From positions 1-50,230 of the forward strand of contig JAMJTW010000033.1 in the NCBI GenBank assembly GCA_024281175.1: DNA of 50,230 nucleotides, read 5' to 3'. This stretch comes from Candidatus Thiovulum imperiosus (GTDB lineage: Bacteria > Campylobacterota > Campylobacteria > Campylobacterales > Thiovulaceae). The notes below the pieces were generated by a model. It was given only the letters and a program-made list of their open reading frames with translations, made no database searches and was not told the DNA's origin. Position numbers and translations under genes: made by a program. Shown in pieces: positions 1 through 50,230 of this stretch; position 1 is the first letter of the stretch; each line of letters begins with the position of its first letter.

Positions 1-61
1 CATAAAAGAAAGGTTTCCTGAACCCTCACTTGCTTAGATTTCAATAATTCAACAACAAATT

Positions 62-90
62 TCAAAAAGAACACGAACTTTGTTTTCGTG
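62..90 (-). terminator. Possible Rho-independent terminator after viaA
   Basis: On the minus strand, just downstream of the viaA stop, CACGAA and TTCGTG form a 6-bp stem (72-90) with a short A-rich loop, followed by a T-rich stretch (TTCTTTTTG). The position right after the last gene of the ravA-viaA pair fits. The stem is short, so confidence is moderate. Bases 1-61 show no gene I can support. Confidence 0.4.
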
Positions 91-113
91 AGTGGAAGTA
101 TAGGGAAATAAAC

Positions 114-1970
114 TTAAATTTTACTGAAGTTTATAATTTTGTCGCTAAATTGATCTCCTGAAACAGAACTACCAACAATGACAGTCGTAATTTTAAAGTT
201 TTTTTCTTTTTTAGCCTTTTGTAGTTTTTGAGAAAAGTCCGAAGATACTCCAGCATATCCATCAGTAATAAAAAGAATATCAGATTTTGAAAAATTATCT
301 CTTTCCAAAATTTCCAAACTTCTATTTAGTGGAGTTTCAAAATCTGTTCCACCACCAAAAGATTGAAGCAAAAAGTTCATAAGATTATTCAAGGCATTTT
401 CACCTTTCGTAAGTTCAAACTCAACGGTTTGGTTTGTTGAAGAAAAAGTTATCAAATAGCATTCACGATTTTCTTTCAGGGCAATTTTTACCATAGCGAG
501 AGTTAGTGCTTTTGCAACTTCTTCAGGAACTCCATTCATTGAACCAGAAGTATCAATATTTACAATGATTGGACCACTATTTTGTTTAGATTTTTTATCT
601 TGCTTCTCTTTTTCAATCTTTACAACCTCATCATCAAAGCCACTCAATTCATAAGTCAAAAGTTTATTTTCCGTATATTTGGAATAGAAAAGCATCTCAG
701 TTTCAGAAGTTCCCAAGTTAGATAATTCACTTGGTAAAAGTCTATGAATATCAGAACTTTGTTGAATTCCCATAATTTCATCTTTAGAAATTGGAGAGAT
801 TTTCCGTTTTTTCTCAACTACAACTTCTTTATAAAGAATATTTTCAAAATCAAAATCTTCGTTGTGATATTTCATACGACCAAGAGATTTAGCAATTTCT
901 TGTAATTTATCTTTTTGCTCTAGAATCTGAGAGAACTTTTGGAGATTTATCCACTCTTTGCTGTGCAAAATTCCTTTTGACAAATCCCAACCCATTCCAG
1001 TTAAACCTGTGATATTTCCAAAAATTTCAGAAATTTCTTTCAATTGTTTGTAATATTCATCAAAATATTTATGGTCTGCTAAAAAATTCTGGTGAAGAGG
1101 TAAAAATGCTTTTTTCAGTTCTGAAAGTTTTTCCAATTCAACTTCTGCATTCTCCAATAGCGATGAGGTCTCCAAAATATTTTTTTCTAAAAGTGAAATT
1201 GCAGAGTCTAAAAGTTCCTTCTTTTTTTGGTCAGTCTCTTTTTTAGGTTGTCGGTTTCTTCTATTTTTTACAACAATTTTTGAGTTTGGCTTTTCTTCTA
1301 ACTCACTTCTCTCTTTTTTGAGTTTCTCTAATTTATTTTTATCTTTTTGTAGTTTTTGACCGTTTTCAGAAAGATACTTTTCAAGTTTTTGAATTTCAAC
1401 TTCAAATTTGAAATCTGCTCCACCTTTTAAAGGAACACCAAACTCTTTTGAGGCTTTTCGGAGAGCTTTAAAAACTATCTTCTCTTCTTCATGATTTGGT
1501 AAATACTCTTTTTGATGAGTAAAACGATTTAAAACTTCTCTTGCTGAATGGAAAAGCTCTTTAAATTTTACTGGTAAACTTTTGATGCCTTGCCACAAAG
1601 TAGTAGCTTGTGGAACTTGAGTCTTTACAATCTCCTCAAACTCTTGTCTTGCTTTTCTAAAAGAGACCTCTTTATAAGTTTTGTAATGATTTTTTGCACT
1701 ATTTTCAAATTTTTGGAAACTCTCTTTTAAAAGTTTTTTTGAAAGCTCTAAATTTCCTTGTGAAAGTTTGGAAATATCTTTCAAATTTACTTTTAATTGC
1801 TCTTCAAGATAAGTTCCAGTTGATGGAATATTTCTCTTTTTATCATAAAGGTAGTAAAAAATCTTTTTTGCTACCTCATCAGCAATTTCAGAAGACTCAA
1901 GAGAGAAATCCCAAATAGACTCCATAATTTCTTGGTTATAAGCTATTTCTATTTCAAAAGTATCAACCAT
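114..1970 (-). CDS. viaA: ViaA-like von Willebrand factor A domain protein
   Basis: 618 residues. The first ~450 are helical and charged, with a Lys/Glu-rich coiled-coil stretch around 200-290. The C-terminal ~155 residues are a VWA domain with a full MIDAS metal site: DTSGSM near residue 472, the Thr of GGGTDFETP and the Asp of LFITDG. In E. coli, ViaA partners the MoxR-type AAA+ ATPase RavA, and the pair has been linked to respiratory complexes and aminoglycoside sensitivity. Here the gene overlaps ravA by 8 bp on the same strand, so the two are surely translated together. It starts with ATG at 1970. The protein is longer than E. coli ViaA (483 residues), mostly through the coiled-coil middle. 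Family assignment rests on the VWA domain plus the neighbour. Confidence 0.85.
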   Translation of the reverse strand: MVDTFEIEIAYNQEIMESIWDFSLESSEIADEVAKKIFYYLYDKKRNIPSTGTYLEEQLKVNLKDISKLSQGNLELSKKLLKESFQKFENSAKNHYKTYKEVSFRKARQEFEEIVKTQVPQATTLWQGIKSLPVKFKELFHSAREVLNRFTHQKEYLPNHEEEKIVFKALRKASKEFGVPLKGGADFKFEVEIQKLEKYLSENGQKLQKDKNKLEKLKKERSELEEKPNSKIVVKNRRNRQPKKETDQKKKELLDSAISLLEKNILETSSLLENAEVELEKLSELKKAFLPLHQNFLADHKYFDEYYKQLKEISEIFGNITGLTGMGWDLSKGILHSKEWINLQKFSQILEQKDKLQEIAKSLGRMKYHNEDFDFENILYKEVVVEKKRKISPISKDEIMGIQQSSDIHRLLPSELSNLGTSETEMLFYSKYTENKLLTYELSGFDDEVVKIEKEKQDKKSKQNSGPIIVNIDTSGSMNGVPEEVAKALTLAMVKIALKENRECYLITFSSTNQTVEFELTKGENALNNLMNFLLQSFGGGTDFETPLNRSLEILERDNFSKSDILFITDGYAGVSSDFSQKLQKAKKEKNFKITTVIVGSSVSGDQFSDKIINFSKI

Positions 1971-3618
1971 CTTCTAAACTTTTCTTGCGATTTTCTCGAT
2001 CTTCTACTGCTTTCTTATAGTAAAGTTCAATTGTATTTTTCAATTTTTGAAACTTTGCAAGGACTTCTATCACTTCTTCAAAATCATTTTGTAAAGAATT
2101 TTTGACAACAGAAACTTTCTCTTTTTCTATCCAGAGATGAGAATTTATAGAAGTTTTTACTTCTTCTAATTTCTGCTCTATTTCACCAAAACCTTTTTCA
2201 ACTTCTGGTAATTTCGATGAGGTTTGTCGAAAAAGGACTTCTAAATCTTCAACAATATTTCGAAGTGGAGTCTGAATTGGCTGGTTTTCGTAAAGAAAAG
2301 GAAGTTCGTAAGTAAGTTTTCTATAAGAGTGGTCTTGAGGGAAGAAATCATGGCTACTATTCCAAAACTGTTGTTCTCCATGAAAGTAGATATATTCTCC
2401 TTTCTCATTTTGAACTGGATTTCCCTCGGAGTATAGAAGAAAGAAACGGTGATGTTGTGGATGAACATCAGCTTTTTGAGTAGAAAACTGAAAATTTTCT
2501 CTACCGTAAAAGTAGATATATCCATGTGTTTTATGTTCCAAATGAACTTCTTCTAAAATCTCACTCTCTTTTTCTGAAACCCTCTCTCCATTTACATTCA
2601 AAAATAGAGGTTCTCCATTTTCATTTCTCTCTTGAGCCATATTTTCAGAAATATTAAGTTTTTGAAATTTCTCAAACTGTTTATCATAGAGAAAACTCAT
2701 TTTTGATGCTTTTTTAGAGTCTGAAGTTGGTAAATTTGCTAAAACAACTTTTTCGACTTCATCGCGATTCTCTTCGTCATTCCAAAAAACATTTGAGAGA
2801 AGTGAAATATCCAAAACATTGACTTCACTTCGTTCATTTGAAAGTGCAGAAGCCTTTAAAATCTTCACAGCTTTTTTGAGTCGTCGGTCGCTGATTGTCT
2901 CAAAATCATTCTCATTAAATTTCTCTTTTAACTCTTTGTGAATATTTGAGATAATTTGTGCATTTTCTTGAGAAAGTTTCACTTTGTTCATATCTTTGTG
3001 GAAACTTTCCAACTCTTCGACTTTCAAACGATTTTCAATTGAAACACCATCAAAACTTTTGTTTTCACTCAAAAGCAAATAAACTTTTTTCTCTTCAGAA
3101 ACATAATCGATAAACATTCGAGTCAAAAATCTGTCGTAAAGTGCCTGTAATTCGATACTCTCTTTTGGCAACTCATTTGAAGCTCCGATAACAGAAAGCA
3201 GATTTGTTTTCTCATTTTTAGTTCCGTTCCGAAATATCTTCTCATTCATAATTGTCAAAAGTGAATTTAAAATCGACGAATTTGCTTTGAAAGTCTCATC
3301 AAGAAAAGCGATATGTGAAGTTGGCAAATAGCCATCAGTTTTTCTCTCAAATCTATCCTCTTTTAGACCAGCAACTGACATTGGGCCAAAAAGCTCTTCA
3401 GGTGTCGAGAATTTTGTAAGCAGATACTCAAAATATTTTCCATCTGAAACAACAGAAGAGAGCCGACGAGCAATTTCACTTTTTGCAGTTCCGGGAGGTC
3501 CAATCAAAAGCAAATTTTCACCTGCCAACATTGTTAAAAGTGCTTCTTTAATATGCGGTTCTCTCTCAATCAAGCCATAGTTTAGTTCTTTCAATAAATT
3601 TGATATTTTCTGTTTCAA
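1963..3618 (-). CDS. ravA: RavA-like MoxR-family AAA+ ATPase
   Basis: 551 residues. Walker A is GPPGTAKS (40-47), Walker B IAFLDE (103-108) and sensor 1 SNE near 147-149. The stretch FSTPEELFGPMSVAGLK matches the RavA branch of MoxR ATPases closely. RavA is a hexameric ATPase that works with the VWA protein ViaA, encoded immediately downstream with an 8-bp overlap. The start is TTG at 3618, preceded by AAGGAA. The C-terminal part is unusual: residues 366-397 and 408-437 form two copies of an aromatic- and His-rich motif (G/E-YIYFxG...FxxxxHxF/HxxxxL-Y), followed by a coiled coil to the end. This sits where E. coli RavA has its LARA and triple-helical regions. Confidence 0.9.
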   Translation of the reverse strand: MKQKISNLLKELNYGLIEREPHIKEALLTMLAGENLLLIGPPGTAKSEIARRLSSVVSDGKYFEYLLTKFSTPEELFGPMSVAGLKEDRFERKTDGYLPTSHIAFLDETFKANSSILNSLLTIMNEKIFRNGTKNEKTNLLSVIGASNELPKESIELQALYDRFLTRMFIDYVSEEKKVYLLLSENKSFDGVSIENRLKVEELESFHKDMNKVKLSQENAQIISNIHKELKEKFNENDFETISDRRLKKAVKILKASALSNERSEVNVLDISLLSNVFWNDEENRDEVEKVVLANLPTSDSKKASKMSFLYDKQFEKFQKLNISENMAQERNENGEPLFLNVNGERVSEKESEILEEVHLEHKTHGYIYFYGRENFQFSTQKADVHPQHHRFFLLYSEGNPVQNEKGEYIYFHGEQQFWNSSHDFFPQDHSYRKLTYELPFLYENQPIQTPLRNIVEDLEVLFRQTSSKLPEVEKGFGEIEQKLEEVKTSINSHLWIEKEKVSVVKNSLQNDFEEVIEVLAKFQKLKNTIELYYKKAVEDRENRKKSLEDG

Positions 3619-3868
3619 AACATTCCTTGTAAGTTATGTTAATGAATTTTAACCAAATAGTTTGTCAGAAATTGTCTATAAACTTATGAATTACCGAAAT
3701 CTAAGTAAGTTTGGGTTAGGAAAATGAGTTAGGTTTGAGAGAAGTCTATTTCTAAATGTTTGGGAGTTCTTTTTTAGAATTTTGTCGAGAAGAAGTAAGT
3801 GAAAATGTTTTGTATCTTCAAAAAGTCGGAGCATCATGGAAAGGAGATTTCTCCATTCCGTGATTGTT
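3619..3868. other. Intergenic region between terB-like gene and ravA
   Basis: 250 bases with no gene I can support. On the minus strand a hairpin forms around GGAGAAATCTCC (about 3840-3852), just after the TerB-like stop, but no T-tract follows, so it is only a weak terminator candidate. A 73-codon minus-strand reading frame (3691-3912) overlaps the end of the TerB-like gene; I see no family signature in it. The ravA Shine-Dalgarno sequence lies at its ravA end. Confidence 0.4.
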
Positions 3869-4273
3869 TTATTGAAAGATAGAGAAGTTGTTCTTTTTAG
3901 ATACAAAATCAAACATCTCTTCTAATTTAGATTGCTCTGTACCAAAAGCGTTACTAAATGTAAAAAAGAGAGCTTTTTCATTGTCATCAGCGTGACCATC
4001 AGCAAGAAGTAAATCTAAAGTATTCATTAAAAGAACCTCTTTCTGCTCCTCATTGAGTATGTTATTGATATTAGCAACATTCTGCTCTAAATCGTTGTTC
4101 TGTTTGATATACTCGACAGCATCTTGAATTGGCTCTTCTTCACCAAACATTGCGATTAGAGTTCCCATCTCTTCGTCAGCAAGTTCACCATCAGCAGCAA
4201 CCATATAAACAGACGCGATAGCTAGAGATAAGTAAGGAGTAAGTTCAATCTCTCTTTTTCCAAAACCAAACAT
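3869..4273 (-). CDS. TerB-like (tellurite-resistance/DjlA N-terminal type) helical protein
   Basis: 134 residues, all-helical, with the acidic metal-site pattern of the TerB fold: MVAADGELADEEM near residues 24-36 and a second half-site LLLADGHADDNEKALF near 88-103. TerB-like domains are small cytoplasmic modules often linked to envelope stress; the precise job is unknown. The start is ATG at 4273 with AAGGGA upstream. It stands alone, divergent from the tRNA-Ser/tsaD transcript, with its own AT-rich promoter region. No ter operon genes are adjacent, so a tellurite role is not implied. Confidence 0.7.
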   Translation of the reverse strand: MFGFGKREIELTPYLSLAIASVYMVAADGELADEEMGTLIAMFGEEEPIQDAVEYIKQNNDLEQNVANINNILNEEQKEVLLMNTLDLLLADGHADDNEKALFFTFSNAFGTEQSKLEEMFDFVSKKNNFSIFQ

Positions 4274-4380
4274 ATAGTATTCCCTTGTAATAATTTTCGA
4301 TATATTACAGATAGATAGTGTTGATATTTATTAGTAAATAGATATAGTTTTATCTTTAAAGATATATTTAGAATTCTTAT

Positions 4381-4388
4381 TATAGAAT
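4381..4388 (+). promoter_or_regulatory. Probable sigma-70 -10 element for tRNA-Ser and tsaD
   Basis: TATAGAAT lies 18 bases before the tRNA 5' end in a very AT-rich stretch, matching the extended AT-rich -10 of Campylobacterota housekeeping promoters. Two GAATTC palindromes (4371 and 4385) flank and overlap it. No clear -35 is visible, which is usual for this phylum. Confidence 0.45.
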
Positions 4389-4406
4389 TCCAGACCACAA
4401 ATATTA

Positions 4407-4494
4407 GGACAGATGGCCGAGCGGTTGAAGGCGCACGCCTGGAACGCGTGTGTAGTGAAAGCTACCGAGGGTTCGAATCCCTCTCTGTCCGCCA
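4407..4494 (+). tRNA. tRNA-Ser (anticodon GGA)
   Basis: Complete class II tRNA. Acceptor arms GGACAGA and TCTGTCC pair, G is the discriminator and CCA is encoded. The anticodon loop CTGGAAC gives GGA. A long variable arm and the T-arm GGTTCGAATCC are present. It is followed after 20 bases by tsaD on the same strand, with no terminator between them, so the tRNA is likely processed from a transcript that also carries tsaD. Confidence 0.96.
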
Positions 4495-4514
4495 CTTTTC
4501 CCAAGGTTTCCAGA

Positions 4515-5507
4515 ATGATTTTAAGTATAGAGAGTAGTTGCGACGACAGTTCAATTGCAATTACAGAGATAGGTAGTAAAAAACTTATTTTTCATAAAAG
4601 AGTTTCTCAAGCACTTCAGCACTCTCAATATGGTGGAGTTGTTCCAGAGTTAGCGAGTCGTCTTCACACAGAAGCACTTCCAAAGATATTAGAAGAGACA
4701 AAAAGATATTTTAAAGAGATAAAAGCTGTTGCAGTTACAAATGAGCCTGGACTTGTTGTTACACTTTTGGAGGGAGTAACAATGGCAAAAGCTCTCAGCA
4801 TATCTTTAGGAGTGCCTCTAATTGGAGTAAATCATCTGAAAGGGCATATCTACTCTACATTTATAGAGAAAGAGGCAAAACTTCCAACTCTAGTTCTACT
4901 TCTCTCTGGAGGACATACCCAACTTATAGAAGTGGAGAGTTGGAATAGATTTCAAGTAGTGGCTTCTACTCTGGACGACTCTCTTGGAGAGAGTTTTGAT
5001 AAAGTGGCAAAGATGTTGGGATTGGGGTATCCCGGTGGAGTTCCAATAGAAAATCTTGCAAAAGAGGGAGATGCGATGAGGTTTGACTTTCCAGTTCCAC
5101 TGTCTCAATCTCCAAAAATGGCATTCAGTTACTCTGGTTTAAAAAATAGTGTAAGACTTGAAATAGAAAAGGGTGATAAAAAAAATTTACAATTTCAGAG
5201 AGATATTTCAGCATCTTTTCAGAGAGTGGCAACAGCTCATATTGTTCAGAAGTTGAAGAAGTATTTGAAAACTTCAAACAGGTTTCGAACTCTTAGTATA
5301 GTTGGTGGAGTGAGTGCAAATAGATATATTTTTAAAGAGATTTCTAAAGTTGCAAAAAAATTTGGAGTTGAAGAAGTTATCTCTCCAAAAATGGAATTTA
5401 CTTCAGACAATGGAGCGATGATTGGAAGATATGGGATAGAGCTATTTCAAAATAAAGTCTTCACCCCTCTCGAAGATTTAGATGTAAAATCGAGAAATTC
5501 ACTTTGA
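4515..5507 (+). CDS. tsaD: tRNA N6-threonylcarbamoyladenosine synthase subunit TsaD
   Basis: 330 residues, the usual size. TsaD transfers the threonylcarbamoyl group from threonylcarbamoyl-AMP to A37 of ANN-decoding tRNAs, with TsaB and TsaE. Seen here: N-terminal [12 protein letters not shown], the metal-binding pair in [10 protein letters not shown], the ASKHA-fold LLSGGHTQL, and C-terminal VGGVSANRY and [10 protein letters not shown] place the start at ATG 4515: the frame stays open upstream, but only because it reads through the tRNA-Ser gene. The stop overlaps the addB TTG start (TTGA), so translation is coupled. Confidence 0.95.
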
Positions 5508-7810
5508 TAATCTTTACAAATCGTAGAGGGGTTCGAAATTTTAAAAAGAGATTTGAGAATGAGAATAGAAGTTTTGAGAACCTCATCACCATAGAAGAGT
5601 TTTTAAAAAGAGCAATTTTTGTTGATGGATTTCGCAGAGTAAATCGACTTGAAAGAGAAGTCATTTTTAACTCTGTTGTAAAGAGAGTTCGAAGAGATAT
5701 CTTTAGTATCGATACCGATATTTTCAACTTCCTGAGCTACTCAAAATATTTCTTCTCTTTCTTTGAAGAACTTGCTGTTGAAGGAGTCGAAATCTCCTAC
5801 CTCAAAGATGCTGACTACTACGAAGATTATAAAACTCACATCTCCATTCTTGAAGAGATTTTTGAAAAATATAAAATAGAGATGGAAAAATTTGGATATC
5901 TCGATTCCATTTTTACTCCAAAAAACTATGAGTTGAATTTGCCCTATATCAAATCTTTCAAAAAGATAGAGTATATCTTTGAAGGGAGATTTACCAATTT
6001 CCAATTAGAACTTTTCAATAAAATTTCTAACGAGATTCCAATCTATCTAAATTTTGTTAGAAGTAAATTTAACTCTAAAATAGAGAAGCAGTTAGAAATG
6101 GAGTTTGAACCAAATTTTGAGTATAGAATCGAGTGGAAAAGTCGAAAGATTCTCTCAAAGAGAAAAGTTTCATTTGCAAAGAAAATAGATATCTACTCTT
6201 TTCAAAATAGGATTTCTCAAGTTGGGTTTGTGAAAGAGAAAATCTTTAAAGCGGTAGAGAGTGGAGTTTCTCCAGAAAAGATAGGAGTAATTCTTTTAGA
6301 AGAGAGTTTTGCTACAACTTTACAGAAGTTTGATATAAAGAGAAATCTCAATTTTGCAATGGGATTTTCAATTAAAGAGAGTCAAATCTATCTAATTTTA
6401 AATGCGATTTATAAATCTTTAACGGGAGATTCCAAAGAGAACTCTTTTCGGCTAAAAAGGATTTTGGAAGAGGAAGCAGAGCTATTTCTATACTTTTCGA
6501 AGAATTGGGAAAAGAGGGATTTGGCTGGATTTAGAGAAATTTTGAAAGGGGTGATTGAAAAGAGTCTATTCAAAAAGATATTTCCAATTTGGAAACTTTT
6601 TTTAAGTGATAATTTGGAGAAGTTGCCAGTTAAAGTTCTCTTAAAACTGTTTTTGAAAGAGTTGGAAGAGATATCAATCGATGATACAAAAGGTGGAAAG
6701 ATTACAGTTTTAGGTCTACTTGAGACAAGGGGAGCAGAGTTTGAAACTGTAATTATTTTGGATTTTAATGATGAGGTTTTTCCAAAAAGAGAAGAAAAAG
6801 ATTTTTTTATAAATAGTGATATTCGAAGAGATGTAAAATTGCCTCTAATTGAGGATAGAGAGGCTCTTCAGAAACTATATCTTCAAAGAGTTTTTCAGAA
6901 AGCTGAAGCTGTTTACATCTCTTATGTCTCTAGTGAAACTACAAAGATATCCCGTTTCTTCCACGATTTCAACTTTCGAGAAAAACCTTACAACAAAAGT
7001 TATGAGAAGCATCTTCTGGAAATTGTTCTTCCAAAATCTGAAGTTAAAAATCACTGGAGAGAAGAGAGAGTTTTAGAGAACTATAAGTTTTCAAAAAGAG
7101 AACTCTCAAATTCAAAACTTCGAAATTTTTTGGAGTGTCGTAGAGGTTTCTACTTCAAATATATTTTGGGAATTGAGAAACATATTCTTGATAGAGACCC
7201 AAATCTTGAAGTTGGAAACTTACTTCATACTGTTTTAAATTTGGCATACAGAGATGTAAAGAGTTTTGAAACTATTTATGAATTGGAAAAGAGTCTTCAA
7301 ACAGCTTTTGATGAGGTAGATTTTGAAAATCTCTATAAAGATTTCTGGTTACAAAAACTAGAAAGATTTGCTAAAAATGAGATTTTGAGATTTCAAAGTG
7401 GAGTTAGAATTTCTCTTCTTGAAGTAGATTTTGAAACAGAGTATAGAGGTTTTAAATTTATTGGTAGAGTCGATAGAGTCGATATTCTACCAGATGGAAA
7501 TTTGCTTCTAATCGATTACAAAACTAAAGAGCCAACAAAGTTCTACAATAGTGAAATTGGGAAAAAAGAACACGATTTCCAACTCCTCTTCTACTACATT
7601 CTTCTTTCTGAAAATGGCTACAAAGTCGATTTAGAAAATCTATTCTACTATAACTTATCAGAAGGAAAACTAATCCCAAACAGTAGAACTTTAGAAGAGT
7701 TTCATGAAGTTTTAGAAAGTTTGAAAACTTTGGAAAAGGAGAAGATAGATTTCCACGAAACAGTAGAGTGTAGTAGCTACTGTGAATTTAAAATCGTCTG
7801 TAATAGATAG
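5504..7810 (+). CDS. addB: AddB-type helicase-nuclease subunit (PD-(D/E)XK nuclease)
   Basis: 768 residues. The middle carries UvrD/AddB-like helicase remnants ([27 protein letters not shown], near 405-430). The C-terminus is a RecB-type nuclease with the LLIDYKTKE active-site core (near 665) and the QLLFYYILL helix. A Cys near residue 543 (FLECR) and the terminal C-x3-C-x5-C ([12 protein letters not shown]) probably bind an Fe-S cluster, as in AddB and Cas4. No intact N-terminal Walker A is visible. AddAB processes double-strand breaks for RecA. It starts with TTG overlapping the tsaD stop; addA is not in this window. The partner and any Chi sequence are unknown; note the GATGAGGT family. 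Confidence 0.8.
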
Positions 7811-7851
7811 TTGTAAAATACAGCTCAAATTTTATATTTTAAAGGAAATCT

Positions 7852-9021
7852 TTGAAACTAAATACAGAAAATTTAACTCTGTTAGCCATAATTTTTGGTA
7901 TTCTATTTGGGGCATTTCTTCCTGAAATTGCTCTACAACAACAAATCATCGGTTCGCTCTTTTTAGCACTACTTAAAATGTTAATTGTTCCTCTGATTTT
8001 TGCTTCTATTTTTGTGGCAATTGTTGGAATTGGTGGAGTTCAGGAATTGAAAGGTGTTGGAACTCGGGCATTCACTTACTACTTCTCAACTACGGCATTA
8101 GCTGTAATTATGGGAATTATAGTTGTAAACCTCATCAACCCTGGAAATGGTCTTGAAATTCCAGTTGGTTCTGCCCCTGAAATTCGTGAGTTCTCTCTTT
8201 CAGACTTCATTTTAGGATTTGTTCCAACGAATATTGTAAATTCCCTCGCAAATGGTTCTGTAATTCAAATCATCTTTTTCACAATTCTTCTTGCAATGGC
8301 AACTCTGCACCTTTCCGAAGAGAGACGAATTCCACTTCAAAACTTCTTCTCATCTCTAAATGATGCGATGATGGTTTTAGCAAAATGGGTGATAAAACTT
8401 ACTCCAATTGGGGTATTTTCACTTATCTCTTTTGTTGTTGCTGAAAAGGGATTAGACTCTCTACTACCTCTTTGGGAATATGTTCTTGCTGTAATTCTTG
8501 CTCTTGGAATTCATGCAACCGTTACACTACCAACAATTCTCTACTTCTTTGCAAAAGTATCTCCACTTCAATACTTTTCACAAGTTCGAGAAGCTGTTCT
8601 TTTGGCTTTTTCAACAGCTTCCAGTTCAGCAACTCTACCAGTTTCGATAGAAGTTTCTCAAGAGAAAGGTGGAGTTTCAAAAAAGAGTGCTGGTTTCATT
8701 CTTCCTCTTGGAGCTACTGTAAATATGGACGGTACTGCTCTTTATGAAAGTATCGCTGTAATTTTCATTGCAAATCTTGCTGGAGTTGATTTGAGTTTTG
8801 GACAGCAAATTCTTATCTTTCTAACAGCAACTCTTGCTTCAATTGGTGCTGCTGGAATTCCGGGAGCTGGAATTGTGATGATGGTTATAGTTTTAGATAC
8901 AGTTGGACTTCCTCATGAGTACATCTCTGTAATTCTTGTTGTTGATAGAATTCTCGATATGTTCCGAACTGCTACAAATGTTTGGGGTGACCTCATCGGT
9001 GCTAAGGTTTTAGATAAGTAG
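7852..9021 (+). CDS. Dicarboxylate/amino acid:cation symporter (DAACS/GltP family)
   Basis: 389 residues with eight or so membrane helices and two re-entrant hairpins. Family signatures are the Ser-rich hairpin STASSSATLP (near residue 260) and NMDGTALYE (near 288). These proteins couple Na+ or H+ to uptake of glutamate, aspartate or C4-dicarboxylates; the substrate cannot be told from sequence. The start is TTG at 7852, with AAAGGAAA in Shine-Dalgarno position. It may have its own promoter (TTTATATTTT at 7830-7840) or be read through from addB 41 bases upstream. A strong hairpin terminator follows. Confidence 0.9.
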   Translation: MKLNTENLTLLAIIFGILFGAFLPEIALQQQIIGSLFLALLKMLIVPLIFASIFVAIVGIGGVQELKGVGTRAFTYYFSTTALAVIMGIIVVNLINPGNGLEIPVGSAPEIREFSLSDFILGFVPTNIVNSLANGSVIQIIFFTILLAMATLHLSEERRIPLQNFFSSLNDAMMVLAKWVIKLTPIGVFSLISFVVAEKGLDSLLPLWEYVLAVILALGIHATVTLPTILYFFAKVSPLQYFSQVREAVLLAFSTASSSATLPVSIEVSQEKGGVSKKSAGFILPLGATVNMDGTALYESIAVIFIANLAGVDLSFGQQILIFLTATLASIGAAGIPGAGIVMMVIVLDTVGLPHEYISVILVVDRILDMFRTATNVWGDLIGAKVLDK

Positions 9022-9027
9022 TCTTTT

Positions 9028-9054
9028 GAGTGGAGAGGTCTCCACTCATATTTT
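9028..9054. terminator. Rho-independent terminator between symporter and flhA
   Basis: A perfect 9-bp stem GAGTGGAGA / TCTCCACTC with a GG loop, followed on the plus strand by ATATTTTCT. It separates two convergent genes (symporter on plus, flhA on minus) and sits directly after the flhA stop codon, so it may serve both. Confidence 0.8.
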
Positions 9055-11256
9055 CTAAATGCCATCTACTGTAATATTTCCAAGAATTTCAAATTTAGAA
9101 GTTGTATCAATTTCTGCATGAGAAAGTACAATAAGGTCTAAATTAAATCTCTCAAATATTTCAGAAAGAGGTCTTCTTATCATTGGGTCTACGATAAGAA
9201 CAACAGGAATAATACCCATCTGAATTAGGTTTGCACTCTCTTTACTAACTGTATCGACGATGAGGTTTATCTCTTTTGCATTTAAATTTAGTTGTCTATA
9301 TCCATCATTTTCAACAACTTTATTTAGTAATCTCTGTTCAACATTCGCTTCAAAAGTTACCAATTTTATTTTTCCATCATCATCTTTATAGAGATTAGAA
9401 ATAGTTCTTGAGAGTCTGGCTCGAACTTGTTCTACTAAAATATCTATACTTTTTGTAACTTCAGCAACATCTGTAATTGCCTCGAGAATTGAGACCATAT
9501 CTGTAACAGGAACTTTCTCATGAAGTAAAGCTCGAAGAACTCTCTGAATTAGACCAACAGAAGCTACTTTTAAAACCTCATCAACAATGATAGGATATTC
9601 AAGTTTCACTTTATCCATAAGAGTCTGTATCTCTTGTCGAGTTAAGAACTCTTCAGCATATTTCTTTACAACTTCAGAAAGGTGTGTAGAAATTACCGTA
9701 GATGGGTCTACAACTGTATACCCATTCATAATTGCTTCCTCTTTCTGGTTCTTCTCAATCCAGATAGCATCAAGTCCAAAAGCTGGTTCTATCGTCTTGT
9801 CTCCAGTAATCTCATCTGTTACCATTCCACTATCCATCGCTAGAAATCGGTCTGGGTCAATTGTGGAGTCTGAAACTTCAACACCCTTAATTAGAATTTG
9901 ATACCCTTTTGGGTTCAGTTGTAAGTTATCTCGAATTCTAACTTGAGGCATTAGAAAACCGAAATCCGTAGCAATTTTTCGTCTCATACTTCGAACCCTA
10001 TCGAGAAGGTCTCCACCTTGGTCATGGTCAGCAAGTTTTATAAGTTGATATCCAAGAGTAAGTTCTAACATCTCCACTTTCAAAATATCTTCAAGAGCTT
10101 TCTGCTCCTCTTTCTGAATTTCAGACTCACTCTTTTTCGGAGGCTTTTTAGAGTTGTAGTAAGCGTTTGTATCTACTAAATCTTCCCCTGTAATTCTGTT
10201 TGAAACTTTATTGATATTCTCAAAGACATCTCCAAGTTCACCTTTCGCATTCTTATTCAACACATACCCAAGAACTAGAAAGAGAATTCCAATTCCACCC
10301 ATTGAAGCAGTTGGAAATCCAGGAACAAGAGCAAAAAGGAACATAATTCCCCCAACCATCATTAGAACTTTATAGTCCCCTCCAAGTTGCTCCACTGAAC
10401 CTTCAGCAAAGTTTCTACCATCTCCAGAAGCTCGAGTGATAATAATACCTGTTGCTGTTGAGAGAATTAGTGCTGGAATTTGAGAGACAAGACCATCTCC
10501 AATTGTAAGTTGTGTAAAAGTTGAAGCACTATCAGAAAGAGTCATATCAAACTGGAAAGCTCCAATTAGAATACCACCAATTATATTTACAATTGTAATG
10601 ATAATACCTGCAACAGCATCACCTTTTACAAACTTACTAGAACCGTCCATTGCTCCATAAAAGTTTGCCTCTTGTAAAATATCAGCTCTCCGTTTTTTTG
10701 CCTCTTTCTCATCAATAAGTCCTGCATTCAAATCAGCATCAATTGCCATCTGTTTTCCAGGCATTGCGTCCAAAGTAAATCTTGCTGCAACTTCAGCAAC
10801 TCTACCTGAACCTTTTGTAATTACCATAAAATTTATAATTACAAGAATTGTGAAGATGATGATACCTATTACAAGATTTCCACCAACTACAAAATCTCCA
10901 AAAGAGGAGATGATTTGACTTACCGCTTCTGTTCCCTCATGTCCATGACTTAAAATCATTCTGGTAGTGGCGATATTAAGTGAAAGCCTAAAGAGAGTGA
11001 TTACTAAAATTAGAGTTGGAAATGTAGTCAAATCTGTCGGTTTTGGAATGTAAATTGCCAAAAGTATTATCAGAATTGAAAAAGATATAGATATTGTTAG
11101 CATAAAATCTAACATACCACTTGGCAAAGGAACTATAATAATGGAAAGAATAGCCATTAGGAATAGCACCATTCCAATATCTTTTGAGTCAGCCACAAGT
11201 TGGAAAATCGGTCGTAAGACCTGTAAGACTGGAGAACTTCTTTTTGCCCTTGCCAA
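9055..11256 (-). CDS. flhA: Flagellar type III export gate protein FlhA
   Basis: 733 residues, the usual FlhA length. The N-terminal half has about eight membrane helices and the conserved FHIPEP cytoplasmic loop (DAMPGKQMAIDADLNAGLID, then RRADILQEANFYGAMDGSSKFVKGD). The C-terminal half is the soluble ring that docks chaperone-substrate complexes. FlhA forms the nonameric export gate and uses proton motive force to export flagellar subunits. The start is TTG at 11256 with GAGGG upstream. It is a single gene, not in a flagellar cluster, as is common in this phylum. With fapA and motA in the same window it shows a motile cell. Confidence 0.97.
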   Translation of the reverse strand: MARAKRSSPVLQVLRPIFQLVADSKDIGMVLFLMAILSIIIVPLPSGMLDFMLTISISFSILIILLAIYIPKPTDLTTFPTLILVITLFRLSLNIATTRMILSHGHEGTEAVSQIISSFGDFVVGGNLVIGIIIFTILVIINFMVITKGSGRVAEVAARFTLDAMPGKQMAIDADLNAGLIDEKEAKKRRADILQEANFYGAMDGSSKFVKGDAVAGIIITIVNIIGGILIGAFQFDMTLSDSASTFTQLTIGDGLVSQIPALILSTATGIIITRASGDGRNFAEGSVEQLGGDYKVLMMVGGIMFLFALVPGFPTASMGGIGILFLVLGYVLNKNAKGELGDVFENINKVSNRITGEDLVDTNAYYNSKKPPKKSESEIQKEEQKALEDILKVEMLELTLGYQLIKLADHDQGGDLLDRVRSMRRKIATDFGFLMPQVRIRDNLQLNPKGYQILIKGVEVSDSTIDPDRFLAMDSGMVTDEITGDKTIEPAFGLDAIWIEKNQKEEAIMNGYTVVDPSTVISTHLSEVVKKYAEEFLTRQEIQTLMDKVKLEYPIIVDEVLKVASVGLIQRVLRALLHEKVPVTDMVSILEAITDVAEVTKSIDILVEQVRARLSRTISNLYKDDDGKIKLVTFEANVEQRLLNKVVENDGYRQLNLNAKEINLIVDTVSKESANLIQMGIIPVVLIVDPMIRRPLSEIFERFNLDLIVLSHAEIDTTSKFEILGNITVDGI

Positions 11257-11362
11257 ATTTCTACCCTCTATTCTTTAAATTCAATTTTACGAAATATTAC
11301 CGAAAAGTTCTAAAACTATTAGAAGCTGGGAATTTTTAAATTCTATTTTGATATTTTTTACT

Positions 11363-11388
11363 AAAGAGTCTAAAATTAGACTCTTTTT
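11363..11388. terminator. Terminator after the yejE-like gene
   Basis: AAGAGTCTAA and TTAGACTCTT form a 10-bp stem with a T6 run on the plus-strand side. It lies directly after the yejE-like stop codon and upstream of flhA. The AGAGTCT core recurs in other terminators of the window (14696-14885, 32110-32131). On the minus strand the T-tract is short (CTCTTTAG), so efficiency there is uncertain. Confidence 0.6.
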
Positions 11389-11390
11389 TC

Positions 11391-12392
11391 TTAAACTGTT
11401 CTACTATCTAAAGCGTCCCGAACTCCATCACCTATAAAAATCAGAGAGACTAAAAGAGTGGAAAGAGTTATAAAAACTGTAATACCAATCCAAGGTGCGT
11501 GAAGATTATTTTTAGCTTGACCCAAAAGTTCTCCAAGAGAAGCACTTTCTACTGGTAGACCAAAACCTAAAAAGTCGAGAGAAGTTAGAGTTACAATTGA
11601 AGAGACAAGTATAAAAGGTAGATAGGTGATAGTTGAAACAAGACTATTTGGAAGAATATGTTTAAATAGAGTTCTACTATCTGAAGCACCTAAAACTTTA
11701 GAAGCACCAATAAATTCAAGATTTCGAGTTTTCAGAACTTCAGCTCTAACAAGGGAAGCAACGGGTATCCAAGAGAAGAGAAGCATAATTCCAAGTAGAG
11801 TCCAGAAGTTTGGAGAGATGAAATCAGAAATTATTATGATGATAAAAAGGATTGGAAGCCCACTCCAAATTTCAATAAATCTCTGACCGAAAAGGTCTAT
11901 ATTTCCTCCAAAATAGCCTTGAACTCCACCAATTACAACTGCAAAAACTATTGTAAAAAAGGTGAGAGCCAAACCAAAAAGAATAGAGATTTGAAGACCG
12001 TAAAGAGTTCTTGCAAAAATATCTCTACCTTTATCATCAGTGCCTAAAATATTTTCTGCTGTTGGAGGCGATGGAGCTGGAGAATTTAGCTCATAATTTA
12101 GAGTATCAAAACTGTATTGAATAGGAGTCCAGACGATAAAACCGTTTTGCTCTATTTTGTCAGATATGTAGATATCTTTATAATCTGTAAAAGTTTCAAA
12201 ATCTCCACCAAATTCTGTTTCATAATAGTCAAAGAAAATTGGAAAGTAGAATTCAGATTTGTAACTTACAATCAGAGGTTTATCATTTGCAATAAAGTTT
12301 GAAAGTAGAGATAGTATAGTGATAGCTATAAAAAACCGTAGAGAAAAGAGGGCTTTTCTATTTTCTCTAAATCTTGAATAGAAACTTTTCAT
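11391..12392 (-). CDS. yejE: YejE/OppC-like ABC transporter inner-membrane permease
   Basis: 333 residues: an N-terminal helix, a periplasmic segment of ~90 residues, the Opp-type LGTDDKGRDIFARTLYG motif, then five helices and the EAA loop (EFIGASKVLGASDSRTLFKHILPNSL) that contacts the ATPase. The ordering and periplasmic insert match YejE, part of the YejABEF peptide/microcin C importer. The frame is open for 18 codons further, but ATG 12392 overlaps the mraY stop as ATGA, which is the better start. Binding protein, second permease and ATPase are not adjacent, so the transporter genes are split. Co-expression with mraY suggests, but does not prove, a link to cell-wall peptide recycling. Confidence 0.8.
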   Translation of the reverse strand: MKSFYSRFRENRKALFSLRFFIAITILSLLSNFIANDKPLIVSYKSEFYFPIFFDYYETEFGGDFETFTDYKDIYISDKIEQNGFIVWTPIQYSFDTLNYELNSPAPSPPTAENILGTDDKGRDIFARTLYGLQISILFGLALTFFTIVFAVVIGGVQGYFGGNIDLFGQRFIEIWSGLPILFIIIIISDFISPNFWTLLGIMLLFSWIPVASLVRAEVLKTRNLEFIGASKVLGASDSRTLFKHILPNSLVSTITYLPFILVSSIVTLTSLDFLGFGLPVESASLGELLGQAKNNLHAPWIGITVFITLSTLLVSLIFIGDGVRDALDSRTV

Positions 12393-13447
12393 CTTATTTT
12401 TATAGAGATTAGAGCGATGAGGTTTGAGAGTAGAGAGACTATCCAAAATCGAACTATTATCTTATTCTCATGCCAGTTTTTCATCTCAAAGTGGTGGTGA
12501 ATTGGTGCCATTAAAAAGACTCTCTTTTTTCGAGTTTTAAAACTTGTAACTTGAATTATTACTGTTACCGCTTCTATTACAAATACAAGACCTATAAGAA
12601 TTAGCAATATCTCGTTTTTTGTAATTAGAGCTATATATCCTAAAAAGCCTCCAACAGCCAAACTTCCAGAGTCTCCCATAAAAACTTCAGCTGGGTGTGA
12701 GTTGTACCAAAGAAAACCTGTTAAAGCACCCATAAGAGCTGTACCAACAATTGCAACTTCTCCAACTTCATAAATGTAAGGCAAGAGTAGATATCCACTT
12801 AAAATTGCATTTCCACTTAGATAGGCAAAAACAGATAGAGAGGCAAGAGCAAATATTGATGGTACTGTTGCTAAACCATCTAAACCATCTGTAAGATTTA
12901 CAGCATTTGAAGAACTTATCATTACTAAAACTCCAAATGGCAAAATGAAAATACCAAAATCAAGAACTGGATTTTTATAAAATGGAACAAAGAGTTCTGT
13001 TGGAAAACTATTATCATAAAGATACCAAACTACAACTCCTGAAAAGAGTATTAGAAGTAATAGTTTCATTTTAGCACTCAAACCACTACTATTTTTCTTT
13101 CCAATTATCTTTCCCAAATCATCTATCATTCCAATTCCTGAAAATAGAATTAGAGTAAAAACTCCTCCAAGAGCATAAACACTTGAAAAGTCTATTGCTA
13201 ATAGCGATGAAAATAGAGTTGCTCCAACAAAAACAGCACCTCCCATTGTTGGTGTTTTACTCTTTTTACTGTGATGCTTAACATCGTCATTAATTGGTTG
13301 TTCAAAATTTTGAGAAGTTGCCCAACGAATAAATTTTGGAATGAAAAATAGAGTTAAAAAGAGAGCTAGAAAAAATGAGAACCCAGCTCGAAATGTAATA
13401 TATTGGAAAATATTTATATCAAAAAGAAGATATAGTTCGTATAGCAT
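12389..13447 (-). CDS. mraY: Phospho-N-acetylmuramoyl-pentapeptide transferase MraY
   Basis: 352 residues with ten membrane helices. MraY transfers phospho-MurNAc-pentapeptide from UDP to undecaprenyl phosphate, making lipid I at the inner membrane. Catalytic motifs are visible: GMIDDLGK (near 104-111), NLTDGLDGLA (near 183-192) and the histidine cluster APIHHHFE (near 317-324). It starts with ATG at 13447. Downstream it is translationally coupled (ATGA) to a yejE-like permease rather than to murD as in many bacteria. Upstream lies a MITE-like repeat. Confidence 0.97.
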   Translation of the reverse strand: MLYELYLLFDINIFQYITFRAGFSFFLALFLTLFFIPKFIRWATSQNFEQPINDDVKHHSKKSKTPTMGGAVFVGATLFSSLLAIDFSSVYALGGVFTLILFSGIGMIDDLGKIIGKKNSSGLSAKMKLLLLILFSGVVVWYLYDNSFPTELFVPFYKNPVLDFGIFILPFGVLVMISSSNAVNLTDGLDGLATVPSIFALASLSVFAYLSGNAILSGYLLLPYIYEVGEVAIVGTALMGALTGFLWYNSHPAEVFMGDSGSLAVGGFLGYIALITKNEILLILIGLVFVIEAVTVIIQVTSFKTRKKRVFLMAPIHHHFEMKNWHENKIIVRFWIVSLLSNLIALISIKIR

Positions 13448-13786
13448 ATATTAAACCCACTTTCTCATAATTCTAACATTTAAAAACTTCTTTGTTGCAA
13501 TACGAAAGTTTCGAACTTTGAGACTGAACAAGTTCGAAATGACGATTTTTTCCTCTTTTTTGTCATTTCGAAATGAGCATAGCGATTGAGAAATCTTGAA
13601 AATATCAAAGATTTCTCACCTAAAGGGTTCGAAATGACATATAAGTTGTTAAAGTATAAAATACTCTATTTGGTCACTCCCCGAACTTTTTCAAAACCTA
13701 AATTCTTTCTAAAAATCATTTCTTGAAATTTCCCAAAACTATTTTTAGAGATAGTTTCTATAAAATTCCAATAAAAAGGTAGTAGT
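13448..13786. other. Intergenic region with promoters and a palindromic element
   Basis: 339 bases without a gene. It holds the mraY leader (minus), the palindromic element annotated at 13520-13681, and the leader of the LRV gene including a likely Shine-Dalgarno (AAAAGGTAG) before its TTG start. Nothing else is recognisable. Confidence 0.5.
13520..13681. mobile_element. MITE-like palindromic element, copy A
   Basis: The right end CTATTTGGTCACTCCC (13666-13681) is one base off the inverted end of copy C. The left end is degenerate (GAGACTGAACAA at 13520). The interior carries the shared palindromic core: GTCATTTCGAAATGAG, GAGAAATCT, AGATTTCTCACC, GGGTTCGAAATGACA. No reading frame inside. Copy B at 14714 is its mirror image on the far side of the LRV cassette. 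Confidence 0.65.
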
Positions 13787-14353
13787 TTGACTAAAGAAGA
13801 AGCCGTAGAGCTTTTAACGAATAAAAATTTAGAGATAGGAAAAGTTGAAGAGATTTTTAAAGATTTCAGAGATGATAAAGATGTTGTTGGACAAGTTGCT
13901 ATGAATTTGAGTCTCAAAACTTCTGTTTATGACAGGGAGCAGGGAAAGAGTGAGGCGATGGAGAGAATTCTTATAGAGCTTTCAAAGGCGGAAGATATGG
14001 GAAGTCGATGGGCAGTGGCAAAAAATCCACAAACTCCAGTTGAGGTTTTAAAAGTATTGGCAACAGATAGAATAAATTTGGTGAGAGCATTAGTTGCTAC
14101 AAATCCGAAAACTCCAGTTGAGTTTCTTGAAAAGTTCTTTTCAGAGGAGAAGATAGTTCGAGATGGTCTATCAGGAAATCCATCAACACCTCAAAAAATA
14201 TTGAAAACTCTCTCTGATGATAGAGACAAAATGGTTCGACTTCGAGTTGCTGAAAATCCATCTACTTCTGATGAGGTTCTTAGAAGACTTTTAAAAGATG
14301 ATAGTCCAGATGTAGTTAGAGCTTCTGAAATACGATTAGGAGAAAATAGTTGA
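13787..14353 (+). CDS. Leucine-rich-repeat-variant (LRV)-like repeat protein
   Basis: 188 residues. From about residue 78 it has four to five repeats of roughly 24 residues with the pattern A-x-NP-x-T-P-x-x-x-L-x-x-L-x-x-D-x-x-x-x-V-R. Examples are AKNPQTPVEVLKVLA, ATNPKTPVEFLEKFF, SGNPSTPQKILKTLS and AENPSTSDEVLRRLL. This is the LRV/HEAT-like alpha-solenoid repeat, a binding scaffold with no enzymatic function of its own. The N-terminal ~75 residues are helical and unassigned. The start is TTG at 13787 after AAAAGGTAG. The stop overlaps the next gene (TTGA). The pair is enclosed by inverted MITE-like elements, so it may be a mobile or recently acquired cassette. Confidence 0.7.
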   Translation: MTKEEAVELLTNKNLEIGKVEEIFKDFRDDKDVVGQVAMNLSLKTSVYDREQGKSEAMERILIELSKAEDMGSRWAVAKNPQTPVEVLKVLATDRINLVRALVATNPKTPVEFLEKFFSEEKIVRDGLSGNPSTPQKILKTLSDDRDKMVRLRVAENPSTSDEVLRRLLKDDSPDVVRASEIRLGENS

Positions 14354-14697
14354 AAAAGCACAAAGAGGAAGAGCAGTCACCATACAGTGGTATTGAAAAA
14401 CAACTTCTAAACACTTTCTTCGCTGGAGTTTACATTTCAGCAAAAGAGCTTGTTCTAATTGGTAGAGAGTTGGAATTAGGTGAATTCTCCATGAAAAATA
14501 GAGAGCTTCTTCTGAAGCAACTTTTCACAAAAGCCCATTCTGAAAAGAGAGTTCCAAAACTTTTTGCAAAACTTGAAAACTTGGTAGAGGATAGAAATAG
14601 AGAGTATGCAAAGTTACTTCAAAAATATCCAAATAGCCGAAATGCTTTAATGCCTCTAATTCAAAAATCTCACGCAACCAAAAGAGTTTTAAGATAA
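14350..14697 (+). CDS. Hypothetical small helical protein coupled to the LRV protein
   Basis: 115 residues, charged and predicted all-helical, with no signal peptide or membrane segment and no family I recognise. Its TTG start overlaps the stop of the LRV gene (TTGA), so both are made from one message and probably act together. Codon use resembles the neighbours. An AAAGAGAGTCT terminator arm follows at once, interrupted by a MITE-like element. Confidence 0.6.
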   Translation: MKKHKEEEQSPYSGIEKQLLNTFFAGVYISAKELVLIGRELELGEFSMKNRELLLKQLFTKAHSEKRVPKLFAKLENLVEDRNREYAKLLQKYPNSRNALMPLIQKSHATKRVLR

Positions 14698-14885
14698 AGA
14701 GAGTCTTTTTTTAGGGACTGACCAAATAGAGTATTTTTATACTTTAACAACTTATATGTCATTTTGAACCCTTTTGGGTGAGAAATCTTGGATATTTTCA
14801 AGATTTCTCAATCGCTACGCTCATATCGAAATGACAAGAGTGGAATAAGTCTATTTTGTCACTTTCTTTTTCTTAGACTCTCTTT
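14696..14885. terminator. Bidirectional terminator stem split by an inserted element
   Basis: AAAGAGAGTCT (14696-14706, followed by T7) and its perfect complement AGACTCTCTTT (14875-14885, preceded by a T-rich run) lie between the convergent LRV cassette and sbcC. Without the intervening 14714-14866 element they would make an 11-bp stem with a T-rich loop, like the other AGAGTCT terminators in the window. The loop now contains the whole MITE-like palindrome. Confidence 0.6.
14714..14866. mobile_element. MITE-like palindromic element, copy B
   Basis: It begins with GGGACTGACCAAATAG, identical to the left end of copy C, and ends with a worn inverted end (CTATTTTGTCACTTTC). The core has GTCATTTTGAACCC, GGGTGAGAAATCTT, AAGATTTCTCA and TATCGAAATGACA as nested inverted repeats. 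It carries no gene. It is oriented opposite to copy A, with the matching 25-40 bases of each element facing the cassette. Confidence 0.75.
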
Positions 14886-14894
14886 GGTAATCCC

Positions 14895-17783
14895 CTAATT
14901 TCGATTTGGAAAGAGTATTTCACTTTTTCCATTTCCAACTTTTTTGATATGTATTTGAGTTGGAATTCTCTCTTTAAGAGCTTTAACATGTGAGATTACA
15001 CATACTGTTTTTCCGCTATTTTGAAGTGAATTTAGAGCTGACAAGACAATTTCCAAACTATTTTCATCTAAAGTTCCAAAACCCTCATCTAAAAAAAGTG
15101 AATTTATCTCAACTTTACTACTTGCTAAATCAGAAAGAGCTAATGCTAAAGAGAGACTTACAAGAAAGGTTTCACCACCAGAAAGAGTATTTATTCCTCT
15201 GCGATTTCCAGAGAGATATAGGTCGGAAATCTCAATTTCCAAAACTCCCTCTTTTAAATCGAGTTGGTATCTATCTGTAAGTTTTGAGAGATGTCTATTT
15301 GCAAGAGAGACAAGAGATTTTAGAGTTATCTCTTGAGCAAATTTCTGAAATTTATCTCCTTTTGCTGAACCGATAAGTTCATTCAAACGACTCCATTTTT
15401 GAAATTCCTTTTCCAGAAACTCAAGTTTTCGGTTCTCTTTCTGAAATCTATTTCTATTTTCATCACTCTTTTGAAGTTCCAACTCGATAGAACCTATCTC
15501 TCTATCTAATTCAGAACTCTTTTTTGAAAACTTCTCTTTTCGATTTTCCAAAATTTCCAAATTCTGCTCTACTGGAACTACTAAATTTTGGAATTCTGCT
15601 AAAGTTTTTGAATAATTTTCCTCTTGAAAACTAACTTTCTCTCTCAATTTTATAAATTCAACTCTTCTATTTTCAAAATCCTCTTTCTGAATTTGAAGCT
15701 CTTTTCGATATTTTTCTATCTCTCCAGAAAATATCTTGTTTCGAGTTGCAACTTCTTTTGAAACCTCATCTCTCTTCTCTGCTATCTCTTTAGAAATTTC
15801 TGAAATCTCTTTTGAAACTCTATCTATCTCCAAAACTCTATATTTTCTCTTTTCTACTAAATTTGAGAATTTTGAATTTGTCAATTCTAAATCTCTTTTC
15901 CAAAGTTGAATCTCCTCTCTCTTCTTTTTCAAAATTTGAAGAGATTCCAAGTTTGGAGACAATTTGTAAAAGAGAAACTCTTTTTTAATAGAAGTTTCCA
16001 AATTTAAAATTTCACTTTTCAAAAGCTCTAAATTTTTTCTCTTTTCAAATTCGATTTCACCAGCCTGATACTCTTTTCTACTCTCTTCCAATTTGATTTC
16101 CAACTCTTTTTGAAAAGATATTCTTGAAAGAAGTTCAGACTTTGAAATTTCAGAGATTTGGAGAGAATCTAACTCCATTTTCACTTTCTCAAATTTAGTT
16201 TCAAATCTGCTCTTTTCTAAAATTTGGTTTTGAAGCTCATTTTGAGAATCTCGTAATCTCTTTTCACTCTTTTTTAAAGCCTTTTCAGTTTCAGAAATAT
16301 TTGGAGTTTCATGGAAAATATGTTTTGTAGAACCACAAAGAGGACAAGGTTCTCCATCTTTCAACTTTGCTCTATCATCTTCATACTTTGCAATGAGAAG
16401 TTCCAGTTCTCTTTTTTGAGAAAGTTGGGAAACAAGTTCAGAAAATTCCAACTCCTCTTTTCGAAGTTCTGAAGTTCTCTCTACCAATTTTGAAATCTCT
16501 ATTTCCAAAATCTCTTTTTCAGGAAGTAATTTCTCAAATTTCTCTATATTTTGTAATTTCAGTTGTAAATCTAAAATATCTTCTCTACTATTTTCAAGTT
16601 TTGAAATATCTTCTCTAAGTTTTTCTAAATTTGGAACAGCTTTTAAAAGAGAATCTTCCAATTTCTGAAACTTTTCAGCTTTTTCACTCCAATTTTGAAA
16701 GTTGCTTTCCAAAAGAGAGTAGTTTTCAAGAAGTTTCTCAAATTTACTATTTTCAGAAAGTAAAACTTGAAGAGTTTTTAGTTCAAATTCTAAATTTTGA
16801 AGTTCAGATTCTAAGTTTTGGAAACTTTTCTTAAAATTTTGAAGTTCAGATTCTGAAATCTGAAATCTGTTTTCTAAAAATTGAACTCTTTTTCTATTTT
16901 CAGAAATGTTTCTATCTAAAATTTGGGCTTGTTCTAATTTCTCTATTTCCTGTTTGTAAAATTCTACAAATTTTAGAAATTTATCTTCTTGGAAACTATC
17001 TATTTTTTGAGAAGTTTCAGTAATCTCTTTTTCAAATTTTTTTAAATCGGAACTTTTGGAGAGATAGAGTTTTAAACTCTCTATCTCTTTTTGAACCTCA
17101 TCAACATTTAATTCTCTTTTTTGAGCTTCAATTTCAATTTTTCTCTTTTCAAAATTCTCTCTATCTTCAGAACTTAAAATATCTATTTTTGAAACTATCT
17201 CTTTTAAAACTGCTCGTTCTCTCTCAACTTCTCTACTCTTTTCAAAAACTTTTATAGAGATAGTTCTATAAATTGTCGTATCTGTCATCTGTTCAAGTAG
17301 AGACGCTTTCTCATTTCTATCAGCTTTCAAAAAAGTATCAAAAGAGCCTTGAGCTAAAAGTATCGATTTTGTAAATCTGCTGAAATTTAGTCCAACTATC
17401 TCTTCAACTTTTATTGGAACGCTCTTTTTACCGCTCTCCAAAATATTTCCATCTGAACTCAGTTCCATTTTTGCAGTTTGAAACTTACCGCTTTTCGACC
17501 TCTTTTGAGAGTAGCTACTTACAAAAATCTCTCTTTTCACTTCAAACCAAACTTCTGATGAGGTCTCATTTGTTCCTCGACTCATCAAATCATTTGCTTG
17601 AGAAAGTCGTGGAGTCTCTCCATAAAGTGCTACTGAAATTGCATCTAAAACTGTTGTCTTTCCAGAACCTGTCTCTCCTGTAATTGCAAAAATACCATCT
17701 CGAAAATAGGAGTCTTGAAAGTCGATACTGTTTTCACCTCGCAAAGAGTTCACATTCTTTGTAATCAGTTTTAAAATCTTCAA
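14895..17783 (-). CDS. sbcC: SbcC/Rad50-like ATPase of the SbcCD nuclease
   Basis: 962 residues. It has Walker A GETGSGKTT (near 35-43), long coiled coils, a zinc hook CPLCG (near residue 478) at the turn, then the ABC signature LSGGET (near 870) and Walker B SLFLDEGFGTLD. SbcC is the SMC-like clamp of SbcCD, which cleaves DNA hairpins and trims blocked ends. The start is TTG with AGGAG at ideal spacing. The partner nuclease SbcD usually sits just upstream; here the upstream gene is a glycosyltransferase, 8 bases away, so sbcD must be elsewhere. Many Ser/Lys/Glu codons reflect the coiled coil. Confidence 0.92.
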   Translation of the reverse strand: MKILKLITKNVNSLRGENSIDFQDSYFRDGIFAITGETGSGKTTVLDAISVALYGETPRLSQANDLMSRGTNETSSEVWFEVKREIFVSSYSQKRSKSGKFQTAKMELSSDGNILESGKKSVPIKVEEIVGLNFSRFTKSILLAQGSFDTFLKADRNEKASLLEQMTDTTIYRTISIKVFEKSREVERERAVLKEIVSKIDILSSEDRENFEKRKIEIEAQKRELNVDEVQKEIESLKLYLSKSSDLKKFEKEITETSQKIDSFQEDKFLKFVEFYKQEIEKLEQAQILDRNISENRKRVQFLENRFQISESELQNFKKSFQNLESELQNLEFELKTLQVLLSENSKFEKLLENYSLLESNFQNWSEKAEKFQKLEDSLLKAVPNLEKLREDISKLENSREDILDLQLKLQNIEKFEKLLPEKEILEIEISKLVERTSELRKEELEFSELVSQLSQKRELELLIAKYEDDRAKLKDGEPCPLCGSTKHIFHETPNISETEKALKKSEKRLRDSQNELQNQILEKSRFETKFEKVKMELDSLQISEISKSELLSRISFQKELEIKLEESRKEYQAGEIEFEKRKNLELLKSEILNLETSIKKEFLFYKLSPNLESLQILKKKREEIQLWKRDLELTNSKFSNLVEKRKYRVLEIDRVSKEISEISKEIAEKRDEVSKEVATRNKIFSGEIEKYRKELQIQKEDFENRRVEFIKLREKVSFQEENYSKTLAEFQNLVVPVEQNLEILENRKEKFSKKSSELDREIGSIELELQKSDENRNRFQKENRKLEFLEKEFQKWSRLNELIGSAKGDKFQKFAQEITLKSLVSLANRHLSKLTDRYQLDLKEGVLEIEISDLYLSGNRRGINTLSGGETFLVSLSLALALSDLASSKVEINSLFLDEGFGTLDENSLEIVLSALNSLQNSGKTVCVISHVKALKERIPTQIHIKKVGNGKSEILFPNRN

Positions 17784-17791
17784 AACTTCTC

Positions 17792-18904
17792 CTAATAGAG
17801 TTTCATATATTGAGCTACAATATTTTTAATATCAAACTCTTTCTCTGCTATCTCTCTACTTTTTAAAGACATCTCTTTATGCAATTTTCTATTTTCCAAA
17901 ATCTCTTCTATCTTTTTCGCCAAAATCTCCCAATCTGCTACGGGAACTAGAAAACCGTTTTCACCATCTTTAACAACTTCTCGACAACCAACTGTATCTG
18001 TCGTAACTATCGGTTTTCCCATTGAACCAGCTTCAAGTAGTGTTCTAGGAACTCCTTCTCGATATGATGGAAGAACTACCAAGTCTGAAATTGAGATAAG
18101 TTCAGCAATATCATTTCGGAAACCGAGCCACTTTACGCTACCACTACTCATAAACTCTCTACTCATTCCAAATTTGTTTCCCTCATCAATATCTCCAACA
18201 AAAACAAAATCGTAATATGGTAGAGCTTTAGCAGATTTGTAAAAGTCCTCTGTACCTTTATGAAGAATTGCTCTGGCTATCATCAAAACTACGGGTTTTG
18301 AAACTCCTATCTCTTTTCGTAAATTCTCTATAACCTCATCAGAAATATTTTCCATCTTATACTCTGCTGTATCAATTCCAACAGATTTTATGATGTGAAC
18401 TTTATCCTCTTCTAAAATACCATTTTCTACTAGATATTTCGGGTCGTCTGAGTTTACAAAAACCACCTTTTCAGCGTATCGAAAAGAGAATTTATAAGAA
18501 CGCTCTATCACTCTTCGAACAACTCTACTTTTCAGAGAGTCATCTACATAAAATGAGCCTAAACCCTCTACCAAATTTAGAATTCTCGGCACTTTTGCCA
18601 TCTTTCCAGCAATAGTTCCAAAAATATTTGGCTTCACTGTAAATGTGTGAAGAACATCTAAGTTTAGAGATTTCAAAATCTTTCTAAGTTCCAAAATTGA
18701 AGAGAGTGCTGAAAATGGAGAGAGACTACCTCGAGAGAGATTGTAATCTATCATCTTAACTCCAGCTTCTTCTATTTTATGAAAATGTTCTCCCTTTGGA
18801 ACTATGGCGTAAACCTCATTTCCTCTAGCAATAAGCTCCATCATAATATCTAATCTAAAAAGGTAGAGGTTTAAATCCAAACTACTTAAAAATGCTATTT
18901 TCAT
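17792..18904 (-). CDS. PglA-like family 4 glycosyltransferase
   Basis: 370 residues, GT-B fold. VEGLGSFY near residue 112, ARAILHKGTEDF near 207 and the E-x7-E motif in PSYREGVPRTLLEAG (near 278-292) closely follow Campylobacter PglA. PglA adds the first GalNAc to the lipid-linked bacillosamine of the N-glycan. Other bacterial GT4 enzymes of O-antigen or capsule synthesis share these motifs, so the acceptor is not certain. The ATG overlaps the thyX stop (ATGA). No other pgl genes are near. Confidence 0.8.
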   Translation of the reverse strand: MKIAFLSSLDLNLYLFRLDIMMELIARGNEVYAIVPKGEHFHKIEEAGVKMIDYNLSRGSLSPFSALSSILELRKILKSLNLDVLHTFTVKPNIFGTIAGKMAKVPRILNLVEGLGSFYVDDSLKSRVVRRVIERSYKFSFRYAEKVVFVNSDDPKYLVENGILEEDKVHIIKSVGIDTAEYKMENISDEVIENLRKEIGVSKPVVLMIARAILHKGTEDFYKSAKALPYYDFVFVGDIDEGNKFGMSREFMSSGSVKWLGFRNDIAELISISDLVVLPSYREGVPRTLLEAGSMGKPIVTTDTVGCREVVKDGENGFLVPVADWEILAKKIEEILENRKLHKEMSLKSREIAEKEFDIKNIVAQYMKLY

Positions 18905-20205
18905 ATCTTTCTACTATACTCCTCAAAATCTAATTTCCAAACTTTTATACCGCAATATCGTTCCCCTTCTGGACAAATTGGGTGAATTCCCAATTCTGCT
19001 CGAACTCCACAAGGTGGAAGTAACTTTTCACTTCCAGAAATATCCTTTTCTCTCAAGATTTCAACTTGTCGATAAGTCATGTCGAAAATCTCTTCTTGTG
19101 CATTGTAACAGAGTCTCATTTGAGCTTTATGGTGATAGCTACTCCAATCTGTTCTCTCAAAAACTGAGATTAGATGACTATTTGGCAAAGCGTAAATTGC
19201 TTCTTCAAAACCTATTTTTGCAACTTGGGATTTAAAGAATTTGTAAATCTTTTGGTGTGCTTCTAAATAGAAATCTAAAATTTCTCCACTCAAAATTTTT
19301 GGGATATAGAACTCTTCTCTAAAATCCTTTTCCAGTAGTGGTCGCACTCCTAAACTTCGACGGTGTCTCTGATTTTGAGCATCAGCAGAGAGTGAAATTT
19401 TCGATTTTGAAGAGAAACCTCCAACCATACCACTATCGTGAAGAAGTTGCGAACTTCGAAGAACTCCACCATAATTTGCTGAAATTTGGAAATCTAAATT
19501 TCCAACAATGTCATAAACCTCATCACCCTCTAAATTCACTTCTGGAAATTCCCACTTCTCTCTTTTAACAAACTCTACTAAAGATTTCAAATCTGAGTCC
19601 AACTCTAAAACTCTCTTTTCCAAAAGCTCTCCAAACTCTTTTGCCTCTTTTGTAGCTTCTGGAAAATCTTGAGAAACAGATATATATCTAAAAAGTGTAA
19701 TTAGATTTACTGTGTGATACATATATGCTGTTACACCTTGAGGTAGAACATATCGTGCTATCTCCATCGCTTTCTTCTTAGCACTCTTTTTTTGAAACTT
19801 TGGCAAAACTTCGCGAATTGGCTTCTCTAAAAGTTCTGAAAGTTTCTCATACTCTCTAAATCTCTCTAAATAGAACTCTTTCCACTCTGCTGTTGGATAG
19901 TAGAAAGAGTCTTCTGAAACTTTTGCATATCTCTGAGAAACCTGTTCACTTGAGTAGAAGTTGTGTGAATGAAGAAGTCTCCAAATTAGATGTCTTGAAA
20001 TTCCAGAAATCTTCATTGTGATATGAGAATGTTGAAAAACAGTGTGATGTCCAGATTTGAGTAGTGAAATTAGAAGTTCAGGTTTTCGTTTCCACTCCGC
20101 ACTCTCTATTGGTAAAACTAGACCTTTTCCTGAATAGCATGTTCTTGCTGATGAGGTAGCAACATCTGTTGGACTCTCTCCAACTTTTAAAAACTCTATT
20201 TCCAA
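18901..20205 (-). CDS. thyX: Double-length FAD-dependent thymidylate synthase (ThyX family)
   Basis: 434 residues, about twice a standard ThyX. The first half has SGHHTVFQHSHITM (51-64) and SSEQVSQRY (85-93), but at the usual RHR position reads HSH. The second half supplies QRHRRS (279-284) and MRLCYNAQEEIFDM, which resembles the ThyX C-terminal substrate-binding helix. ThyX methylates dUMP using methylenetetrahydrofolate, FAD and NADPH. The layout suggests two fused ThyX domains that have split the catalytic motifs, as in the long chlamydial enzyme. The start is TTG at 20205 after AAAGGA. It heads a thyX-GT4-sbcC transcript. Confidence 0.85.
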   Translation of the reverse strand: MEIEFLKVGESPTDVATSSARTCYSGKGLVLPIESAEWKRKPELLISLLKSGHHTVFQHSHITMKISGISRHLIWRLLHSHNFYSSEQVSQRYAKVSEDSFYYPTAEWKEFYLERFREYEKLSELLEKPIREVLPKFQKKSAKKKAMEIARYVLPQGVTAYMYHTVNLITLFRYISVSQDFPEATKEAKEFGELLEKRVLELDSDLKSLVEFVKREKWEFPEVNLEGDEVYDIVGNLDFQISANYGGVLRSSQLLHDSGMVGGFSSKSKISLSADAQNQRHRRSLGVRPLLEKDFREEFYIPKILSGEILDFYLEAHQKIYKFFKSQVAKIGFEEAIYALPNSHLISVFERTDWSSYHHKAQMRLCYNAQEEIFDMTYRQVEILREKDISGSEKLLPPCGVRAELGIHPICPEGERYCGIKVWKLDFEEYSRKI

Positions 20206-20667
20206 ATATATCCTTTAAATAGAAAATCATACTCTATTTACTCAGTCTCAGATGCCGATGTGTTAAAATACTAGATAGAACAAAGAGGTTAGGGAAATCC
20301 CAAAATAACACTATTTAGAAGCAAATTTAGTATATAAAATAGACTTCTTCCTCTCTTGTCATTTCGATATGAGCGTAGCGATTGAGAAATCTTTGAGATT
20401 TATCGTTTTACTCGAAGTTATGTAAAAGATTTCTCACCGTAAAGGGTTCGAAATGACATATAGTTAGTATAAAGATTTTTTTAAAATAGGCTTCTGCCTC
20501 TCTTGTCATTTCGATATGAGCGTAGCGATACAGAAATCTTTGAGATTTATCGTTTTACTCGAAGTCATATAAAAGATTTCTCACCCCAAAGGGTTCGAAA
20601 TGACATATAGTTAGTATAAAGACTTTTTTAAAATAGACTTCTAAAAATATATCTGGAGGTGTAGTAG
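20206..20667. other. Long intergenic region upstream of fapA
   Basis: 462 bases with no gene between the divergent thyX and fapA. From 20206 to 20335 I see AT-rich promoter-like sequence (GTTAAAAT near 20263) and a small palindrome GGGAAATCCC near 20305. From 20336 to 20645 it is filled by tandem copies of the palindromic repeat. The last bases hold the strong fapA ribosome binding site GGAGGTG (20653-20659). Confidence 0.6.
20336..20645. repeat. Two tandem 147-bp copies of the palindromic repeat core
   Basis: The unit starting AAAATAGACTTC...CTTGTCATTTCGATATGAG and ending GGTTCGAAATGACATATAG...TTTTT is present twice with a period of 147 bases, judged from CTTGTC at 20355 and at 20502, plus a partial third start at 20631. 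Each unit is an imperfect inverted repeat with the same core as the MITE-like elements A-C, but lacks the GGGACTGACC ends. Confidence 0.85.
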
Positions 20668-22569
20668 ATGGCACGAAAAAATATTGTAGATTTTGTTGAA
20701 GATGTAGTTGTCGAGACAAGTGATATCTCAAGAAACTTAAGTATGATTGCTAGGGAGTATAGTACAAAAGTATCAAATTTAGATTTCTCTATTCAGCAAG
20801 TTAGAACCTTTGAAAGAGATAGTGAAGTAGCAAATAGTGATTGGGTTGAACTTGATGGAGGTCTTTTAAATAGACTTGAAAATAACGAACATTATGCTCA
20901 AGCAAATCTTGAATATAAGCAAATATATACAGTTCGAGTATTTCCAAGAGATGATTATGATAACCCTTTTAAAGATAGTGAAATAAATTTAAATGCGAGT
21001 CAAGATTTTGTAAATATCTATTTGACAGTTGCACAAGGTTCGGAAATTCATTATCACGAAAATATAAAACAGGATTTCATAGAACTAATAAATAAGAAGA
21101 AGATGCAAAACAATATTCTTATAGGTTTTCGTGAAAGTAATCTTGAAGTAAAATTAGATGAGTTTTTAAAAAAGAAAAATCCATCTTTACAAGATGATTT
21201 TGTTTTAAGAGTTGGTTTGGGTGTTCGACCAAAGCCTCAAATTGATGATGAACTTCGATTTGTTTATAGAGAGTCGTTAGAAAAAGCGAAACAGAGTGAA
21301 GGACGAATAGACCACTCTAAACGAGGTTTTGTAATTGCTGTAAAGAGTGAAGATTTACTAATCCAGTATAGAAAACCGAAAGATGGAATTCCAGGTAGAG
21401 ATTGTCGTGGAAAGCTAATCAAAACTCCAAAACCAAATAAGGATAACTATCCAGATTTTAGAATTGTAGAAACAGATATTCGAAAAAGTGATACTGAAGA
21501 TACAATCGATTTTCTCGCTCTTAAAGATGGTAATGTTGTTTTAGAAGAGGGTGAATTTAGAATTGAAGACCATGTTCAGACTGGCGAGTTAAGTTTTAGA
21601 GGAACTGGTTCAATTGATGCAGGTAGAGATAGAGATATTGAGATAGATGTTTCTCAAAAAGATAAAGAGAGTGATGCTGTTGGAATGGGAGTTAAAGTAA
21701 CAGTATCAACTTTAAATGTAGATGGAAATGTTGGTGAGAATGCAGAGATAAATGCGAACCAAGTTAAGATAAGTGGACAGACTCATAAGAAAAGTACTAT
21801 TACAGCAGATGAAGCAACAATAGCTGTTCACAAAGGTAAAGTGTTTGCAGAAAGTGTAAATATTACAAGATTGGAAGCTGGTATTGTTGAAGCGGAAACT
21901 GTACGAATTCGAGATGCTGTTGGTGGAATTATTAGAGCAAGAGAAGTTTATATAGATAATTTAGGAAACTATGTAAAAATTTTTAGTAGTAAGAAAGTTG
22001 AGATTATTGGAATTGCTGGAGCAGAGAACCTCATCGTCATAGATTTAGAGGGGTATAAAGATGGAGTTAATGAGATTGAGGAGACTCGAAAACTTTTAAC
22101 AGAAGCGACTCAAAGGTCTGAATATCTTCAGAGAATGATGAAAGAGGAGCTTGATGAGGTTATGGCAATGAGAAGGGCAATTACAGCTTTAAATAAGAGA
22201 GTTGGAAAATTTAAGAAACATGAAGTTGAACCACCTCAAACTATTCAAGATGCTCTAAAACAGAATGAAGATTTTATTAAAAACTACAAAGAGATGAAAG
22301 ATGAATTCAAAGAGCAGAAAGAGAAAATTGATATCTACCAGAAAAAGTTTGAAGAGATAGAACATGCAATTTTTGATGCTGAAATTGTTGTTCGTGATAG
22401 ATGGAAAGGGTATACAAAAATAGAATTCAAACTCTTAAATCCAAAAAAAGTTCTTGAAAAGATAGTTGATGAAACAAGTACAGAAGCTACTTTCCGACTT
22501 GAGCAAGTAAAATATGAAGATAATGAATTTAAAATTGTTACAGAACCTTTAGATAAGGTGAAGTATTGA
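20668..22569 (+). CDS. fapA: Flagellar assembly protein A (FapA/DUF342 family)
   Basis: 633 residues. The central DUF342 region carries RKPKDGIPGRDCRGKLI (near 236-252) and then a long beta-helix-like repeat stretch (about 300-450, with repeated DGNVGENAEINANQVKISG-type units). A coiled coil near 470-580 follows. In Campylobacterota this family is annotated as a flagellar assembly factor and is linked to polar flagellation; its mechanism is not settled. It starts with ATG and an excellent GGAGGTG ribosome site. It is first in the fapA-ruvA-dxr-recN-PRTase operon; the ruvA TTG overlaps its stop. Confidence 0.82.
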   Translation: MARKNIVDFVEDVVVETSDISRNLSMIAREYSTKVSNLDFSIQQVRTFERDSEVANSDWVELDGGLLNRLENNEHYAQANLEYKQIYTVRVFPRDDYDNPFKDSEINLNASQDFVNIYLTVAQGSEIHYHENIKQDFIELINKKKMQNNILIGFRESNLEVKLDEFLKKKNPSLQDDFVLRVGLGVRPKPQIDDELRFVYRESLEKAKQSEGRIDHSKRGFVIAVKSEDLLIQYRKPKDGIPGRDCRGKLIKTPKPNKDNYPDFRIVETDIRKSDTEDTIDFLALKDGNVVLEEGEFRIEDHVQTGELSFRGTGSIDAGRDRDIEIDVSQKDKESDAVGMGVKVTVSTLNVDGNVGENAEINANQVKISGQTHKKSTITADEATIAVHKGKVFAESVNITRLEAGIVEAETVRIRDAVGGIIRAREVYIDNLGNYVKIFSSKKVEIIGIAGAENLIVIDLEGYKDGVNEIEETRKLLTEATQRSEYLQRMMKEELDEVMAMRRAITALNKRVGKFKKHEVEPPQTIQDALKQNEDFIKNYKEMKDEFKEQKEKIDIYQKKFEEIEHAIFDAEIVVRDRWKGYTKIEFKLLNPKKVLEKIVDETSTEATFRLEQVKYEDNEFKIVTEPLDKVKY

Positions 22570-23129
22570 TAGTTCGAATAAGAGGAAAAGTAGAGAGTTT
22601 AGAGAGTAACTCACTATATCTGGAAGTTTCAGGTATCACTTATGAAGTCCATCTCTCTATTCCAGATTTGGATAGTTTAGAAGTTGGAACAGAAACTTCT
22701 CTACACATTTTACAAATTTTTAAAGAGAACTCTGTCGAACTTTTCGGTTTTCTTCAAAAAAGTAAAAAGACTCTTTTTGGTGAACTCATCAAAATTAGTG
22801 GAGTTGGTCCAAAAGTTGGAATGGCAATTCTTTCAACTATTTCAAGTGAAGAGTTACTCCAAATTATAGAAACTGAAGATGAGAAAGGGCTTACAAGAGT
22901 TCCAAAAATAGGTCCTAAAAGTGCTAAAAAGATAATTCATGAACTCTCTTTTGTAAAGGATAAATTGGGGCTTTCTGGAGATGAGCAAAATTCTGAAAAG
23001 AGTATTGCAATTCAGGCTCTACAACAGTTAGGGTTTGCACAGAAAGAGATAGTTGCAGTTTTAGATAGTGTAACTTCTCAAAACCACTCTGAAATGATAA
23101 AAGAGGCTCTTCAAAGGTTGGCTAAGTAG
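22566..23129 (+). CDS. ruvA: Holliday junction branch migration protein RuvA
   Basis: 187 residues. RuvA tetramers bind Holliday junctions and load the RuvB motor. Visible: the N-terminal OB fold (IVRIRGKVESLESNSLYLEV), two helix-hairpin-helix motifs (KISGVGPKVGMAIL near 76-89 and PKIGPKSAKKII near 112-123) and the C-terminal UBA-like domain that contacts RuvB. It starts with TTG inside the fapA stop (ATTGA). The following dxr ATG begins directly after its stop. Confidence 0.95.
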   Translation: MIVRIRGKVESLESNSLYLEVSGITYEVHLSIPDLDSLEVGTETSLHILQIFKENSVELFGFLQKSKKTLFGELIKISGVGPKVGMAILSTISSEELLQIIETEDEKGLTRVPKIGPKSAKKIIHELSFVKDKLGLSGDEQNSEKSIAIQALQQLGFAQKEIVAVLDSVTSQNHSEMIKEALQRLAK

Positions 23130-24194
23130 ATGGTAATTTTAGGTTCAACTGGTTCTATTGGAAGAAATACTTTAGAGGTTGCAGAAAGATATAGTCTCTC
23201 TGTGGAAGTTCTTACAGCAAATCGTAGTGTTGAACTTCTAAATTCTCAAATTGCAAAGTTTTCTCCAGAAATTGTTGTAATTGGAGAGAAAGATTTAGTT
23301 TCCAAAGTAAATCACAATAGAGTCTATTTTGGAACAGAGGGAATTTTAAGAGCCATAGAAGAGAGTAAAAGTCCAATTGTTGTAAATGCTCTTGTTGGAT
23401 TTTCAGGATTGAGACCAACTCTGAAAACTTTAGAAATTGGAAAGAGATTAGCACTTGCAAACAAAGAGTCTCTTGTAAATGCTGGAGCTTTTCTAAATAG
23501 CTCAAAAATAGAACCTATCGACTCTGAACACTTTGCACTCTGGTATCTACTAAATGGTAGAGAAGTGAAAGAGATGACAATTACTGCAAGTGGTGGTGCT
23601 TTTCGAGATTGGGATATCTCTAAAATAGCTTTTGCAAAACCTTCGGACGCTTTGAAACACCCAAATTGGGATATGGGGAATAAGATAACAGTAGACTCAG
23701 CAACAATGGTGAATAAGCTCTTTGAACTTCTTGAGGCGAAATGGCTTTTCAAACCGAAAAATTTAAGTGCTGTAATTGAGAAAAGTTCCATAATTCACGG
23801 TATTGTCAGCTTTGTAGATGGTAGTACAACAGCACACATTTCAAAAGCTGATATGAAATTGCCAATAGCTTTTGCTCTACTAAAAGAGATTTCAGAAGAG
23901 ATAATCTCTCCTGTACCTTTAACTGAGATGGAAAAAGTCTCTTTTCTTCCAATTTTGGTAGAGAGATATCCAATTTGGGAAATTAAAGATGAACTACTTA
24001 AATTTCCAAAAAAGGGTGTAATTGTGAATACAGCAAATGATTTCTATGTCTCAAAATTTTTAAGAAACGAGATTCCTTTTGGAGAGATTTCAAAAGGAGT
24101 TTTAGAAACTTTTGAGAAATTTCATAACAGAGAACCTTCCAATATTGATGAGGTTTTTGATATTGTAAAAGAGATAGAGAGTAGTTTAAAATGA
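23130..24194 (+). CDS. dxr: 1-deoxy-D-xylulose 5-phosphate reductoisomerase
   Basis: 354 residues. Dxr (IspC) converts DXP to 2-C-methylerythritol 4-phosphate with NADPH and a divalent metal, the committed step of the MEP isoprenoid pathway. The Rossmann motif GSTGSIGRNTL (5-15), metal/substrate residues in PIDSEHFALW, SGGAFRDW and the VDSATMVNKLFELLEA segment are all present. The ATG follows the ruvA stop without a gap; its own stop overlaps recN (ATGA). dxs, the preceding enzyme, lies at 35.5 kb in the same window. Confidence 0.97.
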   Translation: MVILGSTGSIGRNTLEVAERYSLSVEVLTANRSVELLNSQIAKFSPEIVVIGEKDLVSKVNHNRVYFGTEGILRAIEESKSPIVVNALVGFSGLRPTLKTLEIGKRLALANKESLVNAGAFLNSSKIEPIDSEHFALWYLLNGREVKEMTITASGGAFRDWDISKIAFAKPSDALKHPNWDMGNKITVDSATMVNKLFELLEAKWLFKPKNLSAVIEKSSIIHGIVSFVDGSTTAHISKADMKLPIAFALLKEISEEIISPVPLTEMEKVSFLPILVERYPIWEIKDELLKFPKKGVIVNTANDFYVSKFLRNEIPFGEISKGVLETFEKFHNREPSNIDEVFDIVKEIESSLK

Positions 24195-25705
24195 TAGAGA
24201 GATTCTATTTAAGAAACAATTTCTCTTTTGAGAAAGTTGATTTGGAGTTTCAAAATGGTTTAATTCTCTTTACAGGAAGTAGTGGAGCTGGAAAATCTGT
24301 TTTGTTAAATGCAATTCTCTCTACAATTGGACAGAAAGAGGTCTATTCTGAGATTGCTGAAGTGACTTTTGATAGAACTTTAAATTTAGAAGAGTTTGGA
24401 ATTGATAGTGACGAAATTACAGTTTTCAAACAGATGAAAAAAGGGCGACTTCGCTTTTTTATAAATTCCCAAAATATTCCAAAAAAGAGTGTTTCAGAAA
24501 TTGGAAAACTCTTTATAACTCACTTAAATCCAAGAGAAGTTGTTGAATTTGAATCTGAATATATTTTGGAAATTCTCGATTCTATGGGAAATTATAGAGA
24601 CCTCATCAACAGTTATAAAAGTGAATTTGAGAAATATGAGAATCTGAAATATAAGATTTCAAAAATCGAAAGTGATATTTCTATACTTTCAGAGAGAGAG
24701 GATTTTGTAAAATTTGAAATTGAGAGAATTGAGAAAGTAGCACCAGAAGATGGTGAAGATGAAGAGTTACAACTAACTAAAAAGAGACTTTCAAAAAAAG
24801 AGAAAATTGAAGAGTACATTTCAGAATCGGAAACTATTTTTGAAAAGAGGAGAACTGTATTAGAAGTTTTCGATTTAATGGGATTTGAGAAAGAGGTTTC
24901 TGAAATTGAAGATTTCTTCGAACATTTAAAAGCTAGATTTGAAGAGATTATAGATGAACTTTCAGAATTAGATGAAGTTGATGTTGAAGAGCTTCTTGAC
25001 AGAATAGAGAAGATTTCAGATTTGAAAACAAAGTATGGTTCAATTCATGAAGCTTTACTCTATGTTGAAGAGAGAAAGTTGGAACTTCAAAAAGTTTCAG
25101 AACTTCGAAAAGAGTTAGTTGAGTTGGAGTTGGAGAAAGAGGCAATTTCAGCAGAGCTTCAACAACTCGGTTTAGAAATTTCTGAAAAGAGAAAAGAGCA
25201 GTCTCCAAACTTTAGGAAAAATTTAGATGAGAATTTGGAGCTTCTAAATTTGGGAGTCTCTCAACTCTATAACAAAAGAGTCTCTTTTCATAAAAACGGT
25301 ATCGATTTCATTTCACTCTCCATAGAGAATACGCCAGTTTTAAAACTCTCTTATGGAGAGCAGAACAGAGTTCGATTAGCAATTTTAACTCTTAAAACAG
25401 TTTTTGGAAATGGTAGTGGAACTCTCTTTCTTGATGAGGTTGATGCGAATTTGAGTGGAGATGAGTCGATGAGAGTTGCAAAAGTTCTCAAAAAACTCTC
25501 AAAAGGGTATCAGATATTTGCTATCTCTCATCAACCTCAACTAACTTCCCAAGCTGACCAACACTTTGTGGTTTTTAAAAATAGTGGAAAAAGTGGTGTT
25601 ATTGAATTGGATAGTAAAAAAAGTAGAGCAGAAGAGATAGCTAGAATGGTTGGTGGAAATTTTGAAGAAGCAAACAATTTTGCAATGAAACTACTGGAGT
25701 TATAG
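24191..25705 (+). CDS. recN: DNA repair ATPase RecN
   Basis: 504 residues, a little short for RecN but usual for Campylobacterota. SMC-like plan: Walker A TGSSGAGKSVLLNAIL (near 29-44), a coiled-coil middle (about 140-370), the signature LSYGEQNRVRLAILTLK and Walker B LFLDEVDANLSGDES. RecN is recruited early to double-strand breaks and holds ends or sister chromatids together. It overlaps dxr by ATGA. With ruvA in the same operon and addB and sbcC nearby, the window is rich in recombination genes. Confidence 0.93.
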   Translation: MIERFYLRNNFSFEKVDLEFQNGLILFTGSSGAGKSVLLNAILSTIGQKEVYSEIAEVTFDRTLNLEEFGIDSDEITVFKQMKKGRLRFFINSQNIPKKSVSEIGKLFITHLNPREVVEFESEYILEILDSMGNYRDLINSYKSEFEKYENLKYKISKIESDISILSEREDFVKFEIERIEKVAPEDGEDEELQLTKKRLSKKEKIEEYISESETIFEKRRTVLEVFDLMGFEKEVSEIEDFFEHLKARFEEIIDELSELDEVDVEELLDRIEKISDLKTKYGSIHEALLYVEERKLELQKVSELRKELVELELEKEAISAELQQLGLEISEKRKEQSPNFRKNLDENLELLNLGVSQLYNKRVSFHKNGIDFISLSIENTPVLKLSYGEQNRVRLAILTLKTVFGNGSGTLFLDEVDANLSGDESMRVAKVLKKLSKGYQIFAISHQPQLTSQADQHFVVFKNSGKSGVIELDSKKSRAEEIARMVGGNFEEANNFAMKLLEL

Positions 25706-26341
25706 ATGATATACAAAGATAAGAATGAGATAGCCGACCTTTTAGCAGAAGAGTTAGCAAAAGTTTTAGATGAAACTTGGCTTATTGTTCCAATATCTAA
25801 AGAGGCTCTCTTTTTTGCTAAAACTATTTCTCAAAAAACAGGTACGAAATTTGAACTGCTTTTTATCGACGCTATCTCTTGTCAAAAAAATATAGAGTGT
25901 AAAGTAGCTTTTATAAGTGAATTTAAAAATAGTGTTTTTAATGAGACAATTCGAGATGCTTTTCAAATTAGTAACGACCATCTTTCTGAAGCACTGAAAA
26001 TAATTCATGAGTATAAGATAATGCCTGAACTTGAAGAGTATCGTGGCGGGAGAATTCCTTTTCAGATACCAAATGAGATAGAAAATATACTACTTTTAGA
26101 TACTTCTATCGAAACTGGATTTAAGATGGAAGTTGCTATTGATACTATTGAAGAGTTGGGAATTGAAGATATCTACATCGCTTCTCCAGTCATTCCTGTC
26201 CAAATGTTCGACCTTTTAGAACCAACAGTTGAAAAGATTTTCTCTCTTGAGAAAGTTGAATTTTATACAGGAATTTATGACTATTTAGAAGAGAAAGAAG
26301 AAGAGAGTATCAAAGAGTTGGAAAAAATAGTTTTAAGATAA
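25706..26341 (+). CDS. Phosphoribosyltransferase-fold protein
   Basis: 211 residues. The PRTase core is recognisable: EEYRGGRIPFQIPNEIENILLLDTSIETGFKMEVAIDTIEELG, where LLLDTSIETGF takes the place of the PRPP-binding loop (acidic-acidic-x-x-x-x-T/S-G), here with a single Asp and ETGF. The substrate is unknown; related Campylobacterota proteins are annotated simply as phosphoribosyltransferase. The ATG directly follows the recN stop, making it the last gene of the operon. The loosened PRPP motif leaves open that it is a regulatory or non-catalytic member. Confidence 0.65.
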   Translation: MIYKDKNEIADLLAEELAKVLDETWLIVPISKEALFFAKTISQKTGTKFELLFIDAISCQKNIECKVAFISEFKNSVFNETIRDAFQISNDHLSEALKIIHEYKIMPELEEYRGGRIPFQIPNEIENILLLDTSIETGFKMEVAIDTIEELGIEDIYIASPVIPVQMFDLLEPTVEKIFSLEKVEFYTGIYDYLEEKEEESIKELEKIVLR

Positions 26342-26363
26342 AACTCTTGGAGCAAGGAAATAT

Positions 26364-26371
26364 GATAAAAT
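26364..26371 (+). promoter_or_regulatory. Probable -10 element of the structured RNA
   Basis: GATAAAAT, within TATGATAAAAT, matches the AT-rich extended -10 of Campylobacterota housekeeping promoters. A transcript starting 6-8 bases downstream would begin at about 26378, exactly at the 5' strand of the closing stem of the RNA described next. Confidence 0.5.
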
Positions 26372-26377
26372 GCCTTT

Positions 26378-26548
26378 TGGAAATTTTACTTCCATTTTGA
26401 ATTTGTCTTGATAAGGCTTTACCAGTGCCTACGATATGAACGGGGCTTTCTTCGGAAAGTCTTATCAAGGTGAATTCAGAGAGTTTATATCGTGAAACTG
26501 GTAACTTTACATATTAACTCTCTAAAAAAGAGAATTTCCACCAAATTT
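26378..26548 (+). ncRNA. Structured RNA candidate with closing stem and alternative helices (6S-like or novel)
   Basis: Stems read from sequence. P0: 26378-26387 with 26531-26540 (10 bp, one G-U) closes the whole RNA. P1: CTTGATAAG 26407-26415 with CTTATCAAG 26461-26469. P4: CTTTC-ttcg-GAAAG 26446-26459. P5: AGAGAGTT 26478-26485 with AACTCTCT 26516-26523. A competing helix P2/P3 pairs 26419-26426 with 26497-26504 and 26430-26437 with 26487-26494, nearly 16 bp with a small internal loop. P1 and P2/P3 cross, so this is a pseudoknot or a two-state switch. P0 is followed by a T-rich stretch. Closing stem, large central bubble and long inner stem resemble 6S RNA, but I recognise no conserved 6S sequence. 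Confidence 0.6.
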
Positions 26549-26565
26549 ATTTTTACCATATTTAA

Positions 26566-27315
26566 ATGAAAGAATTATTGAAAGTTTCTCAAAACAGAAT
26601 AGGAGATGACAAAGTAAATTCTGTTTCTGCTAGAGAATTGCACAAAGCGTTAGGTTTAGCAAAAAGCCAATTTAATAGATGGATAAAAACCAATTTGTTA
26701 GATAACCCTTTTTTTACTGAAAACATCGATTACATCGTCCATCGACTTAATGTCGATGGCTTACGACAAAATAGTCGAGGGTCTTGGATAGATAAAACAG
26801 GAAAAGTTGTTGAAATTATAGATTACATCTTAACTCTTGATACTGCAAAACATTTAACTATGCTTTCTAAAACTACAAAAGCTCATCAAATTAGAAACTA
26901 TTTCATTGAGATTGAAAAGAGGTTTTGGCAAGTTTCCGAAACAAAAGTTTCTCTAAAAGATTTGGATTTACAAGGTGTCAAGACAGATTTAAAAACTGTA
27001 AGCGAGATACTAAAGATTTTTCAAGAACACAACTCTTTAGAAAAAACGCAATTGGATAACTTCATAAATGCTAAATTTGGCGTTTCACTTCTTGAGAGTT
27101 TCAAAATCTCTTTTCAAGACACTCTGTTCCTACCAACAGAACTTGGAAAATTTATTGGAGTTTCTGGAGCTGAAATGAATAGGAAATTGAAAGAGAGAGG
27201 TTTTCAAATTCGAGATGGCAAACATTGGAAATTGACAGAAAAAGGCGTAGAGTTTGGAAATGATGTTTCCGAAGAGTTTCCACAACTCAAATGGAAGATT
27301 GATGTTCTTTTGTAA
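26566..27315 (+). CDS. AntA/AntB-type phage antirepressor-domain protein
   Basis: 249 residues. The N-terminal ~95 residues match the AntA/AntB antirepressor domain: VSARELHKALGLAKSQFNRWI, FFTENIDYI, then DYILTLDTAKHLTMLSKTTKAHQIRNYFIEIEKRF. The C-terminal part (about 185-249) looks like the DNA-binding tail seen in such proteins (FLPTELGKFIGVSGAEMNRKLKERG ... HWKLTEKG). Phage antirepressors relieve repression of lytic genes; chromosomal orphans often have unknown targets. No other phage gene is near. I see no Shine-Dalgarno before the ATG, odd for this window. It sits between the structured RNA and a MITE-like element, in an accessory patch, probably by transfer. Confidence 0.75.
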   Translation: MKELLKVSQNRIGDDKVNSVSARELHKALGLAKSQFNRWIKTNLLDNPFFTENIDYIVHRLNVDGLRQNSRGSWIDKTGKVVEIIDYILTLDTAKHLTMLSKTTKAHQIRNYFIEIEKRFWQVSETKVSLKDLDLQGVKTDLKTVSEILKIFQEHNSLEKTQLDNFINAKFGVSLLESFKISFQDTLFLPTELGKFIGVSGAEMNRKLKERGFQIRDGKHWKLTEKGVEFGNDVSEEFPQLKWKIDVLL

Positions 27316-27356
27316 GATGCTATTAAGTTAGGAAAACTACCGAACAATGATATTGG

Positions 27357-27531
27357 GGACTGACCAAATAGAGTATTTTTAGGCTTTAACAACCTATATG
27401 TCATTTCGAACCCTTTTGGGTGAGAAATCTTTTCTGTTACTTCGATTAAAACGATAAGTTTCCAAGATTTCTCAATCGCTACGCTCATATCGAAATGACA
27501 AGAGAGGCAGAAGCCTATTTGGTCAGTCCCG
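27357..27531. mobile_element. MITE-like palindromic element, copy C (most complete)
   Basis: 175 bases bounded by perfect 16-bp terminal inverted repeats, GGGACTGACCAAATAG (27357-27372) and CTATTTGGTCAGTCCC (27516-27531). Inside, the inverted core GTCATTTCGAACCC / GGGTGAGAAATCTT / AAGATTTCTCA / ATATCGAAATGACA is shared with copies A and B and with the tandem repeats upstream of fapA. There is no coding capacity, so it would need a transposase in trans. I could not identify a clear target-site duplication. Confidence 0.85.
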
Positions 27532-27563
27532 ATGTTTTAGGCTGAATGGTTATGATAAAACTA

Positions 27564-27569
27564 TATAAT
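27564..27569 (+). promoter_or_regulatory. -10 element (TATAAT) upstream of argJ
   Basis: A consensus TATAAT within CTATATAATATTTTC, 20 bases before the argJ ATG. The transcript would start near 27576, giving a leader of about a dozen bases. It lies just outside the MITE-like element, so argJ does not depend on read-through. Confidence 0.6.
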
Positions 27570-27588
27570 ATTTTCAAAAAGAGTGTAA

Positions 27589-28758
27589 ATGGTTAAAAAG
27601 AGAATTGAGGGTGGTGTTTCCGCACCAGATGGTTTTTTTAGTGATGGTGTTTCTGCAAATTTGAAAAGTGGTGGAGAGTTAGATTTAGGTTTTATATATT
27701 CTGATACGATTTCAAATGTTGGAGCTATTTTTACAAGTAACTCTTTTGTAGCATCGCCACTGAAACATTTTCAGAGAAATAGAATTTCAGAAACAGACTT
27801 TATTTTAGTAAATTCAAAAAATGCGAATGCGATGACTGGTGAAAAAGGCGTTGAAGATATAGAAACTATATTTTCACAACTTCCAAAGTTCCACAATCCA
27901 ATAATGAGTTCCACTGGAGTAATTGGAAACTTCTTGCCAATTGAAAAGATAGTTTCTGGTGCAAAGAGATTTGATTTAAGTTCTCAAAAAAGTGAAAACT
28001 TCGCTAAAGCGATAATGACAACTGATGCCTATCCAAAAGAGATAGCAATTCGTGTAGAACTTCCAGATGGAAAAAGCTACTCTGTTGGTGGTGTTGCTAA
28101 AGGTGCTGGAATGATAAATCCATCGATGGCAACAATGTTAGCTTTCATCACGACAGATTTAGAAATATCTACGGAAAAGATAGTAGAGCTTTTAAAAGAG
28201 AATAGTAAAACAACTTTTAACGCTATTTCGGTAGATGGAGATACCTCCACAAATGACTCTGTTTTTCTTTTAGCAAATGGAAAAAAAGGCTTTTATGACA
28301 AATCTTTTGAAGTAGTTTTACATGAAGTTATGAAATTTTTAGCTTTAGAAATTGTGAGAGATGGAGAAGGTGCTAAAAAGATGGTCTCTTTCCAAATTCG
28401 AGGTGCTAAAAATGATTTTGAAGCTGAAAAAATTGCAAAAACTCTTTCAGACTCTCTACTTGTGAAAACAGCTCTTTTTGGAGAAGACCCAAATTGGGGA
28501 AGAATTGCAATGAGTATTGGTGCTTCTGGTACTGAAGTCTCTGAAGAGAAACTCTCTATCTCTTATGAAGATGTTGAAGTTTTGAAAGATGGAAAAAATC
28601 TCTTCAATTCTGAAGTAGAGAAGAGAGCTTTTGAAATTTTAAAAAGAGAGAGTTTCACAATATTTTGTGATATTGGAGTTGGAGATGGAGAATTCAAAAG
28701 TTACGGTTGTGATTTGGGTTATGAGTATGTAAAGATAAATGCAGATTATAGAACTTAA
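27589..28758 (+). CDS. argJ: Glutamate N-acetyltransferase / amino-acid acetyltransferase ArgJ
   Basis: 389 residues. ArgJ recycles the acetyl group from N-acetylornithine to glutamate in arginine synthesis; bifunctional forms also use acetyl-CoA. The self-cleavage site is plain: MATMLAFITTDL near 185-196, cut between Ala and Thr to give alpha and beta chains with the new N-terminal Thr as nucleophile. VAKGAGMINPS, the oxyanion-forming TGVIGNFLP and GEDPNWGRI are also present. It starts with ATG at 27589. It stands alone; no other arg genes are in the window. Confidence 0.95.
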   Translation: MVKKRIEGGVSAPDGFFSDGVSANLKSGGELDLGFIYSDTISNVGAIFTSNSFVASPLKHFQRNRISETDFILVNSKNANAMTGEKGVEDIETIFSQLPKFHNPIMSSTGVIGNFLPIEKIVSGAKRFDLSSQKSENFAKAIMTTDAYPKEIAIRVELPDGKSYSVGGVAKGAGMINPSMATMLAFITTDLEISTEKIVELLKENSKTTFNAISVDGDTSTNDSVFLLANGKKGFYDKSFEVVLHEVMKFLALEIVRDGEGAKKMVSFQIRGAKNDFEAEKIAKTLSDSLLVKTALFGEDPNWGRIAMSIGASGTEVSEEKLSISYEDVEVLKDGKNLFNSEVEKRAFEILKRESFTIFCDIGVGDGEFKSYGCDLGYEYVKINADYRT

Positions 28759-28827
28759 AACTTTAATGTAAAATTTTTTCTAAAAGCTGGTAAAATTCAA
28801 ACTAAAATATTTTAAAGGGTATGTGTA

Positions 28828-29679
28828 ATGAGAGCCAATTTTTCACTTTCAGTAGCAGTTGCTGCACTATTAACAGTTGGTGGTTGTTCAAGTAAAACAG
28901 AAGAGGTTGCTGAGGAGCAAGTTTCTCAAGAAGTTACATCAGTAAAAGTTTCTCAAATTGATGTTGAGTCAGAAAAAGTTTTAAATAAAATTAGAGATTA
29001 CTCTTTTGAAAAACTTGGAGATACTGAAAATAGTGAAACTATTGCAAATACAATTGCAGATGAGCTTGACTCAGATGTTAGAGAGAATGTAAAAGTTTTC
29101 ATTAAAGATGGTGAACTTGATAGAATTGATAGTGTTGATGCTGACTCTGAATTAAATGAAGACTATATTGCTGAAAATGTTTTTGCTGATATGCAACCAC
29201 AAGTAGATGATAAATTAAGTCCTTATCTTGGAGAAGAAGAAGTTGTAGTTGAAGAGGCTATCTTAGATGAAGAGATAGTTGATGAAGCTGTTACAGAAGA
29301 GGTTATTGAGCCAGAACCTGTACAACTTCCAGTTGATGCGGTAGCTTCTATTAACTCTAGCTCTATTGTTTCAGGTAGTGCTGATATTACAGATGAGATG
29401 AAAGAAAATCTTGATGCTATTGCTTCTTTCTTAATTGAAAATCCAAGTTTCATAGCTGTTGTAAATAGCTATACTGACTCTACTGGTAGTGATGCTGTAA
29501 ATTTACAACTATCTCAAGAAAGAGCTGACAATGTTGCTGAGTATCTTGTAAGTAAAGGTGCTGCAATTTATCAAGCTATTGCAGATGGATATGGTGAAGC
29601 TGACCTTAAATATCCAGAAGACCCAACTTCTCCAGAAAACAGAAGATACGAAATCAAATTAGTTGAAAACGCAGAATAG
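28828..29679 (+). CDS. OmpA-family lipoprotein
   Basis: 283 residues. A signal peptide with lipobox TVGGC (Cys20) gives a lipoprotein. The middle (about 30-170) is acidic, rich in Glu/Val repeats (EEVVVEEAILDEEIVDEAVTEEV), and probably extended. The C-terminal ~110 residues are an OmpA-like peptidoglycan-binding domain with NSYTDSTGSDAVNLQLSQERADNVAEYL and the final NRRYEIKL. It likely tethers the outer membrane to the wall. It starts with ATG after AAAGGG, with a GGTAAAAT promoter-like box near 28790. Low-complexity acidic stretches could vary between strains. Not close enough to Pal to use that name. Confidence 0.8.
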   Translation: MRANFSLSVAVAALLTVGGCSSKTEEVAEEQVSQEVTSVKVSQIDVESEKVLNKIRDYSFEKLGDTENSETIANTIADELDSDVRENVKVFIKDGELDRIDSVDADSELNEDYIAENVFADMQPQVDDKLSPYLGEEEVVVEEAILDEEIVDEAVTEEVIEPEPVQLPVDAVASINSSSIVSGSADITDEMKENLDAIASFLIENPSFIAVVNSYTDSTGSDAVNLQLSQERADNVAEYLVSKGAAIYQAIADGYGEADLKYPEDPTSPENRRYEIKLVENAE

Positions 29680-30961
29680 AAATTTGGGGGCGAAAAGCCC
29701 TCTCAAAAAACCAGAACTTCTCTCTCCTGCTGGAAATCTTGAAAAACTTAAAATTGCTATCGATTTTGGTGCTGATGCTGTTTATGGTGGAGTAAGCCAC
29801 TTTTCACTTCGAATTCGTTCTGGAAAAGAGTTTAATTTAGAAACTTTTCGAGAGGGAATTGAGTATGCACATGCTAGAAATCGAAAAGTTTTTGTGACAA
29901 TAAATGGTTTTCCATTCAACTCCCAAGTAGACCTACTCCGAAATCACATAGCTACAATGAGAGATTTACAACCTGACGCTTTTATCATCTCAACTCCAGG
30001 AGTTCTAAAACTTGCAAAAGAGATAGCTCCAGATATGGAACTTCATCTCTCTACTCAAGCAAATGTAATGAACTATTTAGATGCTCAATTCTATTACGAT
30101 ATTGGTGTGAAACGAATTATTACTGCAAGAGAAATTTCACTTCAAGATTTAGAAAGTATCAAATCCAAAGTTCCAGATTTGGATTTAGAAGTTTTTATTC
30201 ACGGCTCAATGTGTTTTGCTTATAGTGGTAGATGTCTAATAAGTTCTCTTCAGAGTGGTAGAGTTCCAAATCGGGGAAGTTGTGCAAATGATTGCCGTTT
30301 CCCATATACAGTTTATGCTGAAAATGAAGAGACAGGAACTCTTTTCAAACTCGTTGAAGATGAGGGAGTTGGAACTTATATTATGAATGCAAAAGATTTA
30401 AATCTTTCAAGACATATTGAAGAGATAGTTAAATCTGGAGTTGTAGACTCTTTGAAAATTGAGGGACGAACAAAAAGTTCATACTATACAGCAATTACTA
30501 CTAAGACTTATCGAGAAGCGATAGATGATGCGATTTCTGGAGAGTATAAATCTGAAAAGTATTGGAGAGAGTTAGGAACAACTCAAAATCGAGGTTTTAC
30601 CGACGCCTACCTCATCCACAAACCTTTTGAGAAGAGTGATACTCAGGGACACGATATCACAATGTTAATGGGAACTCATCAAGTTTCTGGAATTGTTCTT
30701 GAAGAGGGCTACTTTATGTGCAAATTTACAACAAAAGCTGGAGACCAAATCGAGATAGTCTCTCCAAAAGAGATAGAACTTTTTGAAGTTGAAAATGAGT
30801 TTGGAAAGATATTTAAAGTTGATGAGGCTTGGTGGTATGTACCAAAGAAATTGGTAGCTAAAGATGGTAAAGAGTGGGATAGTGTTCATAGCGGAAATCT
30901 AAACCCAATTACACTACCAGCACCACTACCTCTAAACACATTTTTAAGAGTTAAAATTTAG
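29663..30961 (+). CDS. Peptidase U32 family protein (TrhP/YegQ-like)
   Basis: 432 residues from the longest start. U32 signatures: KPELLSPAGNLEKLKIAIDFGADAVYGG at the N-terminus, the Cys-rich GRCLISSLQSGRVPNRGSCANDCRFPY (near 190-215) likely binding Fe-S, and KIEGRTKSSYYT (near 267). YegQ/TrhP-type members take part in prephenate-dependent 5-hydroxyuridine formation in tRNA rather than proteolysis. The start is uncertain: TTG 29663 lies inside the preceding gene; TTG 29684 is the alternative and sits beside a small GGGC-gaaaa-GCCC hairpin. Both are weak. Confidence 0.85.
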   Translation: MKTQNRNLGAKSPLKKPELLSPAGNLEKLKIAIDFGADAVYGGVSHFSLRIRSGKEFNLETFREGIEYAHARNRKVFVTINGFPFNSQVDLLRNHIATMRDLQPDAFIISTPGVLKLAKEIAPDMELHLSTQANVMNYLDAQFYYDIGVKRIITAREISLQDLESIKSKVPDLDLEVFIHGSMCFAYSGRCLISSLQSGRVPNRGSCANDCRFPYTVYAENEETGTLFKLVEDEGVGTYIMNAKDLNLSRHIEEIVKSGVVDSLKIEGRTKSSYYTAITTKTYREAIDDAISGEYKSEKYWRELGTTQNRGFTDAYLIHKPFEKSDTQGHDITMLMGTHQVSGIVLEEGYFMCKFTTKAGDQIEIVSPKEIELFEVENEFGKIFKVDEAWWYVPKKLVAKDGKEWDSVHSGNLNPITLPAPLPLNTFLRVKI

Positions 30962-31013
30962 CAAAATTTAAGATGACTCCTTATACGATACTGAAAAATT
31001 TGGAGGTTTAGAA

Positions 31014-31727
31014 TTGGCTAATAACTTTTTTAACCAGAATAGTAGAGAAAGTAGTGGTATCGGTTTTGATGCTGGATATGGTATTCAGAGAAGTGATGCT
31101 GAACTTGTAACTTTTATCAAAGATACTTACAAGTTGTTTGCTGCAACTATGTTAGCTGGTACAGTTGGTGCTTATATCGGTGTTGATATGGCTCCAAAAA
31201 TCGCTAGTATGATTTGGCTCTTTATCATTTTAGAAATTGGTCTTCTAATTGGTATAAATTTTGTAAAACATAAATCACCTGTAAATCTTATGGTTGTTTT
31301 TGCTTTTGCATTTGTAAGTGGACTTACACTTGGACCACTGCTTTATAAATTTCTAGCAATGCCTGGTGGTGCAGCAATTATTGCTAACGCTTTTGCTATG
31401 ACAACTATCATTTTTGGTGGTCTCTCCCTTTTTGCAATTAGAACAAAAAGTGATTTTACCTCTATGGGAAAACCTCTTATGATAGCTCTAATTGTTGTAA
31501 TGATTGGAAGTATTGTAAATATATTTCTTGGAAATCCAATATTACATATTGTTATTCAAGGTGCAGTAGTTATGATTTTCAGCTTCTTTATCATTTATGA
31601 TACTCAAAACATCATTCAAGGAAACTATGAAACTCCAATTGATGGTGCTGTTGGTCTCTACTTAGATTTCTTAAATCTCTTTACAGCTCTACTTCAAATT
31701 CTCGGAATTATGGGAAGTGATGACTAA
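31014..31727 (+). CDS. Bax inhibitor-1/YccA family membrane protein
   Basis: 237 residues with seven membrane helices. BI-1 family marks include FAFVSGLTLGPLLY, IYDTQNIIQGNYE and the final LYLDFLNLFTALLQILG. In bacteria, members such as YccA modulate the FtsH protease or act as pH-sensitive calcium leaks; the role here is unknown. It starts with TTG at 31014 after a strong GGAGG. A TATACGAT box near 30980 could be its promoter. The next gene, thiD2, starts inside its last codons. Confidence 0.88.
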   Translation: MANNFFNQNSRESSGIGFDAGYGIQRSDAELVTFIKDTYKLFAATMLAGTVGAYIGVDMAPKIASMIWLFIILEIGLLIGINFVKHKSPVNLMVVFAFAFVSGLTLGPLLYKFLAMPGGAAIIANAFAMTTIIFGGLSLFAIRTKSDFTSMGKPLMIALIVVMIGSIVNIFLGNPILHIVIQGAVVMIFSFFIIYDTQNIIQGNYETPIDGAVGLYLDFLNLFTALLQILGIMGSDD

Positions 31728-32145
31728 TTTGTCAAAAGAGGAGAAATCTCTCCTCTTTCGAGGCATTGATGCAAACTTAAATCGTCTCAAAGAGGGTTTA
31801 AGAGTTTTAGAAGATATCTGTCGCTTTTCAGATAAAAAAGAGGTGGCTTCACAATTTAAAGAGCTTCGCCATCTTGCAACACTACCAAACTACAAAACCT
31901 ATTTACAATTTCGAGATATTGAAAATGATGTATTAAAAGAGAGTTTGAAAATTGAAAATCGCAGAGTTGGAATCTCAGACTTGATTCTTGCAAATTTCAA
32001 AAGAGTTCAAGAATCAAGTAGAGTTCTCGAAGAGTTTTTCAAATTAGAAAACTTAGAGACTTCAGAAATATTTAAGAAAATTAGATACAAAGCCTACTCT
32101 CTTGAGAAAAAGAGTCTAATAGAAGACTCTTTAGACTCTACATAA
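31720..32145 (+). CDS. ThiD2-type hydroxymethylpyrimidine phosphate kinase-like protein (stand-alone)
   Basis: 141 residues from ATG 31720 (GTG 31717 is just upstream in frame). FRGIDANLNRLKEGLRVLEDICRF near the N-terminus, followed by FKELRHL and FRDIENDV, matches the ThiD2 domain, usually fused to the N-terminus of thiamine phosphate synthase ThiE. ThiD2 phosphorylates HMP-P to HMP-PP without acting on free HMP. Here it is a separate gene, coupled to a BI-1 family gene by an 8-bp overlap. Older annotations call such proteins thiamine-phosphate pyrophosphorylase. Its 3' end carries a terminator hairpin and meets the convergent rnj stop. Confidence 0.7.
   Translation: MTNLSKEEKSLLFRGIDANLNRLKEGLRVLEDICRFSDKKEVASQFKELRHLATLPNYKTYLQFRDIENDVLKESLKIENRRVGISDLILANFKRVQESSRVLEEFFKLENLETSEIFKKIRYKAYSLEKKSLIEDSLDST
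32110..32131. terminator. Terminator hairpin within the end of thiD2
   Basis: AAGAGTCT (32110-32117) and AGACTCTT (32124-32131) form an 8-bp stem inside the last codons of the plus-strand gene, 7 bases from the rnj stop on the other strand. The same AGAGTCT core is used at 11363 and 14696. No long T-run follows, so it may work as a two-way stop for convergent transcription. Confidence 0.45.
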
Positions 32146-34048
32146 CAAAAACAGAAGGAACGATAAGAGGATATTTTTTCTGTTTTCGGTAGATGTGTTT
32201 TCGAACAACAATTTTAATATCGTTCTCCAACGCTCTTGGATTATCAAGAAGGTGAGGTTTAAGACTTGACAAGAAGTTTTCAAGAACACCGACAAGTTCC
32301 ATTGAAAGAGCTTTCTCCATTTTATCTGAAACAAGTCCAAAAGTTGTTACCATCGGTTTAGAAAGTAGTATTCCCTCATCTTTTGAGACTTGGGCTACAA
32401 GAACAACAATACCGTCAGTAGCAAGTTTTTGTCTATCAATTACAATATCTGTATCGATTTTGATATTGTTCTGATTATCAATGAATGTTTTTCCTGTTCG
32501 AACATGTCGAACTTTTTTCATATATTTTGGGTGAATTTCTATCTGGTCACCATCTCTCATGATTAGGATATTTCGGTCTGGAACTCCACACTCTTTAGCA
32601 GTTTGTCGATGAGCGTTTGTGTGATTATACTCTCCATGAACAGGCAAGAAAAATTTAGGTTTTACAAGTCTCAACATAAGTTTCTGCTCCTCTTTTGAGG
32701 CGTGTCCAGAAACATGAATATTTTGAACTCGATTGAAAACTTTCGCACCAAGCATCTCTAAATAGTTTATCATGGTTGAAATTCCAGCTTCATTTCCAGG
32801 AATTGCTCTGGCTGAGAGAATAACTGTATCAGTTGGTTTAATTCTTACAAGTTTATGTTCACTCCGTGCAATTTTATATAGAGCTGAATTTGTCTCACCT
32901 TGAGAACCTGTTGTAACAATTAGAATTTCATTATCTCGATATCTATTGAGTTGATGAGGTTCAATAAAAATATCTTTATGAAGTCTAATATAGTCATAAT
33001 TTATTGCGGTTTCAATATTTCTCTCCATAGAGCGACCAATTACACAAATTTTTCTATTGTATTTTAAACCAGCAATAATTGCTTGATAGACTCTATGAAT
33101 ATTTGAAGAGAATGTAGACATAATAATTCGTCCTTTCATCTCAGCAAAAATCTTATCAAATGCTGAAAATACCAAACTTTCACTAGGTGTATTTCCGCTA
33201 TTATGCGAATTTGTAGAGTCACTCAATAATGCTAAAACACCATTTTCACCATAATAGGCAAATCTATGAATATCAGCTGGATAACCATCTACTGGAGTGT
33301 GGTCAAATTTGAAATCTCCAGTGTGAATTATTGTTCCAGCTTCTGTAACAACAGCGAGAGAAGATGAGTCAATAATAGAGTGAGTCATATGTATCCACTC
33401 AACTTTAAAATCATTCCCAATCTCTATAAGTTGTCTCTTTTCTACGGGTCTAAAATAGCTTTTGTGTTGTGTTATCTTATGCTCTTGAAACTTACTTAAA
33501 ATCATCGCAAGAGGTAGTGGCGTTCCATAAATTGGAAGCTGAAACTCTTTAAAAAGATATGGCACTGCTCCAATATGGTCTTCATGACCATGAGTGATAA
33601 TAAATGCAACAAGTTTATGGCGAATTTGTCGAAGATATGTGAAATCTGGAATAAGAATATCCACACCATGCATATCTTCAGTTGGAAAGCTAATTCCAAT
33701 ATCGATAACAATTGCCTCTTCTTCAGTCTCAATTACAGTTATATTTCCACCAACTTCTCCAAGACCTCCAAGAGGAGTTATTCGAATTCTGGCATCTGTA
33801 TTGAAATTCAACTTATTGAAACTGTTTAGTCGTCTATAATGCATCTTCTGATTTTTCTCAACAAAAGGTCTTAAAGTTGAGTCCATAAGACCATATTGAA
33901 CTTTATAATCTGCACCAACATAAGTACTATATGATGAGTCAGAGTGTCGATTTTCTGACCCACTACTTCCTAATCTATGCCCTTTTCTGGAAGATGATTT
34001 CTTCTTAAATCGTCTCTCCCTTTTTGGAGCTGTCTCTTTCTCTTCCAA
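32138..34048 (-). CDS. rnj: Ribonuclease J
   Basis: 636 residues. The metallo-beta-lactamase/beta-CASP core begins near residue 90 (GGLGEVGGNITVIE) and has the zinc motif HGHEDHIG (near 154-161), then HTGDFKFD and HVSGHASKEE. RNase J is a 5'-3' exo- and endoribonuclease and the main mRNA decay enzyme where RNase E is absent. A basic, Ser/Arg-rich N-terminal extension of ~85 residues resembles the one in Helicobacter pylori RNase J. The start is TTG at 34048, 44 bases inside rsmA, so the two are translationally linked. The rsmA-rnj order is conserved in Helicobacter. Confidence 0.95.
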   Translation of the reverse strand: MEEKETAPKRERRFKKKSSSRKGHRLGSSGSENRHSDSSYSTYVGADYKVQYGLMDSTLRPFVEKNQKMHYRRLNSFNKLNFNTDARIRITPLGGLGEVGGNITVIETEEEAIVIDIGISFPTEDMHGVDILIPDFTYLRQIRHKLVAFIITHGHEDHIGAVPYLFKEFQLPIYGTPLPLAMILSKFQEHKITQHKSYFRPVEKRQLIEIGNDFKVEWIHMTHSIIDSSSLAVVTEAGTIIHTGDFKFDHTPVDGYPADIHRFAYYGENGVLALLSDSTNSHNSGNTPSESLVFSAFDKIFAEMKGRIIMSTFSSNIHRVYQAIIAGLKYNRKICVIGRSMERNIETAINYDYIRLHKDIFIEPHQLNRYRDNEILIVTTGSQGETNSALYKIARSEHKLVRIKPTDTVILSARAIPGNEAGISTMINYLEMLGAKVFNRVQNIHVSGHASKEEQKLMLRLVKPKFFLPVHGEYNHTNAHRQTAKECGVPDRNILIMRDGDQIEIHPKYMKKVRHVRTGKTFIDNQNNIKIDTDIVIDRQKLATDGIVVLVAQVSKDEGILLSKPMVTTFGLVSDKMEKALSMELVGVLENFLSSLKPHLLDNPRALENDIKIVVRKHIYRKQKKYPLIVPSVFVM

Positions 34049-34826
34049 TTTGAAGCCTTAAATTTTTATAGATTTGGTGATAATCTATTGTTGTAACTTG
34101 ATGAGGTCGCAGAGATAAATTTAACTTTCTCTCTTCAAAAATTTTCCGTAACTCCTCTTTTGAGTAGGTTGTCGAAAGATTTTTAAACAGAGTCTTTCTT
34201 GGCTGTTGAAAAGCGTATAGAAGAAATTTCTGAAAATCTTTAGAAACCTCATCACCACTATTTTTCTGAAACTGTATAACTAACGAGTCTACTTTTGGTT
34301 CAGGTTCAAAAGCTGTCGGTGGAACAAAAACAACCTCTTTCACCTCTGAAATACTTTCTGCTATTACAGATAGAGAAGAGAAATTTCGCTCTCCAACTTT
34401 TGCTAAAAACTTATTACCAACCTCTTTTTGCACCATAACTGTAATAGAGATACAGTTTCTATCTTGAAGTGCTTTTAAAACTATATTTGTAGCTACATAA
34501 TATGGAAGATTTGCTACTATCTTATATCTCTCTTCTCTTAAATTACCATTCTGCCAATATGACAAAACATCACCACAAATTAGTTCAAATCGCTCTTCTT
34601 CAATCTCTTTCGAAAATCTCTCTTTTAAATATTCACACAGCTCTAAATCTATCTCGTATGCAACAACTTTATGAAACTCTAATAGAGGTTTTGTCAAATC
34701 ACCCAACCCAGCCCCAATTTCAATAACTCTATCATCTCCATTGGGGATCGCTTTGATGATTTTCTGTTTTACAATCTCATCTTTTAAAAAGTTCTGTCCA
34801 AATCTCTTTTTTGCTTTAATTTCCAA
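34005..34826 (-). CDS. rsmA: 16S rRNA A1518/A1519 dimethyltransferase RsmA (KsgA)
   Basis: 273 residues. RsmA dimethylates two adenines in helix 45 of 16S rRNA late in 30S assembly. FGQNFLKDE at the N-terminus, the SAM motif VIEIGAGLGDLT (near 35-46) and catalytic NLPYYVAT (near 105-112) are clear, as is LRPHQVTTIDY at the C-terminus. The start is TTG at 34826. Its 3' end overlaps rnj by 44 bases, an unusually long overlap that the homologous pair in this phylum also tends to show. Confidence 0.95.
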   Translation of the reverse strand: MEIKAKKRFGQNFLKDEIVKQKIIKAIPNGDDRVIEIGAGLGDLTKPLLEFHKVVAYEIDLELCEYLKERFSKEIEEERFELICGDVLSYWQNGNLREERYKIVANLPYYVATNIVLKALQDRNCISITVMVQKEVGNKFLAKVGERNFSSLSVIAESISEVKEVVFVPPTAFEPEPKVDSLVIQFQKNSGDEVSKDFQKFLLYAFQQPRKTLFKNLSTTYSKEELRKIFEERKLNLSLRPHQVTTIDYHQIYKNLRLQIGRERDSSKKGETI

Positions 34827-34846
34827 ATTAACTCCAATGAGGAGAT

Positions 34847-35386
34847 TTAGAGTTTATCCAACTCCTCAAATACTTTATCTAATTTATCGCCTCTATTTGA
34901 AACACCTGTTTCAAGTTCTTCAAAAGCTCTTTCGCTTCTATTTAAAGTAATATCAATTTTTGCTTGACGAACTCTTTTCTCTGTATATGAGAGAACTGTT
35001 TGAGTTGGAATACAGCCAGTGCTATAAAATAGACCATTTCCATATAGAAAAGGTTTGTATTCAACACCAAATTTTACAAATTTACGAAGATTTTTATCAT
35101 TTCTAAAATTTTGAACAATCTCTCTCTCATCTCTGTTTCGAATTCTAGCGAAATTTTCACTAGCTGACTTATCAAGAGCATTTTGTAATCTATCTTCCAA
35201 CTCTTCTACAATTTGGTATTTCACAGATGCTGAACTTCTTCCAACAGCAGTTTCACAAACATAAGTTAATTCCCTATTTTGTGTAACTTCTTCAAGTTCC
35301 AAATATTGTAGATTAGCATCTAAATAGACTCCAAAAATGTGTGACACAAAAGTCTTAACTAGCGTAAATGCAATTCCTTCTAACAT
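34847..35386 (-). CDS. Conserved-looking hypothetical protein
   Basis: 179 residues, no family recognised. The first ~25 residues are mildly hydrophobic (LEGIAFTLVKTFVSHIFGVYL), possibly a membrane anchor or amphipathic helix. The remainder is charged, with a long helical C-terminus (about 140-179). It is upstream of rsmA-rnj on the same strand with a 20-base gap, so co-transcription is likely. ATG at 35386 has GGAGTTT as ribosome site, and that site can be paired into a hairpin (next entry). Confidence 0.6.
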   Translation of the reverse strand: MLEGIAFTLVKTFVSHIFGVYLDANLQYLELEEVTQNRELTYVCETAVGRSSASVKYQIVEELEDRLQNALDKSASENFARIRNRDEREIVQNFRNDKNLRKFVKFGVEYKPFLYGNGLFYSTGCIPTQTVLSYTEKRVRQAKIDITLNRSERAFEELETGVSNRGDKLDKVFEELDKL

Positions 35387-35388
35387 AT

Positions 35389-35423
35389 AAACTCCTATTT
35401 TTTAAAATATTTTAGCGGAGTTT
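35389..35423 (-). promoter_or_regulatory. Hairpin that can mask a ribosome binding site
   Basis: On the minus strand, AAACTCC (35423 to 35417) is complementary to GGAGTTT (35395 to 35389), the Shine-Dalgarno of the 179-residue gene, with an inner TAAAATATTTTA palindrome that extends the stem. If transcribed, the leader would hide the ribosome site. On the plus strand the same hairpin is followed by T7 and could equally act as a terminator ahead of dxs. Confidence 0.45.
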
Positions 35424-35485
35424 TTTTCTAAAATTTTGTAAAAAGTAAAGTAAGATAGAATGGTAAGAAAATTTGGAAATCTATT

Positions 35486-37279
35486 ATGTTGAAAAAGAGT
35501 ATCACTGAATTAGAGAAACTTGCTGAAGATATTAGAGAGCAAATCTTAGAAACTGTAAGTAAAAATGGGGGGCATCTTAGTAGTACTTTGGGTGCTACTG
35601 AACTCATTTTAGGAATGCATACTGTATTTGACTCTTTGAAAGACCCATTTATTTTTGATGTTTCTCATCAATCTTACGCTCATAAACTTGTTACAGATAG
35701 ATTGGAAGAGTTTCACACTCTGAGACAGTATGGTGGAATTTCTGGATATACAAAACCGAGTGAGTCACCTCATGACTACTATGTTTCTGGACACTCCTCA
35801 ACTTCTATATCTCTTGCTGTTGGTGCTGCAAAAGCGATAAGAATTCGAGGTGAAGAGGGTGATAGAGTTCCCATAGCATTTATTGGAGATGGTTCAATGA
35901 GTGCTGGAATGGTTTATGAAGCTCTAAATGAGTTGGGAGACAGAAAATATCCAATTGTTATACTTTTAAATGATAATGAGATGAGTATCGCAAAACCGAT
36001 TGGAGCTATCTCAAGAATGTTATCTCAAGCTATGGCTGGACGCTTTTATCAAAAGCTGAAATCTGGTACTGAAGAAGTTCTAAAACATCTTCCAGATAGT
36101 GCTACCTATTTAGCGAAAAAGTTTGAAGAGAGTTTTCGACTTATCACTCCAGGAGTTATGTTTGAAGAGATGGGTATTGAGTATATTGGTCCAATTGATG
36201 GTCACAATTTAGAGTCTATTATCGAGACTCTGGAACTTGCTAAATCTATGAAAAAACCTGTAATAGTTCATGCTCAAACTTTAAAAGGAAAAGGGTATGA
36301 GTATTCAGAAGGGTATCTGGAACATTGGCATGGAGTATCTCCTTTCGATTTAGAAACTGGAAAGAGTTTAAAAAAGAGTTCTAAGAAATCTGCAACTCAA
36401 ATATTTTCAGAAGAGATGTTGCGAATAGCTGAAGAGGACTCTAAAGTTGTTGGTATTACCGCAGCGATGCCAAGTGGAACTGGTCTCTCTTCACTTCTTG
36501 AGAAGTTCCCAAACCGTTTTTGGGATGTAGCAATTGCTGAACAACATGCTGTTACCTCATCAGGACCATTAGCAAAAGAGGGATTTAAACCTTTTGTTGC
36601 TATCTACTCAACTTTTCTTCAAAGAGGATATGACCAAGTTATTCATGATATCTGTTTAGCAAATCTGCCTGTAAAATTTGCAATTGATAGAGCTGGAATT
36701 GTTGGTGAAGATGGAGAGACTCATCAAGGAGTTTTCGATTTAAGCTACCTTCGTCCAATACCAAATATGACTCTTTTTGCTCCTCGCGATGAGGTCTCTT
36801 TTCGTAGTGGTATAGAGTTTGCCAAAGATTTTCCAACTCCAATCTCTTTTCGCTATCCAAGAGGTAGTTTTTTAGATGATGGTGAGTTTCCAGAAACTCC
36901 TTGGAAATTAGGAAAAGCTCAAATTTTAAAAGAGGGTAATGAAAAGATGCTTTTTGTTGGATATGGAAATGGTGTTGGTAGAGCAATCCAAACTTCAAAA
37001 CTCTTAAAAAGAGATATTGCCATTTTAGATTTGAGATTTTTAAAACCTCTCGACATAGAACTCCTTAAAGAGCTTTCTGAAAAGTATACAAAATGGTACA
37101 TTTTTAGTGACTCAGCAAAAGCTGGTGGAGTTGGTTCGGCAATTCAAGAACTTGGATTGGGGATAGAAGTTACGTCTTTTGAGTATGGGGATAAGTTTAT
37201 AACTCATGGAAAGACAAAAGATGTTGAAGAGAGTTTAGAGCTTCTACCAGAACAACTCGCTAAAAAAATAGATTTTTAA
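35486..37279 (+). CDS. dxs: 1-deoxy-D-xylulose-5-phosphate synthase
   Basis: 597 residues, slightly short for Dxs. It condenses pyruvate and glyceraldehyde 3-phosphate with thiamine diphosphate, the entry step of the MEP pathway; it also feeds thiamine and pyridoxal synthesis. ThDP site GDGSMSAGMVYEALN (near 134-148, with the later ND of LLNDNEMSI), DVSHQSYAHK near residue 54, and the transketolase pyrimidine domain IAEQHAVTSSGPLA and DRAGIVGEDGETHQG are present. It starts with ATG at 35486. A TAGAAT box near 35455 may be its -10. A terminator follows. Confidence 0.97.
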   Translation: MLKKSITELEKLAEDIREQILETVSKNGGHLSSTLGATELILGMHTVFDSLKDPFIFDVSHQSYAHKLVTDRLEEFHTLRQYGGISGYTKPSESPHDYYVSGHSSTSISLAVGAAKAIRIRGEEGDRVPIAFIGDGSMSAGMVYEALNELGDRKYPIVILLNDNEMSIAKPIGAISRMLSQAMAGRFYQKLKSGTEEVLKHLPDSATYLAKKFEESFRLITPGVMFEEMGIEYIGPIDGHNLESIIETLELAKSMKKPVIVHAQTLKGKGYEYSEGYLEHWHGVSPFDLETGKSLKKSSKKSATQIFSEEMLRIAEEDSKVVGITAAMPSGTGLSSLLEKFPNRFWDVAIAEQHAVTSSGPLAKEGFKPFVAIYSTFLQRGYDQVIHDICLANLPVKFAIDRAGIVGEDGETHQGVFDLSYLRPIPNMTLFAPRDEVSFRSGIEFAKDFPTPISFRYPRGSFLDDGEFPETPWKLGKAQILKEGNEKMLFVGYGNGVGRAIQTSKLLKRDIAILDLRFLKPLDIELLKELSEKYTKWYIFSDSAKAGGVGSAIQELGLGIEVTSFEYGDKFITHGKTKDVEESLELLPEQLAKKIDF

Positions 37280-37294
37280 ATCTAAAGAGAGTTT

Positions 37295-37325
37295 CTTAAA
37301 ACTTTTAGGTTTTGAGTTTTTCTCT
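37295..37325 (+). terminator. Rho-independent terminator of dxs
   Basis: CTTAAAAC (37295-37302), loop TTTTAG, GTTTTGAG (37309-37316), then TTTTTCTCTT. An 8-bp stem with a T-tract, 15 bases after the dxs stop and before the convergent hemW gene. Confidence 0.75.
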
Positions 37326-37338
37326 TCCCCTATTACTT

Positions 37339-38415
37339 TCACACTATTTTTAAAGTTACCTCATCGGCAAGAAGAAAATTTAAGTTGAAATATCTACCAT
37401 TCTCTTTTCTTAAAATTTTTTCAGAAACTAAGAAGTCTGCTTTTCTACTCTCCTCTTTTGAGAGTATCTTTTCAGAAACTCCAACTTTTGAGCGGAAACC
37501 GAGAAATAGCTTTTCAAATTTCAAATCAGCTTTTGAAAGAATCTCCTCTTTTCGATAAAGTGGATTTTCAATATACCTCTTTACATCTCTTTCTGGATAG
37601 AACCTTCTATCTTTCCAAAATCCAACTGCACCACTACCAACTCCAATGTAGTTTTCACTATTCCAATAGCCTAAATTGTGTAGAGATGGTTTTCCAAAAT
37701 TTGAAATCTCATATTGAGGAAACTTTTCAGAAACTTTTTCAAAAAGGGTTTTTGTATTTTCTAAATTCTCAACACTCTTTTCTGGAGAGTTTTCAAAAAG
37801 AGTATTTTCTTCAATAGTTAAAGAGTATAAGCTCATATGATTTTGAGATAGTGAAAAAGCTATTTCTAAATCTCTACTCAAAAGCTCTTTACTATCTATT
37901 GCTGTATTGTAGATGAGGTCTAAATTTATATCTTTAAAACCAACTTTTGATGCAGATTCCAAAGAGAGAATCGCATCTTTTTTTGAATGATTTCTTCCAA
38001 GAAATTTCAGTTTTTCAGAATCGAAACTCTGAACTCCTAAACTAATTCGAGTTGCTCCGAAGTTTTTAATTTCTCTAAGCCACTCTAAAGAAGCACTATT
38101 TGGGTTTGCTTCAACTGTAATTTCAGATGCACCTTTTGGAATTTTTGCAAAGACTTTTTCCAAGAGTTTTGGAGATAGAGTTGAAGGAGTTCCTCCACCG
38201 ATATAGACTGTTTTAAAATTGGAAATTTGGTATCTGGAAATTTCAAATTCCAACTGTTTTAAAAGAGCATCGACATATCTCTCTTTTACATCGTGAAGAT
38301 GAGTGTAAGAGTTAAAAGAGCAGTAGAAACATTTGCTATCACAGAAAGGAATATGGAGGTATAAAAGAGGGGGGGAGGAGATAGACTCCTCAGAGAAATT
38401 AAAATTCAGTATCAA
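37339..38415 (-). CDS. hemW: HemW-like radical SAM heme chaperone
   Basis: 358 residues. The radical SAM site CDSKCFYCSF (C-x3-C-x2-C) is near residue 24, preceded by LYLHIPF, and VYIGGGTPSTL follows near 68. HemW binds heme and delivers it to respiratory enzymes; the family was long misnamed as oxygen-independent coproporphyrinogen oxidase (HemN), which it resembles. The start is TTG at 38415, inside the end of the upstream SCP2-like gene (17-base overlap). A run of seven C on the coding strand (38369-38375) lies between the start and the first conserved residues, so slippage would abolish the protein. Confidence 0.88.
   Translation of the reverse strand: MILNFNFSEESISSPPLLYLHIPFCDSKCFYCSFNSYTHLHDVKERYVDALLKQLEFEISRYQISNFKTVYIGGGTPSTLSPKLLEKVFAKIPKGASEITVEANPNSASLEWLREIKNFGATRISLGVQSFDSEKLKFLGRNHSKKDAILSLESASKVGFKDINLDLIYNTAIDSKELLSRDLEIAFSLSQNHMSLYSLTIEENTLFENSPEKSVENLENTKTLFEKVSEKFPQYEISNFGKPSLHNLGYWNSENYIGVGSGAVGFWKDRRFYPERDVKRYIENPLYRKEEILSKADLKFEKLFLGFRSKVGVSEKILSKEESRKADFLVSEKILRKENGRYFNLNFLLADEVTLKIV
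38369..38375. repeat. Homopolymer G7 tract in the 5' coding region of hemW
   Basis: Seven consecutive G on the plus strand (C on the coding strand), within codons about 14-16 of hemW. Such tracts are rare in this AT-rich sequence. Longer G/C runs (8-12) mediate phase variation in Campylobacter and Helicobacter; seven is at the low edge. In this sequence the frame is intact. Confidence 0.7.
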
Positions 38416-38779
38416 TCTCTCCCATCATTTTAATACTCTTTTCGAAAGAACCCATATACATAGCAGCCTTAATTTTAGAACCTTTAAATCCAAAACCTGG
38501 TGCAATCATAGCTTTTTTAACTCCAAGCTCACCTTGAACAACTTTTCTCCAGCCTTCGTAAGGAGCCCACATATCAAACTCGATTTTATCTCCATTTACA
38601 GCACCATGATAAGTAATTTCACCTTTCTCAACATTAACTTGTAGTGGTGCTAATTCCTCTTTATCACTTACTCTATAAACAAAGTTTCCTGTAAACTTTT
38701 TAAGACCTTTTTTTAACTCTTCGTTACTTTTCCAAGCCCCAACATAAGCTTCGCACCATTCACTACTTAAAAATTGCAT
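38399..38779 (-). CDS. Small SCP2-like (sterol carrier type) domain protein
   Basis: 126 residues from the chosen ATG 38779, which has GGAG at good spacing; the frame is open 22 codons further but without a ribosome site. The protein resembles SCP-2 sterol-transfer folds: an N-terminal MQFLSSEWCEAYVGAWKSNEEL, a beta region with VEKGEITYHGAVNGDKIEFDMWAPYEGWRKVV, and a C-terminal KGSKIKAAMYMGSFEKSIKMM. SCP2-like proteins bind lipids or thioesters in a hydrophobic tunnel; the ligand here is unknown. It is coupled to hemW downstream. Assignment is tentative. Confidence 0.55.
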   Translation of the reverse strand: MQFLSSEWCEAYVGAWKSNEELKKGLKKFTGNFVYRVSDKEELAPLQVNVEKGEITYHGAVNGDKIEFDMWAPYEGWRKVVQGELGVKKAMIAPGFGFKGSKIKAAMYMGSFEKSIKMMGEIDTEF

Positions 38780-38834
38780 AGAGAACTCCATTTTCAAAAA
38801 TTTATAAACAGCCAAAATTCTAACATAAAAATTA

Positions 38835-38842
38835 GATAAAAT
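38835..38842 (+). promoter_or_regulatory. Probable -10 element for the lipoprotein nuclease gene
   Basis: GATAAAAT within TTAGATAAAATCACG, 25 bases before the GTG start, in the divergent gap between the SCP2-like gene and the nuclease gene. The same GATAAAAT form is seen before the structured RNA at 26364. Confidence 0.5.
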
Positions 38843-38866
38843 CACGAAAAATTTTTAAGGAGAGTT

Positions 38867-39943
38867 GTGAAACACCTTTTATTTATCCCTGTTTTAGCTA
38901 TCTTTATTGGTTGTGGAGATACTCCAGATTTTGTATCCATCGACCATTCAAAGAGAGAGCATATACGAGTTGCTACTTATAATGTAGAAAATCTTTTCGA
39001 TTTAACTTATAACGGTAGCGAATATCTTGAGTACATTCCAGACAGTCCTACAAATTGGAACAAGGAAAACTATCAGAAGAAGATAGAGAACATCTCTAAA
39101 GTTATTCGAGATATTGATCCTGACATCATTGGTCTTGAAGAGATAGAGTCAAAAGAGGCACTTTTAGATTTAAAAGAGAACTTGGGAACTTACAAATATT
39201 TTGCAATTGCTGATGAGAAACTCAAAAAGAGTGGAAAAGCATCTGTTACAATGGCTCTGCTCTCAAAGTTTCCAATCGAGTCTATTTCAGAAGTAAAAGT
39301 TACAAATCACCCAATGAATAGAAATATCTTGGAAGTTGTAGTGAAAGTTGGAAAAGAGCCTCTACATATTTTTGTAAATCACTGGAAAGCAAAAAGTGGA
39401 CCTGAAACAAAAAGAATTAGAAGTGCAGAGTACTTGAAAGAGAGATTAGACAAACTTTCAGATAGTACACCTTATATACTTTTGGGAGATTTTAACAGTA
39501 ACTATAATGAGTACATCACATTTCAAAATAGTAAAAATTTGAATGACTCTGATGGCAAAACAGGAATAAATCACACTCTTGGAACAGTCAAAGATGCTGG
39601 TGGTTGGTTCTCTTCAAAATATGAGTTTGTTTCAAAAGGAGTAGCTCAAAATCAGAGAGGAAATGATTTACATTACAGTTTATGGCTAGAACTACCAGAA
39701 GATGATAGATGGAGTTATAAATATAATAAGAAGAAAGATACACTTGACAGTATGATAATTTCAAAAGGATTACTAGATAGTACAGGTCTTGAGTATGTTG
39801 ATGGTACATTTAAAGTTTATCGTGAAGGCGGTGTTTTAGATAGTAAGGGCAATGTATTCCGATGGAAAAAAGATAGCAAGAAAAGACATCTAGGAGAAGG
39901 TTTCTCTGACCACCTTCCAATATACGCTGATTTCAGCTACTAA
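38867..39943 (+). CDS. Lipoprotein of the endonuclease/exonuclease/phosphatase family
   Basis: 358 residues. A short signal peptide with lipobox FIGC (Cys16) predicts export and lipid anchoring. The EEP fold follows: RVATYNVENLFD (near 34-45), GLEEIESKEA with the metal Glu (near 90), VNHWKAKSG, LLGDFNSNYNEY (near 206) and the terminal FSDHLPIYADF catalytic His. Exported EEP nucleases degrade extracellular DNA, for example for phosphate or biofilm turnover; lipid or phosphoester substrates are also possible. The start is GTG at 38867 after AAGGAGAG. It is a single gene between a divergent and a convergent neighbour. Confidence 0.8.
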   Translation: MKHLLFIPVLAIFIGCGDTPDFVSIDHSKREHIRVATYNVENLFDLTYNGSEYLEYIPDSPTNWNKENYQKKIENISKVIRDIDPDIIGLEEIESKEALLDLKENLGTYKYFAIADEKLKKSGKASVTMALLSKFPIESISEVKVTNHPMNRNILEVVVKVGKEPLHIFVNHWKAKSGPETKRIRSAEYLKERLDKLSDSTPYILLGDFNSNYNEYITFQNSKNLNDSDGKTGINHTLGTVKDAGGWFSSKYEFVSKGVAQNQRGNDLHYSLWLELPEDDRWSYKYNKKKDTLDSMIISKGLLDSTGLEYVDGTFKVYREGGVLDSKGNVFRWKKDSKKRHLGEGFSDHLPIYADFSY

Positions 39944-39952
39944 CCAATTTTT

Positions 39953-39969
39953 CCCAAGTTTTACTTGGG
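39953..39969. terminator. Inverted repeat between convergent genes
   Basis: CCCAAG, loop TTTTA, CTTGGG, extended by flanking T5 on the left and A-rich sequence on the right. It separates the nuclease gene and the Csd3-like gene. The A/T flanks pair with each other instead of leaving a free T-tract, so it may act by blocking convergent transcription. Confidence 0.45.
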
Positions 39970-39983
39970 AACTAAAAAAATCC

Positions 39984-41285
39984 CTATTCCCAATACTCTT
40001 CAGAAAGTTCTAAAGAGTCACTATCTGAAGATGTAAATTTTAGTGCCGACCTCTCTTCTGGAATAAAGTCTATATAGTTGCTACTATCGGCAGAAGCGAT
40101 ATTTGTAATTGTAGTTTCACATTTTAATTTTATTGGTTCATATTTTGCGACAAGAATTCGTCCAGATTTATAATCTGTAATAAGAGTTTCTACCTGCTCT
40201 TTAAGTCTATCTCTCTTCTCTTTAAATCCATACCACTCATTTTTAGAAATCTTCTCTTTAAACTCAATTGTTACAAGGTTTTCAGGGTTTATAGCTTTTC
40301 CATCTTTATAGAGACCAAAATGGAGATGAGGTCCTGTTGAGAGACCAGTTGAACCAACTGTTCCAATCTGCTCACCTTTTTTAACTCTGCTACCAAATCT
40401 TAAATGAGACATATATCTGTTCATGTGAGCGTAAAGAGTCATATATCCGTCTGTGTGCCAAACTTTTACTAGATTTCCATATCCTCGAGTTGTTCCAACA
40501 AAAACAACAGTACCATCTCCTGATGAGTAGATTGGAGTACCAGTTCTTGCAGCAAGGTCAATTCCTAAATGAGCTCTATATTTTCTTAAAATTGGATGCC
40601 ATCTCTTATTAGTAAATCGAGAAGAGATACGAAATTTTCCCTTTTTAATTGGAGATGTTAAACCACTATCTTTTAAAACCTCGCCTTTGAAGTTATAGAG
40701 TCGTCCAAAATGTTTAATTACAAACATCTCTCTATTTCCACTTTTTAACATTGCCATCTTCAAATTTACACCACCAAAAGGAGTTCCAAGTCGATAGTTT
40801 CTTTTGTATAAAACGGAAAGCATACTTCCTCTATGAATATCCGTTCTAAAGTTTATTCTTGGCTCTAACGCTTTAACAACAAATTGAGCAAAAGAGTGTG
40901 ATTGAGTAGCACTTTTGACATTTTCATAAAGAGACTCTTCCAAGATTTTAGTTACAAACTGCTCTTCAACTTGCTGATACTCTATTGGAATTGCTTCTAA
41001 GAAATATTTCTCTTTATACCTATATATATGTATCTGAATTTCGTCCCCAACTGGAATTAGTATTTGTCGAGAAGTTCCATTCAAATCTTTTAGAACATAG
41101 TAAGTAACACCAGAGTAGATATCTTCTGTAAGTTTCTTGTCATCATCATCTGCATCATAATAGAGTGAAAAAGGGAGTTTCTCGCTTTCAAGAAACCCTA
41201 GAAAAGTCTCTCCCTCTTTCCAAGTCTGTAACTGAATTGAGGAAGAGAGTAGAAAAGTTGGGAAAATGAGTAGCAGGTATCTCAA
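39984..41285 (-). CDS. Csd3/HdpA-like M23 (LytM) peptidoglycan peptidase
   Basis: 433 residues. An N-terminal signal peptide (MRYLLLIFPTFLLSSSIQ) is followed by an OapA/LysM-like middle and a C-terminal LytM domain (about 215-330) with complete zinc motifs HLGIDLA (H-x3-D) and HLHFG (H-x-H). The arrangement matches Csd3/HdpA of Helicobacter pylori, a DD-carboxypeptidase/endopeptidase that trims cross-links and sets cell shape. A C-terminal tail of ~100 residues extends beyond LytM. The start is TTG at 41285, 11 bases after leuA ends, so it may be read from the leuA transcript. Confidence 0.82.
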   Translation of the reverse strand: MRYLLLIFPTFLLSSSIQLQTWKEGETFLGFLESEKLPFSLYYDADDDDKKLTEDIYSGVTYYVLKDLNGTSRQILIPVGDEIQIHIYRYKEKYFLEAIPIEYQQVEEQFVTKILEESLYENVKSATQSHSFAQFVVKALEPRINFRTDIHRGSMLSVLYKRNYRLGTPFGGVNLKMAMLKSGNREMFVIKHFGRLYNFKGEVLKDSGLTSPIKKGKFRISSRFTNKRWHPILRKYRAHLGIDLAARTGTPIYSSGDGTVVFVGTTRGYGNLVKVWHTDGYMTLYAHMNRYMSHLRFGSRVKKGEQIGTVGSTGLSTGPHLHFGLYKDGKAINPENLVTIEFKEKISKNEWYGFKEKRDRLKEQVETLITDYKSGRILVAKYEPIKLKCETTITNIASADSSNYIDFIPEERSALKFTSSDSDSLELSEEYWE

Positions 41286-41296
41286 AGTGGCTTCTC

Positions 41297-42937
41297 TTAA
41301 AAAGCTCTATTTATTGCTGAAAACATAGCTTTAATTGACGCTTTTGTGGTATCTGTATCGATACCAATTCCAAAAAATCTATCAAAAGTTGTAGTTTGAA
41401 CTTGAATATAAGCTACTGCACTTGCATTTGCTCCACTACCTTTTGAGTGTTCATTAAAAGAGATAATTTCAAATTTATGAGGAAACTCTTTTTCTAAAGC
41501 TCTTTTTGCTCCATCTAAAATTCCATTTCCACTACCCCAAATAGAGAACTCTTTTCCTAAATAGCGAAAATCCAATTTACACTGAACCTCATCACCTTTT
41601 TCACTTCTTTTGAAATTTATAAACTCTAAATCACCTTTCTGAAAATACTCTTTCTCAAATTCAGAAAAAATCTCTTTGTAAGAGAGTTCTCTCTCCTCTA
41701 AATCACTCTTTTTCTGAACTATCTTTCCAACTTCAGGATGCATCGCTTTTGGAAGTTCATATCCAAAACTATTTTCCAAAATATAAGCAACTCCACCCTT
41801 TCCAGATTGAGAATTTATCCTAATAATATCTTCATAAGTTCGCCCAACATCATTTGGGTCAATTGGAAGATATGGCACTTCCCAAAGAGGTTCTTCTTTT
41901 GTTGTCTGATAAGCAAGACCCTTATTTATCGCGTCTTGATGGGAGCCTGAAAAAGCGGTATAGACAAGCTGACCAACATAAGGATGTCGAACACCCGTCT
42001 CTATTTCAGTAACAGACTCCACAACTTCTAAAACTCTATTTACATCTGAGAAATCTAAATTTGACTCAACTCCTTGAGTTGTCATATTTAAAGCAAGAGT
42101 TAAAATATCAACATTTCCAGTTCGCTCACCATTTCCAAGTAGAGTTCCCTCAACTCTATCACCTCCAGCCATTAAACCTAGCTCTGTCGCTGCGACTGCT
42201 GTTCCTCGGTCGTTATGAGCATGTAGAGATAAAACTATCTTTTCTCTATTTTTCAAATTCTTGCTCATCCACTCTATCTGGTCTGCATAAATATTTGGAG
42301 TTGCCATCTCAACTGTTGCAGGAAGATTTATAATTGTCTTTTCTCCCCATCTTTCAACAACAGCATCACAAATATCTCTTGCAAATTCTAACTCTGTTCC
42401 TGTAAAACTTTCTGGAGAGTATTCCAAAGTGATTTCTGTATCAATTTTCTTTTTCTCTACCAAAATCATATCTACACCTTTTAAAGCAAGTTCTATGATT
42501 TCCTCTTTCTCTTTTCGAAAAACTATCTTTCTCTGAGCTACAGAAGTAGAGTTATACAAATGGACTACCGCTTTTTTAACACCCTTTAAACTCTCAAAAG
42601 TTCTTTTTATTAGATGTTCTCTAGCTTGAACTAAAACTTGAACTGTAACATCATCAGGTATTAAATTCTCTTCTACAAGAGTTCGTAAGAATTTGAATTC
42701 TGTTTTTGATGCTGATGGAAACCCAACTTCAATATTTTTAAATCCAATCTGAACAAGCAATTTAAAGAGTTTCAGTTTTTTGTCCAAATCCATAGGATTG
42801 ATGAGTGCTTGATTTCCATCTCTTAAATCAACACTACACCAGATAGGAGCATTTTCAATTCTCCTATTTACCCACTCTCTATTTGGTAAATCTACTTGAG
42901 GATATGCCACATATTTACCATTTGGAACATTTTTCAT
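41297..42937 (-). CDS. leuA: 2-isopropylmalate synthase
   Basis: 546 residues. LeuA condenses acetyl-CoA with 2-oxoisovalerate, the first committed step of leucine synthesis. WCSVDLRDGNQALINPM (near 33-49), metal-binding LHAHNDRGTAVAATELG (near 237-253) and GNGERTGNVD are canonical. The length and C-terminal regulatory domain (SKGSGANASAVAYIQVQT) fit the type found in actinobacteria and some proteobacteria, with leucine feedback. It starts with ATG at 42937. The leader has an AT-rich promoter (AAATTATATAGG, minus strand). leuB-D are not nearby. Confidence 0.95.
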   Translation of the reverse strand: MKNVPNGKYVAYPQVDLPNREWVNRRIENAPIWCSVDLRDGNQALINPMDLDKKLKLFKLLVQIGFKNIEVGFPSASKTEFKFLRTLVEENLIPDDVTVQVLVQAREHLIKRTFESLKGVKKAVVHLYNSTSVAQRKIVFRKEKEEIIELALKGVDMILVEKKKIDTEITLEYSPESFTGTELEFARDICDAVVERWGEKTIINLPATVEMATPNIYADQIEWMSKNLKNREKIVLSLHAHNDRGTAVAATELGLMAGGDRVEGTLLGNGERTGNVDILTLALNMTTQGVESNLDFSDVNRVLEVVESVTEIETGVRHPYVGQLVYTAFSGSHQDAINKGLAYQTTKEEPLWEVPYLPIDPNDVGRTYEDIIRINSQSGKGGVAYILENSFGYELPKAMHPEVGKIVQKKSDLEERELSYKEIFSEFEKEYFQKGDLEFINFKRSEKGDEVQCKLDFRYLGKEFSIWGSGNGILDGAKRALEKEFPHKFEIISFNEHSKGSGANASAVAYIQVQTTTFDRFFGIGIDTDTTKASIKAMFSAINRAF

Positions 42938-43131
42938 TTCTGAAACCCTTTAACCTATATAATTTGGGCGGTATTTTACCAAAACTATATTTTGGACAAA
43001 AAACTATAAATAAAAACATATCAGGTTGGAAAGTATTTAAAATTGAAGTAAGATTACTAACTTTTATATTTTTCTTAGAATTCTATAAAGATTGCAAAAA
43101 ATTATTTTGTGAATATGAAAAAATATGGAAG

Positions 43132-43208
43132 TGGTGTCAAGAGAGAGACTTGAACTCTCGACCTCCGGCTTATGAGACCAGCGCTCTAACCAGCTGAGCT
43201 ACCTTGAC
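43132..43208 (-). tRNA. tRNA-Met (anticodon CAT)
   Basis: Minus strand. Acceptor GTCAAGG pairs with TCTTGAC (one G-T), discriminator A, CCA encoded at 43132-43134. The anticodon loop CTCATAA gives CAT; T-arm GAGAG-TTCAAGT-CTCTC. The fully paired first base pair argues against initiator tRNA; elongator Met is most likely, though an Ile tRNA with lysidine cannot be excluded. It lies 194 bases upstream of leuA on the same strand; that gap holds the leuA promoter and nothing else I can name. Confidence 0.93.
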
Positions 43209-43251
43209 CTTTTTTTGAGTGGCGGAATTATACTCATAAATTTTCAATTTG

Positions 43252-43908
43252 TCAATCTCTCCAGAGGTAGACAATCTCTAAAGTTATATTTTGGATTACA
43301 TCTTCCGAAATAAAATTTCGAATTTGATTTGGAGATATAGAGAGACCACCGCCAGAAACTCCACTCTCTTTAATGTATTTTAAAACTTCTCTACTATTTG
43401 AAAACTCTATTTCAAAATTCTCAACTTCATACTGAAAACCATTAGCAAAACTCAAAATCTCATTTAAAGAGTAGATTGGTGATGAGGTTTGAAAATATTT
43501 ATGAACTTCTGAAAATGTTTTACTTGTAAATAGAGATAGATAAGTTGGAATTTCTAATTCTGATATTTTTTCCAAAAGTTCTTTTAAGTTTGAACTCCAT
43601 TGTAGAGAAGAGCTTGAGATAAGAGTATCGCTTTTTGGAAATTTTAAAGCATCGAAGTTTTCAAAAATAAGTTCGGTTTTAAATTTTGGGTGAAGTTTTA
43701 ACATCTCTTTTGAGAAGTCTACTCCTATAAATTTATCAAATTCCCAATCTATATTTTTATAGATAAAACCGCTACCGCACCCTAAATCTAAAATATGTTT
43801 TGGTCTCTCTTTTACTCTCCCAACTAAGTTTTTGGCTACTTGGTTTTGGATAAATCCTCTACTCTCATAATTTCTTGAAGAGCGAGAAAAGGCTTTTTCT
43901 ACACTCAT
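43252..43908 (-). CDS. bioC: BioC-like SAM-dependent methyltransferase
   Basis: 218 residues. SAM motif I is HILDLGCGSGFIY (near 38-50), motif II FIGVDFSKEML; SSSSLQWSSN near 97-106 matches the BioC SNLALQW-type substrate segment, and ESGVSGGGLS near the end fits as well. BioC methylates malonyl-ACP to start pimelate synthesis for biotin. The N-terminus VEKAFSRSSRNYES is also typical. It starts with ATG overlapping the znuB-like stop (ATGA). No other bio genes are in view, so a different acceptor remains possible. Confidence 0.75.
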   Translation of the reverse strand: MSVEKAFSRSSRNYESRGFIQNQVAKNLVGRVKERPKHILDLGCGSGFIYKNIDWEFDKFIGVDFSKEMLKLHPKFKTELIFENFDALKFPKSDTLISSSSLQWSSNLKELLEKISELEIPTYLSLFTSKTFSEVHKYFQTSSPIYSLNEILSFANGFQYEVENFEIEFSNSREVLKYIKESGVSGGGLSISPNQIRNFISEDVIQNITLEIVYLWRD

Positions 43909-44699
43909 TTTCTATTCAAAACTGTACTAAAAAGAAATATTAGAATTGCACTCAAAACAATTGATGCTCCACTTGGAACTGAAAAATAGAATGAGAGAAT
44001 TAAACCAGTAAAAGTTGAAAATAGAGAAAAGAGAATTGCAAAACCTAAAGTTTGAACAAAACCTTTTCTATATTGTAGTGCTGAAACAACTGGAATTACT
44101 ATCATTGCTCCAATTAGAAGAGAACCAATTATATGAATTGAGAAAGCGATAAGCATTGCAACAAGAGAGAGAAAAAGAAAATTTAGAAGATTTACTTTCA
44201 CACCACTAACTTTTGCAACACTTTCATCAAGAGTTAAATAGATGAAGTTTTGAAGATGATAAAACATAAAGAGAACAATTAAAATTCCAGTACCACTTAT
44301 CACATACAAATCTATCTCTTTTACAGTTAGAATTGAACCAAAAAGATAAGAGAGAAGAGATGCATTGAAATTGTCACTTAAACTCACAATTACAATAGAT
44401 AGAGATAGAGAAGCTGAAAGAAAAATTGAGAGTAGAGAGTCTGAATATATCTTATAGTGACTTCTTAAATACTCTATTAGCCAAGAGAGAAGAAGAACTA
44501 CTGCAACAGTAGATAGAGTTGGAGAAATACCAATGACGATACCTGAAGCAACACCTAGAAGAGAGATGTGAGCAAGAGTATCTGCCAACATAGAGTATCG
44601 TTTTAAAACAACAAACATTCCAAGAATTGGTGCAACAAGACCGATAATGCCACCAGCAAGAAATGCTCTCATCATAAAATCGTATTGAAAAATTTCCAA
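43905..44699 (-). CDS. Zinc/metal ABC transporter permease (ZnuB family)
   Basis: 264 residues, about eight membrane helices. Family signatures are FVVLKRYSMLADTLAHISLLGVA (near 30-52) and HIIGSLLIGAMIVIPVVSALQ (near 190-210). ZnuB-type permeases carry zinc or manganese with a periplasmic binding protein and an ATPase, neither encoded here. TTG 44699 starts one base after the uvrD stop and the stop overlaps bioC, so uvrD-znuB-bioC is one transcript of unrelated functions. Confidence 0.88.
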   Translation of the reverse strand: MEIFQYDFMMRAFLAGGIIGLVAPILGMFVVLKRYSMLADTLAHISLLGVASGIVIGISPTLSTVAVVLLLSWLIEYLRSHYKIYSDSLLSIFLSASLSLSIVIVSLSDNFNASLLSYLFGSILTVKEIDLYVISGTGILIVLFMFYHLQNFIYLTLDESVAKVSGVKVNLLNFLFLSLVAMLIAFSIHIIGSLLIGAMIVIPVVSALQYRKGFVQTLGFAILFSLFSTFTGLILSFYFSVPSGASIVLSAILIFLFSTVLNRK

Positions 44700-44700
44700 G

Positions 44701-46758
44701 TTAGTTTAATCTCTCAATTACAGATGATGTGAGTTTTCTAACACTATGGTCACCAAAAAACTCTATTTCCAAATAGGTTTCTGAGCCAACTTTAGAAACA
44801 CCTTTAATAGCACCAACACCAAATTTTTTATGTATTACATAATCTTCCGACTTATACTTTTCACTCTTTTTCTGAATTTGTAATTTTCCTTTTAAAACTT
44901 CAGCTTCAAATAGGTAACGACTAGGTTCTGATTTCTGCTTTTTTCCAAAAACTGTTCTATATTTTGATGAGGTTAAATAGAGTCTATCTTTTGCTCTTGT
45001 GAAAGCAACATAGGCTAATCTCCTCTCCTCTTCACTTTCAAAAGAGTTGTAATGTGGAAGATAACCATCATTCATTCCAATTATAAAAACATGTTGAAAT
45101 TCTAACCCTTTACTTAAATGAATTGAGAGAAGAGTTATACTCTCCTTTTCATCTTCATTTTCATCAATTTTATGAAGATTTAAAAACTCTAGCAAATTAC
45201 CATTTTCACTTAGAAACCTTTTCATATTTGAGTAGAAGTTATCTATATTTTGCACTCTCTCTTTATACTTTTCTCTATCCTCTTTTGTTTCACTTTTTGC
45301 TTCATATTTGCTATATTTCTTTCTTATATCAAACAGCTCTTCAAAACTCTCTACAAAATTTTCCATTTCTACTGAAAGAGCCTCTATCTTTTCAACAAGA
45401 GTTATCAAATATCTGGCTCTAGTTTTAAAATAGAAAGAGAGGTTCTCTTGTTTGATAGTCTCAAAAAGAGAGATACCATTTTGAATTTCTATAAGTCTAT
45501 TTATAGTTTGTGTTCCAACTCCATAAGTCTCTTTGAGAGCATTTATGAAAATCATATCATTGTGAGGATAGACAATAGCATTTAGATATGTAATTATCTC
45601 TTTTATTTCTAATCTTGAGTAGAAACTAGATTTCCCTTTTATTTGATACTTAATTCTATTTTGAAGAAGGTGTTTTTCCAGATTTTGTGAAAGAGAATTT
45701 ATTCTATACAGAACAGCAATTTCACTCTCCTCCACACCATTTTTGAGAAGTTTACTAATCTCTTTTACCACAAATTCAGCTTCAACCTCATCATCTTCAA
45801 GTTCAAAATATTTGACTGCCTCTTTTAAACCATCTCCTCTATGAGAAATCATACTTTTCTCTTTTCTAAAGTTGTTATATGAGATAAGTGAATTTGCTGT
45901 TTCAATAATAGGCTTACTAGAACGATAGTTTCTATTCAAAATTAAACTTTTAGCTCTGAACTCTTTTTCAAATTTTAATATGTTTTCAACTTCTGCACCT
46001 CTCCAGCCATAGATAGATTGGTCATCATCTCCAACTACAAAGATATTGTTGTGTGAAGTTAAAAGTAACTTTATTATCTCATACTGAACTCTATTTGTAT
46101 CTTGGAACTCATCTATCATAATATATTGATACTGATTTGAGTATCTATTTCTAATATCAAAACTTTTTTGAAGTATTCTATATGTAAGCAGTTGCAAATC
46201 ATCTAAATCGATGAAATTACTTTTCTTCATCACCATCTCGTAATCTCTATAAAGTTCAATAAAAAGTTCTTTATTTATATTTGGTGTAATTATCTTATCT
46301 TTTTCATCAAAATATATATTGGAGTTTTTCATTTTTGAAATTAGATTTATTATCTCATCGGGTGAAAATATCTTTTCAGCACCCCTACTTTTCAATAACT
46401 CTTTTATTATCTGCTTTATTTCACTATATTCAATAATTCTAAAATTTGAGTTCCTCTCTTTAAAAGAGTCTATATGTTTTAAAAGGAACTTATTTCCAAA
46501 TTTGTGAAATGTACCAACAAATGGCAAAGATGGAACACCAGATTTCTCAATTCTACTTAACATCTCTTTTGATGCCTTATTTGTAAATGTCATAAGTAAA
46601 ATGTTTTTTGGAGAAACTCCACTTTTAATTAGATGAAAAACTCTAGCTATAATTGTTGTAGTTTTCCCTGTTCCTGCCCCTGCAAATAGTAGAGTCGCAC
46701 CCTCTTTGCTTTTTACGGCTTCTATCTGTTGGTCATTTAAATTTTCCAAATATTTCAT
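44701..46758 (-). CDS. uvrD: UvrD/PcrA/Rep-family DNA helicase
   Basis: 685 residues. All superfamily 1A motifs are visible: LNDQQIEAV (Q motif), AGAGTGKTTTI (Walker A near 27-37), IDEFQDTNRVQYEI, VVGDDDQSIYGWRGAE (near 244-259), LNRNYRSSKPI, LLSIHLSKGLEFQHVFI and YVAFTRAKDRLYLTS. It unwinds DNA 3'-5' in repair and clears recombinases and replication blocks. The C-terminal ~60 residues (YVIHKKFGVGAIKGVSKVG) form the PcrA/UvrD Tudor-like RNAP-binding tail. ATG at 46758. Confidence 0.95.
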   Translation of the reverse strand: MKYLENLNDQQIEAVKSKEGATLLFAGAGTGKTTTIIARVFHLIKSGVSPKNILLMTFTNKASKEMLSRIEKSGVPSLPFVGTFHKFGNKFLLKHIDSFKERNSNFRIIEYSEIKQIIKELLKSRGAEKIFSPDEIINLISKMKNSNIYFDEKDKIITPNINKELFIELYRDYEMVMKKSNFIDLDDLQLLTYRILQKSFDIRNRYSNQYQYIMIDEFQDTNRVQYEIIKLLLTSHNNIFVVGDDDQSIYGWRGAEVENILKFEKEFRAKSLILNRNYRSSKPIIETANSLISYNNFRKEKSMISHRGDGLKEAVKYFELEDDEVEAEFVVKEISKLLKNGVEESEIAVLYRINSLSQNLEKHLLQNRIKYQIKGKSSFYSRLEIKEIITYLNAIVYPHNDMIFINALKETYGVGTQTINRLIEIQNGISLFETIKQENLSFYFKTRARYLITLVEKIEALSVEMENFVESFEELFDIRKKYSKYEAKSETKEDREKYKERVQNIDNFYSNMKRFLSENGNLLEFLNLHKIDENEDEKESITLLSIHLSKGLEFQHVFIIGMNDGYLPHYNSFESEEERRLAYVAFTRAKDRLYLTSSKYRTVFGKKQKSEPSRYLFEAEVLKGKLQIQKKSEKYKSEDYVIHKKFGVGAIKGVSKVGSETYLEIEFFGDHSVRKLTSSVIERLN

Positions 46759-46847
46759 ACTAAATTATATCAAATTTAGTTTTTAAAATTCCAAAAAAGA
46801 TATTTGTAGCATTATAAAATAACTTTTTTTAATATATCAATATGCTA

Positions 46848-46853
46848 TATAAT
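46848..46853 (+). promoter_or_regulatory. -10 element (TATAAT) upstream of the AI-2E family gene
   Basis: TATAAT inside GCTATATAATTTT. It overlaps the region just after an in-frame ATG (46842), so a transcript from it would begin near 46860, excluding that ATG and supporting the TTG at 46875 as the real start. Confidence 0.55.
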
Positions 46854-46874
46854 TTTAAAAAAATAGGAGTTGGG

Positions 46875-47951
46875 TTGAATGCAAAATACTTTTTAGGTGT
46901 ACTCTTAGTTTTCAACATATATTGGCTAGTTCTTCTCTATAACTCTTTTCTTTTGACAATACTTTTAGCATCACTATTTGCGATTGCTACCTCATCTTTA
47001 TATAACAAAGTTACTCAATTTACAAGAAGTGAATTTTTAGGAGCATTTATCTCATCTCTTGCTTTAGCGTTAATATTTTTTGCTCCAATTGGATATTTTA
47101 TCTATCAAGCTATAAATTTTGTTAGCAACATTCGACCTTCTGATTTAGAACTCTTTACACCATCAATAGAACAGATGATGTCTTATGTTCCGAGTTATTT
47201 TGATTTTGCTAGAGCAGATATAAGAGAGTTTCTAATCTCTATAAATATAACTCAGATGGAGAAAGATTTACTCAAATATCTAATCTCTATTTTTGGAGAG
47301 AGCATGATATTTTTTAAAGACTCATTTCTAATTATTATCTTCTACTTCTTTATTCAATTTTATAGAAACAAACTTATCAGATATTTTAAAAGAATTATTC
47401 CATTTTCAACTCAAGATACAGTGGCTCTATTTAAAGAGATATCAGTTGTTATGGGTACTGTCTTCTACTCTATTGTTGTAAATGCGTCTCTGCAAGGATT
47501 TCTCTTTGCAATAGTAGTTTTTTACTATGGATACAATCCACTTCTTTTTGGAATTTTATACGGCTTTGCTTCACTAATTCCAGTGATAGGAGGAATGTTG
47601 ATGTGGTTACCAATTTTGATATACGAGTCTTCTACTGGAAATATCATAAATGGTATTGTGATTATGGTCTATTCAATAGTAGTGATAGCATTTTTTGCAG
47701 ATACAATTGTGAAACCAGCTGTAATTAGATATATACATCATAAAGTTATGAATTCTCAAGTGAATGCAAATGAGCTTCTTATCTTTTTTTCTATGATTGC
47801 AGGTCTCTCTTCTTTTGGTTTTTGGGGAATGATTTTAGGTCCAGCAATTATTACACTATTCTTATCACTTATAAAACTGTATGAGAAACTTTATAATAAA
47901 AATGATAGTATTTTTAAAATGGGAACAAAATATAAAGGTAATGGTAATTGA
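46875..47951 (+). CDS. AI-2E family transporter (TqsA/PerM-like membrane protein)
   Basis: 358 residues from TTG 46875, which has AGGAG (46865-46869) at good spacing. An upstream in-frame ATG at 46842 lacks a ribosome site and precedes the promoter. Seven to eight membrane helices; the family hallmark is the double glycine-rich C-terminal block GILYGFASLIPVIGGMLMWLP and FFSMIAGLSSFGFWGMILGPAIITLF. Members export autoinducer-2 or act as Na+/H+ antiporters; substrate unknown. Its TGA overlaps the next ATG by one base and the pair is co-transcribed. Confidence 0.85.
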   Translation: MNAKYFLGVLLVFNIYWLVLLYNSFLLTILLASLFAIATSSLYNKVTQFTRSEFLGAFISSLALALIFFAPIGYFIYQAINFVSNIRPSDLELFTPSIEQMMSYVPSYFDFARADIREFLISINITQMEKDLLKYLISIFGESMIFFKDSFLIIIFYFFIQFYRNKLIRYFKRIIPFSTQDTVALFKEISVVMGTVFYSIVVNASLQGFLFAIVVFYYGYNPLLFGILYGFASLIPVIGGMLMWLPILIYESSTGNIINGIVIMVYSIVVIAFFADTIVKPAVIRYIHHKVMNSQVNANELLIFFSMIAGLSSFGFWGMILGPAIITLFLSLIKLYEKLYNKNDSIFKMGTKYKGNGN

Positions 47952-48754
47952 TGAGGTTTCTAACTGTTTTAATTTTTACACTCTCCTTTCTAAAGAGTGA
48001 TACTGTCGTGGGGGAAATTGTAGAAGATGTTGTGCAAGGAGTTGTAAAAGGGGCTGTAAAAGTTGCAACTGAGGTAGGGACAAAAGCTGTTATTGGAGCT
48101 ACTATTGGGGTTCAAATAGAAGAAAAATCTAAAGAAGAAGAGAGAAGACTCCGAGAAAAGCTCCGAGAAGAGAGAAGACTCCAAGAAAAGCTCCAAGAAG
48201 AGGAGAATATAAATTTAAAAAATTTTGAAACATCTCAAACCTCATCTGGTTATATCGGCTTGGGAGTTGGAGGAGGATATATAAATTATCATATCTCAGA
48301 TAGTAATGGTGATGAGGTTCAAGATGAAGAGGAGCATCTTCAACTCCTCTCCTATTTAAAACTTGGTTTAGAGTTTGAAAATAGAAGTATGTACGAACTG
48401 GTCTACACACTTTATGCTCTTGAAAGTGATATTTTCATTTACAAATATGGTGTTGGAATAAATAGATTGTGGCTCTGTTATGGAGATATCTTTGTTCCTT
48501 ATATCTCTCTCGGTGGAGAATTTATAGAGGGACATCTTGAAGATGAGTATGTTGAAGAGTATGGAGATTATGTTCAAGGTTTTGGAGTAAATTTTGGTGT
48601 TGGTTCATTTATAAAATTTTCAGAAAATTTCGAACTCAGTTTCGGATACAAGTTCTCGCTTCACTCTTACGATATGAACAGCTCAAGTGGAGCATTTAGC
48701 TCTGTATCCGAAACATTTGATACGATTTATACAGAGCTAATATTTCGCTTCTAA
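47951..48754 (+). CDS. Predicted outer-membrane beta-barrel protein with periplasmic coiled coil
   Basis: 267 residues. A signal peptide (RFLTVLIFTLSFLKS) is followed by a Gly/Val/Ala stretch (GVVKGAVKVATEVGTKAVIGATIG, 30-55) and a charged coiled coil (60-85) built from two copies of a ten-residue unit. From about 98 to the end alternating strands with a terminal aromatic (ELIFRF) mark a small beta-barrel (OmpA/OmpX type). Asp/Glu-rich loops (DSNGDEVQDEEEH, EDEYVEEYGDY) are probably external. ATG 47951 follows the AI-2E stop; GATGAGGT spans this start codon. No named family. Confidence 0.6.
   Translation: MRFLTVLIFTLSFLKSDTVVGEIVEDVVQGVVKGAVKVATEVGTKAVIGATIGVQIEEKSKEEERRLREKLREERRLQEKLQEEENINLKNFETSQTSSGYIGLGVGGGYINYHISDSNGDEVQDEEEHLQLLSYLKLGLEFENRSMYELVYTLYALESDIFIYKYGVGINRLWLCYGDIFVPYISLGGEFIEGHLEDEYVEEYGDYVQGFGVNFGVGSFIKFSENFELSFGYKFSLHSYDMNSSSGAFSSVSETFDTIYTELIFRF
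48140..48199 (+). repeat. Two tandem 30-bp repeats in the coiled-coil region
   Basis: Units 48140-48169 and 48170-48199 differ at only two positions and encode ERRLREKLRE then ERRLQEKLQE. The in-frame 30-base period means that slippage would lengthen or shorten the coiled coil without breaking the frame. Confidence 0.85.
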
Positions 48755-48755
48755 T

Positions 48756-50111
48756 TTATCTCTTTTCGATAAGAACAGCTGTCAAATCATCTTCGAGCTG
48801 TTTATCTTCAAAGATTTTGACTGTCTCTTCCAATTTTGCTCTATCTGTAAGTTCTAAAACTTCCTCTTTTTCAAGTGCATGAAAAGAGTCTTCAACCAAA
48901 CCATCACTATAAATCAGAATAGATTTGAAATTCTCTAACTCTATTCTTGTAACTTTTATAGAGAAAAAGAAGTTCATGAAAGGAATGTTATTCGCTTTTA
49001 ACTCTATCTTTCTTTCTCCATCATGAACTACGGCTGGATACATTCCCGCTGTAAAATACTCTATATAAGAGAAATCTGGTGGTATATAGAAAAAAGATGC
49101 TGAAAGCTGTTCCAAATCTGAGAGAATATACTCCAAGCTCTTTCCAAAAGCGTCAGCTGTTTCTTGAAATGAGAGTTTTTCATCAAGTGACTGTTTCACA
49201 AAAGAGAGGACAGAGAAAGATGTTAAAGATGGAACTATCCCGTGTCCCATTGCATCAAGAACATAAAAGAGTAATCCTCCATCATGAGATTTATGCAGAG
49301 AGTAACTATCTCCACTTAAAAAATCATAAGGTTTGAAATAGATAAATACTTTAACAACTTCACTATTTTCCAACTCATTTACTAACATGCTCTGCTGTTT
49401 TTGAGCGGCTTTTGTCTGTTCTTGAATAAAATATTTGTTTGATTCTGCTAAATGGTCCATGTCGAGAATATTTCTAATATAAGATATTGCAATAGTAAAC
49501 AGTTCACTATCTTCATTTCCAAATTGCTTCTTCTCATTCAACTTATTTATAGCTTGAAAAACTCCTATCATTCTATTCTCTTTGTTGAAAATAGGAGTTG
49601 CCAAAATCGAATCTGTTTTGTAGTTTGTTGTTTTATCTATCTCTCTATTGAATTTTGGATAGTTGTATGGGTCATTTACAATTACTGTTTTGTTTCCCTC
49701 ATAAACTTCTCCAATAATTCCCATTGTTAGAGGAATTTTTATGTTTGAGATTCCATGTCCAACTTTTGTCCAGAAAACTTGCTCATTACTATCAATAAGC
49801 CAAAGTGTTGCCCTATCACTTTTAACAAGAGTCTTGCCAAAGTCAGCCAAAAGTAGTAAGAGAGAATCGGAGTCGCTCTCTTTTGATATTTTTGTGGAGT
49901 ACTCCAAGATGATATCGATAATATTTCTAAAATGTTTCTCTCTATCTCTAGCATGTTCAAGAATAACATCTAAAATATCATGGAGATTATCTTGGTTCTC
50001 TTCACAAAACTCTAAAACATCTTGTACAATTTGAGAAGTCTCATCAAGAGACTTCAGTGGAGAGGATTGATATTTTTCAATTCGATTGATAAGTTTATCT
50101 TTCTGTTTCAT
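48756..50111 (-). CDS. GAF-domain PP2C (SpoIIE/RsbU-type) serine phosphatase
   Basis: 451 residues. The N-terminal ~70 are helical. A GAF sensor domain follows (about 75-225; RATLWLIDSNEQ, GIIGEVYEGNKTVIVNDPYNYPKFNREID, ILATPIFNKENRMIGVFQAINK). A linker coiled coil leads to the SpoIIE-type PP2C domain (about 255-451) with metal-site residues in SGDSYSLHKSHDGGLLFYVLDAMGHGI and SDGLVED ... DDLTAVLIEK. Such proteins dephosphorylate anti-anti-sigma or response-regulator partners in reply to a small ligand. ATG lies 8 bases after the motA stop, so it is probably co-transcribed with the flagellar stator genes. Confidence 0.88.
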   Translation of the reverse strand: MKQKDKLINRIEKYQSSPLKSLDETSQIVQDVLEFCEENQDNLHDILDVILEHARDREKHFRNIIDIILEYSTKISKESDSDSLLLLLADFGKTLVKSDRATLWLIDSNEQVFWTKVGHGISNIKIPLTMGIIGEVYEGNKTVIVNDPYNYPKFNREIDKTTNYKTDSILATPIFNKENRMIGVFQAINKLNEKKQFGNEDSELFTIAISYIRNILDMDHLAESNKYFIQEQTKAAQKQQSMLVNELENSEVVKVFIYFKPYDFLSGDSYSLHKSHDGGLLFYVLDAMGHGIVPSLTSFSVLSFVKQSLDEKLSFQETADAFGKSLEYILSDLEQLSASFFYIPPDFSYIEYFTAGMYPAVVHDGERKIELKANNIPFMNFFFSIKVTRIELENFKSILIYSDGLVEDSFHALEKEEVLELTDRAKLEETVKIFEDKQLEDDLTAVLIEKR

Positions 50112-50119
50112 CTATTTTC

Positions 50120-50230
50120 TTAACTTTCAAATTGACTAACTCTTTCACTTGGAGGTAAGAATGAGAGAAGTTTTGCTTCCATATTTCTTGGGTTATCTCC
50201 AGCTTGAATACTCATAATTCCTTCAAGAAT
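50120..50230 (-). CDS. motA: MotA, flagellar stator protein (C-terminal fragment, cut by the window edge)
   Basis: Only the last 36 codons are inside the window. They read ILEGIMSIQAGDNPRN, then MEAKLLSFLPPSERVSQFES, which is the characteristic C-terminus of MotA (EGI-SIQ-G-NPR...L-FL-P). MotA with MotB forms the proton-driven stator. The frame is open to the edge. The call rests on this short tail, so it is likely rather than certain. Confidence 0.75.
   Translation of the reverse strand: MLEGIMSIQAGDNPRNMEAKLLSFLPPSERVSQFES

Follow-up and report, generated by a model that had tools for sequence, protein, structure and literature searches.

The window, a stretch of 50,230 nucleotides from Candidatus Thiovulum imperiosus, carries a structured RNA that forms the 5′ leader of an antirepressor gene and contains a hypervariable antisense arm, together with the target that this arm matches. 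With moderate confidence, we propose that this RNA acts as an antisense switch embedded in its own transcript, comparable to c4 RNA from phages P1 and P7, and that it would confer copy-specific immunity.

Promoter, RNA and antirepressor gene form one duplicated unit

The leader was defined as the stretch at 26371-26565, between an extended −10 promoter element and the AUG (26566) of the antirepressor gene (Table 1). The motif TGNTANAAT was present upstream of the RNA in all 13 copies described below, with a spacing fixed per group and against a background of 0.007 per 50 nt; a good −35 element was not found, and the extended −10 element was unlisted in the sigma-70 consensus scan. The encoded protein matched the AntA (PF08346; 62.8 bits, cut-off 27) and KilAC (PF03374; 26.1 bits, cut-off 25.3) domain models. 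The N-terminus of the gene downstream of the RNA was AntA-type in 12 of the 13 copies and Rha-type in the remaining one (C9), and the C-termini were KilAC-type in this genome, with different ends in T. stygium. Three of the genes are split (kar157, kar118 and sty34) and one is truncated (C10a), implying that part of the family is decaying. The neighbours of the unit in the window are the housekeeping genes dxr, recN and argJ, with no prophage.

Table 1. Positions in the window of the promoter, the leader RNA helices and the antirepressor gene
Feature	Position (nt)	Strand	Remarks
Extended −10 promoter element TGATAAAAT	26363-26371	+	Predicted transcription start a few nt downstream
P0, outer closing stem	26378-26387 / 26531-26540	+	10 bp; MFE fold and alignment
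P2, stem of hairpin 1 (26399-26477)	26399-26415 / 26461-26477	+	17 bp including three U-G pairs
P1, constant antisense arm (UUACCAGU) / target (ACUGGUAA)	26419-26426 / 26497-26504	+	8-9 bp; crosses P2
P1b, hypervariable antisense arm / target	26430-26441 / 26483-26494	+	Copy-specific; crosses P2; 10-13 bp among copies
P3, UUCG-capped hairpin	26446-26450 / 26455-26459	+	
P5, stem of hairpin 2 (26479-26522)	26479-26483 / 26518-26522	+	Target strands in its loop
Antirepressor gene	26566-27315	+	249 aa; AntA N-terminal domain and KilAC C-terminal domain

Thiovulum species are giant sulfur bacteria. A DNA search of the genome itself identified eight places, comprising seven full units and one fragment (C10b). 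Alignment of this genome's copies showed a conserved, sharply delimited block that starts with the −10 element, takes in the RNA and the gene and ends at the stop codon, and in the case of two units in tandem the second starts at the stop codon of the first. Promoter, RNA and gene are one unit that is duplicated together; the initial annotation had correctly placed an antirepressor beside the RNA, but had taken it for a mere neighbour. Genome searches with R1, a covariance model of the RNA core, revealed three copies each in Ca. Thiovulum karukerense (JAMJTX) and Ca. T. stygium (CP091137; 34251-34421, 300326-300494 and 914613-914784), giving 13 full copies in three Thiovulum species (7 + 3 + 3). 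A further AntA gene of T. karukerense lies at a contig end (contig C133) and its leader runs off the contig, so that the copy numbers from draft genomes are minimum values.

The RNA was not found in the third other genome of the family (G001), despite the many KilAC genes there, in 397 other genomes of the class searched with strict filters, or, under looser search settings, in any of the order's 35 other genomes. Neither blastn nor a pattern search detected copies in phages, plasmids and IMG/VR, and the RNA was not found upstream of AntA genes on viral contigs. Three pattern matches outside Thiovulum (Flavobacterium, Prevotellaceae and Methylococcaceae) gave no score with the covariance model and were discarded.

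The fragment C10b (contig C10:49344-49454) is a solo remnant of hairpin 1 with a partly decayed stem, has neither target nor antirepressor gene, and adjoins genes for ribosomal proteins (by eye, rpsL/rpsG). The C9 and C8a targets are its best partners (−16.7 and −16.3 kcal/mol, respectively), and it is a pseudo-copy or else an antisense RNA that stands on its own.

The leader RNA comprises two hairpins with matching loops

Folding of the leader on the plus strand gave a minimum free energy (MFE) of −54.2 kcal/mol, compared to −33.4 ± 3.9 kcal/mol in dinucleotide shuffles (z −5.29; 0 of 200 shuffles). The minus strand folded less stably (z −2.78, dinucleotide shuffles), and the z-score of the plus strand was the more negative one in all 13 copies. 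In addition, three adjacent positions of P2 are mostly U-G pairs, which become C-A on the opposite strand. The retention of these U-G pairs and the strand-biased folding in 13 of 13 copies indicate that the element is an RNA of the plus strand.

The layout is that of two hairpins with matching loops. Hairpin 1, closed by P2, contains a constant strand UUACCA(A)GU, a variable strand and the UUCG-type hairpin P3, and hairpin 2, closed by P5, contains both target strands. Across species, the constant strand, UAAGGCUU(U)ACCA(A)GUGCCU, shows strong conservation. In the 13-copy alignment, which was built on the model and is hence biased towards it, 98.6% of cells were paired in P2, with both-side changes at four pairs, and 100% in P3 and in P5, with both-side changes at three pairs and one pair, respectively. 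An A insertion in some copies of P1 is mirrored by a U insertion on the opposite strand (UUACCAAGU/ACUUGGUAA). In a 7-copy MAFFT alignment blind to structure, the pseudoknot model including P1 and P1b had 95.8% of cells paired and 12 pairs changed on both sides, with a covariation score of 0.231 compared to 0.141 for shuffled versions (0 of 500) and at most 0.083 for slid versions; in this alignment, 96.4% of cells were paired in P1, and P1b showed both-side changes at nine of its ten pairs.

These results bear on the five-stem drawing of the initial annotation. Its stems P0, P1, P2/P3 and P5 exist where it had drawn them, with folding stability, recurrence and covariation exceeding chance, and its proposal that P1 crosses P2, requiring a pseudoknot or two alternative folds, is backed by covariation in three species; the most informative helix, P1b, had been overlooked. 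The compensatory changes for which it had suggested looking in relatives were found in P2, P3 and P5 but not in P0. The latter is present in this genome's copies, with mismatches in some, while its 5′ strand had no match in the other two Thiovulum species and the promoter is only 14-18 nt before the modelled core start, so a conserved closing stem was not supported. Two other candidate helices were rejected as general features: P6 (CUCU/AGAG) is limited to this genome's copies, and P4 (GCC/GGC), which was discerned by eye in nine of the 13 copies, is missing from T. stygium.

Inspection by eye showed that in several copies P1b shares positions with the 5′ strand of P5, suggesting that the leader is a switch. 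In the model, the 18-21 bp loop-loop helix would form either alongside both stems or in place of them. Separately, the region at 26545-26570 of the window, like the corresponding region of all copies, has no Shine-Dalgarno-like sequence and is AU-rich, and an ACC recurs roughly 15 nt upstream of the AUG. In this genome, the sequence UUACCA in this stretch would be able to base-pair with UGGUAA, the target strand of P1, and is a possible third partner in the switch.

One arm is hypervariable and matches its own target copy by copy

Among this genome's copies, the p-distance was 0.54 for P1b, 0.07 for P2 and 0.06 for P1, and the core outside P1b differed by 11%. The duplex energies of each arm with its own target ranged from −21.7 to −29.2 kcal/mol in the 13 copies, and the own target was the best partner in 12 of them; the arm of the window tied with the C8b target (−23.9 versus −24.0 kcal/mol). 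Mean non-self pairing in this genome was −13.6 kcal/mol. When partners were permuted within species, none of 100,000 permutations reached the observed self-pairing sum. Insulation was weaker in T. karukerense, whose three copies are little different (non-self −22.5 kcal/mol). The window unit and C14 encode a near-identical N-terminus and differ in P1b, implying that the same gene type can bear different keys. The RNA is structured, one of its arms is hypervariable, and the complementarity of this arm to its target is copy-specific.

Proposed mechanism and alternative explanations

We infer that the unit is transcribed, that hairpin 1 is released and pairs in trans, that the outcome is silencing and that the antirepressor has a biological role, and propose that these steps are connected as follows. 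A single promoter would give a transcript consisting of hairpin 1, then hairpin 2 and then the antirepressor gene. Hairpin 1 would display the constant P1 and the variable P1b antisense arms, hairpin 2 would display the matching target, and the two would pair over 18-21 bp either in cis or, once hairpin 1 is released, in trans with sister transcripts made from the same copy. This pairing would stop expression of the downstream gene, possibly through remodelling of the leader, blocked ribosome access, an effect on ribosome standby, early termination or cleavage of the duplex. The silencing step is uncertain because the P1 target ends 61 nt from the AUG, no conserved Shine-Dalgarno sequence was found near the antirepressor AUG among the copies, no frame or start of an icd-like leader ORF is conserved among them, and no terminator-like site was found at the leader. 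Each copy would switch off its own expression and that of any incoming element sharing its key, and would leave its paralogs unsilenced because the variable arm differs between copies.

A solely structural role of P1b in cis would also preserve complementarity, which counts against the c4-like switch. The main rival is a purely cis-acting leader: a stable two-hairpin kissing structure, a pseudoknot or a two-state switch would determine how strongly the antirepressor is translated, perhaps by sensing temperature, a ligand or a protein (the gene's own product), with P1b free to vary as long as it is paired. We regard this explanation as rather unlikely, though several observations favour it: the cis fold is strong, the crossing of P2 by P1 and P1b and the overlap with P5 seen by eye in several copies allow alternative folds, every copy has the RNA as 5′ leader to its own gene, and the constant strand is well conserved across species. 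However, drift limited by pairing only should affect all stems equally, whereas P1b changes about seven times as much as P2 and about nine times as much as P1, yet is matched, and this sevenfold excess argues against a cis-only function. Moreover, no riboswitch or other Rfam family was matched, and the missing terminator-like site also disfavours such a leader.

It is highly improbable, in our estimation, that the unit is an RNA-protein module in which the antirepressor binds its own leader, either for autoregulation or with the RNA as a type III toxin-antitoxin-like antitoxin, making trans pairing unneeded. RNA and gene are always found together, and the KilAC part weakly resembles the candidate defence model PDC-S69 (E 6e-5, 51 residues), but the C-terminus of the protein varies by species and one N-terminus is Rha-type while the RNA is constant, and known RNA-antitoxin families gave no match. 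The least probable of the explanations considered is that the inverted repeats act as DNA, marking the ends of a small mobile element or serving as its recombination signals, with the element spreading as promoter-RNA-gene units. The units are indeed multi-copy, both dispersed and in tandem, and sharply bounded from the −10 element to the stop codon; however, the P2 U-G pairs and the strand-biased folding point to RNA, the unit has no transposase or integrase, and the matched arms are internal to it rather than terminal.

If the c4-like antisense switch is correct, each RNA of an insulated set would be addressed solely to its own gene or to an incoming phage that carries the same key. We advance more tentatively the further possibility that this RNA family is unrelated to C4 and independently evolved c4-type self-addressed silencing, giving a diversifying set of orphan, insulated chromosomal switches. 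The c4-like leader RNA would represent a second architecture among the few antisense RNAs that police antirepressors, located outside recognizable prophages, with up to seven full copies per genome and one hypervariable, always-matched recognition arm. The 13 matched RNA pairs are a natural set for testing how immunity specificity diversifies, and the leader family offers a handle on the dozens of antirepressor-like genes of Thiovulum.

KilAC-type genes in Thiovulum

Matches to the window protein numbered 39, 26, 7 and 33 in four Thiovulum-family genomes, often in tandem, showing that KilAC-type genes are a large Thiovulum paralog family. Many of the inspected KilAC genes were preceded by a small helix-turn-helix gene (by eye) and had a short leader hairpin only. 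This small ORF is Cro/CI-like (VKKTCRELGITQKELAE...) and precedes many KilAC-ended genes, which carry mix-and-match N-terminal domains and often occur in tandem arrays with a spacing of about 1.05-1.2 kb; their short leaders contain a variable inverted repeat of 8-10 bp, e.g. CAGAAGAGT...ACTCTTCTG. The arrays may consist of repressor-antirepressor cassettes whose operators or leader hairpins are copy-specific, and we suggest, as a suggestion only, that the RNA-led units may be a branch in which RNA replaced the repressor. On contig C25, the same KilAC gene pair with identical upstream sequence was observed in opposite orientation at 26500-34500 and 38500-46500; these two stretches form a large inverted duplication, either real or from assembly.

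Comparison with known systems

A search of PMC, whose scope excludes most subscription journals, returned nothing relevant on an earlier description of an AntA/KilAC leader RNA. At gathering score, the Rfam search of the whole window returned two tRNAs only. The initial annotation had recognized no conserved sequence of 6S, SRP, tmRNA, RNase P or a known riboswitch, which agrees with the absence of a match to any Rfam family at the leader, but had also seen the outline of 6S RNA, with closing stem, bubble and inner stem, in the P2/P3 fold. This outline is indeed similar; however, neither 6S nor another RNA family was found at gathering score, nothing relevant appeared at E up to 10, and, unlike 6S RNA, the Thiovulum RNA turned out to be a multi-copy 5′ leader of antirepressor mRNAs with an unconserved closing stem.

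Two phage systems also invite comparison. The sar RNA of phage P22 is a separate RNA that pairs with ant mRNA and blocks translation initiation (PMC12197685). The Thiovulum RNA resembles it as a small RNA that would silence an antirepressor by base pairing, but both of its partners lie within one leader. IsrK of prophage Gifsy-1 (anrP) activates through an upstream ORF (PMC12197685). Like the Thiovulum RNA, in which such control is putative, IsrK is a leader-type RNA that controls a prophage regulator, but the Thiovulum leader has no conserved upstream ORF.

The closest parallel is with C4. In phage P1, read directly, the order is promoter, a1/b1, c4 (77 nt), a2, b2, icd and ant, and P1 c4 scored 68.8 bits with the Rfam C4 model as a positive control. 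In C4, a UUCG hairpin accompanies a long basal stem, and the b′ arm sits in the loop of a hairpin while the a′ arm is unpaired. Like C4 (RF01695) with its target motif c4-a1b1 (RF03163), both of P1/P7 and related phages, the Thiovulum RNA has a hairpin unit of about 80 nt with a long basal stem and a UUCG hairpin. Two antisense arms are complementary to downstream targets on the same transcript in all 13 Thiovulum copies, and, as in C4, the antisense order is constant (b′) to variable (a′) and the target order variable to constant. A KilAC-domain antirepressor gene, here under putative control, lies directly downstream; the KilAC domain of P1 Ant1 is the same domain as here, the proteins being otherwise unalike. 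The multi-copy C4 RNAs of A. baumannii have the a′ specificity arm as their sole variable region, and a 4-nt difference in a′ suffices to separate P1 from P7 (PMC5320573); the Thiovulum RNA likewise occurs in several copies per genome, with the specificity arm as the sole hypervariable part.

In contrast, the Thiovulum RNA matches neither of the two covariance models. No match to the C4 model was obtained across the window at gathering score, in the leader even with E up to 10, or genome-wide, and the R1 model did not match phage P1. The UUCG hairpin is located 3′ of the arms, whereas in C4 it is 5′ (UUCG hairpin, b′ hairpin, a′ single strand), and the inner hairpin loop holds the variable arm rather than the constant one. 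Pairing covers 18-21 bp as opposed to 7 + 8 in C4, and the distance from the target end to the AUG contrasts with P1, where b2 ends 11 nt from the icd start. The C4 target covers the ribosome binding site of icd, an ORF coupled to ant, whereas the Thiovulum target is off the ribosome site, there is no icd-like ORF and the unit lies outside a prophage. C4 itself is cut from its leader by RNase P and acts in trans; release and trans action of hairpin 1 are predicted for Thiovulum. Because model score, piece order and target position all differ from C4, the RNA is not classed as C4; by our analysis, it appears to work like c4 in its layout and in its specificity logic.
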